From Anabaena subtropica FACHB-260 (lineage in GTDB: Bacteria > Cyanobacteriota > Cyanobacteriia > Cyanobacteriales > Nostocaceae), in NCBI RefSeq assembly GCF_014697105.1, contig NZ_JACJRF010000046.1, positions 1 to 44,977 of the forward strand: a stretch of 44,977 bases of DNA, written 5' to 3'. Of this stretch, positions 1-44,977 are shown one piece after another; position 1 is the first letter of the stretch, and each line of letters opens with the position of its first letter. The notes under the pieces are model-generated. The model searched no databases. It saw only the letters and a program-made list of their open reading frames with translations, and was not told the origin of the DNA. The translations under genes were made by a program, and so were the position numbers.

Positions 1-108
1 TTAGATTGTTAGTTTATTATCTTAAACATCGTTGTATTCCAATGCCGAGGCTTTGCCCCCCTGAGAATATGGCGATCGCATAATTCATATTGTGATTCAG
101 CAACGCCG
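1..108. other. Foreign sequence joined to the broken tnsC
   Basis: On the minus strand tnsC coding similarity stops near 108 and is replaced by GGCGTTGCTGAATC followed by AT-rich DNA with one HIP1 site (71-78). No reading frame here continues TnsC. The 14-mer resembles the start of a cyanobacterial repeat or insertion element, but that is a memory-based guess and the other end is outside the window. It could equally be a deletion junction. Confidence 0.4.
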
Positions 109-729
109 CTTAAAATCTTCGCCTGACATCTTGCCAAAGCGATGACAAGCCCGAAAACGGTTATAAACCTGCTCATCTCGCTTAATTACAGCATCCAGGC
201 GGTCTGTTCCCACCAAAATCACGGCAATTTCTAACTTGTCAAAAATATCGCGCACCTCTGCAAACGTTTTCGGCTTCAAACGGTCAGCCTCATCAACAAT
301 CAGCATCTCTACCCCGCAACCCTTGAGAACCCGAAACGTGCGATCGCGAATCTCTGCAACTGTTCCTTTTGTCACCTGATACTTCAAATGCTCCAGAATC
401 ACGCCAAACAATTCCTTAGCACCACACTCTTGAGGAATTTGAATATAAGCAACAGGCACAGTTGGCGGTTGTCCTGGTTCTTGCTTGGGTTTATGTCTGA
501 GTCTGTAGGCATCACAACCCATTGTTTTACCAGTTCTTGACTCTCCCACAACCCGTCCAGACTGACGTGCTTGACGTTTTCCCTCCAGCCAGTCATGGAG
601 AATTTTGACTTGTTCGAGTGGAACAAAACTTTTACGATTCAATCTTTGAATTTCTGCTTGTAATTTGTCATCAGTGAGGGCAATATCGCCCAATTCTTGA
701 GCGACTGCTTGGGCTTGTTTTAAAGTCAT
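97..729 (-). pseudogene. tnsC: TnsC AAA+ ATPase of a type V-K CAST, 3'-truncated
   Basis: AAA+ regulator that in type V-K CRISPR-associated transposons polymerises on target DNA and links Cas12k/TniQ to the transposase TnsB. Walker A (GESRTGKT, about residues 62-69) and Walker B (MLIVDEADRL, about 140-150) are present, as is the segment VGTDRLDAVIKRDEQV. From memory the family is about 276 residues; this frame stops at 210. Similarity to the Scytonema TnsC as I remember it runs to GEDFK and then ends abruptly with Arg-Arg-Cys-stop near position 108. The missing part is the C-terminal lid/helical region, so the product is probably non-functional. It lies directly downstream of tnsB with the same orientation. 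The start at 729 is the ATG matching the family N-terminus. Seen: motifs and truncation. Inferred: loss of function. Confidence 0.85.
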
Positions 730-778
730 TTTTTAAAATCCGTAGGGCTTGTTTTAAAGTCATTTTTTAAAATCCGTA
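711..778. repeat. Perfect 34-bp tandem duplication at the tnsB/tnsC junction
   Basis: The 34 bases at 711-744 are repeated exactly at 745-778. The unit carries the 3' end of tnsB including its TAA (767-769) and the start of tnsC including its ATG (729-727). The duplication leaves tnsB intact and pushes tnsC 34 bp further away. It also leaves a second copy of the tnsC ATG context (ATG at 763-761), which opens in a frame that does not continue into tnsC because 34 is not a multiple of three. Confidence 0.95.
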
Positions 779-2510
779 GTCTTCGCGCATTTGTTCGTAA
801 TCAAATACCTCTGGCATCTCCAATTCTTCCTGAGATTGGGGAGATGCTATTTCTAGCTGTTCTACTTCAACAAGCGATGGTTGTTTAGCTTTTTTAAGTT
901 CCATCTGTTCGGCTTTTTGACGTTCCTTCTTGGTTGGCTTTTGGTTGACAAAAGTTTCACGCTCCCTGAATTCTGCCAAAATTGAGCGATTGCTAATTGT
1001 CTTACCAGCCTCTCGAATCTTACGACTACTGGCTTTGGCTTCATCTAAAGACAATTGCTCTGTCTCCAAATCTTGAGCAAATGCCCTAGCAACAAACTCC
1101 TCCCGATTTCCTTGTTGGCGGTAAACCAATATAGTTGTGATATCTCTAGGGTCGAATCGTAAAATAATACTTTCCCCTGCGTATCCTGCTAAAAGTTCAC
1201 CTCGATACATGATGTTTTCAAATTGCAGGTAGCCTCCTCTTTGAATCTGCCGTCGTGTTTGTTTCATGAGGCAGATATCCAAGTCTCGCTCTGATATGGC
1301 ATCTGGAACTGCAATCAACCCAGATTCCCAGCGTTGAAATCGAGTTTGCTCGCCCATACGTGCATCAATTCGCTGGTTATAGTGATTGACGATATAACGT
1401 ACTAACTGCTGCTCTAGCTGTCTTAAGGTAAGACAAGCTTCTTTTTCTGCTTCTTCTGGTCGCTCTTGCACATTCGACCCAGTGTATCCTGGTAAATTAG
1501 AGAATAATTCGGTGTTAAAGGTCTTAAAAGGACGCTCGACAATACCCCCTTCACTGGGGCGAAGCTCCTTCGGAGCCGCTTCGCTAACGCGTAAATGACA
1601 AACAAAACCTAGTTGTACTGCAATTTGTTGCAAGTGATTAGAACGAAAATCTTTACCACCATCTGTATAAAAATGTTCCGGCAAACCATAAGTACCCCAT
1701 TCTTGATGGAGTCCATATTCTGAACCATACTGTTTGGGCAAAATGGCATGACGCAACGCCAAAGCTACTACCTGAGAACTAGGTGCGTCATAGCCCAAAT
1801 TAATACCTATAATGCAACGGGAGTAACTATCTACAACTGTTGTCAACCAGGGACGACCTAGAATTTTGCCATGCTGGTCTACCAATAAAGCATCTACACG
1901 GGTATGGTCACACTGCCAAACATGGTTACTGTAATCTACAGATAAATCTTTTCCATCACGGGTTTTCATTGCTAGGCGTGACCCCCGCCAACCGGGACTG
2001 CGAACGCTTTTAGCTTTCTCTTGCTTCTCAATTAATGGTTGCAAAATGCGGTATACCGTCATGTGAGACGGAGGCTTGACACCGAGTTCATCAGCCCTTG
2101 CTCGGACTCTTACAGCCACCTGCTGGCGAGTCATTCTTTTACTACCTTTATTGCCTTCTTTGTAGGTTTTTAAGATAAATTCTTGCCAATTTTCGTTAAC
2201 TCGGTGTTTTCCTTTGTCTGCACGTTGAGGTTGAGTTAGTCCCGCTAACCCTTCTTGCTCCCATTTATCAATTAGTCGCCGTACCGTTCGCACAGATTTA
2301 CCCAGCTTTACTGCTGCTTGTTGGAGCTTTTGAGCATATGTTTTGCGATCGCCTGCTTCCAGAAGACTTTGAATCACCTCCATTTTTAACTTTGCCTCAT
2401 CCGTAAGTTCCGAGACAATTACATTTGCTTCGGTGATACTGCTGCTTGAGTCTGTAATGCTTGTCTTGGTTGCAGGTATGTCAGAAAAATCAGCGTCCTG
2501 CATAAACATA
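767..2510 (-). CDS. tnsB: TnsB transposase (DDE) of a type V-K CAST
   Basis: Rve/DDE transposase that cuts and joins the ends of a Tn7-like, Cas12k-guided transposon. N-terminal winged-helix/HTH segments bind the end repeats (about residues 40-140 of the product). The catalytic core has QCDHTRVD, YTDGGKDF and GGIVERPF, supplying the three acids. The C-terminus ends EQMREDYGF, the same type of tail as the Scytonema TnsB I remember (about 584 aa). An ATG at 2557 is also in frame, but it lies inside a terminal repeat and adds an atypical 16-residue leader, so I prefer the ATG at 2510 (or 2504). Oddity: between CHLR and RPSEGG, just before the catalytic Glu, there is an extra nine-residue stretch encoded by a palindromic repeat (see 1560-1595). 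Activity is therefore uncertain even though the frame is open. Confidence 0.9.
1560..1595. repeat. Palindromic small repeat inserted in frame in tnsB
   Basis: Plus strand reads GCGAAGCTCCTTCGGAGC then CGCTTCGC. This is nested self-complementary DNA (GCTCCTTCGGAGC; GCGAAGC...GCTTCGC), the style of very small dispersed elements in Nostoc genomes. In the protein it adds VSEAAPKEL where the remembered Scytonema TnsB has a single Asp. That Asp sits in CGC GAT CGC, a HIP1 octamer, suggesting the repeat landed in or next to a HIP1 site. Sequence and palindrome are seen; ancestry is inferred. Confidence 0.7.
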
Positions 2511-2544
2511 ATTGTTTCATTGAAACATATATGTATATTGTACC

Positions 2545-2788
2545 TACACAGTGACATTTAATCTGTTAATTTTTCTAAAATTCAAGAATTTTCTTGTTTC
2601 TGTGAAGTGACAGTTAAATTGTGAAATTTCAGGAATTGGACATTTAATTTGTGAATACAGCCAAAATAAAGTTATGAGAATTGAGCTAATCAAAAACCTG
2701 CCATAACCTTTGTTAGGAAAGGCTTTTAGCTATTTACCTATTTTGTGACAAGATTTTGTTAATTAGACAAATAATTAGTTAATGTACA
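2545..2788 (-). mobile_element. CAST left end with five TnsB-type binding repeats
   Basis: Upstream of tnsB are five similar motifs on the plus strand of the form GACA-N-TTAAT-N-TGT-N-AA. They are at about 2553-2569, 2609-2625, 2639-2655, 2747-2762 and 2766-2782. The outermost runs into TGTACA (2783-2788), which on the minus strand starts TGTACATTAACTAATTA, the classical form of a V-K CAST terminus. This sets the element boundary at 2788 and places tnsB immediately inside the left end, as in known CASTs. The host flank starts at 2789 with ACTTG, the 5 bp to look for as target duplication. No tRNA gene is seen in the flank. Confidence 0.8.
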
Positions 2789-2951
2789 ACTTGCGGCTTT
2801 CTTAGGGTCTTTCTCGATAAGACAAAGAAGTTTATCTACCATCGGATACAAGTGTTTAATATTACTTATATCCACCTTATTTACATTTAAGGGCTATGTT
2901 AATGATAATATATTGCTACCCCAGTTATCAATTCAATACCTGTGGTTTCCA

Positions 2952-4301
2952 TTAATCTTTCCAATTTTTAATATCGCTATCATTTTCTAAATTTTGAATA
3001 ACTCGGTGATATCTTTCTGCTACATCTTTGCGGTCTTGTTCTTGTGAGAGTCCCTCATGACTATCTTGTAAAATCATGTCAGCATGATGCCGTAGGACTG
3101 CTTGATAGTGGGAATTTTTAGTATAAGTTGCAATTAAAGCAATAGCTTCTAACAAACGCATAATTACTGCAACATCAGAACGTCCATACTGGCGAATTTG
3201 GTTAAAAGCTGTATCCATTAATCCAGTAAACTTTACACCTTCAGCAATGACGCGTAGCTGATTATGATCGTAGCGATAAGGTGAAGGAAACTTTCTTTGC
3301 ACAAGATGACAGAACCCTGCACCTAATTGATCAATACAGCGAATTGCAGTGAATGGATCATTCACCCCAGGAGAAATAGCACGTAAGGCAATTTCTACTA
3401 ACTGATTGATGGGAAATTCTACATCCTGTTGTTCTGTACGTTCTTTATCGATAATGAAGGCATTATTAATTTTTTTAGTCAGTTTTGAATGCGGTTTGTG
3501 ACCAGGGAAAATCAAGACTAAATCACTACCTTGAACTACAAATTTTCCTGGACGAATTTGTAAATGTATGAGTAAATTATAATGACAAGCAATTTTCATT
3601 AATTCTTCATTATCAATTGCTTGTAAATAACCAGTGCTATTGGCTCGAATCGGTACAGCTTCTTCACTAAAAGGCGGAGGAATTTCTGCAACTCCAAGGC
3701 TGTCCTCTGGTTCACCACGCCCTATTTTTTCGGGAAATAGTCGTTTAATTGCTGAATGTAAATCTGCACTCACATTTTGAATTACATGAGACGCTTGAAT
3801 GATTGTGGAAGCGTGATGAATAAAATAAATCAAAATACCAATGCTAATAATTGCCAGTAAAATGCCGACTGTCACCGCCAGTTGTGGCACAAATTGGCTG
3901 TATCCATCTCCTTCACCTCGAATGGTGCGCAGTACAAATAAGCAGTAGATGAAAGTACCAAGGAATGTGCCAAGTACAACTTGATTTCCCGTATCCTGCA
4001 TAAAATTACGCAGAAGTCGGGGGCCAAAATTGGCAGCAGCCAATTGCAGTGCGACGATGGTAATTGAAAAGGCTGTAGCAGCAACACTTACCATTGAACC
4101 TGCTACAGCTTCTAGGAGCGATCGCGCTCCATCAGCTCCACCAGTATAAACCCACCAATAATCAATTTCTACCTTGTCTGTACGGTCAAGATTCAGCATT
4201 GTGAAAGCTAAAGCAGTAGCTAATACCGCCATAACTGCTGGTATGAACCAATAACTAGAGTGGAGCTGATCCCACAGTTTGCTAATCTTGACGTTTTTCA
4301 T
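2952..4301 (-). CDS. DUF2254 membrane protein
   Basis: Predicted inner-membrane protein of the DUF2254 family, function unknown. Four membrane segments are visible at about residues 17-37, 60-90, 108-124 and 141-164. They are followed by a soluble C-terminal half with the family-type stretches LQLAAANFGPRLLRNF and ISPGVNDPFTA. The length of 449 aa is normal for the family as I remember it. The ATG at 4301 is only 11 bp after the stop of the MscS gene, so it is probably the last gene of the membrane-protein operon starting at 7499. No enzyme motif is recognised. Confidence 0.8.
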   Translation of the reverse strand: MKNVKISKLWDQLHSSYWFIPAVMAVLATALAFTMLNLDRTDKVEIDYWWVYTGGADGARSLLEAVAGSMVSVAATAFSITIVALQLAAANFGPRLLRNFMQDTGNQVVLGTFLGTFIYCLFVLRTIRGEGDGYSQFVPQLAVTVGILLAIISIGILIYFIHHASTIIQASHVIQNVSADLHSAIKRLFPEKIGRGEPEDSLGVAEIPPPFSEEAVPIRANSTGYLQAIDNEELMKIACHYNLLIHLQIRPGKFVVQGSDLVLIFPGHKPHSKLTKKINNAFIIDKERTEQQDVEFPINQLVEIALRAISPGVNDPFTAIRCIDQLGAGFCHLVQRKFPSPYRYDHNQLRVIAEGVKFTGLMDTAFNQIRQYGRSDVAVIMRLLEAIALIATYTKNSHYQAVLRHHADMILQDSHEGLSQEQDRKDVAERYHRVIQNLENDSDIKNWKD

Positions 4302-4312
4302 CGTTTGGTGGT

Positions 4313-5305
4313 TTAAGAATCTACTTTGCCGTTACCATCTTGTGAGGCGCGCGCTTGAGCAAGTAACCTGAGCGAATCACTGACACGGCGAGGCTTTGGT
4401 ACTTCGCTTTTCCCGGCTGGCCAACCTTCACGCTGACGGGAGCGGTTTCCATCTGTCTCTTCAGTTTGGTCGTGAAATAAAATTTGTTGTGTTGGGAAGG
4501 GTAAATCAATGCCGTTAGCAACAAGCGTTTTCTTAATTGCAGAGATTACCTTGTCCCGTGAAGATAAATCATCTGCCCTGCGTGGTGGTTTTATCCACCA
4601 GCGCACACGAATGTTGACCGTACTTCCAGCAAGTTCCATCGCCAGTACATCAGGCGCAGGATCTTTTAAAACTTCATCTATGCTATGCACAGCATCTAAC
4701 ATTAACTGCTTGGCTTGGTCAATATCATCGCCATAGCCAATACCGACATCGTACTCTAGTCGGCGGTTATCAAAAGCCGTGTTAACAGTTACAGAATTAG
4801 TAAACAATTCCGAGTTAGGAATAACAATCCGCCGACCATCATAAGTTCTAATTGTCGTTGCCCGTGTCTCAATATTCTCTACAGTCCCCTCAAAACCTTT
4901 AAATACAATTTGGTCATCAATTTGAAAAGGTTCAGTTAGCAGAATTAAAATCCCAGCGAGGAAGTTTTGCAGAATATCGCGGAAGGCAAAACCAATGGCA
5001 ACACCACTAATTCCTAACAGTTGCACCAAATCACCGGCTCTAAATGTAGGAATCACAATGGAAAGGGCGATAAATAACCCAATCAAAATTGTTACACCTT
5101 GCGCTAACCTTCCTAATACTAATCCTAGATTTCGAGCATAACGACGATGGCGAGTTAATCGCTTGACTAGTGCCTTAATTCTGCTAGCAATAAACAAAAA
5201 GAATATAAAGACAATCAACGCTAAGACAATATTGGGTAGCAAAGCGATGAAACCGTTAATCATGCTTTGAACCTTGTCCCACGCTGTGGATATTTCTGCA
5301 TTCAT
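4313..5305 (-). CDS. MscS-type mechanosensitive channel
   Basis: Small-conductance mechanosensitive channel family; opens under membrane tension and releases solutes on osmotic downshock. Three hydrophobic segments lie at about 17-40, 65-85 and 94-125. The third has the Gly/Ala-rich pore helix pattern (GISGVAIGFAFRDILQNFLAG). The beta domain signature follows (TVENIETRATTIRTYDGRR, then IPNSELFTN, about 141-170). At 330 aa it is a short, MscS-like member without extra N-terminal helices. The C-terminal tail is charged and low in structure. It sits 59 bp downstream of the ion-channel gene and 11 bp upstream of the DUF2254 gene, suggesting one transcript. Confidence 0.88.
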   Translation of the reverse strand: MNAEISTAWDKVQSMINGFIALLPNIVLALIVFIFFLFIASRIKALVKRLTRHRRYARNLGLVLGRLAQGVTILIGLFIALSIVIPTFRAGDLVQLLGISGVAIGFAFRDILQNFLAGILILLTEPFQIDDQIVFKGFEGTVENIETRATTIRTYDGRRIVIPNSELFTNSVTVNTAFDNRRLEYDVGIGYGDDIDQAKQLMLDAVHSIDEVLKDPAPDVLAMELAGSTVNIRVRWWIKPPRRADDLSSRDKVISAIKKTLVANGIDLPFPTQQILFHDQTEETDGNRSRQREGWPAGKSEVPKPRRVSDSLRLLAQARASQDGNGKVDS

Positions 5306-5364
5306 GAACTTTCCTCACTCAATTTGGGATTTTAGACTTATTTGGTCAACACTTTTTATGATTC

Positions 5365-6174
5365 TCATTGCTGTGAATTCTGATGCAATAATTGTTGAAT
5401 TTCCTCCCGTAAGGCTACGATTTCACTCTGAAGTAGTTGGATAGATTTTGCTCCAGCTAATTCGGCTTCATCATCATCAGCATCTCGATCAATAAAGAAT
5501 GTCGCCAGAGTAGCAGTTACATAACCAAACACAGCAAAGGCATACAACGCCAAGAAAAAACACAGCACCCGACCTTCAGGGGTTTTTGGCCAATAATCAG
5601 AACCCATTGTGGTGATGAGCATTGCTGTCCACCATAAAGCAGTGCCGTAGTTGTGCAGTCCAGATTCCACAGGCACTTCATTCTCAAACGCATACATCCC
5701 TGCTGCTCCTAATAAAGTAACAATCATGGTTAACGCCACAACATAACCAAACCCGCGACGGCTCACACTTGCTGTTAAAACCCTCATTCCTCGGTTAGCA
5801 CGGGTCATGACTCGCAATAGTTGTAGTCCTCTTACAGCCCGTGCTGTTCGTAATATTTTGATAACTCGGATAATCCGAAAAGTCCGCAGTGCAGGCAAAA
5901 AGAGAGAAATAACTGTTAGCCAGTTGCTTTTGATATAGGAAGGTCTATGAGGAGCGATCGCTAGTTTCAGTAAAAAATCTAATATAAAAATAATCCAGAT
6001 AGTAATGCTAACGGCTTGCAGTAAAGAATTTAACCCCCAGATAATCTCAATAATGAATAGTGCTAGCCACACAAAACCCAACACCAGCATCGGCGTTTCT
6101 AGCCAATCCTCCAACTGTTGCAAAACTTCGCTGCGTTCTTTTTCTAGGGCTTGTTTTTCTGAAAGCATAGTCAT
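5365..6174 (-). CDS. Voltage-sensor ion channel (VIC family) with non-standard filter
   Basis: Six-transmembrane ion channel. S1-S3 lie in about residues 28-95. S4 is a long Arg/Lys-rich helix (LRTFRIIRVIKILRTARAVR, about 96-115) typical of voltage sensors. S5 is at 142-163, then a pore loop and S6 at 202-228. A short acidic linker and a Gln-rich helical tail end the protein at 269 aa. The selectivity-filter position reads TTMGSDY (188-194) rather than the potassium signature TVGYGD, so ion preference cannot be assumed to be potassium. The ATG at 6174 sits in short heptamer-like repeats (GTCATTA). It belongs with the DUF389, MscS and DUF2254 genes on the same strand. Confidence 0.82.
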   Translation of the reverse strand: MTMLSEKQALEKERSEVLQQLEDWLETPMLVLGFVWLALFIIEIIWGLNSLLQAVSITIWIIFILDFLLKLAIAPHRPSYIKSNWLTVISLFLPALRTFRIIRVIKILRTARAVRGLQLLRVMTRANRGMRVLTASVSRRGFGYVVALTMIVTLLGAAGMYAFENEVPVESGLHNYGTALWWTAMLITTMGSDYWPKTPEGRVLCFFLALYAFAVFGYVTATLATFFIDRDADDDEAELAGAKSIQLLQSEIVALREEIQQLLHQNSQQ

Positions 6175-6209
6175 TAGTCATTAGTTTTTTCTCTTAAACC
6201 CCTACACCC

Positions 6210-7499
6210 CTAAAGTTCCGTATTTCTTAGAGGAGTTTCTAGCACGTTGACATCAACTAAAGGTGTGACATTAAAATCTTGCTTTAATAATTGAGTTTGA
6301 ATAGCTTGGGTGAGGCGATCGCGAATTTCTTCACTAGATGCTGTAGCTTGCGGTTGACGCTGCACATAAACAACAGATAGTAAGGTATCTTGACCTGCAA
6401 TATTGGCTCGTGTGAAGCGTACATTCGACTCGACTAATTTTGCTAACCCAACTTGTTCTACAGTTTTTTGGACTTGGGCGTTAGCACGTTGGGCTAGGCT
6501 GGAACGTTGGAGATTAGGAGAATTAATAAACTGCCATGTGAGTAAAGCTGCTAATGCTATGACAGTGATCACTAAGGCAGAAAAGAATACCCGTTTTTTA
6601 CCACGCTGATAGCGAGTTCCTTGAGCAGACAGCCCGAACATACGAAACAAGAGGGTTGCTGATAAATTGATGCCGCATAGTTGCAAAAACAGCAAAAACA
6701 CCGCAGAAATTACCATATCCCACCTGCCAACCGCACTGGCCATACCGACAATTCCCGCAGGTGGGGCTAGGGAAGCGGCAACTAACATTCCTGTTGCTGC
6801 ACCAGATACTAAACTACTGCGCTCTGACTGTACCAAATTGAGTGCGCCTGCTGCTCCGGCTGCAAGTGGTAAAATTACTGCCACGGCTGAAACTTGGCTA
6901 TTGTCTAACATTAAACTTGTTGGAATTTCTTGCCTGAGTATCAGACTCAGTAACCAAGTAGTAAAAATTGTGACTGCTAAAGCGGCAAAATATCGTAAAA
7001 TACTCCGCCCTAAGAGTGAGCGATCGCCCCAAGCAGTAGCAATGGCTGTATTCATGGCTGGGCCTGCAAATGGCGCAATCAGCATCGCCGCTACCAGCAA
7101 GTAACTTGTATTAGTGTACAAGCCAATCCAGACTACAAAGCCCGCAAGTGCTGCATAACCAAGAAAGCCTTGCCATGAGCCAACGCTTTGTAGCCCGGAA
7201 AGCAAAATCTCAATCGGACTACGTTCCTCCACATCCACAACCTGTTGTGGTGCTTCCGATGCAGGTGGTTGTAGAGCTATCACACCAGTTGGTATCAGCG
7301 TGATATGTACTTTGGGTAAGTCTTGCAATTCCTCTATAACTTTCCCTACTTCTCGATTAGAAACGTGAACCATCACTATATCAATCGGTTCGTCTGCATT
7401 CCCTTCAAATCGTGCCAAATTTGAGCCGTTATGGGATTTGGCAATGTCAATCACTGCTTTTCCGTCGCTTCTTGGCACTTGGATAATAAGTTGACGCAT
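6210..7499 (-). CDS. DUF389 (TIGR00341-type) membrane protein
   Basis: Polytopic membrane protein with an N-terminal soluble region of about 85 residues resembling an ACT-like fold, then several hydrophobic helices (from about residue 108 to 325) and a soluble C-terminal domain. This is the layout of DUF389 proteins, function unknown. Gly/Ala/Pro-rich stretches such as IAPFAGPAMNTAIATAWGD and AASLAPPAGIVGMA fit the family. The start is decided by a strong AGGAGG (minus strand, just upstream) with 5-nt spacing to the ATG at 7499; the in-frame GTG at 7505 overlaps that ribosome-binding site. It is the first gene of a four-gene membrane-protein run. Confidence 0.82.
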   Translation of the reverse strand: MRQLIIQVPRSDGKAVIDIAKSHNGSNLARFEGNADEPIDIVMVHVSNREVGKVIEELQDLPKVHITLIPTGVIALQPPASEAPQQVVDVEERSPIEILLSGLQSVGSWQGFLGYAALAGFVVWIGLYTNTSYLLVAAMLIAPFAGPAMNTAIATAWGDRSLLGRSILRYFAALAVTIFTTWLLSLILRQEIPTSLMLDNSQVSAVAVILPLAAGAAGALNLVQSERSSLVSGAATGMLVAASLAPPAGIVGMASAVGRWDMVISAVFLLFLQLCGINLSATLLFRMFGLSAQGTRYQRGKKRVFFSALVITVIALAALLTWQFINSPNLQRSSLAQRANAQVQKTVEQVGLAKLVESNVRFTRANIAGQDTLLSVVYVQRQPQATASSEEIRDRLTQAIQTQLLKQDFNVTPLVDVNVLETPLRNTEL

Positions 7500-8060
7500 T
7501 TTCACCTCCTGCCGCTAACCATCTTGCTTTTTCAGGTAATAACTCTACTATCCAAAGAGATATTTTCTGAAACAGAACATTCGCTCCTCGTTAGCAATGC
7601 GTAGATCAAGCAGATTATGCTCAAAGGATATATTGAGTTATTTCCTCGGCTTAAATTAACCCTAGCTGGGTGAATTTTTCTGAAGAAATTAGCTATATTC
7701 CTAATTTTTAAACATGATATCTGGAATGAAAAAGGATTTATAATTCGAGCAATTATGGATGCGTATGCTTGTAATTATTGCATTTTTATCATAATTAATT
7801 CACCATTAATAGACTTAGCTTTTGATTATGTATGAATTACGTCTAAAGAAATAAGATGATTTCATTCGGTGGTATTAATTTACTTTTTAAAAACCCGAAT
7901 CCACCAAAAATCCACTATTGACTAATAACAATGGAATCATTAGAAATCAATCGGTATCAGTAAATAATTTTCGGCTTGAGAAATATTTGATAATTTCAAT
8001 TTCATCTCAAAATTTCTTAATATCTTACTTTTCCACGTTTTCCAGCCATTATCTCTGTGT
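7500..8060. other. AT-rich intergenic region
   Basis: 560 bp between the start of the DUF389 gene and the stop of the caspase-like gene. It should hold the promoter of the membrane-protein operon and the 3' end of the caspase-like transcript. I see no convincing terminator hairpin, repeat or small gene. Confidence 0.5.
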
Positions 8061-10184
8061 TTAAACTACTTGAAAACTAAAGTTGAGACTTGCCCAGTTA
8101 TTGACGTCTAAGACATAAGAATCGGTAGCTGTGGTAGTTATTTCAGATGTGATTGCACTCCCATTGTGCAAATCTTGCAGTAGTGCTTGCCCAATTTCTA
8201 GGGGATTTACCAATGTAGCTATCGGTTGTTGGTCACCTGTGGAGTATTTGGCAGTTTCCAATGCTTTTAAGGTAATGCTAAAAGGTGTGGTGCTGAAAAT
8301 CAACTGGTGTTCGCATTCGTAGCTTGGGCCTGAAATCACCCATCCTGATGCAGGTTTCGCTTGTGGTAAGGTGACAGTCTCATTGGCGGGAATAACTATT
8401 TGTCTGAGTTGGGGTTGATTATCTGGATTGTTCGGTTCTTGAGAAGTTTGCCAAGGATAGAAAGCGATCGCAGTTCTATTATTTTTTAATCCCAAGAGCA
8501 TAAAATATACAGGGCGATCGCCTAAATTCTGCACGCGGTATTGTATCCGGCTACCAATAGGGACAATGTGACTACTGAGTGCTTTTTTCGTGACAGTTTC
8601 ACTGCGGAGAGTCCGTGATGTTTGCTGCTGCATCACTACCCGTGACGAGATACTATTGACAATCTCTAAATTTACCTTGATGGGTAAGCGGGAAGAGCCT
8701 TGATTTTCTGTAAGTCGCCATAACTTTGCTGCTAGGAGCGTTGATAATTTTCCTGATAATCTCTGTGCTGCTACTTTTACAGCTTCCCCAACTCCCCCAT
8801 CTGTGTTGGGAATTAGCTCACCACCCAAGGTAAAAAGACCGTAGCGACTGGGTATTTGGGTTAGTTTACCAAACAAGTAATCGGCTGGTTGTTCTCCGGC
8901 TACTACAGTGGAAATGTGACCAACTCCCGCAAAAGCACTTGTCGCGTCTACTCGCTCAATTCTTTCTAGTTTAGTATCTAAGGCTAGTATCAAATTAATA
9001 CTTCGGGGTAATACCCGCATAGTTTCTTGAATCAGTTGTCCAACTTGGATAGGAGTCGGATCTCCAACTTGAGAAATTTGGGCTTTTGCTGTTAATCCTG
9101 CAAGCGATCGCAATACTAATTGCGCTCCTGTTGCTAGAGTAAATCTAGAATTAACACTGTAATATGGCAAAACTTGAGCAGGTAGTCCCCCTAACCAGAT
9201 TTGCGCTGTTTTACCGTCTTCTTCTGTAGCCAGTATCGCTCCCTCTGCACCAGTACGGCTGTTTGGCAGTAAATTCTCAACAGTAACTACTTCCTGTTGA
9301 TTCTTCTTTTTACTCAATAACCCTGGCTGCTGGTTACTTCCCAATTGGTGTATGGAACTTTCTATATGGGAGAGGCTAACTTGAATTGTTGTTGCTGGGG
9401 TTGACTCCCAAAGTTGTTGTGTTAAAGCATAGGTCAATAAACCTGCACTAAACCCAGACATCAGCACTTCCCTAGCAGCCTGTTGCGGGTCTGAAGTAGC
9501 AGATAGGACTACAGTAGGACTGAGTTCAGGATTTTGGGTTTTGATTTGTTTGAGAAAATCGATTTCAGCTTGTACTAGTTGAGTTTTTGTAGATTCCTGA
9601 CGGGCGCGGACTCGCAAACTAGTAGGCTGGGTTGTGTTGGGAACAGAGTAACTAGTATCCAATACTGCTGTGACATGATCTGTAGGGAGCGATCGCAATA
9701 ATTGCAATAAAGTATCTTCTAATAAATAATTAGCTATTTGAGAATTTTGTGGTTCTTGATTTTCATCCGTTGTCACTAAAGCGTTTTGCAGTGTATTTGA
9801 TTCTACAGCTAACTGAGTACCGTAGCCGCTAAAGTGAAAAACCACCACATCCCCTGGTTTGGCTTGTTTGAGGAGGTGATCTAAAAAAGCTGCTTCAATA
9901 AATTCTCTGCTTGCTTGTTCCTCAGTTAACGTCAAAATATCGGCAGCTTGAAAGCCAAACCGATGCACTAACAGTTCTTTTTGCAATTCGACATCGGTGA
10001 GACAACCATTAAGTGAAGAACTGTTCCGGTATTGATTGATGCCGATTAATAATGCTAACTTTCGCGGTGTGGGTTGTGCTAAAGCTTGATAGTAGCGATC
10101 GCCCATAGTCAACCACTCAGCTTCAGTTAAACCCAACACTGCCAGTATTGAGCCAATCCGTTGTACAAAAGTCCGACGTTTCAT
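8061..10184 (-). CDS. Tat-exported caspase-fold (orthocaspase-like) protein, catalytic dyad replaced
   Basis: Caspase/C14-type domain (about residues 40-255) followed by a long C-terminal region with a DUF4384-like segment near 545-640. The N-terminus (MKRRTFVQRIGSILAVLGL) is a twin-arginine signal and ALA-Q near 36 is a plausible cleavage site, so it acts outside the cytoplasm. The domain has LALLIGINQY and GDVVVFHFSGYGTQ, but the catalytic His of SGHG is Tyr121 and the catalytic Cys of DxC is Ser178 (LDTSYS). It is therefore a 'YS' variant expected to lack protease activity, a class known among cyanobacterial caspase homologues. At 707 aa it is a full-length multidomain protein. Role unknown; scaffold or regulator is inference. 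Confidence 0.85.
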   Translation of the reverse strand: MKRRTFVQRIGSILAVLGLTEAEWLTMGDRYYQALAQPTPRKLALLIGINQYRNSSSLNGCLTDVELQKELLVHRFGFQAADILTLTEEQASREFIEAAFLDHLLKQAKPGDVVVFHFSGYGTQLAVESNTLQNALVTTDENQEPQNSQIANYLLEDTLLQLLRSLPTDHVTAVLDTSYSVPNTTQPTSLRVRARQESTKTQLVQAEIDFLKQIKTQNPELSPTVVLSATSDPQQAAREVLMSGFSAGLLTYALTQQLWESTPATTIQVSLSHIESSIHQLGSNQQPGLLSKKKNQQEVVTVENLLPNSRTGAEGAILATEEDGKTAQIWLGGLPAQVLPYYSVNSRFTLATGAQLVLRSLAGLTAKAQISQVGDPTPIQVGQLIQETMRVLPRSINLILALDTKLERIERVDATSAFAGVGHISTVVAGEQPADYLFGKLTQIPSRYGLFTLGGELIPNTDGGVGEAVKVAAQRLSGKLSTLLAAKLWRLTENQGSSRLPIKVNLEIVNSISSRVVMQQQTSRTLRSETVTKKALSSHIVPIGSRIQYRVQNLGDRPVYFMLLGLKNNRTAIAFYPWQTSQEPNNPDNQPQLRQIVIPANETVTLPQAKPASGWVISGPSYECEHQLIFSTTPFSITLKALETAKYSTGDQQPIATLVNPLEIGQALLQDLHNGSAITSEITTTATDSYVLDVNNWASLNFSFQVV

Positions 10185-10312
10185 AAAAACAATCAGTCCT
10201 CAGGTCGTCAGCTAACAGCTTATAGGGCTGAGGACTGGAGTGTAAACATACTTTGCCGATAATCCTGTTGGGGTAGGAAGATAGATGTTGCTGAATAGAG
10301 GGATTAAAATTT

Positions 10313-10356
10313 CTCCCCCTGCTTCCCCTGCTTCCCCTGCTTCCCCTGCTTCCCCT
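10313..10356. repeat. 9-bp short tandem repeat (GCTTCCCCT, four full copies)
   Basis: Four perfect head-to-tail copies at 10321-10356 preceded by a partial copy at 10313-10320. It lies between the caspase-like gene's start and the sat stop codon. Simple tandem repeats of this type are common between Nostoc genes. Confidence 0.9.
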
Positions 10357-10378
10357 GCCTGCCTTAACCAACCGTACT

Positions 10379-10415
10379 GGGAGTAGGGGGAGTCAAGAAT
10401 GTCTCCCCACTCTCC
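10379..10415 (-). terminator. Possible terminator of sat
   Basis: Imperfect inverted repeat GGGAGTAGGGGGAG / CTCCCCACTCTCC with a 10-nt loop, directly abutting the sat stop codon. The stem is GC-rich but there is no clear T-run, so factor-independent termination is uncertain. Confidence 0.4.
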
Positions 10416-11593
10416 TAAGCTAAGACCTGTACTCGCATTGCCCGCGCTAATTCTGCTGCTACTTCGGGACGGGAAAATTCTGGTGGGGGTAACTCACCGC
10501 GACGCAGCATTTCTCTGACTTTAGTTCCAGATAGGTGGACTCTTTCTTCTGGTTTGCTGGGACTGGTTTTGGTTGTCGCCATTTGTTTAGTGCGGGTGCA
10601 GTAAAAGGCGTGTTCAAATTTCATGGGTACAATGCCTAACTCACCAGGCTCAAATTCATCAAAGATATATTGAGCATCATAAGTTCCGTAGTAGTCACCC
10701 ACCCCGGCATGATCTCTGCCGACGATAAAGTGGGTGCAGCCGTAGTTTTTGCGAACTAAAGCATGGAAAATTGCTTCGCGGGGGCCTGCGTAACGCATAG
10801 CGGCGGGATTAATTGCCAAAATCACCCTGTCTTCAGGATAGTAGTGTTCTAGCAAAATTTCATAACAGCGCATCCGCACATCGGCGGGAATATCATCTTC
10901 TTTAGTTGCGCCTACCAAGGGATGTAAAAATAAACCATCCACCGTTTCTAAGGCACACTTTTGAATGTATTCGTGGGCGCGGTGAATAGGATTGCGGGTT
11001 TGAAAGCCGACGATGGTTTTCCAACCCTGCTCTCTAAACATCTGCCGTGAAGCAGCTGGGTCAATTTGATAATCGGGGAATAGAGGATGAGAATTGCGTT
11101 CTAGTAGCCAGATATCACCAGCCAGATTTACAGCGCCTTGGTTATATACTACTTGCACCCCTGGATGTTTGGCTTCATCTGTGCGATAGACATTGATGGC
11201 TTCACGGGTTTTATCGTAGCTATATTTTTGCGTGAGTTGCAAAACCCCGATGTATTCGCCTTTGGGGTTATCCAGACGAATTAAGCTACCTTCCTGTAAA
11301 GGAGAAGCCACTTCTTCGCTGACTGAGAGTGTAATTGGTATTGACCATACAAGACCGTTAGCCAAGCGCATTTCTGCAACCACGCGATCGTAGTCTTCCT
11401 GGTTCATAAACCCTGTCAGTGGGCTAAAACCACCGATTGCAATCATTTCTAAATCAGAAACGGCTCGTTCATCAAGTTGCACGCGGGGCAAGAAATCAGA
11501 TTTGGAAAGAAACTCTGCTTTTTGTTCTGGTGTGGCTATGCGATTAACCAACTGTCCACCGTGTGCGGCAATGGCATCTGGATGCTGACTCAA
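10415..11593 (-). CDS. sat: Sulfate adenylyltransferase (ATP sulfurylase)
   Basis: Forms adenosine phosphosulfate from ATP and sulfate, the first step of assimilatory sulfate reduction in the cytosol. Signature [12 protein letters not shown] (about residues 198-209) holds the HxxH-like nucleotide-binding motif. [12 protein letters not shown] and the C-terminal [10 protein letters not shown] are also typical. At about 392 aa it matches the homo-oligomeric bacterial/cyanobacterial form and has no APS kinase domain. The start is not an ATG: two in-frame TTG codons occur at 11599 and 11593. The GAGGGG just upstream gives good spacing only to 11593, and Met-Ser-x-His-Pro-Asp is the N-terminus I remember for homologues. 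It appears monocistronic. Confidence 0.93.
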
Positions 11594-12097
11594 ATTCAAT
11601 CCCCTCTTAGCGATAACTACAATTGTTGCAAACTATGTACTCACTAACTTATCAAAATGCTGTTACACAAAGAAAGAGATTTTGGCAAGTGAAAGATGAT
11701 GCTTGTCAGAATAACCTATGGAAAACTTTGATTTTCTCATCATCATGTACTCATACAGGAAAAAATCTCATCTCTCCGTGGGTGTGATTTTGCTAGCAGT
11801 ATGGTGATTGTAAAAGAAAAATAATTCACAAATAGATAATTAATTTCATGTAGAGATGTGATTCTCTCAATTTAGAGTAAGACGTGAATTCAAATTGTAT
11901 TTTTCAGAAAAATCACTGACTTAATTGAGTATTTGCGTCTCCCAAGTCAGGCAAGCAAATTTACACAAATTGCGAATGAATTAACTATTGACCACTCGAT
12001 ATTGTAGTAAGCAAGCAAGGAGTTGAACAGCCAATAAGAGGCAATCAACTAGGAGCTTACCGAGTGCAAAACTATTTTATCAATGGAGACAAGTTTC
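11594..12097. promoter_or_regulatory. Upstream region shared by sat and the peptide genes
   Basis: About 500 bp between divergently transcribed genes; it must carry both promoters. A 7-bp inverted repeat CTGACTT (11916-11922) / AAGTCAG (11944-11950) is present. No assured -35/-10 pair or NtcA-type GTA-N8-TAC site was identified. Confidence 0.4.
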
Positions 12098-12319
12098 ATG
12101 CTAGCTATTGTACAAAATAACCTGTTCACAGAAGTTGCTATTGAAGAATCTGCTACTGTTAGCGGTGGTCAAACTGATGTTAACTTTGACCTCAACGCAT
12201 ATTTGTTCATTGTAGGTGCTGGTACAGTTTTCGGCGCACCTGGATTAGCTGCTGATGAACTTCAGTTTGCTTTTGAAACTGCCGTTTCTATTGGCGATAA
12301 CAACAACGTAGGTCTGTAG
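12098..12319 (+). CDS. Double-glycine leader peptide precursor, copy 1
   Basis: A 73-residue precursor. The leader LFTEVAIEESATVSGG (Gly23-Gly24) is the classic double-glycine leader cleaved by C39 peptidase transporters. The core of about 49 aa is hydrophobic then acidic, with VNFDLNAYLFIVGAG, FGAPGL and a Asn-rich tail, and has no Cys. The upstream ATG at 12083 overlaps the GGAGA that serves as ribosome-binding site. The next copy has the same GGAGACAAGTTTC block without that ATG, so the start is 12098. It lies upstream of three more precursors and the exporter on the same strand. No modification enzyme is seen nearby, so it may be exported unmodified. Activity (bacteriocin, signal or surface peptide) is unknown. 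Confidence 0.85.
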   Translation: MLAIVQNNLFTEVAIEESATVSGGQTDVNFDLNAYLFIVGAGTVFGAPGLAADELQFAFETAVSIGDNNNVGL

Positions 12320-12340
12320 ATTTTCCGCAATAATTGCCTT

Positions 12341-12370
12341 GAAAAGCTCAGGAAATATTCCTGGCTTTTC
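12341..12370 (+). terminator. Hairpin between peptide genes 1 and 2
   Basis: GAAAAGC-T-CAGGAA / TTCCTG-GCTTTTC, a 13-bp stem with a one-base bulge 21 bp after the first stop. It has no long T-run. It could attenuate or stabilise the peptide mRNA rather than end it. Confidence 0.5.
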
Positions 12371-12422
12371 AGGCTAGTTTAATCAATAGTTCAAACCTAT
12401 CTTATCAACGGAGACAAGTTTC

Positions 12423-12641
12423 ATGCTAGCTATTGCACAAAATAACCTGTTCACAGAAGTTGCTATTGAAGAATCTGCTACTGTTAGCGGTGGTCAAACT
12501 ACTGTTAATTTTGACCTCAACGCATATTTGTTCATTGTAGGTGCTGGTACAGTTTTCGGAGCGCCTGGGCTAACTACTGATGAACTTCAGTTTGCTTTTG
12601 AAAGCGCAATCTCTATTGGCGATAACAATAACAACGGCTAA
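12423..12641 (+). CDS. Double-glycine leader peptide precursor, copy 2
   Basis: A 72-residue near-duplicate of the preceding gene with the same ribosome-binding block and leader. Differences from copy 1 are few: Val5 to Ala, Asp27 to Thr, Ala-Ala to Thr-Thr in the GL-xx-DE segment, and a slightly different Asn-rich tail. The repeat unit is about 325 bp, start to start. Double-Gly at 23-24. It is a recent tandem duplication by sequence identity, giving a two-copy or two-component peptide. Confidence 0.85.
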   Translation: MLAIAQNNLFTEVAIEESATVSGGQTTVNFDLNAYLFIVGAGTVFGAPGLTTDELQFAFESAISIGDNNNNG

Positions 12642-12705
12642 ATCGTGTAGTTTTTCCAAGTTATATCAATAATACTTCAGGGTTAATTCATTAAGTATGA
12701 ATTTA

Positions 12706-12743
12706 CTAAATACTGGAACATTTTTAATAGTTCCAGTATTTAG
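12706..12743 (+). terminator. Perfect 14-bp hairpin after peptide gene 2
   Basis: CTAAATACTGGAAC / GTTCCAGTATTTAG with a 10-nt AT loop. It is a strong stem without a following T-run. It separates the duplicated pair from the third precursor and may be an mRNA 3' end or stabiliser. Confidence 0.55.
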
Positions 12744-12800
12744 ATTAATACCCTAAGTAGAAATGAATTGAGCTATTACTTTTTTCAAGGAGAGAGACTA

Positions 12801-13064
12801 ATGAAGGAAAATAGCCTTTTTTTTAAAACACTGAGTGCTGAAGAGTCTTGCGCTGTTAACGGCGGTACTAGTACGCCAATGTTTGTTTTAGATCCTACAA
12901 ATAGAAATCAAGGAGGTCAAATTCTGAACGTAGACGGCCGTGGTAATTCAATTACTATGTCTGGCTCTGAAAATGCTAATGGCAATAATAATAACACTAT
13001 TAATCCCTTGCAATTAGCTTTACCTATGCCAGAGGTAGCTATGCAGAACAACAATTCAAAGTAA
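12801..13064 (+). CDS. Double-glycine leader peptide precursor 3 (Asn-rich core)
   Basis: An 87-residue precursor starting at the ATG after AAGGAGAGAGACTA; the in-frame ATG at 12768 has no such site. The leader is LFFKTLSAEESCAVNGG (Gly21-Gly22), clearly related to its neighbours. The core is different: hydrophilic, rich in Asn, Gly and Ser, with NANGNNNNT, and ending MQNNNSK. Its only Cys is in the leader. The shared leader implies the same exporter; the unrelated core implies a different role. Confidence 0.78.
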   Translation: MKENSLFFKTLSAEESCAVNGGTSTPMFVLDPTNRNQGGQILNVDGRGNSITMSGSENANGNNNNTINPLQLALPMPEVAMQNNNSK

Positions 13065-13168
13065 TTAGTTGAAAATTAAATAACTAATTACTGAAAAACA
13101 TCATTGTTTAATTAATGCTCCAGGTTTGTCAAATATCTGATCGTTAAACCTATCCTTAAGAGGAAGCG

Positions 13169-13444
13169 ATGAAAGAACAAAACCCACTTTTTACAGAACT
13201 ATCTTCTCAAGAATCTGCTGTCGTCAGTGGAGGGAGAAGAGTTAGTTTTGACTTAGATACTTACTTATACATTTTGGGTGCTGCTGTGTTATTTGGCAAC
13301 CCTGGACTTACTTCAGAAGAGATTCATTTTGCTTGGACACAATCATTCATTTTTTATGATGATACATTAAGTGATAATGATAGCAGTATAGGTAGTGGTA
13401 TAACTAGAAGAAGTTCAAGACGATCAACCAATTTTGGATTTTAG
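13169..13444 (+). CDS. Double-glycine leader peptide precursor 4
   Basis: A 91-residue precursor with AAGAGGAAGCG before the ATG. The leader is LFTELSSQESAVVSGG (Gly21-Gly22). The core start VSFDLDTYLYILGAAV, then FGNPGL and EEIHFAW, lines up with VNFDLNAYLFIVGAG, FGAPGL and DELQFAF of copies 1 and 2. It is thus a diverged paralogue with an added Ser/Asp/Arg-rich tail of about 30 residues. It lies 72 bp upstream of the transporter gene. Confidence 0.8.
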   Translation: MKEQNPLFTELSSQESAVVSGGRRVSFDLDTYLYILGAAVLFGNPGLTSEEIHFAWTQSFIFYDDTLSDNDSSIGSGITRRSSRRSTNFGF

Positions 13445-13516
13445 TTTGATGGAATAAATCACGAATCAAGAGCAAGATTTTCAAGTTTTTAATCTAAAAA
13501 ATAAGCATTTTGCTTT

Positions 13517-15667
13517 ATGAAATACATTCACGTTTTACAGCACACTCAAGAAGATTGTGGTGCTGCTTGTATTGCGGCGATCGCCAAATATTATGGACGC
13601 AATTTAACTCTCAGTCGCATTCGTGAAGTTGTCGGTACAGGACAATTTGGCACAACTTTATTAGGACTACAAAGAGGAGCGCAATCCCTCGGTTTTAAAG
13701 CTCACTCTGTGAAAACTTCGCCGGAACTTTTAAACAGGATAAATGAAGCGCCTTTACCAGCTATTATTCATTGGAAAGGTAATCATTGGGTGGTTTTTTA
13801 TGGTAAAAAAGGTAAAAATTATGTAATAGCTGATCCAGCCGTAGGTGTTCGTTATTTGTCACCACAAGATTTAAGTGAAGGCTGGAAAGATTGGTTAATG
13901 CTTTTACTTGAGCCAGATCCAGAATTATTTTCCCAAGGTGAAGCAGATCGTGTTCCTAGTTTTTGGCGTTTCTTCAAGCGTGTCTGGAATTTTCGCTCAA
14001 TTTTAGCTCAAGCTTTACCACTCAATTTGCTTCTGGGAGTTTTATCATTAGCTTCCCCTTTTTTACTGCAAATTCTCACGGATGATGTGCTAGTTCGTGG
14101 TGATACAAGACTACTGACAACTATGGCGATCGCTGTCGTAGTGATGAATATTATTTCTAGTAGTCTTGGTTGGGTACAATCTAACTTAATTGCTCACTTT
14201 GCTCAACGCTTGCAATTAGGTTTAGTCATGGATTTTGGGCGACAAATTCTGCAATTACCTCTAAGTTATTATGAAGCGCGTCGCAGTGGAGAAATCGTTA
14301 GCCGTCTACAAGATATTAATCAAATTAATCAATTAGTTGCTCAAGTTGTTATTAGTTTACCTAGTCGTTTTTTCATTGCATTAATCTCTTTCGGTATCAT
14401 GGCTTTCTATAGCTGGAAATTAACTATAGTTGCTATGTTCTTAGCGGTCATGATGACAACATCTACAATTGTCTTTCAGCCGACTTTGCGAAATAAAACC
14501 CGTGAACTTCTAGTCCAAGAAGCAGAAACTCAAGGTGTTTTAGTAGAAACTTTTAAAGGGGCTTTAACTGTTAAAACTACCACATCAAGTTCACAATTTT
14601 TAGATGAATTTCATAGTCGATTTGGTCAATTAGCTAATTTAGCATTCCGTACCATGCAAATTGGCATTATCAATAATAGTTTTTCTGGATTTGTTTCTGC
14701 AATAGGTAGTGTGTTCTTACTCTGGTATGGTGGAAATTTAGTAATTAATCCGGTGGAGAATTTGAGCATTGGTCAACTATTAGCATTTAATTCAATGAAT
14801 GCTAACTTCCTCGGTTTAATTAGTACTGGAATCAGTTTTGTTGAAGAATTTACCCGTGCAAAAACATCTGTGCAACGTTTGACAGAAGTTATAGACGCTA
14901 CACCAGAAAATGAAGGTGATGGTAAAAAGCCTTTTGCTAAAATTTCCGGCAATGCTGATATTATCTGTACAAATGTCAATTTCCATTATGCTGGTCGGAT
15001 TGATTTACTAGAAGACTTTACTTTAAAAATCCCTGGTGGTAAAGTCACTGCTGTTATTGGTAAATCTGGTTGTGGTAAAAGTACTTTAGCTAAACTAATA
15101 GCTGGGTTATATACCTTACAATCTGGTAATATTCGCATCGGTTTATATAACCTAGAAGACTTATCTCTTGATTGTCTCCGTCAACAAGTAGTATTGGTTC
15201 CTCAAGATGCTCACTTTTGGAGTCGTTCGATTGTCGAAAACTTCCGTTTAGGTGCGCCATACTCTACTTTTGAACAAATAGTTAGGGCTTGTCAAATTGC
15301 TCAAGCTGATGAATTTATTAGTAAATTACCAGATAAATATCAAACGGTGTTAGGAGAATTTGGTGCAAATATTTCTGGTGGACAAAGGCAAAGATTAGCC
15401 ATAGCACGAGCAATAATTACAGAGCCACCAATTTTAATTTTAGATGAATCTACTGGTGGTCTTGATCCAGTCAGTGAAGCGCAAGTTTTAGAGCAATTAT
15501 TGCAGCATCGCCAAGGTAAAACCACAATTTTAATTAGTCACCGTCCGAAAGTTATTAGTCGGGCTGATTGGATTGTTTTACTAGAGCAAGGTAGGTTAAA
15601 ACTTCAAGGTTCATTACAAGATTTACGTACCCAAACTGGAGAGCATTTAGATTTTTTAATTCCTTAA
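13517..15667 (+). CDS. C39 peptidase-containing ABC transporter (double-glycine peptide exporter)
   Basis: Bifunctional inner-membrane exporter that cuts double-glycine leaders and pumps the peptide out. An N-terminal C39 peptidase occupies about residues 1-130, with catalytic Cys14 (QEDCGAAC), His in GNHWVV and Asp in IADPAVG. A six-helix ABC membrane domain runs at about 160-440. The nucleotide-binding domain has Walker A GKSGCGKST (about 515), signature ISGGQRQR (about 619) and Walker B ILILDEST (about 640). At 716 aa it has the full PCAT length. It is immediately downstream of four matching precursors and 17 bp upstream of the HlyD adaptor, so the locus is self-contained apart from an outer-membrane TolC, which must come from elsewhere. 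Confidence 0.93.
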   Translation: MKYIHVLQHTQEDCGAACIAAIAKYYGRNLTLSRIREVVGTGQFGTTLLGLQRGAQSLGFKAHSVKTSPELLNRINEAPLPAIIHWKGNHWVVFYGKKGKNYVIADPAVGVRYLSPQDLSEGWKDWLMLLLEPDPELFSQGEADRVPSFWRFFKRVWNFRSILAQALPLNLLLGVLSLASPFLLQILTDDVLVRGDTRLLTTMAIAVVVMNIISSSLGWVQSNLIAHFAQRLQLGLVMDFGRQILQLPLSYYEARRSGEIVSRLQDINQINQLVAQVVISLPSRFFIALISFGIMAFYSWKLTIVAMFLAVMMTTSTIVFQPTLRNKTRELLVQEAETQGVLVETFKGALTVKTTTSSSQFLDEFHSRFGQLANLAFRTMQIGIINNSFSGFVSAIGSVFLLWYGGNLVINPVENLSIGQLLAFNSMNANFLGLISTGISFVEEFTRAKTSVQRLTEVIDATPENEGDGKKPFAKISGNADIICTNVNFHYAGRIDLLEDFTLKIPGGKVTAVIGKSGCGKSTLAKLIAGLYTLQSGNIRIGLYNLEDLSLDCLRQQVVLVPQDAHFWSRSIVENFRLGAPYSTFEQIVRACQIAQADEFISKLPDKYQTVLGEFGANISGGQRQRLAIARAIITEPPILILDESTGGLDPVSEAQVLEQLLQHRQGKTTILISHRPKVISRADWIVLLEQGRLKLQGSLQDLRTQTGEHLDFLIP

Positions 15668-15684
15668 ATATCACTTGATAAAAT

Positions 15685-17064
15685 ATGCTGTACATTCAAA
15701 ATAAAAAATATATCCCACCACTTCAAGATGATGATGCTTTACCACCAGTTGGTATTTGGACATCTTTATTAGGGTTATTTCTGGTAGCGTCTGTTGGTTC
15801 AGCGATCACCCTATCTTCTTGGGTGAAATACAATGTCACTGTCAAAGCACCTGCGGCTTTCCGTCCTACAGGTGATGTACGGTTAGTCCAACCAGAAATG
15901 GAGGGGACTATTCAAAATATTTTTGTGACAGAAAATCAACTTGTCAAACGAGGTGATGCGATCGCTTCTCTGGATACAGATCAATTGCAAATCAAAAAGA
16001 GTCAACTGGAAGGTAATATTCAACAAAGTAGATTGCAACTCATCCAAATTGATGCTCAAATCAACACTTTAGATAGTCAAATACAAGCTGAAACTAACCT
16101 GATAGAAAGAACAATTGCTTCGGCTCAGGCAGATTTAGCACGAAACCAACGAGATTATCAAGATAAACAAATTACCACACAAAGCGAATTTTTGGCTGCT
16201 CAGGCAAGTTTGCAAAAAGCCACAGCCAATTTACGCAAAGCCAAGGCTGATTTAAATTTTGCTCAAGTAGACCGCGATCGCTATCAGCAGTTAACAGAAA
16301 TTGGGGCTATTGGTAGACGGGAGTATGAACAGAAAAAACTTGTTGTAGAACAGACTCAATCAGCATTGGAAAGCGAAAAAAGGTCTGTGGAAATTGCTCA
16401 AGCCCAATTGCAAGCAGCCCAAGCTGTAGTTAATCCTAGCATGGCAACGGTGGCGATCGCTCAAGCACGAGTTGCCCAGGAACGTGCTAGGGGTGCATCT
16501 AACACCGCCATATTAAATAAAGAGAAACAAGCTTTAATTCAGCGCCGAGTGGAAATGTTGTCCCAACTCAACCAATATCAAAAAGAATTACAACAAGTAG
16601 AAAAGCAATTGCAAAGTGGTATGATTCGCGCTACCAGCGATGGAATTATCTTGAAGCTGAATTTGCGAAACTCTGGTCAAGTGGTACGCATCAGCGAAGC
16701 GATCGCAGAGATTGTACCACAGAATACTCCTCTATCAATTAAAGCTATGGTTTCCACCGCAGACATTAAAAAAGTGGAGATAGGGCAAAAAGTCCAATTA
16801 CGAGTTAACGCTTGTCCCTATCCCGATTACGGGACTCTCCCAGGTGTGGTTAGTGCTATTTCTCCCGATGCGATTACACCCCAAAACCAAAACGCAGCTA
16901 ACTATTTTGAAGCAACCATCCAACCCGAAAAGATGGAATTTGGCAATGGCGATCGTCAATGTCACATCACATCAGGTATGGAAGCAGAAGCAAATATCAT
17001 TTCTAAGGAAGAGACAGCACTGCAATTTATACTACGAAAAGCGAGACTCATCACTGATTTATGA
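15685..17064 (+). CDS. HlyD-type periplasmic adaptor of the peptide exporter
   Basis: Membrane-fusion protein of a type I secretion system; bridges the ABC exporter to an outer-membrane TolC-like channel. It has one N-terminal membrane helix (about 27-45), a biotinyl-lipoyl-like segment around residues 65-95, a long Gln/Ala-rich coiled-coil hairpin (about 100-300) and a C-terminal beta domain with GTLPGVVSAISPDAI. The length of 459 aa is normal. It starts 17 bp after the transporter stop, consistent with an operon. Confidence 0.9.
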   Translation: MLYIQNKKYIPPLQDDDALPPVGIWTSLLGLFLVASVGSAITLSSWVKYNVTVKAPAAFRPTGDVRLVQPEMEGTIQNIFVTENQLVKRGDAIASLDTDQLQIKKSQLEGNIQQSRLQLIQIDAQINTLDSQIQAETNLIERTIASAQADLARNQRDYQDKQITTQSEFLAAQASLQKATANLRKAKADLNFAQVDRDRYQQLTEIGAIGRREYEQKKLVVEQTQSALESEKRSVEIAQAQLQAAQAVVNPSMATVAIAQARVAQERARGASNTAILNKEKQALIQRRVEMLSQLNQYQKELQQVEKQLQSGMIRATSDGIILKLNLRNSGQVVRISEAIAEIVPQNTPLSIKAMVSTADIKKVEIGQKVQLRVNACPYPDYGTLPGVVSAISPDAITPQNQNAANYFEATIQPEKMEFGNGDRQCHITSGMEAEANIISKEETALQFILRKARLITDL

Positions 17065-17772
17065 GTAGGGAAGTATGCAGTGAATACAACACTTTTTATT
17101 TGGATGGAGTACACCACTTTAGCCTTTTTTTCCTATGAATCTGTACTGCAACCAGAGAGAAGCTTTATCTGACAGGTGTAACGGCGTGGCAAAAATAAAA
17201 TGATGCAATAGATTTAGGGACTTCCAGATAAAAAAATATCCAACTAGGTTGGGTGCGTCAGTGCGAGAAAACTTAGCTGTAACAAGAAGTTATTCATACT
17301 GACGCACCCTACTAACCGTCAATTTGGAATAATTTATTTTTTGGTGTTCCCTTAAATAAAATTTACCACCCATGTACGCAGATAAATGTTGATAATAAAC
17401 ATTAAAAAAAGAATACCTCCAACTAAGTATTGTTTCAGGGAAAAATATATTTTTCCCTGAAACATCTTATTTTGTCAGCATAAATCGACGGTTAATTTAC
17501 TTTGTATATTTGCGAATATACCAAAAGAAATAAATTCTCTAATTAATATATAGGGTAAAAAAGATAAAAATTACATTCACTAATTAAAATATTATCCATA
17601 AAAACTACAATGACATTTTTTGATAAAAAAATGTAAATTTTAGACACTTGATTTGTCATAAATATATCGTGAATTACTTAATATTTTTCTCCTATTATAT
17701 AAAAACAGCTAACACATCAGTTTTGTATTTATAAACCTGAGTAAACAAATTATACTTTTAAGTGTCTGAGTT
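17065..17772. other. Long AT-rich gap after the exporter operon
   Basis: About 700 bp with no gene. It holds the inverted-repeat element at 17247-17316 and further AT-rich sequence with several short hairpins, including GGGAAAAATAT / ATATTTTTCCC at about 17439-17459. The promoter of the histidine-kinase-like gene should lie near its right end. Confidence 0.5.
17247..17316. repeat. Small inverted-repeat element (GGGTGCGTCAGT termini)
   Basis: GGGTGCGTCAGT at 17251-17262 pairs with ACTGACGCACCC at 17298-17309, and outer GGTT/AACC extends the stem with a bulge. The 35-bp interior is unpaired. Its size and termini resemble small non-autonomous dispersed elements of Nostoc; a related but imperfect one is at 31614-31680. 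Confidence 0.65.
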
Positions 17773-18432
17773 ATGACCATAATTCCTTTTATGACATCCT
17801 ACCATCGAGTTCAAAAAGCATTACAATGGTGGTCTTATAGGCAGTCAGCCAAGCTATTATTGGAAGCTGAACAAATTCGGGATGGTCTGTTACAGGAAAC
17901 TTTCACAATGCGGCGTAACTTAGATTTGTTATTTTTAGATAATATAAACTTACCAAATGACAAAGCCCAAGACTCTTTAAAAAGAATTGAAAACTTTCAT
18001 CATTCTTTAGTAAAATTAAGCGATCGCTTATTTCCCGAATCACTTCAAGATAGTTTTCCTTTAGCAATTGAGTCTTTATTAGAATCTTGGTTGGCATCTA
18101 ATCCCCACATATATTTTCATATAGATATGCCAATTTATTGGCGATATGAACCAGGTGAGAGAGGTTTAATAATTTTAACTTTATTAGAAGAGTTTTTGAC
18201 AATAAGTTTGTCAGAAATATCCATACCTACTTCATTGTATTTAAGCTTAAAATTAAAAGATAATACAGGGATATTAACTGTAAAAATTACTTACTCTCAA
18301 ACATCATCATTTTTTGTAACTTCTGGCTTGACAGAATTAGATTACCTTTGCCAGACTTGCCGACTATTAACATCAGGCAAATGTTTTTATCATGCTCATG
18401 ATTTTACAATTTCCTGGTCTTTCTCTTGGTAG
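17773..18432 (+). CDS. Degenerate histidine-kinase-like protein
   Basis: A 219-residue soluble protein. The segment EAEQIRDGLLQETFTMRRNL (31-50) resembles the dimerisation helix of NarL-partner kinases (HDGLLQ), but the phospho-acceptor His is Arg36. The second half (LLEEFLTISLSEIS, then LYLSLKLKDNTGILTVKI) has the periodicity of a HATPase domain but lacks a recognisable N-box Asn and the DxGxG loop. It should therefore not autophosphorylate. It directly precedes a response regulator and a kinase with a real His, suggesting a role as regulator or adaptor. The relation to kinases is my own pattern reading and needs a profile search. Confidence 0.6.
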   Translation: MTIIPFMTSYHRVQKALQWWSYRQSAKLLLEAEQIRDGLLQETFTMRRNLDLLFLDNINLPNDKAQDSLKRIENFHHSLVKLSDRLFPESLQDSFPLAIESLLESWLASNPHIYFHIDMPIYWRYEPGERGLIILTLLEEFLTISLSEISIPTSLYLSLKLKDNTGILTVKITYSQTSSFFVTSGLTELDYLCQTCRLLTSGKCFYHAHDFTISWSFSW

Positions 18433-18541
18433 AATTCGACATTATTCTATTAGGATAAACTTGAATAAATAGTTATGTAGCAAACAATTAACTTCAGACG
18501 AAAAGTAACAAGTTGTTTATCTAATTGATGTGGTGTGAATT

Positions 18542-19219
18542 ATGGAACAAACTACACCTGAAAAAGCATTACTTAACTTCTTAGTAATTGATGACCATGA
18601 ATCAGTTCTGAGTGGAACTGTCGAGATACTACGAAGACATTACCCAACATCTGAATTTGTTACTGCTATTAATGCTGAAAATGCTTATCATCAATTGACA
18701 AATTTACAGCCAAACCTCCTAGTTATGGATCTTTCTATTCCTGAAAAATCAGGAATCGTAGCACGTCCAGATACAGGTGTGAAACTTCTCAGAACACTGA
18801 TGAAAAACTATTCCAGTTTGAATATCATTGTGCAGAGCGCTCATATTAGAACTTTAGTGAGAATTAGACCTGATATTGACACTCATAAAGGAGGATTTAC
18901 AGTTGCAGATAAAAGCCTTTCTACTCAAGAAATGTTGACTAGAGTCGATTGGGCATTGCAGGGATTAACTCATACAAAAGACATTAAAGGAATCCATTCT
19001 GGATTAGAGATTAAACCAGAGTGGTTAAAAGTACTAATTCTTGCTTTTGAAGAAGGATTACAAGATAAGGCAATCGCTGAAAAAATGTGTATTTCAGAGC
19101 GCATGGTGCGCCATTATTGGAGTAAATTACAAGATGCTTTAGATGTTTACCCTGATGATGGAAAAAATATCCGCATTCAAACTGAGAAACGGGCTAGACA
19201 AGCAGGGTTGATTGATTGA
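18542..19219 (+). CDS. LuxR/NarL-type response regulator
   Basis: REC domain (about 11-140) with Asp17-Asp18, phospho-acceptor Asp63 (VMDLSIPEKSG), switch Ser99 and Lys124. It is followed by a C-terminal LuxR-type helix-turn-helix (DKAIAEKMCISERMVRHYWSKL, about 175-197). At 225 aa it is typical. It should bind DNA when phosphorylated by a partner kinase, most simply the one encoded 115 bp downstream. Its placement after the peptide export operon makes that operon a candidate target, but no binding site is visible. Confidence 0.88.
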   Translation: MEQTTPEKALLNFLVIDDHESVLSGTVEILRRHYPTSEFVTAINAENAYHQLTNLQPNLLVMDLSIPEKSGIVARPDTGVKLLRTLMKNYSSLNIIVQSAHIRTLVRIRPDIDTHKGGFTVADKSLSTQEMLTRVDWALQGLTHTKDIKGIHSGLEIKPEWLKVLILAFEEGLQDKAIAEKMCISERMVRHYWSKLQDALDVYPDDGKNIRIQTEKRARQAGLID

Positions 19220-19333
19220 TTTGTAATTAACATTAAATGACTATGAGTTATTGATCAATGGTAACTAGTTTGTGTTTTCATGATTAAATAATCCCTACCA
19301 CTTGCTAATATCAAAAGACTAGGAGAAAAGCCT

Positions 19334-20416
19334 ATGCAACCTGGACTTTTCAGCATAATCAAAGCAGAAGTTTCCATCTGGCGTGTAAGTATATTACCAG
19401 AAATTGCATTAATTTGGCTAAGAATTTTTACACGAATTATTAGTGTAAGCCAGTCTTTAAAATTGCTGGTTTTTGATAAATTATTCCATTGGCGAACTAA
19501 GAAATGTACAGATCCAAAAATTATTCGGGTGGATATTCATAAAGAGAATAGACTTAAGCAGCTTATAAATGATGGAAAATCTCAAACTTATCAACCCAGA
19601 CTTTTTGGTCTAGCCATTGTGAGTTTATTGATTATCAGCTATGTACTCTTAATATGGGGTTGGTGGATTCCCGTCATACCAGCAATGTTAATTTTGATTA
19701 TCAATTGTATGCAAATCATGGCTTTATATCAATATGACCAAGCTTTGAAGTTAGGAATGGGAACTCGCCAATCTATTATTGAAAGTACTTTTGAAACAAT
19801 TCATAATGGACCACTACAAAGTTTAGCTAAAGTGTTAAAATTAGTCAAATCTCAGGACATAAATACCCAAGAGTTACTACCCCAAATTGAAAAAGAGCTA
19901 GAAAAATTAAATTATGAACTTAGAGGTATTTATGAATTTTTACAACAAGAGTACCCAAGTCAAGACATTAAGCTTTATTTGGGAAATAATTTAGTATTAA
20001 ATTTACAAGACCCACTGCATGAAGTTCTCTATCAGGTTTACAGCTACACTTTAGAGAGAGATTTTCCTTGTTTTAAAACTGTTAAAGTTGCCATTCGTAG
20101 TTTTGATCCTATAGACGAACGACACTTAAGTATTGAACAAAAACGAGGAATTTGTAGATTTTTAGAAGAAGCTTTATGCAATGTAGGTAAGCACGCCACG
20201 GGAGTAAGCAAACTCCAAGTTACTTGCTCATTAATACAAGGTTGGTACACTTTAAAAATTATAGATAACGGCTCAGGAGCAAATCTATATAAAAAGGGAC
20301 GGGGAACCCAACAATCTATTAATTTAGCACAACAACTCCAAGGTAAATTTGAGCGATCGCCCGTTTTTCCCCAAGGAACTATTTGCAAATTATCTTGGCG
20401 CGTAGCCAACAATTAG
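19334..20416 (+). CDS. Membrane histidine kinase with collapsed CHASE2 sensor
   Basis: Starts at ATG after AGGAGAAAAGCCT. An N-terminal hydrophobic stretch and LLVFDKLFHWRT...TDPKIIRVDI (45-68) look like the beginning of a CHASE2 domain. The sequence then jumps to two membrane helices (about 90-130) that normally close a CHASE2 module, so roughly 200-250 residues of extracytoplasmic sensor seem missing. The DHp helix has His157 in ETIHNGPLQSL. The ATPase domain has EALCNVGKHATG, DNGSG and GRGTQ. It is therefore catalytically plausible but lacks its ligand domain. The pairing with the upstream response regulator is by position. Confidence 0.8.
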   Translation: MQPGLFSIIKAEVSIWRVSILPEIALIWLRIFTRIISVSQSLKLLVFDKLFHWRTKKCTDPKIIRVDIHKENRLKQLINDGKSQTYQPRLFGLAIVSLLIISYVLLIWGWWIPVIPAMLILIINCMQIMALYQYDQALKLGMGTRQSIIESTFETIHNGPLQSLAKVLKLVKSQDINTQELLPQIEKELEKLNYELRGIYEFLQQEYPSQDIKLYLGNNLVLNLQDPLHEVLYQVYSYTLERDFPCFKTVKVAIRSFDPIDERHLSIEQKRGICRFLEEALCNVGKHATGVSKLQVTCSLIQGWYTLKIIDNGSGANLYKKGRGTQQSINLAQQLQGKFERSPVFPQGTICKLSWRVANN

Positions 20417-20506
20417 GTTGACAGCACTTTTCATGGCAAATTGCGAATTGTTTTTCATCTCTACCTGATAAAATTGTGTAGAGCTAAATTTTATGGGTTA
20501 AAAGCT

Positions 20507-21547
20507 GTGTTAGCAGCCTTGCTTTATGGTCAAGAAGATTTACGCTTAGAACAAGTTGCCGATCCCTCTCCAGATTTTGGGGAAGTTGTGATTAAAGTAG
20601 GCGCAGCTACAACTTGTGGTACAGATTTAAAAGTCTGGCGGCGTGGTGGTCATGCAAAGATGTTGAAACCACCTACTTTATTTGGTCATGAAGCAGCCGG
20701 GGAAATTGTTGCACTGGGTGCAGGTGTGGTAGGTTGGCAAATAGGCGATCGCGTGGTTGCTAATAACTCTGCACCCTGCATGGAATGCTTCTTTTGTCAA
20801 CATCAAGAATATTCCCTCTGCCCCAATTTGACATGGAATAATGGCACATTTGCCGAATATCTCAAAATTCCTGCACCCATAGTCCAGCATAATTTATTGC
20901 GGGTTCCTGATGATCTGCCCTTAGAATTGGCAGCCATGACCGAACCCTTGGCTTGTGTCCTACATGGGGTAGCCCGTTCTCAAATCAAACCTAGAGATCG
21001 GGTAGTTGTCTTGGGAGACGGGGCTATTGGGTTAATGTTTGTGGCTACTTTGGCTGATACCGTTGAGGTGTTGTTGTGGGGTGGTAACGACCAAAGGCTA
21101 GAAATTGGGCAGAAATTGGGCGCAGCGAAGACCTTTAACTATCATCAAAATCCAGATATTCCAGGGGTGGTGAAAGAACTTACCCAAGGCTGGGGTGCAG
21201 ATGTGGTGATTGAAGCAACGGGAGTACCCAGTGTTTGGGAAACAGCGATCGCCTGCGCTCGTCCTGGTGCAACTGTTAACCTATTCGGCGGCTGTCCCAG
21301 AGATACAAAAATTACAGTTAATACAGAACAATTACACTACAGCGAACTCACCCTCAAAGGTGTATTTCACAACACCCCTGAATATGTACGAGCGGCTCTG
21401 GATCTGATAGCTAGTCGTCAAATACCTTTTGAATTACTGATTAGTCAACAGCGTCCATTAACAGAATTAAAACAAGTATTTGATGACATGAAAGCGCGGA
21501 AAGTAATTAAAGTGGCAATGGTTTGTAGTCAGGACTGTAGTTCTTGA
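20507..21547 (+). CDS. Zn-dependent alcohol/threonine-type dehydrogenase (MDR family)
   Basis: Medium-chain NAD(P)-dependent dehydrogenase. Catalytic zinc ligands occur in TTCGTDLKVW and GHEAAGEI. Four closely spaced Cys for the structural zinc are in CMECFFCQHQEYSLC. The Rossmann fold has VVLGDGAIGLM. The substrate cannot be told from sequence; sorbitol, threonine or other polyol/alcohol are possible. The open frame extends back to an ATG at 20441, but homologues as I remember begin close to LAALLYGQEDLRLEQV, so I favour the GTG at 20507. It stands alone downstream of the kinase gene. Confidence 0.85.
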   Translation: MLAALLYGQEDLRLEQVADPSPDFGEVVIKVGAATTCGTDLKVWRRGGHAKMLKPPTLFGHEAAGEIVALGAGVVGWQIGDRVVANNSAPCMECFFCQHQEYSLCPNLTWNNGTFAEYLKIPAPIVQHNLLRVPDDLPLELAAMTEPLACVLHGVARSQIKPRDRVVVLGDGAIGLMFVATLADTVEVLLWGGNDQRLEIGQKLGAAKTFNYHQNPDIPGVVKELTQGWGADVVIEATGVPSVWETAIACARPGATVNLFGGCPRDTKITVNTEQLHYSELTLKGVFHNTPEYVRAALDLIASRQIPFELLISQQRPLTELKQVFDDMKARKVIKVAMVCSQDCSS

Positions 21548-21588
21548 TGATTTATTCGCGCCAAATTTCTGAATGTAGTAGATTGCTT

Positions 21589-22578
21589 CTAATTTGATGA
21601 GCTGGAAGAAATATCTAATCGTTGCTGAACATCAGGATATTGCTGCTCAAAACCGCTAACTTCCGATAATGTATAAAGTGGTCTTTGTTTAACCTCTTCA
21701 TAAATCCGCCCGATATACTCACCTAAAATACCAATACTTACAAGTTGCACTGCCCCCAAAAAGAAGATGGCTATGAGAATAATGGCTATGCCAGTTAGTG
21801 GAGAACTGGGGGTAAAAATTCGCCAATATAAAACTAGCAGACACATGAACAGAGAAACTATTGCAGCCAACAATCCTAAATAAGTTGAAAGCCTCAATGG
21901 CACTTTCGAGAAAGAAACTATACCGTTAATCGCCAATGCGAAAGACTTGCGGAATGTATATTTGACATCACCAGCAAAACGCGGATCACGCTCAAACCTC
22001 ACTGCTGTTTGCTTAAAACCAACCCAAGAACGTAAACCGCGAATGTAACGATTGCGTTCTGGCATGGCATTTAGTACATCGACAACTTGGCGATCTAATA
22101 GACAAAAATCCCCTGTGTCTGTAGGAATATCCACATCCGCAAGTTGTTTCAAGATCCGATAAAAAGCATAAGCGGTGAAGCGTTTAAACCAACCTTCTTG
22201 ACGGCGTTTAATTCTTTGGGCATAAACTATATGATATCCTTGTCGCCATTGTTCCACCATTTCCATGATTAACTCTGGTGGATCTTGTAAATCAGCATCA
22301 AGAATGACAACTACTTGTCCCCGAACAAAATTCAATCCTGCGGTGACGGCGATTTGATGACCAAAATTCCTAGCGAGACTTAAGTAAACTATACGCGAAT
22401 CTTGGTGATGTAATTCTCTCATCATTTTCAGAGAGCGATCGCGGCTACCGTCATTTACCAAACACAACTCGACTGAACCATCCATTTGATCCATTACCTG
22501 GGAAATGCGCCGATACATTTCTTCAATTGTTTCTTCTTCGTTGTAGATCGGTACGATAAAAGAATATTTTGGTGGCAT
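21589..22578 (-). CDS. GT2 glycosyltransferase (DPM1/GtrB-like, membrane)
   Basis: Family 2 transferase that moves a sugar from a nucleotide donor to a polyprenyl-phosphate-type carrier at the inner membrane. Motifs are [16 protein letters not shown] near the N-terminus, VNDGSRDRS, and [13 protein letters not shown] (the DxD metal site). Two C-terminal membrane helices (about 225-290) end in [16 protein letters not shown], standard for the GtrB/DPM1 branch. The length of 329 aa is normal. It lies 12 bp downstream of the TVP38-type gene. The exact sugar is unknown. Confidence 0.88.
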
Positions 22579-22590
22579 AGTTGAGCTATG

Positions 22591-23256
22591 TTAAGGTTTT
22601 TTACGAGACGGAAAAGAGCGACGACGACGATACCAAGTAGAACCGCCAACTAAGATTCCAATCAATGCCAAAGCACCCACTAATGGTAAAACTTCACCAG
22701 TGCGGATGGCTTTTAAGCCAGAACTCCCCAAGAGAACAAATGGCAAAATTCCGGGTACAGTCCCTAAGGCTGTGCCAATCAGGTAATCCTTGAAGCTGAT
22801 AGATGTCAAACCGGCGGCAAAATTTACGAGTCCATAGGGCAGAATTGGCATCAACCGGATAGCAAACATATAAAAGATGGCTCCCTGTCTAACTTCCGCA
22901 TCTATAGCTTGCCAACGTCCAGCTAGTTTTTGGGAAACAATGTCACGTCCTACTGTTCGGGCAAAAATAAAAGCGGCGATCGCTGCAATAATTGCGCCAA
23001 CACTAGTCCAAAATGTCCCCATCCACGCGCCAAAAATCGCTCCCCCGGTTAAATTTAGCGCCGTTGATGGCAAAATTAGAATGGTTGCTATCACATATAT
23101 GGCTACATAAGTGACAGGGGCCCAAATACCCGCAGCTTTCAACCATGATTGAATTAGCTCTGGATCAATTCCTCCTAGTAAATATCCTGTGACTCCAGTG
23201 GCTATCAGACACACAGCCATCAGTAAGGCAAAACTGGTTTTAGCATTCAGCATCAA
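22591..23256 (-). CDS. TVP38/TMEM64 (DedA-superfamily) membrane protein
   Basis: About five to six membrane helices in 221 aa. The family signature is visible as FARTVGR and RLMPILPYGLVNFAAGLT, then GTALGTVPG. Members are membrane proteins of the VTT/DedA group implicated in lipid movement or membrane homeostasis. It ends in a strongly basic tail. It forms a likely two-gene operon with the glycosyltransferase, which could link lipid carrier handling to glycosylation (inference). Confidence 0.85.
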   Translation of the reverse strand: MMLNAKTSFALLMAVCLIATGVTGYLLGGIDPELIQSWLKAAGIWAPVTYVAIYVIATILILPSTALNLTGGAIFGAWMGTFWTSVGAIIAAIAAFIFARTVGRDIVSQKLAGRWQAIDAEVRQGAIFYMFAIRLMPILPYGLVNFAAGLTSISFKDYLIGTALGTVPGILPFVLLGSSGLKAIRTGEVLPLVGALALIGILVGGSTWYRRRRSFPSRKKP

Positions 23257-23585
23257 TTAAGGCTCCTAGTTGTTTAACCTGATACCCAATTACCAGAGTC
23301 CAACTAGTATCCTCACATATTTAGCCAATTAATATCTAGCGTCAAATCTACGTAATTATGGGTAAAAGTCTTATATGACGAATACCTATGACACTTATTG
23401 TTAAGATATTCACCCATTTCAGCATTCATCAATTTATTCTTTACTACTTGGGGATACTAAGTAGTTATCGGCAAGGGCTATACACAGCATTATTGAGTGG
23501 ATGCTTGAAATAATTTTTCTGTAAAACGGGAAAACTATAGTCATTACCTTATGGGTAAATTTCTATATGAGTCCCGAATAGGAAA
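23257..23585. promoter_or_regulatory. Divergent intergenic region
   Basis: About 330 bp between the TVP38-type gene (leftward) and the secreted unknown (rightward). It should hold both promoters. No clear boxes or repeats were recognised. Confidence 0.4.
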
Positions 23586-24197
23586 ATGCTCAAAAAATTT
23601 CGGCTTAACTTTTTAATTTTGCCCTTGTCTCTGGTTTCCTGGCTATGGGTGGGAATGGTGGCTAACTCCACGGCTGATGCGTTACCAGGACAAAGTACAG
23701 AAGAAGTTGGTACTTGGATTAAAGCACATCCTACTCTACGCCCCAGGGCTGGGGAGAAATTATTTGTGCAGAAGAGTGATACAGCAGCCCAGCGATTCAC
23801 TTTTCAAGCCTCTGTGTTTCCCCCTGGTAAGGTGGGTTTTATCAAAGACCGGAGTATGATTCGGAATGAACGCATTGCTATGTATGATGCTATTAATGGC
23901 ATGACATTGCAGCGTCTGCAAGAATCCTTACGAATAATTTACGGCTTGGATATTTATCAAGATTTTAAACGCGCCCAAGTGCTGTATGAATATCCCAATG
24001 AAAGTGCAATTAATTCAGCACGGATGGCTAAAACCCCAATTAGAGAAGCTTTGAAGGGAGAATTAAGAGTAGGCGATCGCTACGCTTACTGGCTGGAAGT
24101 CGCCCAACCACGAGATGGTAAAGCTTTCACGGGACAAATGACGGTTTTACTCAAAAATGACTTAGATAAGCTAGAAGCAGAACTGCGAAATCGTTAG
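23586..24197 (+). CDS. Secreted protein of unknown function
   Basis: A 203-residue protein with an N-terminal signal peptide (basic MLKKFRLN, hydrophobic core to about residue 25, likely cleavage near ADA-L). The mature part is mixed alpha/beta with MTLQRLQESLRIIYG and GDRYAYWLEVAQPRDG. No Cys or catalytic motif was recognised. I recall similar hypothetical proteins in cyanobacteria but cannot name a family. It is followed by a bidirectional hairpin, so it is probably transcribed alone. Confidence 0.75.
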   Translation: MLKKFRLNFLILPLSLVSWLWVGMVANSTADALPGQSTEEVGTWIKAHPTLRPRAGEKLFVQKSDTAAQRFTFQASVFPPGKVGFIKDRSMIRNERIAMYDAINGMTLQRLQESLRIIYGLDIYQDFKRAQVLYEYPNESAINSARMAKTPIREALKGELRVGDRYAYWLEVAQPRDGKAFTGQMTVLLKNDLDKLEAELRNR

Positions 24198-24282
24198 CGA
24201 GGATATGGCTTTTAGATTTTAGGATTGAAAACCACTTGGTGTATTTGGGTTTTCTGTGTAATAGCAATCTAAATAACAACAA

Positions 24283-24315
24283 AACTCGGCAGATATGTTG
24301 CATATCTGCCGAGTT
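24283..24315. terminator. Bidirectional terminator-like hairpin
   Basis: Perfect 15-bp inverted repeat AACTCGGCAGATATG / CATATCTGCCGAGTT with a 3-nt loop, placed between the converging secreted-protein and DUF760 genes. There is no long T-run on either side. Confidence 0.75.
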
Positions 24316-24372
24316 CTGCCTAATACTATTCAGAAGCGGTTTTGAATTTTGTAGATTACTTACCAAAAGGTA

Positions 24373-24717
24373 TTATTCAGGTTCGCTGTGATTATTCTCA
24401 CTTCCTTGTAAGACTGTTTCAAAGCTCATGCGTTGTTCAGCATTCCGCAAGAAGTAACCACTAATCATTGCTGAAGCTAGCAATCGTCCTAAATTTTCTC
24501 GGTTGGTGGTGATGGTGACACCAAAATGTTCCGAAGGTAAATTCCCCAATAATCCAATGATATTGCGTTCCATCACCTGAAAAACTTCTGGTGATGTGGG
24601 TTTAGAAAGTTGGGTAACTGTCTCTGGACTTAATGACTTAACATATTGCCATAACAGATTCGCTGTTTCTGCGTCACCATTAAAAAATTCTGAGACTCGG
24701 TTAGATTGGTTACTCAC
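24373..24717 (-). CDS. DUF760 protein
   Basis: A small soluble protein (114 aa) conserved in cyanobacteria and plastids as DUF760, function unknown. Typical elements are LLWQYVKSLSPETV, VMERNIIGLLGNLP and NRENLGRLLASAMISGYFLR. The start is set by AGGAGG five bases ahead of the GTG at 24717; a GTG further upstream at 24738 lies before that site and is unlikely. It converges on the upstream secreted-protein gene. Confidence 0.85.
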   Translation of the reverse strand: MSNQSNRVSEFFNGDAETANLLWQYVKSLSPETVTQLSKPTSPEVFQVMERNIIGLLGNLPSEHFGVTITTNRENLGRLLASAMISGYFLRNAEQRMSFETVLQGSENNHSEPE

Positions 24718-24959
24718 TTTTTCCTCCTGCAATAACACTGCTGAGTGTGATGATAATGACTTTAAATATATGACTGATTTCTATCTACTACTTGACTTGT
24801 TTAACCATTTGGTGTTCCTGTCAAATAATGTAACAAAATTATTCACACATCAAAGTCGTTGTAACCGTACCATAACCAGGGGATTTCTCACCAATTAGTT
24901 AATATTCCATAGTCCACAGTAAAAACCCTCATCCTTGACTAATGACTATTAACCATCGA

Positions 24960-25988
24960 CTAACTAGCCAAATACTCATCCATTTTGACTTTGGACTTAC
25001 GCAGTTTGGTTAGGGCTTCTCTTTCGATTTGTCTGACTCGTTCGCGGCTAATATTGAGTATTTCGCCAATTCTGGCTAAAGTCAAAGCTTGACCATCGGT
25101 TAGACCAAAGCGGAGGGTGATTACTTCTTTCTGTTGGGGTGTTAATTGCTCCATCAGTACCTCTAGGTCGTTGGATAGGGAAGATTGCATCACAAAATCT
25201 TCAGGAGAAGCGCCTGGATCTTCCAACATCTCGCCTAGTTCGGTGTCGTAATTGTCTCCCAATCGTAAATCTAAAGATAGAGGCAGACGGGCTTTTTCTA
25301 AATATTCTCTGACTTGTTTGGGTGTGAGTTCTAATTCTTGAGCTAATTCCCCAGCTGTCGGCGCACGTCCTAATCTTTGGGATAGTTGACGCTGGGCTTT
25401 TTTAATTTTGTTCAGCTTCTCAGTAATATGGATGGGTAGGCGGATAGTGCGTGCTTTTTCGGCGATCGCGCGGGTAATGGCTTGACGAATCCACCAATAG
25501 GCATAGGTAGAAAATCTATAACCCTTAGTGGGGTCAAACTTCTCTACACCCCGTTGCATCCCAATACTACCTTCTTGGATCAGGTCTAATAAATCAACGT
25601 TACGTTTAATATATTTTTTGGCAACGGAGACTACCAACCGCAAGTTGGCTTCTACCATTTTGCGTTTGGCAATTTCGCCATCGGCGATCGCTTCATTTAA
25701 TTCTGCTGAACTTATATTCGCCGTTTTTGCCCACTCTTCTAAGCTTGGTTCACGTCCCAACTGGGTTGCCAATTCTTCTCGTACTTCTTGCAACGTTGTT
25801 GAACGCTGTACTTGCTTACCATAACGAATCTCTTCTTCATGGCTTAAGAGTGGTACACGTCCTATCTCACGCAGGTAAGTCCGCACGAGGTCTGTGGCTG
25901 TTGGAGCGGTCTTCATGGCGCTACTCTTTGGTGATGATTGTTCTGTTGGTAGGGTCATTAACTGATAGATGCTCTTTGCCGTTGCCAC
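24960..25988 (-). CDS. sigD: Group 2 sigma-70 factor (SigD-like)
   Basis: Alternative primary-like sigma factor; directs RNA polymerase to -10/-35 promoters under stress or light change. No acidic region 1.1. Region 1.2 is [17 protein letters not shown], region 2 is [16 protein letters not shown] then [19 protein letters not shown] and [17 protein letters not shown]. Region 3 is [18 protein letters not shown], and region 4 is [19 protein letters not shown] then [18 protein letters not shown]. At 342 aa it fits group 2. I name sigD because in Anabaena sp. PCC 7120 I recall sigD adjacent to carB; other group 2 genes are possible. The start is a GTG at 25988; an ATG at 25958 is the alternative. 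Confidence 0.85.
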
Positions 25989-26687
25989 CCAGTTAACCTG
26001 GGATGTTGTTTGATGATTTAGAAGCTATACATCCGATAATTCGGGTGCTATGGGACTTTAAATAAGAGCTTTAACTGCTAGAAGTTACAGTAATTCCGTA
26101 TTCTGCACAACTCTCTTTGGTTAGATAAAAGGTATTGAACGTAACATTTTTTCATTGAACCTTGTATTAACAATTGTAACATTTATGAGAGAAAATGGTT
26201 AATCTAGAGGCTAGAAATTTCTGTTTGTCGTACAAAAGTAGCTTTTGTTACATAATGATGAGGAAAATTGACAACTTAACTCATCCATTATTTGGTAAGT
26301 CTTTTAGATTAAGACTAGGTTATGAGGAACTTATAGCAATAGTGATTGCGATTCAAAAACTCTCTAGAAGATTTTCCGCAACTGCTTCAGAGTACTTTTA
26401 TTCTTGATACGAGACTTTTCCGAGGTACGGTAAAAAAACCCTTTGCTATTGATATAGCTTTCTAGAAGTATATTTGATTAGCTTTTCCGCAGAGAATGAC
26501 TTTTGCCTCATATTTGTTAAAATATCGCAATGAAAACAATAATTATTTTTCTATAATAATTACTTAATTTTCCTTGTAAATACCGCTTAATGCAGATTTC
26601 AGGGAGTAGGGAGTTCTGAGAGGAGAGTTCTGAGTTAAAACTAATTCCTCTCCCTTGCTCTCTGCTCCCCGCTCCCTGTCCCTTACC
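25989..26687. other. Gap between sigD and carB
   Basis: About 700 bp carrying the sigma gene's promoter and carB's 3' end. It includes a 70-codon open frame at 26195-26407 with no family features, which I do not call a gene, and the imperfect hairpin at 26600-26678. Confidence 0.5.
26600..26678 (-). terminator. Large imperfect hairpin after carB
   Basis: CAGGGAGTAGGGAG (26600-26613) pairs with CTCCCCGCTCCCTG (26665-26678), 12 of 14 bases. Inner GAGAGGAG / CTCTCCC pairing is also possible. It looks built from GGGAG-type short repeats. Its location just after the carB stop makes it a candidate 3' end. Confidence 0.45.
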
Positions 26688-29600
26688 CTAAAGATTTGGG
26701 CAATACTCCTGGATAGTTTTTACGTCCAAAGTAGTATTTTGCATGGAACGGATGGCGGCGACGGTTGCTTTAGCCCCAGCGATTGTAGTGATAATGGGGA
26801 TTTTATAGGCTAAACCTGTCCGGCGGATTAATCGCGCATCAGTTTGAGCTTCTTCACCTGAAGGAGTGTTAATAATCAGTTGGATTTTTTGGTTTTTGAT
26901 GGCATCAATGACGTGAGGACGGCCTTCATGAAGTTTTAGGACTAATTCGACATTCAAGCCATGTTCTAAGAGGACGCTACGTGTACCAAAGGTAGCCATC
27001 ACTTTAAAGCCTAAGTCGATAAATTCTCTAACTACCGGGACGGCGGCGGCTTTATCGCGATCGCTCATCGACACAAACACCGTTCCCGTTAGCGGTAGAC
27101 GTTCTCCAGCACCTAATTCTGCTTTAGCAAAGGCACGACCAAAGTCACTGTCGATTCCCATCACTTCGCCTGTAGAACGCATCTCTGGGCCTAATATTGT
27201 ATCAGTTCCAGGGAATTTATTAAAGGGCAATACAGCCTCTTTGACTGCAATGTGATTGGGAATAACTTCTTGGGTAAAGTTTAACTCTTCAAGAGTTTTA
27301 CCCGACATAATTAGGGATGCCAATTTTGCTAAGGGTATACCCGTTGCTTTAGATACAAATGGTACTGTACGAGAGGCGCGGGGGTTGGCTTCCAAAATGT
27401 AAACTTGGGGTGAATAAGAGCTAGCACCGACAACGGCGAACTGAATATTCATTAACCCAATTACAGATAGTGCTTGTGCTAGTTGTACTGTCCAAGTACG
27501 GATTTGGTTGAGAACGGCTGGCGGTAGGGAAATTGACGGTAGAGAGCAAGCAGAATCTCCTGAGTGAATACCCGCTTGTTCGATGTGTTCCATGATGCCA
27601 CCAATTACCACTCGTCCTGTATGGTCGGCGATCGCATCTACATCGACTTCAATGGCGTTTTCTAGGAACTTGTCAATTAAAATTGGGTGTTCTGGTTCTA
27701 CTTGCACCGCAAAGGTCATGTAGCGTTCTAATTCTGTATCAGAGTAGACAATTTCCATCGCCCTACCCCCTAATACATAACTCGGACGCACCACCACAGG
27801 GTAGCCAATCCGTCTCGCAACAATCAGTGCATCTTCGTAACTCCGAGCTATTCCGTTTGGTGGTTGGGAAATATTCAACTGTTTGAGGATTTTCTCAAAC
27901 CGTTCGCGGTCTTCGGCGGTATCGATAGAATCAGGTGATGTTCCCCAAATTTTTGTGGGGATGGAGGAAGAATCATCCTCTAGCCGTTGCAAATATTCCT
28001 GTAAAGGTAACGCTAACTTTAACGGTGTTTGTCCGCCAAACTGGACAATTATTCCTACTGGGTTCTCAGCTTCGATGATGTTGAGGACATCTTCCTTTGT
28101 TAATGGTTCAAAGTAGAGGCGATCGCTTGTATCATAATCGGTGGATACCGTCTCTGGGTTGGAGTTGACCATAATTGTTTCGTACCCGGATGCTTTGAGC
28201 GCATAAGCAGCGTGACAACAACAATAGTCAAACTCGATTCCCTGGCCGATACGGTTGGGGCCACCGCCCAAAATCATCACCTTGGGTTTGGTGGTGGGGA
28301 TAACTTCGGTTTCTACTTCGTAGGTGGAGTAGTAATAGGGTGTAAAGGCTTCAAACTCCGCCGCGCAGGTATCGACGGTTTTATAAACTGGGATAACTCC
28401 TAATTCTTTACGGTAGGCGCGGACTTCATCTTCAGTGGTTTTGGTAGCAAAGGCAATTTGGCGATCGCTATATCCATCGCGCTTGATTGCATACATCTGT
28501 TCTTGCGTCAACTGTTTTAGAGGTGTGCGCTTGAGGAACTTTTCCACCTCTAACAATTGCTGCATTTTGTCCAAGAACCAGGGGTCAATAGCTGTGAGTT
28601 CGTAGATTTCCTCAGGACTCATCCCTAACTGTAAAGCATGGCGTACTGCAAAAATTCGGTCTGGGTTCGGTGTCCGCAGTTGGGCGCGAATTTGTTCACC
28701 ACTAGGTAATTTTTCCGCTTTGTCGCAACCCCAACCAGCACGACCAGTTTCTAGAGAACGCAGCGCCTTTTGGAAGGATTCGTTAAAAGTCCGTCCTATA
28801 GCCATTGCTTCCCCGACAGATTTCATTTGGGTAGTCAGCACTGGTTCGGAACCGGGGAACTTCTCAAAAGCAAACCGGGGAACTTTTGTAACTACGTAAT
28901 CAATTGTCGGTTCAAAGGATGCGGGAGTTTTCTTGGTGATGTCGTTTCTAATTTCATCCAAGGTGTAGCCTACAGCCAACTTAGCCGCCATCTTGGCGAT
29001 GGGGAACCCGGTAGCTTTGGAGGACAAAGCCGAACTGCGGGAAACGCGGGGGTTCATTTCAATGACAACCACATCCCCATTTACGGGATTAACGGCAAAC
29101 TGGATATTAGAACCACCAGTTTCTACACCAATCTCGCGGATAATTTTCATCGCCATATCCCGCAGGCGTTGGTATTCCTTATCGGTAAGAGTTTGGGCGG
29201 GGGCGACGGTAATCGAATCCCCAGTATGGATACCCATCGGGTCGATATTTTCGATGGAACAGATAATCACAACGTTATCTGCTAAATCGCGCATGACTTC
29301 CAACTCATATTCTTTCCAGCCGAGGAGGGACTGATCGATGAGAATTTGGGAAACGGGACTTGCATCTATCCCGACTTGCGCCATTTCTTCAAATTCTTCT
29401 TGGTTGTAAGCAATACCGCCACCCGTACCACCCATAGTAAAAGCTGGGCGAATAATTAAAGGATAAGTGCCAATGCGCCGGGCGATCGCTTTGGATTCTT
29501 CCAAAGATGAGGCTGTACCACTGGGACAAACATTCACCCCAATTTTCGCCATCGCTTCGTTGAACAGTTTTCGGTCTTCGGCTTTCTCAATTGCTGGTAA

Positions 29601-29957
29601 CTTAGCGCCAATTAATTCCACGTTATACTGATCCAGTACGCCGTTTTTGGCTAAGGCGACAGCGATATTCAACGCGGTTTGTCCACCCATTGTGGGTAGT
29701 AAAGCGTCTGGACGTTCTCTAGCGATGACTTTCTCTACTAGTTCCGGTGTTAGTGGTTCAATGTAAGTGCGATCGGCTGTTTCCGGATCGGTCATGATTG
29801 TCGCCGGATTGGAGTTAACCAGCACTACCTCATAACCTTCTTCTCGCAGTGCTTTACAGGCTTGAGTCCCTGAGTAATCAAACTCACAGGCTTGTCCAAT
29901 CACAATTGGGCCAGATCCCAATAGTAGTATCTTCTGGATGTCTTGACGGCGGGGCAT
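26688..29957 (-). CDS. carB: Carbamoyl-phosphate synthase large subunit
   Basis: Makes carbamoyl phosphate from bicarbonate, ATP and glutamine-derived ammonia for arginine and pyrimidine synthesis. It has two homologous halves, each with an ATP-grasp fold. The first has [17 protein letters not shown] and [12 protein letters not shown]; the second has [17 protein letters not shown] and [15 protein letters not shown]-terminal MGS-like allosteric domain ends the protein (from about residue 945). The length of 1089 aa is full. The small subunit carA is not in the window. Start [14 protein letters not shown] is standard. Confidence 0.97.
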
Positions 29958-30098
29958 AGTCGTTGGGTTGGAGTACGAGAATACAAATCCTGATTATTTT
30001 AAGGGTCTTTCTCCCCATTCATGTTATTTATTATCAAGTTTTCTAGGTTTGATAACACAGCAGCTGCCAGCTAGTAGTCCATCAAGTTAGTTTTGATG

Positions 30099-30132
30099 GT
30101 TCGTAGTAAGGACTAAAGTCCTTACTACGAAC
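30099..30132. repeat. Perfect 16-bp palindrome (GTTCGTAGTAAGGACT)
   Basis: GTTCGTAGTAAGGACT pairs perfectly with AGTCCTTACTACGAAC across a 2-nt loop. A lesser inverted repeat CCATCAA / TTGATGG precedes it (30079-30099). I recall this TTCGTAGTAAGGACT palindrome as a dispersed element in Nostoc genomes. It lies upstream of carB. Confidence 0.8.
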
Positions 30133-30412
30133 TTGCTTATCCCTCAAGTCAAATTCGATGGCCTACTTATACAATCAGGCGAAAGTCAAAATAATCATAT
30201 CTCTATATAGTGCGCTGGTTACTGACTGGAAAGTGCCTGTGTATTTTTGCTTTCGTTGTACTGAGTTATTTATTCATCCCTGAGGAGTTGCGAATACTAC
30301 ACCTTTGGCAGAGACATAAATTTTATATGTGTTGTAGTCAATTAAGTATTTCTATTTTTTGATAGAAATAATTTGTAAAAATATAGCAGTCCTAAATCAT
30401 TTGTAAACTAAA

Positions 30413-30445
30413 AGACCCCCGACTTCTTAAAGAAGTCGGGGGTCT
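30413..30445 (-). terminator. Hairpin of the CCCCGACTTCTT family
   Basis: A 15-bp perfect stem AGACCCCCGACTTCT / AGAAGTCGGGGGTCT with a TAA loop. On the minus strand it is followed by TTTTAGTTT. A second member with the same core is at 40524-40556, so it is a dispersed hairpin that may double as a terminator. Confidence 0.65.
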
Positions 30446-30545
30446 GAGTCTCTCAACATTCAGAAATCAAATAGGATTGCAATATTTCTATTTACTAGTT
30501 GACAATACCAATCAAATCCATAATACACATATTTCAAAAAACAAT

Positions 30546-30588
30546 AAAAAATGGCAGATAAGCATTAGTAGGCTCTGCCATTTTTTAT
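30546..30588 (-). terminator. Rho-independent terminator of dps
   Basis: AAAAAATGGCAGA pairs with TCTGCCATTTTTT with a 14-nt loop, flanked by A/T runs on both sides. It lies about 77 bp after the dps stop and reads correctly on the minus strand. Confidence 0.8.
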
Positions 30589-30664
30589 ATTCTTTTAAGA
30601 TTCAATCCTTTTAAGAATACTCTTTATCTACAGTAGACTCAGCTACATCTAGATTAATTAGAAG

Positions 30665-31219
30665 TTAGTTCTGAGCAGGCTGAACAAATCCCAAGGTTAA
30701 GCTATCTTTAGCTAGGAAGTGGTGTAGATGGTAAGCTCTTTCTTCAGTTTTCAACAGAATTTTTTCATAGAGATAGCGTGTACCGCGATCTCCCAAGCTT
30801 TCAGCCTGAGCCGCTTGGCGACGAATAACATTGATAATAGCCTGTTCTGCTACTAGGTCATTTTCTACCATTTTACGGGAAGAATATACGCCATCAGATT
30901 CTTGTTCAAAACAGGTTAGTTCTGCTAACTTGCTGAAAGAAGCAGCCGGTACACCACCCAATCCATTCAAGCGCTCGCCAATTTCATGAACGTGGTCTTG
31001 AACTTCATTGTAGCTTTCATTGAAAAATTCATGCAGTGAGTAAAATTCTGCACCTTCAACTACAAAATGATGTTTTTGGTACTGTAAATAAAGTGCTTGA
31101 AAACTAGCTAGAAGAACATTTAGTCCTTCTGTAACTGGAGCAGTTACACTGTGATCCAGTAGTACTGGATTGTCGTAAACCTGACCAAAATTTTGTAACA
31201 AAGTTTGTGTATCAGCCAT
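30665..31219 (-). CDS. dps: Dps-family ferritin with His-type ferroxidase centre
   Basis: Dodecameric mini-ferritin that oxidises and stores iron and protects against peroxide. Compared with E. coli Dps numbering, which this protein follows closely here, His51, His63 and Glu82 are kept. Asp67 is Asn67 and Asp78 is His78 ([21 protein letters not shown]). This matches the cyanobacterial His-type ferroxidase class described for Nostoc punctiforme Dps4. At 184 aa it is normal. Strong AGGAG before the ATG at 31219; an inverted repeat GCAGTTA / TAACTGC sits in the leader. It appears monocistronic with its own terminator. Confidence 0.9.
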
Positions 31220-31237
31220 TGTTCTCCTCGCTTTTGG

Positions 31238-31258
31238 GCAGTTATGTTTGCTAACTGC
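31238..31258. promoter_or_regulatory. Inverted repeat in the dps leader
   Basis: GCAGTTA-7 nt-TAACTGC, 19 bp upstream of the dps start codon. It could be an operator or an mRNA hairpin near the ribosome-binding site; no regulator can be assigned. Confidence 0.35.
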
Positions 31259-31613
31259 TTAGTTCCTACATATTAACATCTGAAAAATTAAAACAGGTCT
31301 AATCAATACCACAAATTTCTGAATTTTTTGTTACCAAAATGCCAATCTTTAGCTTTTAGTCCGATGAATTTATACTCATTTTTTAATGTTTAGTGATTAC
31401 TCTTATTGAAATAAGTTCTAAACATTATGAAGCTATTTCATCTCCTCTGTGCCTTGCTAGTCGGCAAAAGAGGTCTGATTAATCATAGAGTGGCTGGAAA
31501 TTACATCCAAATAAAACAGAAAAATTGTCATTTCTCAGACATCCCACTCTACACTCCGAAAGTGAGATACTCAGGAAAGATTATCAAAAACTTTTTCCTG
31601 TCAATAGTCCAGT

Positions 31614-31680
31614 AGGGTGCATTACAGCTGTGTAAAGATTTGGAGGTGTGAGCAAACGATATATAGCCGTAACGCACCTT
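31614..31680. repeat. Small inverted-repeat element (GGGTGCATTAC termini)
   Basis: AGGGTGCATTACAGCT (31614-31629) pairs with AGCCGTAACGCACCTT (31665-31680) at 13 of 16 positions. The size (67 bp) and termini are similar to the element at 17247-17316, though interiors differ. Confidence 0.55.
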
Positions 31681-31721
31681 ATGATAAGTAGGTCGGCGTA
31701 AATAATTATTGTTGGAATAAG

Positions 31722-31749
31722 GCAGGGGGCAGGGGGCAGGGAGCAGGGG
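31722..31749. repeat. Heptanucleotide repeat (GCAGGGG, four copies)
   Basis: Four head-to-tail heptamers GCAGGGG, the third reading GCAGGGA, followed by GAGAAAG. It is a typical short tandemly repeated sequence of heterocystous cyanobacteria. The rest of the 31260-31861 gap is AT-rich with no gene I can support. Confidence 0.85.
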
Positions 31750-31861
31750 GAGAAAGAGTTTGAGCTTTATTTACTTTTCTTCACATAGTTTGGTTTTATT
31801 GCACCGACTTACTTAGTTGTGCGTTAAGCGTTACTTTTTATTGCTAATAGTGCTAATGAGG

Positions 31862-32725
31862 TTATCGTAAGATTTGCTCAATCATCCGGTTGGCTTGGGA
31901 GGTGTAACCACCGCCAAATAAATTGAAGTGATTGAGAATGTGATAGAGGTTATAGATTGTTTTTCTTCCTTCATAGCCTGCATCTAGAGGAAACTCTTGG
32001 TTATAACCCTTGTAAAAAGCTGCTGGGAAACCACCAAAAAGTTCTGTCATGGCGATATCAACTTCTCTATCGCCAAAATAAGTTGCTGGATCAAATATGA
32101 CTGGTTCTCCCGATACTGTACACCCAGCATTTCCACCCCATAAATCGCCGTGTACTAAGGAGGGTTGGACTTCGTGTTCTGCTAAAAGTTCTGGAAGCGC
32201 TGCTAATAACTCATCTTGTTTAGGAAAACTACCACCCCGTCGCCTGGCTAACTGAAATTGATAACCAAGGCGATGTTGAGCATAAAATTCTGTCCAATCT
32301 GCTTTCCATGTATTGATTTGGGGTGTGGAACCAATGGTGTTATTGATGTCCCAGCCGTAACCTTGCTGGTTGGTGGCTTTGTGCATCTTCGCCAATTTGC
32401 GTCCCATCTGTTCCCAGGAAGTTGTGTTACCGCTTCCCATTTCTAGCCATTCTAGGACAATGTAGCCAGAATTATCAGCCGTTCCCCAACAAATTGGTTT
32501 GGGGACACGGATGCTATTTGTCGCCAACATTTGCTTTAATCCCAAGGCTTCCGCCTCAAACATGGCTACTTGAGATGCTTGGTTGAGTTTGACGAAGTAT
32601 GTCAGCGTACCATCAGAGACAGCATAGCCTTGGTTAATACAGCCACCACTAACTGATCGCCTCTGTTGAGTCTGAAATTTTTCGCCAGTCACCCGGCTAA
32701 TTTGGGTATCTATTTCAGTCCACAT
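31862..32725 (-). CDS. Fructosamine-3-kinase family protein
   Basis: Phosphotransferase of the fructosamine kinase/aminoglycoside-kinase fold; phosphorylates ketosamine adducts so that they fall off proteins (deglycation). Motifs: SGGCINQGYAV near the glycine loop, FVKLN (ATP-binding Lys), LVHGDLWGGNAG (catalytic Asp, about residues 189-200) and IFDPATYFGDREVDIAM (metal-binding Asp). The length of 287 aa is normal. It lies 91 bp downstream of the M16 peptidase gene on the same strand, with heptamer repeats between. The physiological substrate is unknown. Confidence 0.88.
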   Translation of the reverse strand: MWTEIDTQISRVTGEKFQTQQRRSVSGGCINQGYAVSDGTLTYFVKLNQASQVAMFEAEALGLKQMLATNSIRVPKPICWGTADNSGYIVLEWLEMGSGNTTSWEQMGRKLAKMHKATNQQGYGWDINNTIGSTPQINTWKADWTEFYAQHRLGYQFQLARRRGGSFPKQDELLAALPELLAEHEVQPSLVHGDLWGGNAGCTVSGEPVIFDPATYFGDREVDIAMTELFGGFPAAFYKGYNQEFPLDAGYEGRKTIYNLYHILNHFNLFGGGYTSQANRMIEQILR

Positions 32726-32761
32726 CTTGTAATTTTGAATTTGAGATTTGGTATTGGTAAT

Positions 32762-32780
32762 TTACGCCTAATGTGAATTA
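32762..32780. repeat. 19-bp sequence repeated at 44869-44887
   Basis: TTACGCCTAATGTGAATTA occurs exactly here and again upstream of the DUF456 gene, each time 37 bp or less before a leftward start codon. It may be a shared dispersed repeat or a regulatory box. Confidence 0.6.
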
Positions 32781-32789
32781 GGAATAACA

Positions 32790-32817
32790 ACTCATTACTC
32801 ATCACTCATTACTCATT
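32790..32817. repeat. Heptanucleotide repeat (ACTCATT, four copies)
   Basis: Four ACTCATT/C heptamers run up to and touch the stop codon of the M16 peptidase gene. Confidence 0.85.
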
Positions 32818-34100
32818 TAAGACGGTTTCAGTACGACTACGCCATAGGCTTCTGGACAGAGATACTGGTGAGCAGCTAAGAGTAAATCTGGTGCTTCTTG
32901 GGTTTGAATGTGGGCTGGGTAGTTAAATGCTGGTTCTAAATCCCCTACTAAGGATTGATAGAAACCATATAAGCCGGCGCGATCGCTTGGTGTTTCGTTA
33001 CCGAAAATAAATCTGTTGGCTACACGCTTGCGTACACGGGCGATTTCTTTTTCTGTTACCAACTCTGTTTGTAATTTACGGATATGTTGAGCGATCGCTT
33101 CTTCTACTGCTGGTAAGTCTTCCACCGCACACTTAGCGGAAATATAAAACGTCCCTTGTAGGCGATTACTCATGTTGCTGACAGAAATTGAAGTTACCAG
33201 CCCCCGTTCTTCCCGTAAGTCTTGGACTAACCTTGATGTCCTTCCATGTCCCAAAATACCCGCTAAAACATCCAAGCCGTAAGTCTGTTCTAGCTGGTTC
33301 AATCCGGGAACTCGCCAAACCATTACCAGCCTTGCTTGCTGGAGACTTTCATCCACAAATTCCCGCCGCACAATTTCTGTAAATGCAGGTTCGGGAATAA
33401 TAGTTGACTGTTGACTATTGACTGTTGAGTTTTGACGCTGAATAACTTGTGTAAATCCTTCAACAATAGTTTCAATTAATTCTTCTTCTGGCAAATTCCC
33501 TACAGCTACAGCCGTAATTGACTGGGGTTGATACCAAGTGGCGTGAAAATCTCGCATCTGTTGGGCTGTGAGTTGGGAAATTACCGATTCTGGCCCCAAT
33601 ACCGGACGGCGATAGGGTAACTCGGCAAATGCTGTTTCCATCGCTCGCCGGAAGGTGCGCCGACGGGGATTATCTCCAGAACGTTTGATTTCTTCTAGAA
33701 CTACTAAACGCTCACGTTCAAAAGCTTCATCAGGAATACTGGCATTTAAAACTACATCTATTTGTAGTGGCGCTAACTTAGCAAAATCTTGAGGAGCAGT
33801 ATTTATATAGTAATGTGTATAGTCTTGACTGGTAGCGGCGTTAGTCACAGCGCCACGCTCTTCTATATGACGTTCAAACTCACCACTGGCTAATCTCTCT
33901 GTTCCTTTAAAAATCATGTGTTCGAGAAAATGAGCCATACCGTTAATTGCATCAGATTCTACAGATGAACCAACATTTAGCCACAAGCTAAGATTAACAG
34001 CTTCCACTGGCATTTGCTCCACTATGATAGTCAAGCCATTGGAGAGTGTATGTAGCTTTGGGGAATTAAGCCGGGGAAGTTTCCGCAGGGTTGAGGTCAT
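32817..34100 (-). CDS. M16 family zinc peptidase
   Basis: Processing-peptidase/pitrilysin family metalloprotease. The inverted zinc motif HFLEH (His57, Glu60, His61) sits in a typical N-terminal domain, with a downstream acidic ligand in VVLEEIKRSGDNPRR. The second, inactive half is present, with LDVLAGILGHGRTSRLVQDLREE. At 427 aa it is a standard bacterial M16B subunit. Oddity: an in-frame run of about 13 residues (QNSTVNSQQSTII) is encoded by TTGACTG-type heptamer repeats at 33404-33438, located in the inter-domain region. Substrate unknown. Confidence 0.92.
   Translation of the reverse strand: MTSTLRKLPRLNSPKLHTLSNGLTIIVEQMPVEAVNLSLWLNVGSSVESDAINGMAHFLEHMIFKGTERLASGEFERHIEERGAVTNAATSQDYTHYYINTAPQDFAKLAPLQIDVVLNASIPDEAFERERLVVLEEIKRSGDNPRRRTFRRAMETAFAELPYRRPVLGPESVISQLTAQQMRDFHATWYQPQSITAVAVGNLPEEELIETIVEGFTQVIQRQNSTVNSQQSTIIPEPAFTEIVRREFVDESLQQARLVMVWRVPGLNQLEQTYGLDVLAGILGHGRTSRLVQDLREERGLVTSISVSNMSNRLQGTFYISAKCAVEDLPAVEEAIAQHIRKLQTELVTEKEIARVRKRVANRFIFGNETPSDRAGLYGFYQSLVGDLEPAFNYPAHIQTQEAPDLLLAAHQYLCPEAYGVVVLKPS
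33404..33438. repeat. Heptanucleotide repeat inside the M16 coding sequence
   Basis: Five TTGACTG-like heptamers (TTGACTG, TTGACTA, TTGACTG, TTGAGTT, TTGACGC). On the minus strand they encode a Ser/Gln/Asn/Thr-rich linker. The repeat type normally sits between genes. Confidence 0.8.
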
Positions 34101-34329
34101 TGTTTAGTGGGGAGTGAACTTAATCTCTTACTTCTCTATCTTAATGTTGCTCGAATCAAGCATAAGGTCTATTTACTGTTGTGTTAATTGGCAGTTTTTA
34201 CCCATTATTCAGATATCACTTGGACACAGCCATAATTTTAGGCTTCTTCTTCGGCGATCGCCCCAATATCACAGCAATTAACTTGTAAAATTATGAGTAG
34301 TAATATTAATTTTTGTAAAGCTAATCTTA
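34101..34329. promoter_or_regulatory. Divergent promoter region of M16 gene and crtD
   Basis: 229 bp between divergent starts, with one HIP1-containing stretch (GGCGATCGCCCC near 34254). Individual promoter boxes are not identified with confidence. Confidence 0.4.
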
Positions 34330-35844
34330 ATGTCTAATATTTTTGTTGATCAAAGTAAACCCAGTGTAGTCGTTATTGGCGGGGGAATTGGTGGGTTGAC
34401 GGCTGGCGCATTATTAGCCCATCGTGGTTACAGCGTGTTAATTCTAGACCAAGCGATCGTTCCTGGGGGTTGTGCTTCGACGTTTAAACGTCAAGGATTC
34501 ACTTTTGACGTGGGTGCAACTCAGGTTGCAGGGTTAGAACCGGGGGGAATTCATCACCGGATATTTTCGGAACTGGAAATAGATTTACCCGACGCAACGC
34601 CTTGTGACCCTGCTTGTGCAGTGTATTTACCTGGAGAAAATACACCGATTAATGTCTGGCGTGATCAGGAGAAATGGCGAGAGGAACGCCAAAAGCAATT
34701 TCCGGGGAGTGAACCATTTTGGCAATTAATGGCGACTCTGTTTGATGCTAGTTGGGAATTTCAAGGACGTGACCCAGTTTTACCACCGCGTAATTTATGG
34801 GACTTGTGGCAGTTAACCCAAGCAGTTAGACCTAGTACCTTAGTTACTGTACCCTTCACATTATTTACGGTGGGTGATGCTTTAAGGTTGTGCGGGTTGG
34901 GAAATGACCGGCGACTGAGGACATTTTTAGATTTGCAACTCAAGTTGTATTCGCAAGTCAACGCCGAGGAAACAGCCTTACTTTATGCTGCAACTGCGTT
35001 GAGTGTGTCCCAATTACCCCAAGGATTATTTCACCTCCAAGGTAGTATGCAGGTATTGAGCGATCGCCTAGTTTCAGCTTTAGAACGAGACGGTGGTAAA
35101 TTATTGATGCGCCATACTGTCGAACAGATCAAAGTAGAGAATGGCAAAGCTTCTGCTGTCGTCATTAGGAATCAGAAAACCGGCGAAGTTTGGACACAAG
35201 CGGCTGATCATATAGTTGCTAACGTCACTGTGCAGAACTTAGTGCAGTTATTGGGAGAAAAAGCCCCATCTGGTTACAAACAGCGTGTGGAAAAATTACC
35301 CCAAGCATCAGGGGCGTTTGTCGTCTATTTAGGTGTAGATGAGAGTGCGATTCCCAGCGAATGTCCTCCCCATTTACAGTTTTTGTATGATGCTGATGGT
35401 GTGATTGGTGAGAATAACTCTTTGTTTGTTTCTGTCAGTCATGCAGGCGATGGACGCGCACCAGAGGGGAAAGCCACAATCATCGCCTCATCCTTTGTAG
35501 ACCCCGAACAGTGGTGGAGTACCCAAGATTACCCAGGATTAAAACAGAAGTATACACAAGAAGCGATCGCCAAATTAGCTCAATATTTTTATCTCAAACC
35601 AGAGACAATTGTTTATCAAGAAGCAGCCACACCACGCAGTTTTGCTCATTACACCGGACGCGATCGCGGTATAGTAGGTGGAATTGGTCAAAGAATCCCC
35701 ACATTTGGCCCCTTTGGTTTTGCTAACCGTACACCCATTCACCATTTGTGGTTAGTTGGTGACTCCACCCATCCAGGAGAAGGAACAGCCGGGGTAAGCT
35801 ACTCAGCACTAACTGTAGTGAGACAAATTCAGGCTGAATCTTAA
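34330..35844 (+). CDS. crtD: Carotenoid C-3',4' desaturase, CrtD-type
   Basis: FAD-dependent amine-oxidase-fold desaturase/isomerase. The N-terminal dinucleotide-binding motif is VVIGGGIGGLTAGALLAHRG, followed by GGCASTFKRQGFTFDVGATQ. The C-terminal FAD segment is HHLWLVGDSTHPGEGTAGV. The length of 504 aa matches CrtD/CrtH-type proteins. In heterocystous cyanobacteria CrtD introduces the 3',4' double bond of myxol-type carotenoids. CrtH (carotene isomerase) is the main alternative because both belong to one superfamily, but the sequence reads more like CrtD from memory. Confidence 0.75.
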   Translation: MSNIFVDQSKPSVVVIGGGIGGLTAGALLAHRGYSVLILDQAIVPGGCASTFKRQGFTFDVGATQVAGLEPGGIHHRIFSELEIDLPDATPCDPACAVYLPGENTPINVWRDQEKWREERQKQFPGSEPFWQLMATLFDASWEFQGRDPVLPPRNLWDLWQLTQAVRPSTLVTVPFTLFTVGDALRLCGLGNDRRLRTFLDLQLKLYSQVNAEETALLYAATALSVSQLPQGLFHLQGSMQVLSDRLVSALERDGGKLLMRHTVEQIKVENGKASAVVIRNQKTGEVWTQAADHIVANVTVQNLVQLLGEKAPSGYKQRVEKLPQASGAFVVYLGVDESAIPSECPPHLQFLYDADGVIGENNSLFVSVSHAGDGRAPEGKATIIASSFVDPEQWWSTQDYPGLKQKYTQEAIAKLAQYFYLKPETIVYQEAATPRSFAHYTGRDRGIVGGIGQRIPTFGPFGFANRTPIHHLWLVGDSTHPGEGTAGVSYSALTVVRQIQAES

Positions 35845-35936
35845 CACAGATAAGGATATATTTATCCTAAACTTACACTCTAGATAGCGCATAACTAAGT
35901 ATCTAATTGTGTAAACATCTACACTAGGCTGGATAG

Positions 35937-36296
35937 ATGAATTACGAGACAGCTCACAAACTCCTGGTAGGCCAGACAATAGCAAGTGAGGAAAACCCAG
36001 ATGCCTTGTTGATGCGAATGAAACATGGAAAACCACCAGTACCTGGTCAGATTACCTCAATTTTATTAGCGTTGAAAGTAGTGTTTGAGGCACTAAAAGA
36101 TTCCCCCAGTCTAGACAGGGAACTAGTTTTTGCCCTTTATCAGTTAACGATTAAAGCTCAACAGCTATTTGTAGCAGGACGTAGAGCCGGCGTAGATTGG
36201 CCGCCACTACTCAAAGAAGATTTGCTGCGAATAGCTTTAGCCACCGAAAGTATTTTTTCTGGTGTTTGGCAAACCCTACCACCTGGAAGTTTTTAG
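35937..36296 (+). CDS. Conserved cyanobacterial protein, function unknown
   Basis: A 119-residue, mostly helical soluble protein with no signal peptide or Cys. It contains GKPPVPGQITSILLALKVVFEAL and a Leu/Glu-rich second half ending WQTLPPGSF. I believe relatives occur widely in cyanobacteria but know no function. It is 92 bp after crtD and 47 bp before the MutT frame on the same strand. Confidence 0.7.
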   Translation: MNYETAHKLLVGQTIASEENPDALLMRMKHGKPPVPGQITSILLALKVVFEALKDSPSLDRELVFALYQLTIKAQQLFVAGRRAGVDWPPLLKEDLLRIALATESIFSGVWQTLPPGSF

Positions 36297-36372
36297 AATA
36301 GGCATTCTCTAGAAAATCTAGACACGGTGGCAATTTTCTCTCATGATATCCGCAGGGACTATTGCAAACAAG

Positions 36373-36816
36373 ATGAACACAATCACTACTCCACCACACA
36401 AAATTATCGGTGTTGCTGTAATTTGGAATGACCAACAGCAAATATTAATAGACCGTCGTCGTCCAGAGGGAGTGATGGGGGGTTTGTGGGAATTTCCTGG
36501 GGGAAAAATTGAACCAGGGGAAACGGTGGAAGAGTGTATTCAACGAGAGATTTATGAAGAACTGGGTATATATATTGAAGTGGGAGAACTTCTCATAACT
36601 ATTGATCACACTTATACTCATTTGCGTGTTACTTTGACGGTGCATCATTGTCGTTTGCTTAAAGGCATTCCTCAGCCTTTAGAGTGTGATGAAGTTCGCT
36701 GGGTGAATTTGGATGAGTTAGAACAGTTTACATTTCCTGAAGCAAATACTGAGATCATTGCTGCATTGAAGGGAGTGGAGAGAAGAAGCAGGGGAGCAGA
36801 GGGAAAAAAATCATAA
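36373..36816 (+). CDS. mutT: MutT-type Nudix hydrolase (8-oxo-dGTP diphosphatase)
   Basis: Cleans oxidised nucleotides from the pool. A perfect Nudix box GGKIEPGETVEECIQREIYEELGI-type pattern (G-x5-E-x7-REIYEELG) follows LWEFPGGK, the MutT hallmark. It is about 148 aa. The frame opens at 36343, but the ATG at 36373 (MNTITTPPHKIIGVAV) fits homologues better. The C-terminal tail (ERRSRGAEGKKS) is encoded by purine-rich repeat-like DNA and is probably unstructured. Confidence 0.88.
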   Translation: MNTITTPPHKIIGVAVIWNDQQQILIDRRRPEGVMGGLWEFPGGKIEPGETVEECIQREIYEELGIYIEVGELLITIDHTYTHLRVTLTVHHCRLLKGIPQPLECDEVRWVNLDELEQFTFPEANTEIIAALKGVERRSRGAEGKKS

Positions 36817-36917
36817 CTATTGACAAGTACCGTAACAATCTATTAACCAAATTCAGTAGAGTCCCTGAATTTTCTACAATAATCCCAGAGACTTTGTAAA
36901 AGAATGTCAGCAAACCA

Positions 36918-37376
36918 ATGTCTAAAACCGTTGCCGATGTGATGAGTCAGAACCCAATTGTCGTCAAACCAGAAACGCCACTACAGGAAGCTATCAAAAT
37001 TCTGGCAGAACGACGTATTAGTGGTCTACCTGTTGTGGATGATGTCGGTAAATTGTTGGGCATTATCTCAGAGACAGATTTAATGTGGCAAGAAACTGGT
37101 GTGACTCCTCCTGCATACATCATGTTTCTAGATAGTGTCATTTATTTACAGAATCCTGCTGTTTATGAACGCGACTTGCACAAAGCGTTGGGACAAACTG
37201 TAGGCGAAGTGATGAGTAAAAACCCTGTCACCATTTCCCCGGAAAAGTCTGTAAAACAAGCGGCTCAATTAATGCACGATCGCAATGTCCATCGCTTACC
37301 AGTATTAGATGATGCGGATCAAGTCATTGGTATCCTCACCCGTGGTGATATTATCCGGGCAATGGCGGCTAGTTAG
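36918..37376 (+). CDS. Tandem CBS-domain protein
   Basis: Two CBS modules in 152 aa. The first is VADVMSQNPIVVKPETPL to GIISETDLMW, the second is VGEVMSKNPVTISPEKSV to GILTRGDIIRAM. CBS pairs bind adenosyl ligands and sense energy state. A 45-residue insert in the middle (GVTPPAYIMFLDSVIY...) is typical of a subgroup of bacterial stand-alone CBS proteins. The partner is unknown. Confidence 0.9.
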   Translation: MSKTVADVMSQNPIVVKPETPLQEAIKILAERRISGLPVVDDVGKLLGIISETDLMWQETGVTPPAYIMFLDSVIYLQNPAVYERDLHKALGQTVGEVMSKNPVTISPEKSVKQAAQLMHDRNVHRLPVLDDADQVIGILTRGDIIRAMAAS

Positions 37377-37452
37377 TCAACAGTTAATGGTCTTGGACTA
37401 TTGACTTTGGACTACAAAACTTTTTAAACCCTTTGTAAATTAGGATAATTAA

Positions 37453-38115
37453 ATGAGTATTACTCCTGAGTCTGTAAGAGAATCACTCAATTCTGAAGAT
37501 TTGGGCGATCGCTTGCGTGCTGTAAATCAAATTCGGGAATTAGAAAGAGCGATCGCTTTTGAACTAATTCAAATTGCGGCTACTGATAGTAATTCCCGTG
37601 TTAGGTACTCAGCAGTAAGTCAGTTTGATACACTCGGTACTCAGGATTTGGATTTATCCTTAAAGATATTACGCGGTTTATTAAGTGACCCAGAAGCTGA
37701 TGTGCAAGCCGCCGCCGCAGATTGTCTGGGTGCTTTGAAATTACACGCTGCTTTTGAAGACTTACAGCAGCTTTATCACAACACTTCTGAATGGTTGGTG
37801 CAATTCAGTATTATTGCTGCATTGGGAGAATTGGGAGACCCGCGATCGTTTGAACTACTAAAAGAAGCACTAGCTTCAGATGTAGAATTAGTCCAAACTG
37901 CTGCTATTAGTTCTCTTGGTGAGTTGGGAGATGTGCAAGCGGTTCCTCTGCTAGTTCCTTACGCCAGCAGTTCCGATTGGCAGATTCGTTATCGAGTTGC
38001 ACAAGCTTTAGCGCGTTTAGGTGGTGCAGAGGCTAAATCTGTGTTAGCAACTCTGGTGAATGATGAAGTTGAAGCGATCGCCCTTGAAGCCAAACAATCT
38101 TTACAATCAGCTTAG
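37453..38115 (+). CDS. HEAT-repeat protein (phycocyanobilin-lyase/NblB-like)
   Basis: A 220-residue protein made of five to six PBS-type HEAT repeats (e.g. LLSDPEADVQAAAADCLGAL, LGELGDPRSFELLKEAL, LGELGDVQAVPLLVP). N-terminal ESLNSEDLGDRLRAVNQIRELE is the style of NblB, a bilin-lyase homologue implicated in phycobilisome breakdown. Other HEAT lyases (CpcE/F type) or general scaffold proteins remain possible. No cpc/pec genes are nearby. Confidence 0.72.
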   Translation: MSITPESVRESLNSEDLGDRLRAVNQIRELERAIAFELIQIAATDSNSRVRYSAVSQFDTLGTQDLDLSLKILRGLLSDPEADVQAAAADCLGALKLHAAFEDLQQLYHNTSEWLVQFSIIAALGELGDPRSFELLKEALASDVELVQTAAISSLGELGDVQAVPLLVPYASSSDWQIRYRVAQALARLGGAEAKSVLATLVNDEVEAIALEAKQSLQSA

Positions 38116-38278
38116 AGTTATTCTTTATCTCAGCCAGTAATCCCAATTTCAACAATCTTGGCAACACATGAATGACTTGTAATAGTCAATGAAACTAAGA
38201 TCCTACCAAGGTTTCTGTCGTCCTCTTTTTTTAAATTAGTATCACTTCAGAAATCAAAGCAGACTGTTATATGAAGTT

Positions 38279-38313
38279 AAAAAAGACTTGGATAGTTTAT
38301 CCAAGTCTTTTTT
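38279..38313 (+). terminator. Rho-independent terminator
   Basis: Perfect 16-bp stem AAAAAAGACTTGGATA / TATCCAAGTCTTTTTT with a GTT loop and T-run, 164 bp after the HEAT-protein stop. It can act on either strand. Confidence 0.85.
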
Positions 38314-38655
38314 CGTTGCCAATGAGAGACTGTCATCTACAACCATTACTGGATAAGAGTTTTCAATCATATTAATGATGAACAACTACTTATATATGTA
38401 TCACAAAATATTCATTTGTCTCAGTAATACTTGTTTAATTAAAAAGATTATTTATAACTTTATTGCATATTTATTCCTAAATTACGTGGTTTTACCGCAA
38501 TTTATATATTGCGTGATTTCACCCTGGCTAATTATCAATAATAAAGAGCAATATTAAACAAATTTCACATTTTCTTTTTGTTAAGAACTGGATTTTTTTA
38601 AATTTCATGGGTGTGATTTACCCAATTATCTTGACCATTTCACCAAGGGATATTT
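38314..38655. other. Leader region of the calpain-like gene
   Basis: About 340 bp of AT-rich DNA. A 60-codon hydrophobic open frame at 38375-38557 is probably chance. CAAGGGATATTT before the ATG at 38656 is a weak ribosome-binding site. Confidence 0.4.
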
Positions 38656-40428
38656 ATGTCGCTAGATAAAGCAGGTAACACATTAAATACAGCTAGAAGT
38701 TTAAACATAACTTCTAATATTCAGACTTTTTCAGACTGGGTAGGTTCATCAGATTTCAATGATGTTTATAGTTTTAATCTAACTGCTCGCAGTAGTATCA
38801 ATATCGCAGTTGATGGTTTGAGTGCCAACGCAGATTTACAGCTAATTAGAGATAAAAACAGCAATGGTTTGATTGACTATGGTGATGTTATAGCTAGTTC
38901 TTCTAAAAGTGGAACTCTCAGCGAATCAATTAACAAGGCTTTAGATGCGGGAAATTATTTCATCCGGGTCTACGCAAAAAGTGGTGACACTAACTACGAC
39001 CTGAAAGTATTTCAAAACTTCGCTCCCAGCGCACTCAATTTTCAACTTAATAACACTGACCTAAACACAACAGATACTATCTCCATCAACAGTGGCTGGG
39101 TGTCGGATGGAAATAGTGTGAGCGATCTTTCCAGGGTAGATTTCCGCATCATCAAACCAGATGGAAAGTACTTAGATGTAGCTGATGCTATTACATTTAC
39201 CGCCGATATTAGCAATCCAAATAAAGCCTATTTCGGTTACAGCTTATCCCTTACCGATTTGAATCTAGAGGCTGGTAAATATACTCTTGAGGGCAAAGCT
39301 TACGATAAAACTGGTGCTGGGAGCAACACAGTAAAACGCACATTTACACTAACAAATACACTTGCGGCGCAAGATTGGTTTAGTCAAAATCTACTCGACC
39401 AAGAAATCATTACACTGGCGAGAACCTTAGCATCTGACGGTAATTTAAATCGTCAAGATATGCTGGACATCTTCAGAAATGCTCAAGATAATTCAGTCAT
39501 CAACGCTAACGAGGTAAAAGACCTCAGAGCTTTAGTCGCTGCAAGCACTCCTTTTAGCATGGACGAGCCTGTGAAATGGCTCTCGACACAGGTTGCTAAT
39601 GGTGCGTCTGTAGACATGAGTGCTAGTAATTTTGAGTCTAGTTTAGTCGGTCGCTGGTTCTTAGGCACAATAGCACCAACACCAGTCTTTAATGGTAAGA
39701 ATCTCACCTACACAGTAGTCACAGGTAATCTATTTGGTAGTGCGAACGAAGCGCGAATCGGGGATATTGACCAAGGTGTATTAGGTGATTGTGCATTCTT
39801 AGCTGCTTTGGGTGCTACCTTTGGTCGTCAGTCTAACGATGTAGGTAATGCTTCTAGTTCTGTAATTAATAGCATGATTACCGACAACGGCGATAACACC
39901 TACACCATGCGCTTTTACTCAAATGGTGAAGCAGAATATGTGACAGTTGACCGTCGCATCGCTACCAGTGTAGCTGCTAAAAGAAACAATGGTATTCTTT
40001 GGGTAGCTTTAGTGGAAAAAGCTTATGCTCAATGGCTCGAATGGAAAGAGAACACACCCGGATATAACCGCATTGGGAATGGGGACTCTCTCTCCCGTCC
40101 GATGAGATTTATCACAGGACAGCAGACCTTTACTATGCTTCCTACCAACATGAATATTTTTTCGATGCTCGATAGTTCTTTGGCAAGTGGTCAATCCATA
40201 ACCGCAGCAAGAGTCGGTGCTGACACCAAATATATTGTTAGTAGCCATGCTTATTCAGTGACAAATGCCTATACCAGTACTAGTGGGGAACAACGAGTGG
40301 TAGTACGTAATCCTTGGGGGGTAGATGGTAAGACAATGAGTGGCGTTAACGATGGATTCATAGACTTATCCTATACTGAGTTTAGTCAGACTTTCAACTA
40401 TGGAGTTAGTTTTGCTTATTCAGCCTAA
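38656..40428 (+). CDS. PPC-domain calpain-like (C2) cysteine protease
   Basis: The N-terminal bacterial pre-peptidase (PPC) beta domain covers about residues 1-120 (FSDWVGSSDFNDVYSFNL, YFIRVYAKSGDTNYDLKV). It is followed by an Ig-like segment (130-235), a helical linker, and a calpain protease core. The core has Cys379 in QGVLGDCAFLAAL, His531 in SSHAYSV and Asn552 in RNPWG. The full triad is present, so activity is plausible. At 590 aa, with no classical signal peptide, it may be exported by type I secretion as other PPC/repeat proteins are (inference). Calcium-binding EF hands of animal calpains are absent. Confidence 0.9.
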   Translation: MSLDKAGNTLNTARSLNITSNIQTFSDWVGSSDFNDVYSFNLTARSSINIAVDGLSANADLQLIRDKNSNGLIDYGDVIASSSKSGTLSESINKALDAGNYFIRVYAKSGDTNYDLKVFQNFAPSALNFQLNNTDLNTTDTISINSGWVSDGNSVSDLSRVDFRIIKPDGKYLDVADAITFTADISNPNKAYFGYSLSLTDLNLEAGKYTLEGKAYDKTGAGSNTVKRTFTLTNTLAAQDWFSQNLLDQEIITLARTLASDGNLNRQDMLDIFRNAQDNSVINANEVKDLRALVAASTPFSMDEPVKWLSTQVANGASVDMSASNFESSLVGRWFLGTIAPTPVFNGKNLTYTVVTGNLFGSANEARIGDIDQGVLGDCAFLAALGATFGRQSNDVGNASSSVINSMITDNGDNTYTMRFYSNGEAEYVTVDRRIATSVAAKRNNGILWVALVEKAYAQWLEWKENTPGYNRIGNGDSLSRPMRFITGQQTFTMLPTNMNIFSMLDSSLASGQSITAARVGADTKYIVSSHAYSVTNAYTSTSGEQRVVVRNPWGVDGKTMSGVNDGFIDLSYTEFSQTFNYGVSFAYSA

Positions 40429-40523
40429 ATTCACTAGTAATAACTTTGTTAGAGTGCTAGACCTTTTTATCTTCTAGAATAACGTCATAGCAGTTCTACC
40501 TGATTTTGAGAATTGAAAACTTT

Positions 40524-40556
40524 ATATCCCCGACTTCTTTGGCAAGTCGGGGATAT
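40524..40556 (+). terminator. Hairpin of the CCCCGACTT family after the protease gene
   Basis: ATATCCCCGACTT / AAGTCGGGGATAT with a 7-nt loop, about 95 bp after the stop codon. It shares its core with the hairpin at 30413-30445. Confidence 0.65.
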
Positions 40557-41388
40557 TGTATTTCATGAATGATCTAGGATTGCTATAAACGATATATCTG
40601 TATCAATTTCAGTTCATAAACTTATCCACTAAACATTTGACTATATTTCTTAGCTCCCCCCAGTGAACGAGGTGGGATTTTAAGTGTAATAAAATAAAGT
40701 AAAAATGCTACCTATAATTTATATGTAAAAGCTTGATTATGCTTTAATAAATGTAAGTTTTAGAGGATTGTGCTTAGTATAATTTATGCCTATTTTAACA
40801 TATTATAAAGCAGTAAAGCACCTCACACGTACCACCGATATTGATTATTTGCTTCACATTGTTACGCTATAGGATTAAAAATTATACCTTCCATCAATTT
40901 TTCAAGCATCCTCCAAAGGTGATAAGAAATACTCTAATCTAGGAAGAAAAATTATACTAAAGATATAGTTTATAACACTTAATAAAACTTCTATATACAA
41001 CATTGACTGCTTTCTATGGATTCTCCATCAGAGCAGCACTTCTGTTTGAATATCAATTGAATGTATGGGTCTAAAGAGTAGGATAGATAACTATAATTAA
41101 TATTTTTTCTGTGGAAAAAACTATACCACAGGAATTCACGCAAACTTAGTAGGTTCTTCATAGAAAACTTAATAACAACATGGGGTTTTTGTGTAATGAT
41201 ACTGAGGAGGTAGATTACATTAATAAATCTATAGACATCAACCTAGTACTGGCTCTTGTCATCTAATTAGGTGTTGTACGGTATGTACATAAAATTTTGA
41301 TGTCTACAAGTGCCTGCGATTCATCAACAGAGTATGTACTACTCAGTTTGAAATCGTCCTTTGCATAAGACATCCACAAAATACTTAC
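40557..41388. other. Long AT-rich gap before the PEP-CTERM genes
   Basis: About 830 bp without a gene. It includes a small hairpin near 41109-41132 (CTGTGG / CCACAG) and an AGGAGG at about 41206 with no reading frame behind it. The promoter of the first PEP-CTERM gene should be in the last 150 bp. Confidence 0.5.
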
Positions 41389-42096
41389 ATGGTGAACAAA
41401 ATGAAAACTTTCAATAACGTAGGTCGCGGAATAGCTTTAGCTACCAGCACTTTGGCTTTAGGTTCTGCCTTAGCTGTATCATCTAACATTTCATCTGCTC
41501 AAGCAGCAGTAATTGGTACCTTCAACGGTACTGGTACAGCTCTGATTGGCAATCTCACTGAGGCTTCACCCGTTACAGATACAATTTCATTTACCGGACC
41601 TTTCTCTCTTGACCCAACAAATAGTGGTATATTTGCTGGTCTGGGTATTGTCAGCATCAATACCATTAACGTAGACACTCCAACTTTCATAGCCAACGTT
41701 CCTGGCATAGGAAGCCTCACCAGCTATGTAGCTAATGGTGTTGGCACTCCACTGATTAATTTCACCGGTGGTTACAGCTTCGTAGCTACTGAACCTTTCG
41801 CTGCTTTGAGAACATTTAACCCCGCAGCTCCCGGTGGTACTAACGTGGGTTACTCATTTGATTTGGTGGGTCAATTGTTTAATGGGGCTGGTGAATTCGT
41901 AACATCAGGACTTTTAACTGCCAATGAAATCAATAATCCTGATCCCGAAAGAGGTAGCTTCTCCTTATCATTGACCGCTATCGAAGCAGAAAGAGTACCC
42001 GAACCTACAACCACAGTTGGATTGGCTGCTTTAGGATTGGGCGCGTTCTTCACCAACAACTTGGCTAAAAAGAAGAAAGCAAAAGTAAACGCTTAA
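41389..42096 (+). CDS. PEP-CTERM exported protein, paralogue 1
   Basis: A secreted protein of 235 aa. The signal peptide runs MKTFNNVGRGIALATSTLAL to a likely AQA-A cleavage near residue 41. The mature part is a Gly/Asn/Thr-rich beta-type domain. The C-terminus has VPEPTTTVGLAALGLGAFF then KKKKAK: the PEP-CTERM sorting tail (PEP, hydrophobic helix, basic end) recognised by exosortase systems. No exosortase is in the window. A second in-frame ATG at 41401 (after MVNK) is conserved in the paralogue too, so either start is possible. Confidence 0.88.
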   Translation: MVNKMKTFNNVGRGIALATSTLALGSALAVSSNISSAQAAVIGTFNGTGTALIGNLTEASPVTDTISFTGPFSLDPTNSGIFAGLGIVSINTINVDTPTFIANVPGIGSLTSYVANGVGTPLINFTGGYSFVATEPFAALRTFNPAAPGGTNVGYSFDLVGQLFNGAGEFVTSGLLTANEINNPDPERGSFSLSLTAIEAERVPEPTTTVGLAALGLGAFFTNNLAKKKKAKVNA

Positions 42097-42205
42097 TAGA
42101 AGCTGTTTATTGAAACCATAGTCTTTTAACTTTCAGTGATTATGGTACCCATTATTCACTTTTGCAAGACACACTGACAGTGTGAGAAAGTTGCTTAAAA
42201 TTATA

Positions 42206-42239
42206 AAACCCCTAAGATTTTTCATAATCATAGGGGTTT
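42206..42239 (+). terminator. Terminator between the two PEP-CTERM genes
   Basis: AAACCCCTAAGAT / ATCATAGGGGTTT, 12 of 13 paired with an 8-nt loop, followed by a short T/A stretch, 110 bp after the first stop. The second gene therefore probably has its own promoter. Confidence 0.7.
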
Positions 42240-42329
42240 ATTCATTTCTGGTAGTTTTAGATTGCTCTACTAAGAAGTACAAGCAAAGCCAATCTGATAT
42301 TCAAGCTTCGGTAAACTTTTTATACATTT

Positions 42330-42408
42330 TCTGAGGACGTTACATTTTATATTACATTTAGTATTCCTGATATTTACTAGTATCGACAGTATCAGAATCG
42401 TCCTCAGA
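42330..42408 (+). promoter_or_regulatory. Long-loop inverted repeat in the leader of paralogue 2
   Basis: TCTGAGGACG (42330-42339) pairs with CGTCCTCAGA (42399-42408) over 59 nt, ending six bases before the start codon. The loop can fold further (CTGATA / TATCAG). It could hide the ribosome-binding region in the mRNA. Confidence 0.4.
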
Positions 42409-42413
42409 TTTAA

Positions 42414-43115
42414 ATGGTAAATAAAATGAAAGATTTCCAGAACATAGGCCGAGGCTTAGAATTAGCTACCAGCACTTTGGTTTTAGGCTTTGCCTTAGCT
42501 GTATCATCAAACATCCCATCTGCCCCAGCAGCAGTAATAGGTATATTTAACAGCAGTGGTACTGCTCTGATCAGCAATCTCACTGTTGCCTCACCTCTAA
42601 CAGATGTAATTTCATTTACTGCTCCTTTTACTACTAATTCGGCAAGTGGTATATTTAATGGTCTGTCAATTAGTTCCATCTCTAAAATCAATGTAGATTC
42701 GCCAACCGTATTAGGCACAATTCCTGGTATTGGAACACTCACAACCTATACAGCTAAAGCTTCTGACTCACAATTTATTACTTTTAATGATGGTTCAAGT
42801 TTCGTTGTTGAAAATCCTTTTGCTGCTCTAAGAACATTTAACTCTGCGGCTCTTGGTGGTAACAATGTAGGATATTCATTTGATATGGCAGGTAACGTTT
42901 TCAATGCGTCTGGCTCATTCATCAGATCAGGAATTCTTACTGCAAATGAAATCAACAACCCTGATCTAGAAAGAGGTAGCTTCTTTTTGACCCTGACTGG
43001 TATTTGTTGTACCCCAATACCTGAACCTACATCTACAGGCGCACTTGCAATTTTAGGATTGGGAGCTTTAGCTTTTTCACAAAAAGTAGTTTTGCGAAGA
43101 AAAAGCGAAAAGTAG
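42414..43115 (+). CDS. PEP-CTERM exported protein, paralogue 2
   Basis: A 233-residue tandem paralogue of the preceding gene, alike along its whole length: signal peptide (LATSTLVLGFALAVSSNI), VENPFAALRTFN, NNVGYSFD and ANEINNPDLERGSF. The tail is PIPEPTSTGALAILGLGALAF then RRKSEK. It has a Cys pair (ICCTPIP) before the PEP motif that paralogue 1 lacks, and AQA at the signal cleavage is APA. It was probably duplicated long ago; each copy is separately transcribed judging by the terminator between them. Confidence 0.87.
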   Translation: MVNKMKDFQNIGRGLELATSTLVLGFALAVSSNIPSAPAAVIGIFNSSGTALISNLTVASPLTDVISFTAPFTTNSASGIFNGLSISSISKINVDSPTVLGTIPGIGTLTTYTAKASDSQFITFNDGSSFVVENPFAALRTFNSAALGGNNVGYSFDMAGNVFNASGSFIRSGILTANEINNPDLERGSFFLTLTGICCTPIPEPTSTGALAILGLGALAFSQKVVLRRKSEK

Positions 43116-43281
43116 AATATTAATAATATGTCCTATATTGTAACTAGCCAATAAAATTCCTGGTTACACAGAAATACTACTCATCAGCAGAGTTTAAAAA
43201 TACTAGCGATCGCCTGATTTCCAACACAGCAGATTTGGATTATTTATTTTTAGTGTTTCCTCGTTTCTGCAATTTTTATGA

Positions 43282-43445
43282 ACCAAATACTTGTGGCCAG
43301 GTTGTAAATAAGAATACTGCAACAGTAGCGATCGCTAAAATTCCTTGAATCAAATTTCCTACCAAAGTATCAAAAACAATACTGATACTAATCTTCACTG
43401 CTAGTTAAAATTTACATTTATTTATAAATATACTCACCTAATCGC
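43282..43445 (-). pseudogene. Duplicated 3' fragment of the DUF456 gene
   Basis: The 88 bp at 43282-43369 are identical to 44354-44441, the end of the intact DUF456 gene. The next roughly 75 bp are recognisably related but diverged (to AATCGC at 43440-43445). The fragment ends TTT GGT TCA TAA instead of TTT GGT AAT TAA and has no start. It lies on the far side of the Rpn-type gene. Confidence 0.85.
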
Positions 43446-43478
43446 ATCTATTACAAATCTACATGATAGACTCGCGCA

Positions 43479-44336
43479 TCATACCTTCCCTAAATGCCCG
43501 TCTAACCACAAGAGTAAATCAGCCAGACTAGTAAAATCTAACAGTGCTTCGCCCAGATTTTCTAATTGTTCTAGAGAGAGAGTTGCAATGCGATCGCTCG
43601 CATCCTGAGGTAATTCTCCCACCCGTCGTGTTAGTAGTCGGAGAACTAGCGATCGCTCTCGTTGTTCACCTATTTGTTCACCACGTCGTTCACCTATTTG
43701 TTCGCCCTCAGCCAGAATTTCTTGATAAATAACTGATTCGCGCATCATACCCTCCCGAAATAGTTGTCTAATCAAGTCCTTTTTATATTTTAACCCCGCC
43801 AATATTTGAGTATAAGCAGATATTTCCGGTCGTTTTGTTTCTTCAACTTGATTAACTTGCTGGACAACTTGTTGTAGTAATATTTGCGGCTGAGTTGTTG
43901 CTGTTAGTGGTGCTAATGGTAACAAAGCTGAATCATTGAGAAATAATTCTGGGTTTTCCTCCCACATCCGAATTACCCGATACTCATGACGTGTAGTTTC
44001 TACTGTAAAAGCAGTTTCAATGAATGTTTCTGGTGTGGGAGGAAGTAATAAGACAACAACTTGGGTGACTGGTAGACGGTATAACCGATACAACCTCACC
44101 CAATAATCCAGCATTCGTAGAGGTAATGGTGGTGTGGATTCGAGTTTAGTTTGAAATTCCAGATGGAGGATACGTCCTTGTAGTTGTAGGAATGTGACGT
44201 AATCAGCACGTATGGGTTCAATACTCAATTCCGTTTTGAGGACTTTGACTGTTGTTTGTGGCGTTCCTAAAACCCAACTAGCAAAGGTGACGGGATATTT
44301 TTCCGATAACAGCTTGCAGAGATTATCAAATGACAT
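43479..44336 (-). CDS. Rpn-type PD-(D/E)xK nuclease with DUF4351
   Basis: A 285-residue member of the recombination-promoting nuclease/transposase-like family common in cyanobacteria. The putative nuclease core is ADYVTFLQLQGRILHLEFQT (Asp45, Glu60, Gln62). The middle carries a short Gly-Glu-Gln repeat (GEQIGERRGEQIGEQRERS). The C-terminal DUF4351 is LVLRLLTRRVGELP to LLDFTSLADLLLWL. Start ATG at 44336, only 11 bp after the DUF456 stop. Sequence after its stop repeats, out of frame, the internal segment FREGMMRES (compare 43470-43495 with 43737-43762), suggesting the 3' end was rebuilt by recombination with another copy. Mobility is inferred from the flanking duplication. Confidence 0.82.
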   Translation of the reverse strand: MSFDNLCKLLSEKYPVTFASWVLGTPQTTVKVLKTELSIEPIRADYVTFLQLQGRILHLEFQTKLESTPPLPLRMLDYWVRLYRLYRLPVTQVVVLLLPPTPETFIETAFTVETTRHEYRVIRMWEENPELFLNDSALLPLAPLTATTQPQILLQQVVQQVNQVEETKRPEISAYTQILAGLKYKKDLIRQLFREGMMRESVIYQEILAEGEQIGERRGEQIGEQRERSLVLRLLTRRVGELPQDASDRIATLSLEQLENLGEALLDFTSLADLLLWLDGHLGKV

Positions 44337-44347
44337 TGATGATAATT

Positions 44348-44866
44348 TTAATTACCAAATACTTGTGGCCAGGTTGTAAATAAGAATACTGCAACAGTAG
44401 CGATCGCTAAAATTCCTTGAATCAAATTTCCTACCAAAGTACCGACAATAATTCCCATACCGGCCTTAACTGCTAACCAAAATTTACGTTGGTAAATATA
44501 CTCACCAATAATCGCTCCCAACAACGGCCCAAATAAAATTCCTAACAATGGCCCACCGAAAGGCAAAGCTGGCAATAATCCCAAAAATCCCAACACCAAA
44601 CCAACAAATGCGCCAATTTGTCCCCACTTGCTAGCACCTGCTTGTTTTGCTCCCAAGTACCCAGCCAAGAAATCAACTCCAATACTCAAAATCAAAACAA
44701 TCACTGTCACAATGAGGGGAATTTTAATGGCTGCGAAGGAACTACTAACAATTCCCCAAATGATCACGGCAATTAAAATTAAACTGGTTCCGGGGATGGC
44801 GGGAACTACAGAACCAATAACACCTACAATCATTAACGCAACTAGTAACCAATAAAGAATTTGCAT
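44348..44866 (-). CDS. DUF456 membrane protein
   Basis: A 172-residue polytopic membrane protein of the DUF456 family, function unknown. It is almost entirely hydrophobic with Gly/Pro-rich turns (VVPAIPGTSLILIAVIIWG; LPALPFGGPLLGILFGPLLG) and FLAGYLGAKQAGASKWG in the middle. The C-terminus TWPQVFGN is the part duplicated at 43282-43445. The start ATG at 44866 follows closely after a 19-bp repeat (44869-44887) also found at 32762. Confidence 0.85.
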   Translation of the reverse strand: MQILYWLLVALMIVGVIGSVVPAIPGTSLILIAVIIWGIVSSSFAAIKIPLIVTVIVLILSIGVDFLAGYLGAKQAGASKWGQIGAFVGLVLGFLGLLPALPFGGPLLGILFGPLLGAIIGEYIYQRKFWLAVKAGMGIIVGTLVGNLIQGILAIATVAVFLFTTWPQVFGN

Positions 44867-44868
44867 AA

Positions 44869-44887
44869 TTACGCCTAATGTGAATTA
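44869..44887. repeat. 19-bp sequence repeated at 32762-32780
   Basis: TTACGCCTAATGTGAATTA, directly upstream of the DUF456 start codon. The rest of the window to 44977 has no gene. Confidence 0.6.
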
Positions 44888-44977
44888 AGAAAAAAGGCGG
44901 GAGAAGTAAGAAGATGAAAGTTACCAGCTTCTCAAATCAAACTTCCCCCATGACTAGCATAAACTTTGGAACGCTAT

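Follow-up and report, generated by a model that had tools for sequence, protein, structure and literature searches.

According to our analysis, the four double-glycine (GG) precursor genes in the window (the whole 44,977-nucleotide stretch of Anabaena subtropica FACHB-260 DNA analyzed here) belong to a two-component-controlled group III cassette, which is predicted to secrete unmodified small proteins, likely as a mixed surface or matrix assembly comparable to that of the EbfG proteins; we assign this reading a probability of roughly one-half. The cassette spans approximately 12098 to 20416 and comprises the four precursors, a C39-peptidase ABC exporter (PCAT), and an HlyD adaptor, followed by orfX, a response regulator (RR), and a histidine kinase (HK). 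By analogy with EbfG, a role as surface or matrix proteins is deemed more likely for its products than one as bacteriocins or pheromones. To our knowledge, no switch-on signal is known for most cyanobacterial GG-peptide clusters; for the cassette described here, we can point to one particular regulator, along with the site which it probably binds and a conserved RNA element. If the cargo is a matrix protein, the EbfG case would be extended to filamentous Nostocales, and the constancy of the control and export genes set against the changing cargo makes this a suitable locus for studying why cyanobacteria swap the small proteins that they secrete.

Working from the genes, their conserved order, the promoter motif, the RNA hairpin, and the selection on the cores, all of which are read from the sequence, we infer the following course of events. 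A signal would act on HK (19334 to 20416), whose signaling the pseudokinase encoded by orfX may modulate, with altered RR phosphorylation as a result; RR would bind the motif at 11896 to 11911 and turn on the precursor operon. PCAT is predicted to cleave every precursor after GG, and the cores would be exported via HlyD and an unlinked TolC-like channel. The products would have fixed roles, with one or two abundant short A peptides, one B peptide, and one long A peptide with an Arg-rich tail, and the hairpin at 12706 to 12743 may raise short A to a higher dose than B, long A, and the exporter. Outside the cell, they would most likely form a mixed surface or matrix assembly, to which EbfG1 to EbfG4 of Synechococcus elongatus may be compared.

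Extent and layout of the cassette

An earlier note on this DNA had described four GG precursors with a C39-peptidase ABC exporter and an HlyD adaptor at 12098 to 17064, and both the open reading frames (ORFs) and the Pfam matches bear this out. Its picture of a compact, self-contained locus is not retained, since the unit, which ends at about 20416 and not at 17064, appears to include a regulatory module of three genes and a shared promoter motif as well. The dehydrogenase gene at 20441 was rejected as a member of the cassette, since it adjoins the regulators in 0 of 80 RR loci (the best 80 of 218). Because 708 bp lie between HlyD and orfX and the export genes are followed there by a terminator-like hairpin (17431 to 17464, + strand; a 15-bp stem and then TCTTATTTT), the export half and the regulator half are probably separate operons; terminator-like sites in the region are no more frequent than in shuffles (4 versus 5.1). 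Besides ORFs overlapping the named genes, no + strand ORF of at least 40 amino acids (aa) lies between the precursors and orfX. Neither a Pfam scan of the nine proteins at 12098 to 20416 nor inspection by eye of the ORFs of at least 110 aa in the rest of the window revealed LanM, a second ABC, an S8 peptidase, or SurA.

Precursor peptides

All four precursors are encoded on the + strand. Precursor 1 (12098 to 12319) is of the short A type, with a 24-aa leader and a 49-aa core (alignment A2, which covers the window and related loci, one short-A precursor in locus L122 being omitted), and precursor 2 (12423 to 12641), also of the short A type, is a near copy of it. Precursor 3 (12801 to 13064) is of the B type, with a 22-aa leader and a 65-aa core, while precursor 4 (13169 to 13444), the last before the exporter, is of the long A type and has an Arg-rich tail. 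For precursor 1, a start at 12098 is more likely than one at 12083, because a Shine-Dalgarno-like GGAGA (12085 to 12089) sits 8 nucleotides ahead of it.

The leaders are 48 to 96% identical and all end in GG, in agreement with the shared leader described earlier. The division of the cores into two types holds in that cores 1, 2, and 4 are related (44 to 88% identical) and core 3 is distinct (27 to 31%), but core 3, previously singled out as the one Asn-rich core, is no orphan: that view was rejected, since precursor 3 is a member of a conserved B-type family (alignment A3, 15 sequences). The cores have 48 to 69 residues (5.0 to 7.8 kDa). Since none of the four contains Cys and no modifying enzyme is seen nearby, both as already noted, the products are probably unmodified.

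The earlier note could not match the FDLxxYL core to a named bacteriocin or signal family, and indeed it had no above-cutoff match in Pfam or NCBIfam, where the four precursors likewise gave no match to NHLP or Nif11 (N11P). PADLOC returned no match for precursors 1, 3, and 4, the three tested. For precursor 4, the AF2 model, which is poor (pLDDT 64), had no PDB fold match at an E value of 0.001. In relatives, the same exporter frame carries CTB family bacteriocins (NF038167), with a leader similar to that of the window precursors; the window precursors themselves touch the model with the leader region only and below its cutoff of 32: precursors 1, 2, and 4 scored 13.9 to 19.6 bits over residues 1 to 35, and precursor 3 gave no match. 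At an E value of 0.01, 3 of 27 A-type members matched NF038167.

Exporter and known GG-peptide systems

PCAT (13517 to 15667, + strand) matches Pfam C39 with an E value of 4.8e-35, together with ABC_membrane and ABC_tran, and its translation carries catalytic and Walker motifs which we take to be intact. The gene for the HlyD-family periplasmic adaptor follows (15685 to 17064, + strand; Pfam HlyD_3, 2.4e-19). Being of the short form, with C39, ABC_membrane, and ABC_tran, without CAP_ED, and with HlyD, the exporter fits the group III description.

GG-peptide clusters are widespread in cyanobacteria, according to the available text of Wang, Fewer, and Sivonen 2011 (PMC3140520), whose group III clusters share with the window a short C39-ABC transporter with HlyD, the lack of a second ABC, and several GG precursors, on average 3.89 per cluster; these precursors may include relatives of those in the window. 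In the available text of PMC3140520, we found mention of neither a regulator module linked to the clusters nor a promoter motif or a hairpin, and the paper contains the term CHASE2 0 times. In the EbfG1 to EbfG4/PteB system of S. elongatus PCC 7942, the genes for four small GG proteins share an operon with that for a C39 exporter; EbfG1 to EbfG3 are amyloid forming and EbfG4 is on the cell surface, according to the available portions of PMC4997328 and PMC9981879. Its likeness to the window lies in core size (6 to 7 kDa for EbfG) and gene layout; unlike in the window, no linked pseudo-HK/RR/HK module was found mentioned in those portions, and by eye the EbfG amyloid hotspot motif was not seen in the window cores.

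Regulatory genes

On the basis of a structure model and one motif, orfX (17773 to 18432, + strand) probably encodes a pseudo-histidine-kinase. The model (pLDDT 71) has DHp-like helices and an ATPase-like fold, its best 50 PDB matches are histidine kinases or proteins with kinase-like modules (TM-scores up to 0.49), and Arg stands where the phosphoacceptor His is expected (IRDGLLQ, versus IHNGPLQ in HK). Proof by profile that orfX is a kinase relative failed, the match to the kinase profile not being significant (hhalign probability 0.1). RR (18542 to 19219, + strand; alignment A1) contains a receiver domain (Pfam Response_reg, 2.4e-9) and an output domain in which the HTH is probably of the LuxR/NarL type (GerE, 0.014, under the Pfam cutoff). 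The membrane HK (19334 to 20416, + strand), with kinase Pfam matches under the cutoff, has lost most of its CHASE2 sensor domain, of which a 38-aa remnant is left, while its relative in locus L060 matches CHASE2 with an E value of 2e-55. PCAT lies beside RR in 69 of the 73 loci with at least 6 kb upstream (best 80 of 218 RR loci), and the same exporter lies beside 0 of 40 distant RR loci; simple grouping was the only correction made for relatedness among the loci. Hik36-Hik43/Rre6 was rejected as the same system since it is, in the available source text, of the CheA/PilG type. In the accessible open-licence literature, we found no published description of the regulator module, the motif, or the hairpin.

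ComC/ComAB/ComDE-type pheromone systems combine a GG peptide, a PCAT, an HK, and an RR in one locus. It is conceivable, albeit rather unlikely, that the linked HK senses one or more of the cores, in most relatives via an extracellular CHASE2, and autoinduces the cassette in a similar manner, given that exporter, GG peptide, HK, and RR form one conserved unit and that a common motif stands before the cargo and, at some loci, before the regulator operon. However, the window HK has lost most of CHASE2, although it may sense a peptide through its remaining membrane part, and a CHASE2 match of at least 120 aa is absent in 22 of 78 decidable loci (named loci, best 80 of 218), 19 of which retain exporter and GG cargo. 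Furthermore, HK is kept while the cargo changes, A cores occur in genome G556, where RR has no match at an E value of 1e-30, and the window differs from ComC/ComAB/ComDE in its longer peptides (48 to 69 aa), its partly multicopy cargo, its NarL-type RR, and its truncated CHASE2-type HK.

Promoter motif

The motif TGTATTTTTCAGAAAA (11896 to 11911, + strand), 202 bp upstream of precursor 1, is a candidate RR site found through k-mer enrichment across loci (shuffles in blocks of two bases, 10 rounds). Its exact 15-mer occurs once in its own genome, and the window site, which is in the training set, scores 22.0 of 27.8 with the PWM (p 0.0025; background of 200 to 400 first-order Markov copies, only 60 in the test of other PCAT loci). 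Of 65 loci, 55 have the motif, with at most two mismatches, upstream of their cargo, unrelated cargo types included and mostly at a distance of 165 to 205 bp, and in loci L152 and L162 most precursors have their own copy. A TATTGT at 12000 to 12005 in the window would tentatively place the transcription start some 85 to 90 nucleotides ahead of precursor 1.

PWM matches were also detected upstream of orfX in 19 of 71 close loci (best 80 of 218; 0.7 expected) and, at distant loci without an exporter or GG gene nearby, upstream of orfX in 6 of 20 and of RR in 7 of 40, which gives 13 of 60 pooled tests with 0.6 expected, the distant loci not being mutually independent. Among orfX promoters, 52 of 71 close ones (best 80 of 218) and 14 of 20 distant ones fell short of significance at p 0.01, as did 33 of 40 distant RR promoters and the orfX promoter of the window itself (p 0.09). 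The negative sets from the close loci (best 80 of 218) gave 0 of 79 for RR, 0 of 80 for HK, and 0 of 72 for HlyD. Since the PWM finds the motif before the regulator operon even at exporter-free distant loci, the site at 11896 to 11911 is probably bound by RR.

That the regulator genes are mere neighbors, and the motif an RR-independent promoter element inherited with the exporter, appears very improbable to us. Every locus is related by descent, and most close orfX promoters lack a significant site, which would suit such a history; the matches at exporter-free distant loci speak against it, as do the other PCAT loci (54 to 65% identical), which were rejected as motif carriers since 35 of the 36 testable ones have no motif at the same level (L241 is borderline; L272, with upstream sequence not in the right place, is outside this count). 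Decidedly unlikely, too, is a portable sense-and-secrete cassette in which an old module of CHASE2 kinase, pseudokinase, and RR joined the GG-peptide exporter in Nostocales, interchangeable peptide cargo being driven from the one conserved motif and peptides feeding back on the kinase where CHASE2 is intact; if true, it would represent a peptide-based cell-cell signaling circuit in cyanobacteria.

Three loci with PCAT and RR on different contigs (L275, L276, and L279) still carry the motif. In L275 PCAT is clearly apart from RR; for L276 and L279, a break in the assembly may account for the separation.

RNA hairpin

The controlled group III cassette which we favor includes a conserved RNA stem-loop (12706 to 12743, + strand), which lies downstream of the short-A genes and ahead of precursor 3. 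It has 14 pairs; across 17 sequences, 97.9% of the 238 cells are paired, 4 pairs have changes on both sides, and 20 cells are G.U, and among 59 genomes it is confined to loci with A-type cargo. A dispersed repeat was rejected, as the hairpin occurs at one place in its own genome, and so were a DNA dyad (the mRNA strand has 20 G.U cells versus 5 unpaired ones), an Rfam family (none at the gathering score), and a classic terminator (no U tract).

Cargo in related loci

Strong core relatives (E value of 1e-16 or better) are present in 10 of the 59 genomes searched, its own included, and adjoin the same exporter as in the window. The search for the core motif beside C39 transporters, proposed in the earlier note, identified 19 A-type loci, the window included, and the motif is so placed in one genome of another family as well; the loose leader pattern used for A-type loci admits false ORFs. 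The order of short A peptide(s), hairpin, B peptide, and long A peptide is conserved, and 15 of the 19 distinct A-type loci have the B-type peptide; three related cores plus one odd core, as first described, are thus correct as to relatedness and better read as an ordered set.

Across related loci, the export and control genes are constant and the cargo is variable, being annotated as CTB family bacteriocin in 6 of 8 sampled loci, with 7 of 10 scanned cargo proteins of relatives above the CTB cutoff. In the close loci (best 80 of 218), GG precursors were detected in 66 of 70 PCAT loci and Cys in 4 of 176 cores, the precursor counts being low because the strict leader pattern misses window precursor 3.

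The cores may conceivably be unmodified class II-type bacteriocins or microcins that kill or inhibit related cyanobacteria, cargo differences mirroring competition; we regard this as possible but doubtful. Such clusters are named bacteriocin clusters in the available text of Wang et al. 2011 (PMC3140520), CTB-family precursors occupy the same place in relatives, cargo turns over beneath a conserved exporter, and one CTB operon in Nodularia is described, in the source text available, as induced by phosphate starvation. Against this, no separate immunity-like gene was found among the + strand ORFs of 40 aa or more that separate the cargo from the regulators, a scope that covers linked genes of this size, and the accessible literature yielded no report of activity for a CTB peptide. 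The A-type cores are under purifying selection (dN/dS of 0 to 0.69 over 13 pairs; 0.2 for the cores of precursors 1 and 2), and therefore show no overall sign of diversifying selection, one B-type pair reaching 0.96.

A surface or matrix assembly, which we prefer, would be a multisubunit product. Near-identical tandem cargo copies (seven in locus L129), the lack of an additional ORF before orfX, and a final precursor exceeding the others in length and basicity (median charge of +2, n = 55, versus −3, n = 110; p 7e-7) are consistent with such a product. This basicity is a tendency of the loci taken together, from which core 4 of the window departs, with a net charge of −2 despite its Arg-rich tail.

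Export cassette, regulatory genes and extent of the unit

In the window, four plus-strand genes (12098-12319, 12423-12641, 12801-13064, and 13169-13444) encode precursors with double-glycine (GG) leaders of 22-24 residues and cores of 49, 48, 65, and 69 residues, respectively, followed by the genes for the C39-peptidase ABC exporter PCAT (13517-15667) and the periplasmic adaptor HlyD (15685-17064). An earlier note had described four GG precursors with a C39 exporter and cores devoid of Cys, and both points hold, since the four leaders end in GG, PCAT and HlyD adjoin, and none of the four window cores contains Cys. That note, however, delimited a compact locus at 12098-17064, while the unit is larger and extends to three genes downstream, which encode the probable pseudo-histidine-kinase orfX (17773-18432), a response regulator (RR; 18542-19219), and a histidine kinase (HK; 19334-20416). 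We examined the best 80 of 218 RR relatives in named genomes, nearly all Nostocales by record titles. PCAT with at least 70% identity was linked in 69 of the 73 loci with at least 6 kb upstream, and the 80 loci contained PCAT in 70, HlyD in 72, orfX in 71, and HK in 80 cases. Gene order, by coordinates, is as in the window, with HK on the opposite strand in loci L147 and L150; PCAT is absent despite sufficient flank from L133, L144, L151, and L181.

All 50 PDB matches listed for the orfX model (pLDDT 71) are histidine-kinase structures, with TM-scores that are modest, and a profile comparison of orfX with histidine kinase was not significant. By eye, 20 of 21 orfX sequences have Arg where the phosphoacceptor His would stand, L124 having His. 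A CHASE2 domain matched the kinase of a relative at E 2e-55. With 120 aa as the shortest accepted match, 56 of the 78 decidable named loci have CHASE2 and 22 lack it; exporter and GG precursors are retained in 19 of these 22. The window HK keeps a 38-residue remnant. A pheromone role for the cargo is a less likely reading, weakened by this loss of CHASE2 and by the exchange of cargo next to a retained kinase.

Beside the cassette, the window carries caspase-like/CHAT-type and sulfate adenylyltransferase-like genes (8061-11599, by eye), which adjoin it also in L062, L067, and L068/L115; this is a genomic place shared within one clade.

Promoter motif

When the upstream regions are sorted into 30 redundancy groups, 16-19 of the groups share words of 8-10 bases from TGTATTTTTC[AG]GAAA; in ten shuffles the maximum was 9. 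Allowing up to two mismatches, 55/65 loci carry the motif in the 400 bp ahead of the first precursor, usually 165-205 bp from it. The window has an exact copy at 11896; this 15-mer is unique in its own genome, where one mismatch yields three further places, versus two with the reversed motif as control. We next scored other promoters with a matrix built from 57 precursor sites. It matched upstream of orfX in 19/71 loci (p <=0.01; 0.7 expected; median offset -185) and upstream of PCAT in 8/70, in the loci checked as a second copy between the last precursor and PCAT; in close loci, no match was found upstream of RR (0/79), HK (0/80), or HlyD (0/72). The motif thus appears to link the export and regulator halves of the unit. 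In the window, autoregulation finds no support, since the motif at the orfX promoter reaches p 0.09.

Among 40 further PCAT loci, the motif was found in L275, L276, and L279 (PCAT at least 73%), with the regulator on another contig; the separation is clear in L275, and PCAT lies near a contig end in L276 and L279. It was absent from 35 of the 36 other testable loci (PCAT 54-65%), L241 being borderline, equally in genomes with and without the regulator.

Distant regulator loci

The regulator was detected at E 1e-30 in 131/388 cyanobacterial genomes. Among 40 loci taken from the more remote matches, some of which lie on short contigs, neither PCAT at 70% (0/40) nor a strict-pattern GG precursor (0/40) was found; at L218 a 34% ABC transporter lies roughly 6 kb off, L228 has a 28% fragment, and some of these genomes carry a related PCAT elsewhere. 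CHASE2-kinase matches were present in 33 and orfX matches in 20. Matrix matches lay upstream of orfX in 6/20, RR in 7/40 (median -65), and HK in 2/33, and two orfX sites (L220, L233) show the dyad TGCAG-TTTT-CTGCA. Judging from these sequences, the regulator module probably predates its link to the exporter.

Cargo families and their distribution

The earlier division of the cores into two types stands in that cores 1, 2, and 4 are related and core 3 is apart; core 3 is, in addition, a member of a family. Family A (cores 1, 2, and 4) has the consensus FDLNxYLFILGAGVVFGNPGLTxDExQFAWExAF (27 sequences aligned), and family B (core 3) is marked by I-x-NVDGxGxxV and LALP (15 sequences aligned). With some dS values close to saturation, dN/dS was 0-0.69 in the A-type pairs tested and 0.37-0.62 in four B-type pairs, with 0.96 in a fifth.

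At least one strict-pattern GG precursor was found in 66 of 70 PCAT loci, 176 in total, of which four have a core Cys. A cargo like that of the window occurs in 11 named loci (L115, L119-L123, L149, L154, L170, L177, and L178), 10 of which also have a B precursor. In loci with at least two strict precursors, the last one before PCAT is longer (64 versus 58 residues) and more basic (+2 versus -3; n=55 versus n=110), though core 4 of the window carries a net charge of -2. L129 of Scytonema sp. NIES-4073 (1241-3738) has seven near-identical tandem precursors with one exporter, the first scoring as the bacteriocin family CTB (NF038167).

At E 0.01, the A profile matched in 34 of 388 sampled cyanobacterial genomes. 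Matches that extend far into the core come from three genomes belonging to the window's genus and from G556, of another family; the remaining matches are weak and mostly in the leader. In G556 (L257 / L283), the A-type core FDLDKYLFVLGAGVTFGNPGLTPDEV adjoins a 62% PCAT, and this locus gave no regulator, motif, or hairpin match; here the cargo moved or was retained independently of the regulator. Other PCAT loci (L240-L253, 59-65% identical), from several other cyanobacteria, have Tyr/Arg-rich or SVNQTVNVNV-type GG cores that, by eye, look like fibrous or matrix proteins.

RNA hairpin

Downstream of the short-A genes, a stem-loop of 14 pairs (12706-12743) has counterparts at the matching place in 17 distinct A-type loci, window included. 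In 14 of the 17 loci a B precursor follows; L066 and L069 have another type there, and L070 has the last precursor. In the alignment, 97.9% of 238 cells are paired, 20 as G.U on the mRNA strand. Four pairs changed on both sides, as reached in 36/500 shuffles; 0/500 attained the covariation score, 140/500 attained the number of further pair types, and slid controls were all far lower. Of 59 genomes scanned with a covariance model, 10 have the hairpin, and these coincide with the ten that have strong A-precursor matches; it occurs there at 13 places, all within precursor arrays, the L061 and L071 copies being weaker. L164, whose cargo is distantly A-like at most, gives a further match. Since it lacks a U tract, we propose that the hairpin acts in processing or stabilising the mRNA and may thereby raise the short-A dose.

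Proposed working and relation to known systems

HK and the pseudo-kinase orfX would set the state of RR, which would open one promoter; PCAT would cut and export a set of unmodified small proteins whose doses differ. The least secure part of this proposal is function. EbfG1-4 of Synechococcus elongatus illustrate that GG-exported small proteins can serve as surface and amyloid matrix parts (PMC4997328, PMC9981879). By this precedent, we lean toward a surface or matrix role for the window cargo because it is multi-copy, under purifying selection, without a separate immunity ORF of at least 40 aa between precursors and orfX, and paired with dissimilar partner peptides. A bacteriocin role is a less favoured reading; of ten precursors scanned from eight loci with cargo other than that of the window, seven, in six loci, score above the CTB cut-off.

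The architecture of the cassette is that of group III of Wang et al. (PMC3140520). Regulator linkage, motif, hairpin, and the A and B cargo families were not found in the open-licence papers and passages searched.

Elsewhere in the window, by eye, two tandem genes (41389-42096 and 42414-43115) encode secreted proteins whose tails are PEP-CTERM-like, and Tn7-like transposition genes (TnsB/TnsC-like) occupy the left contig end (97-2557).
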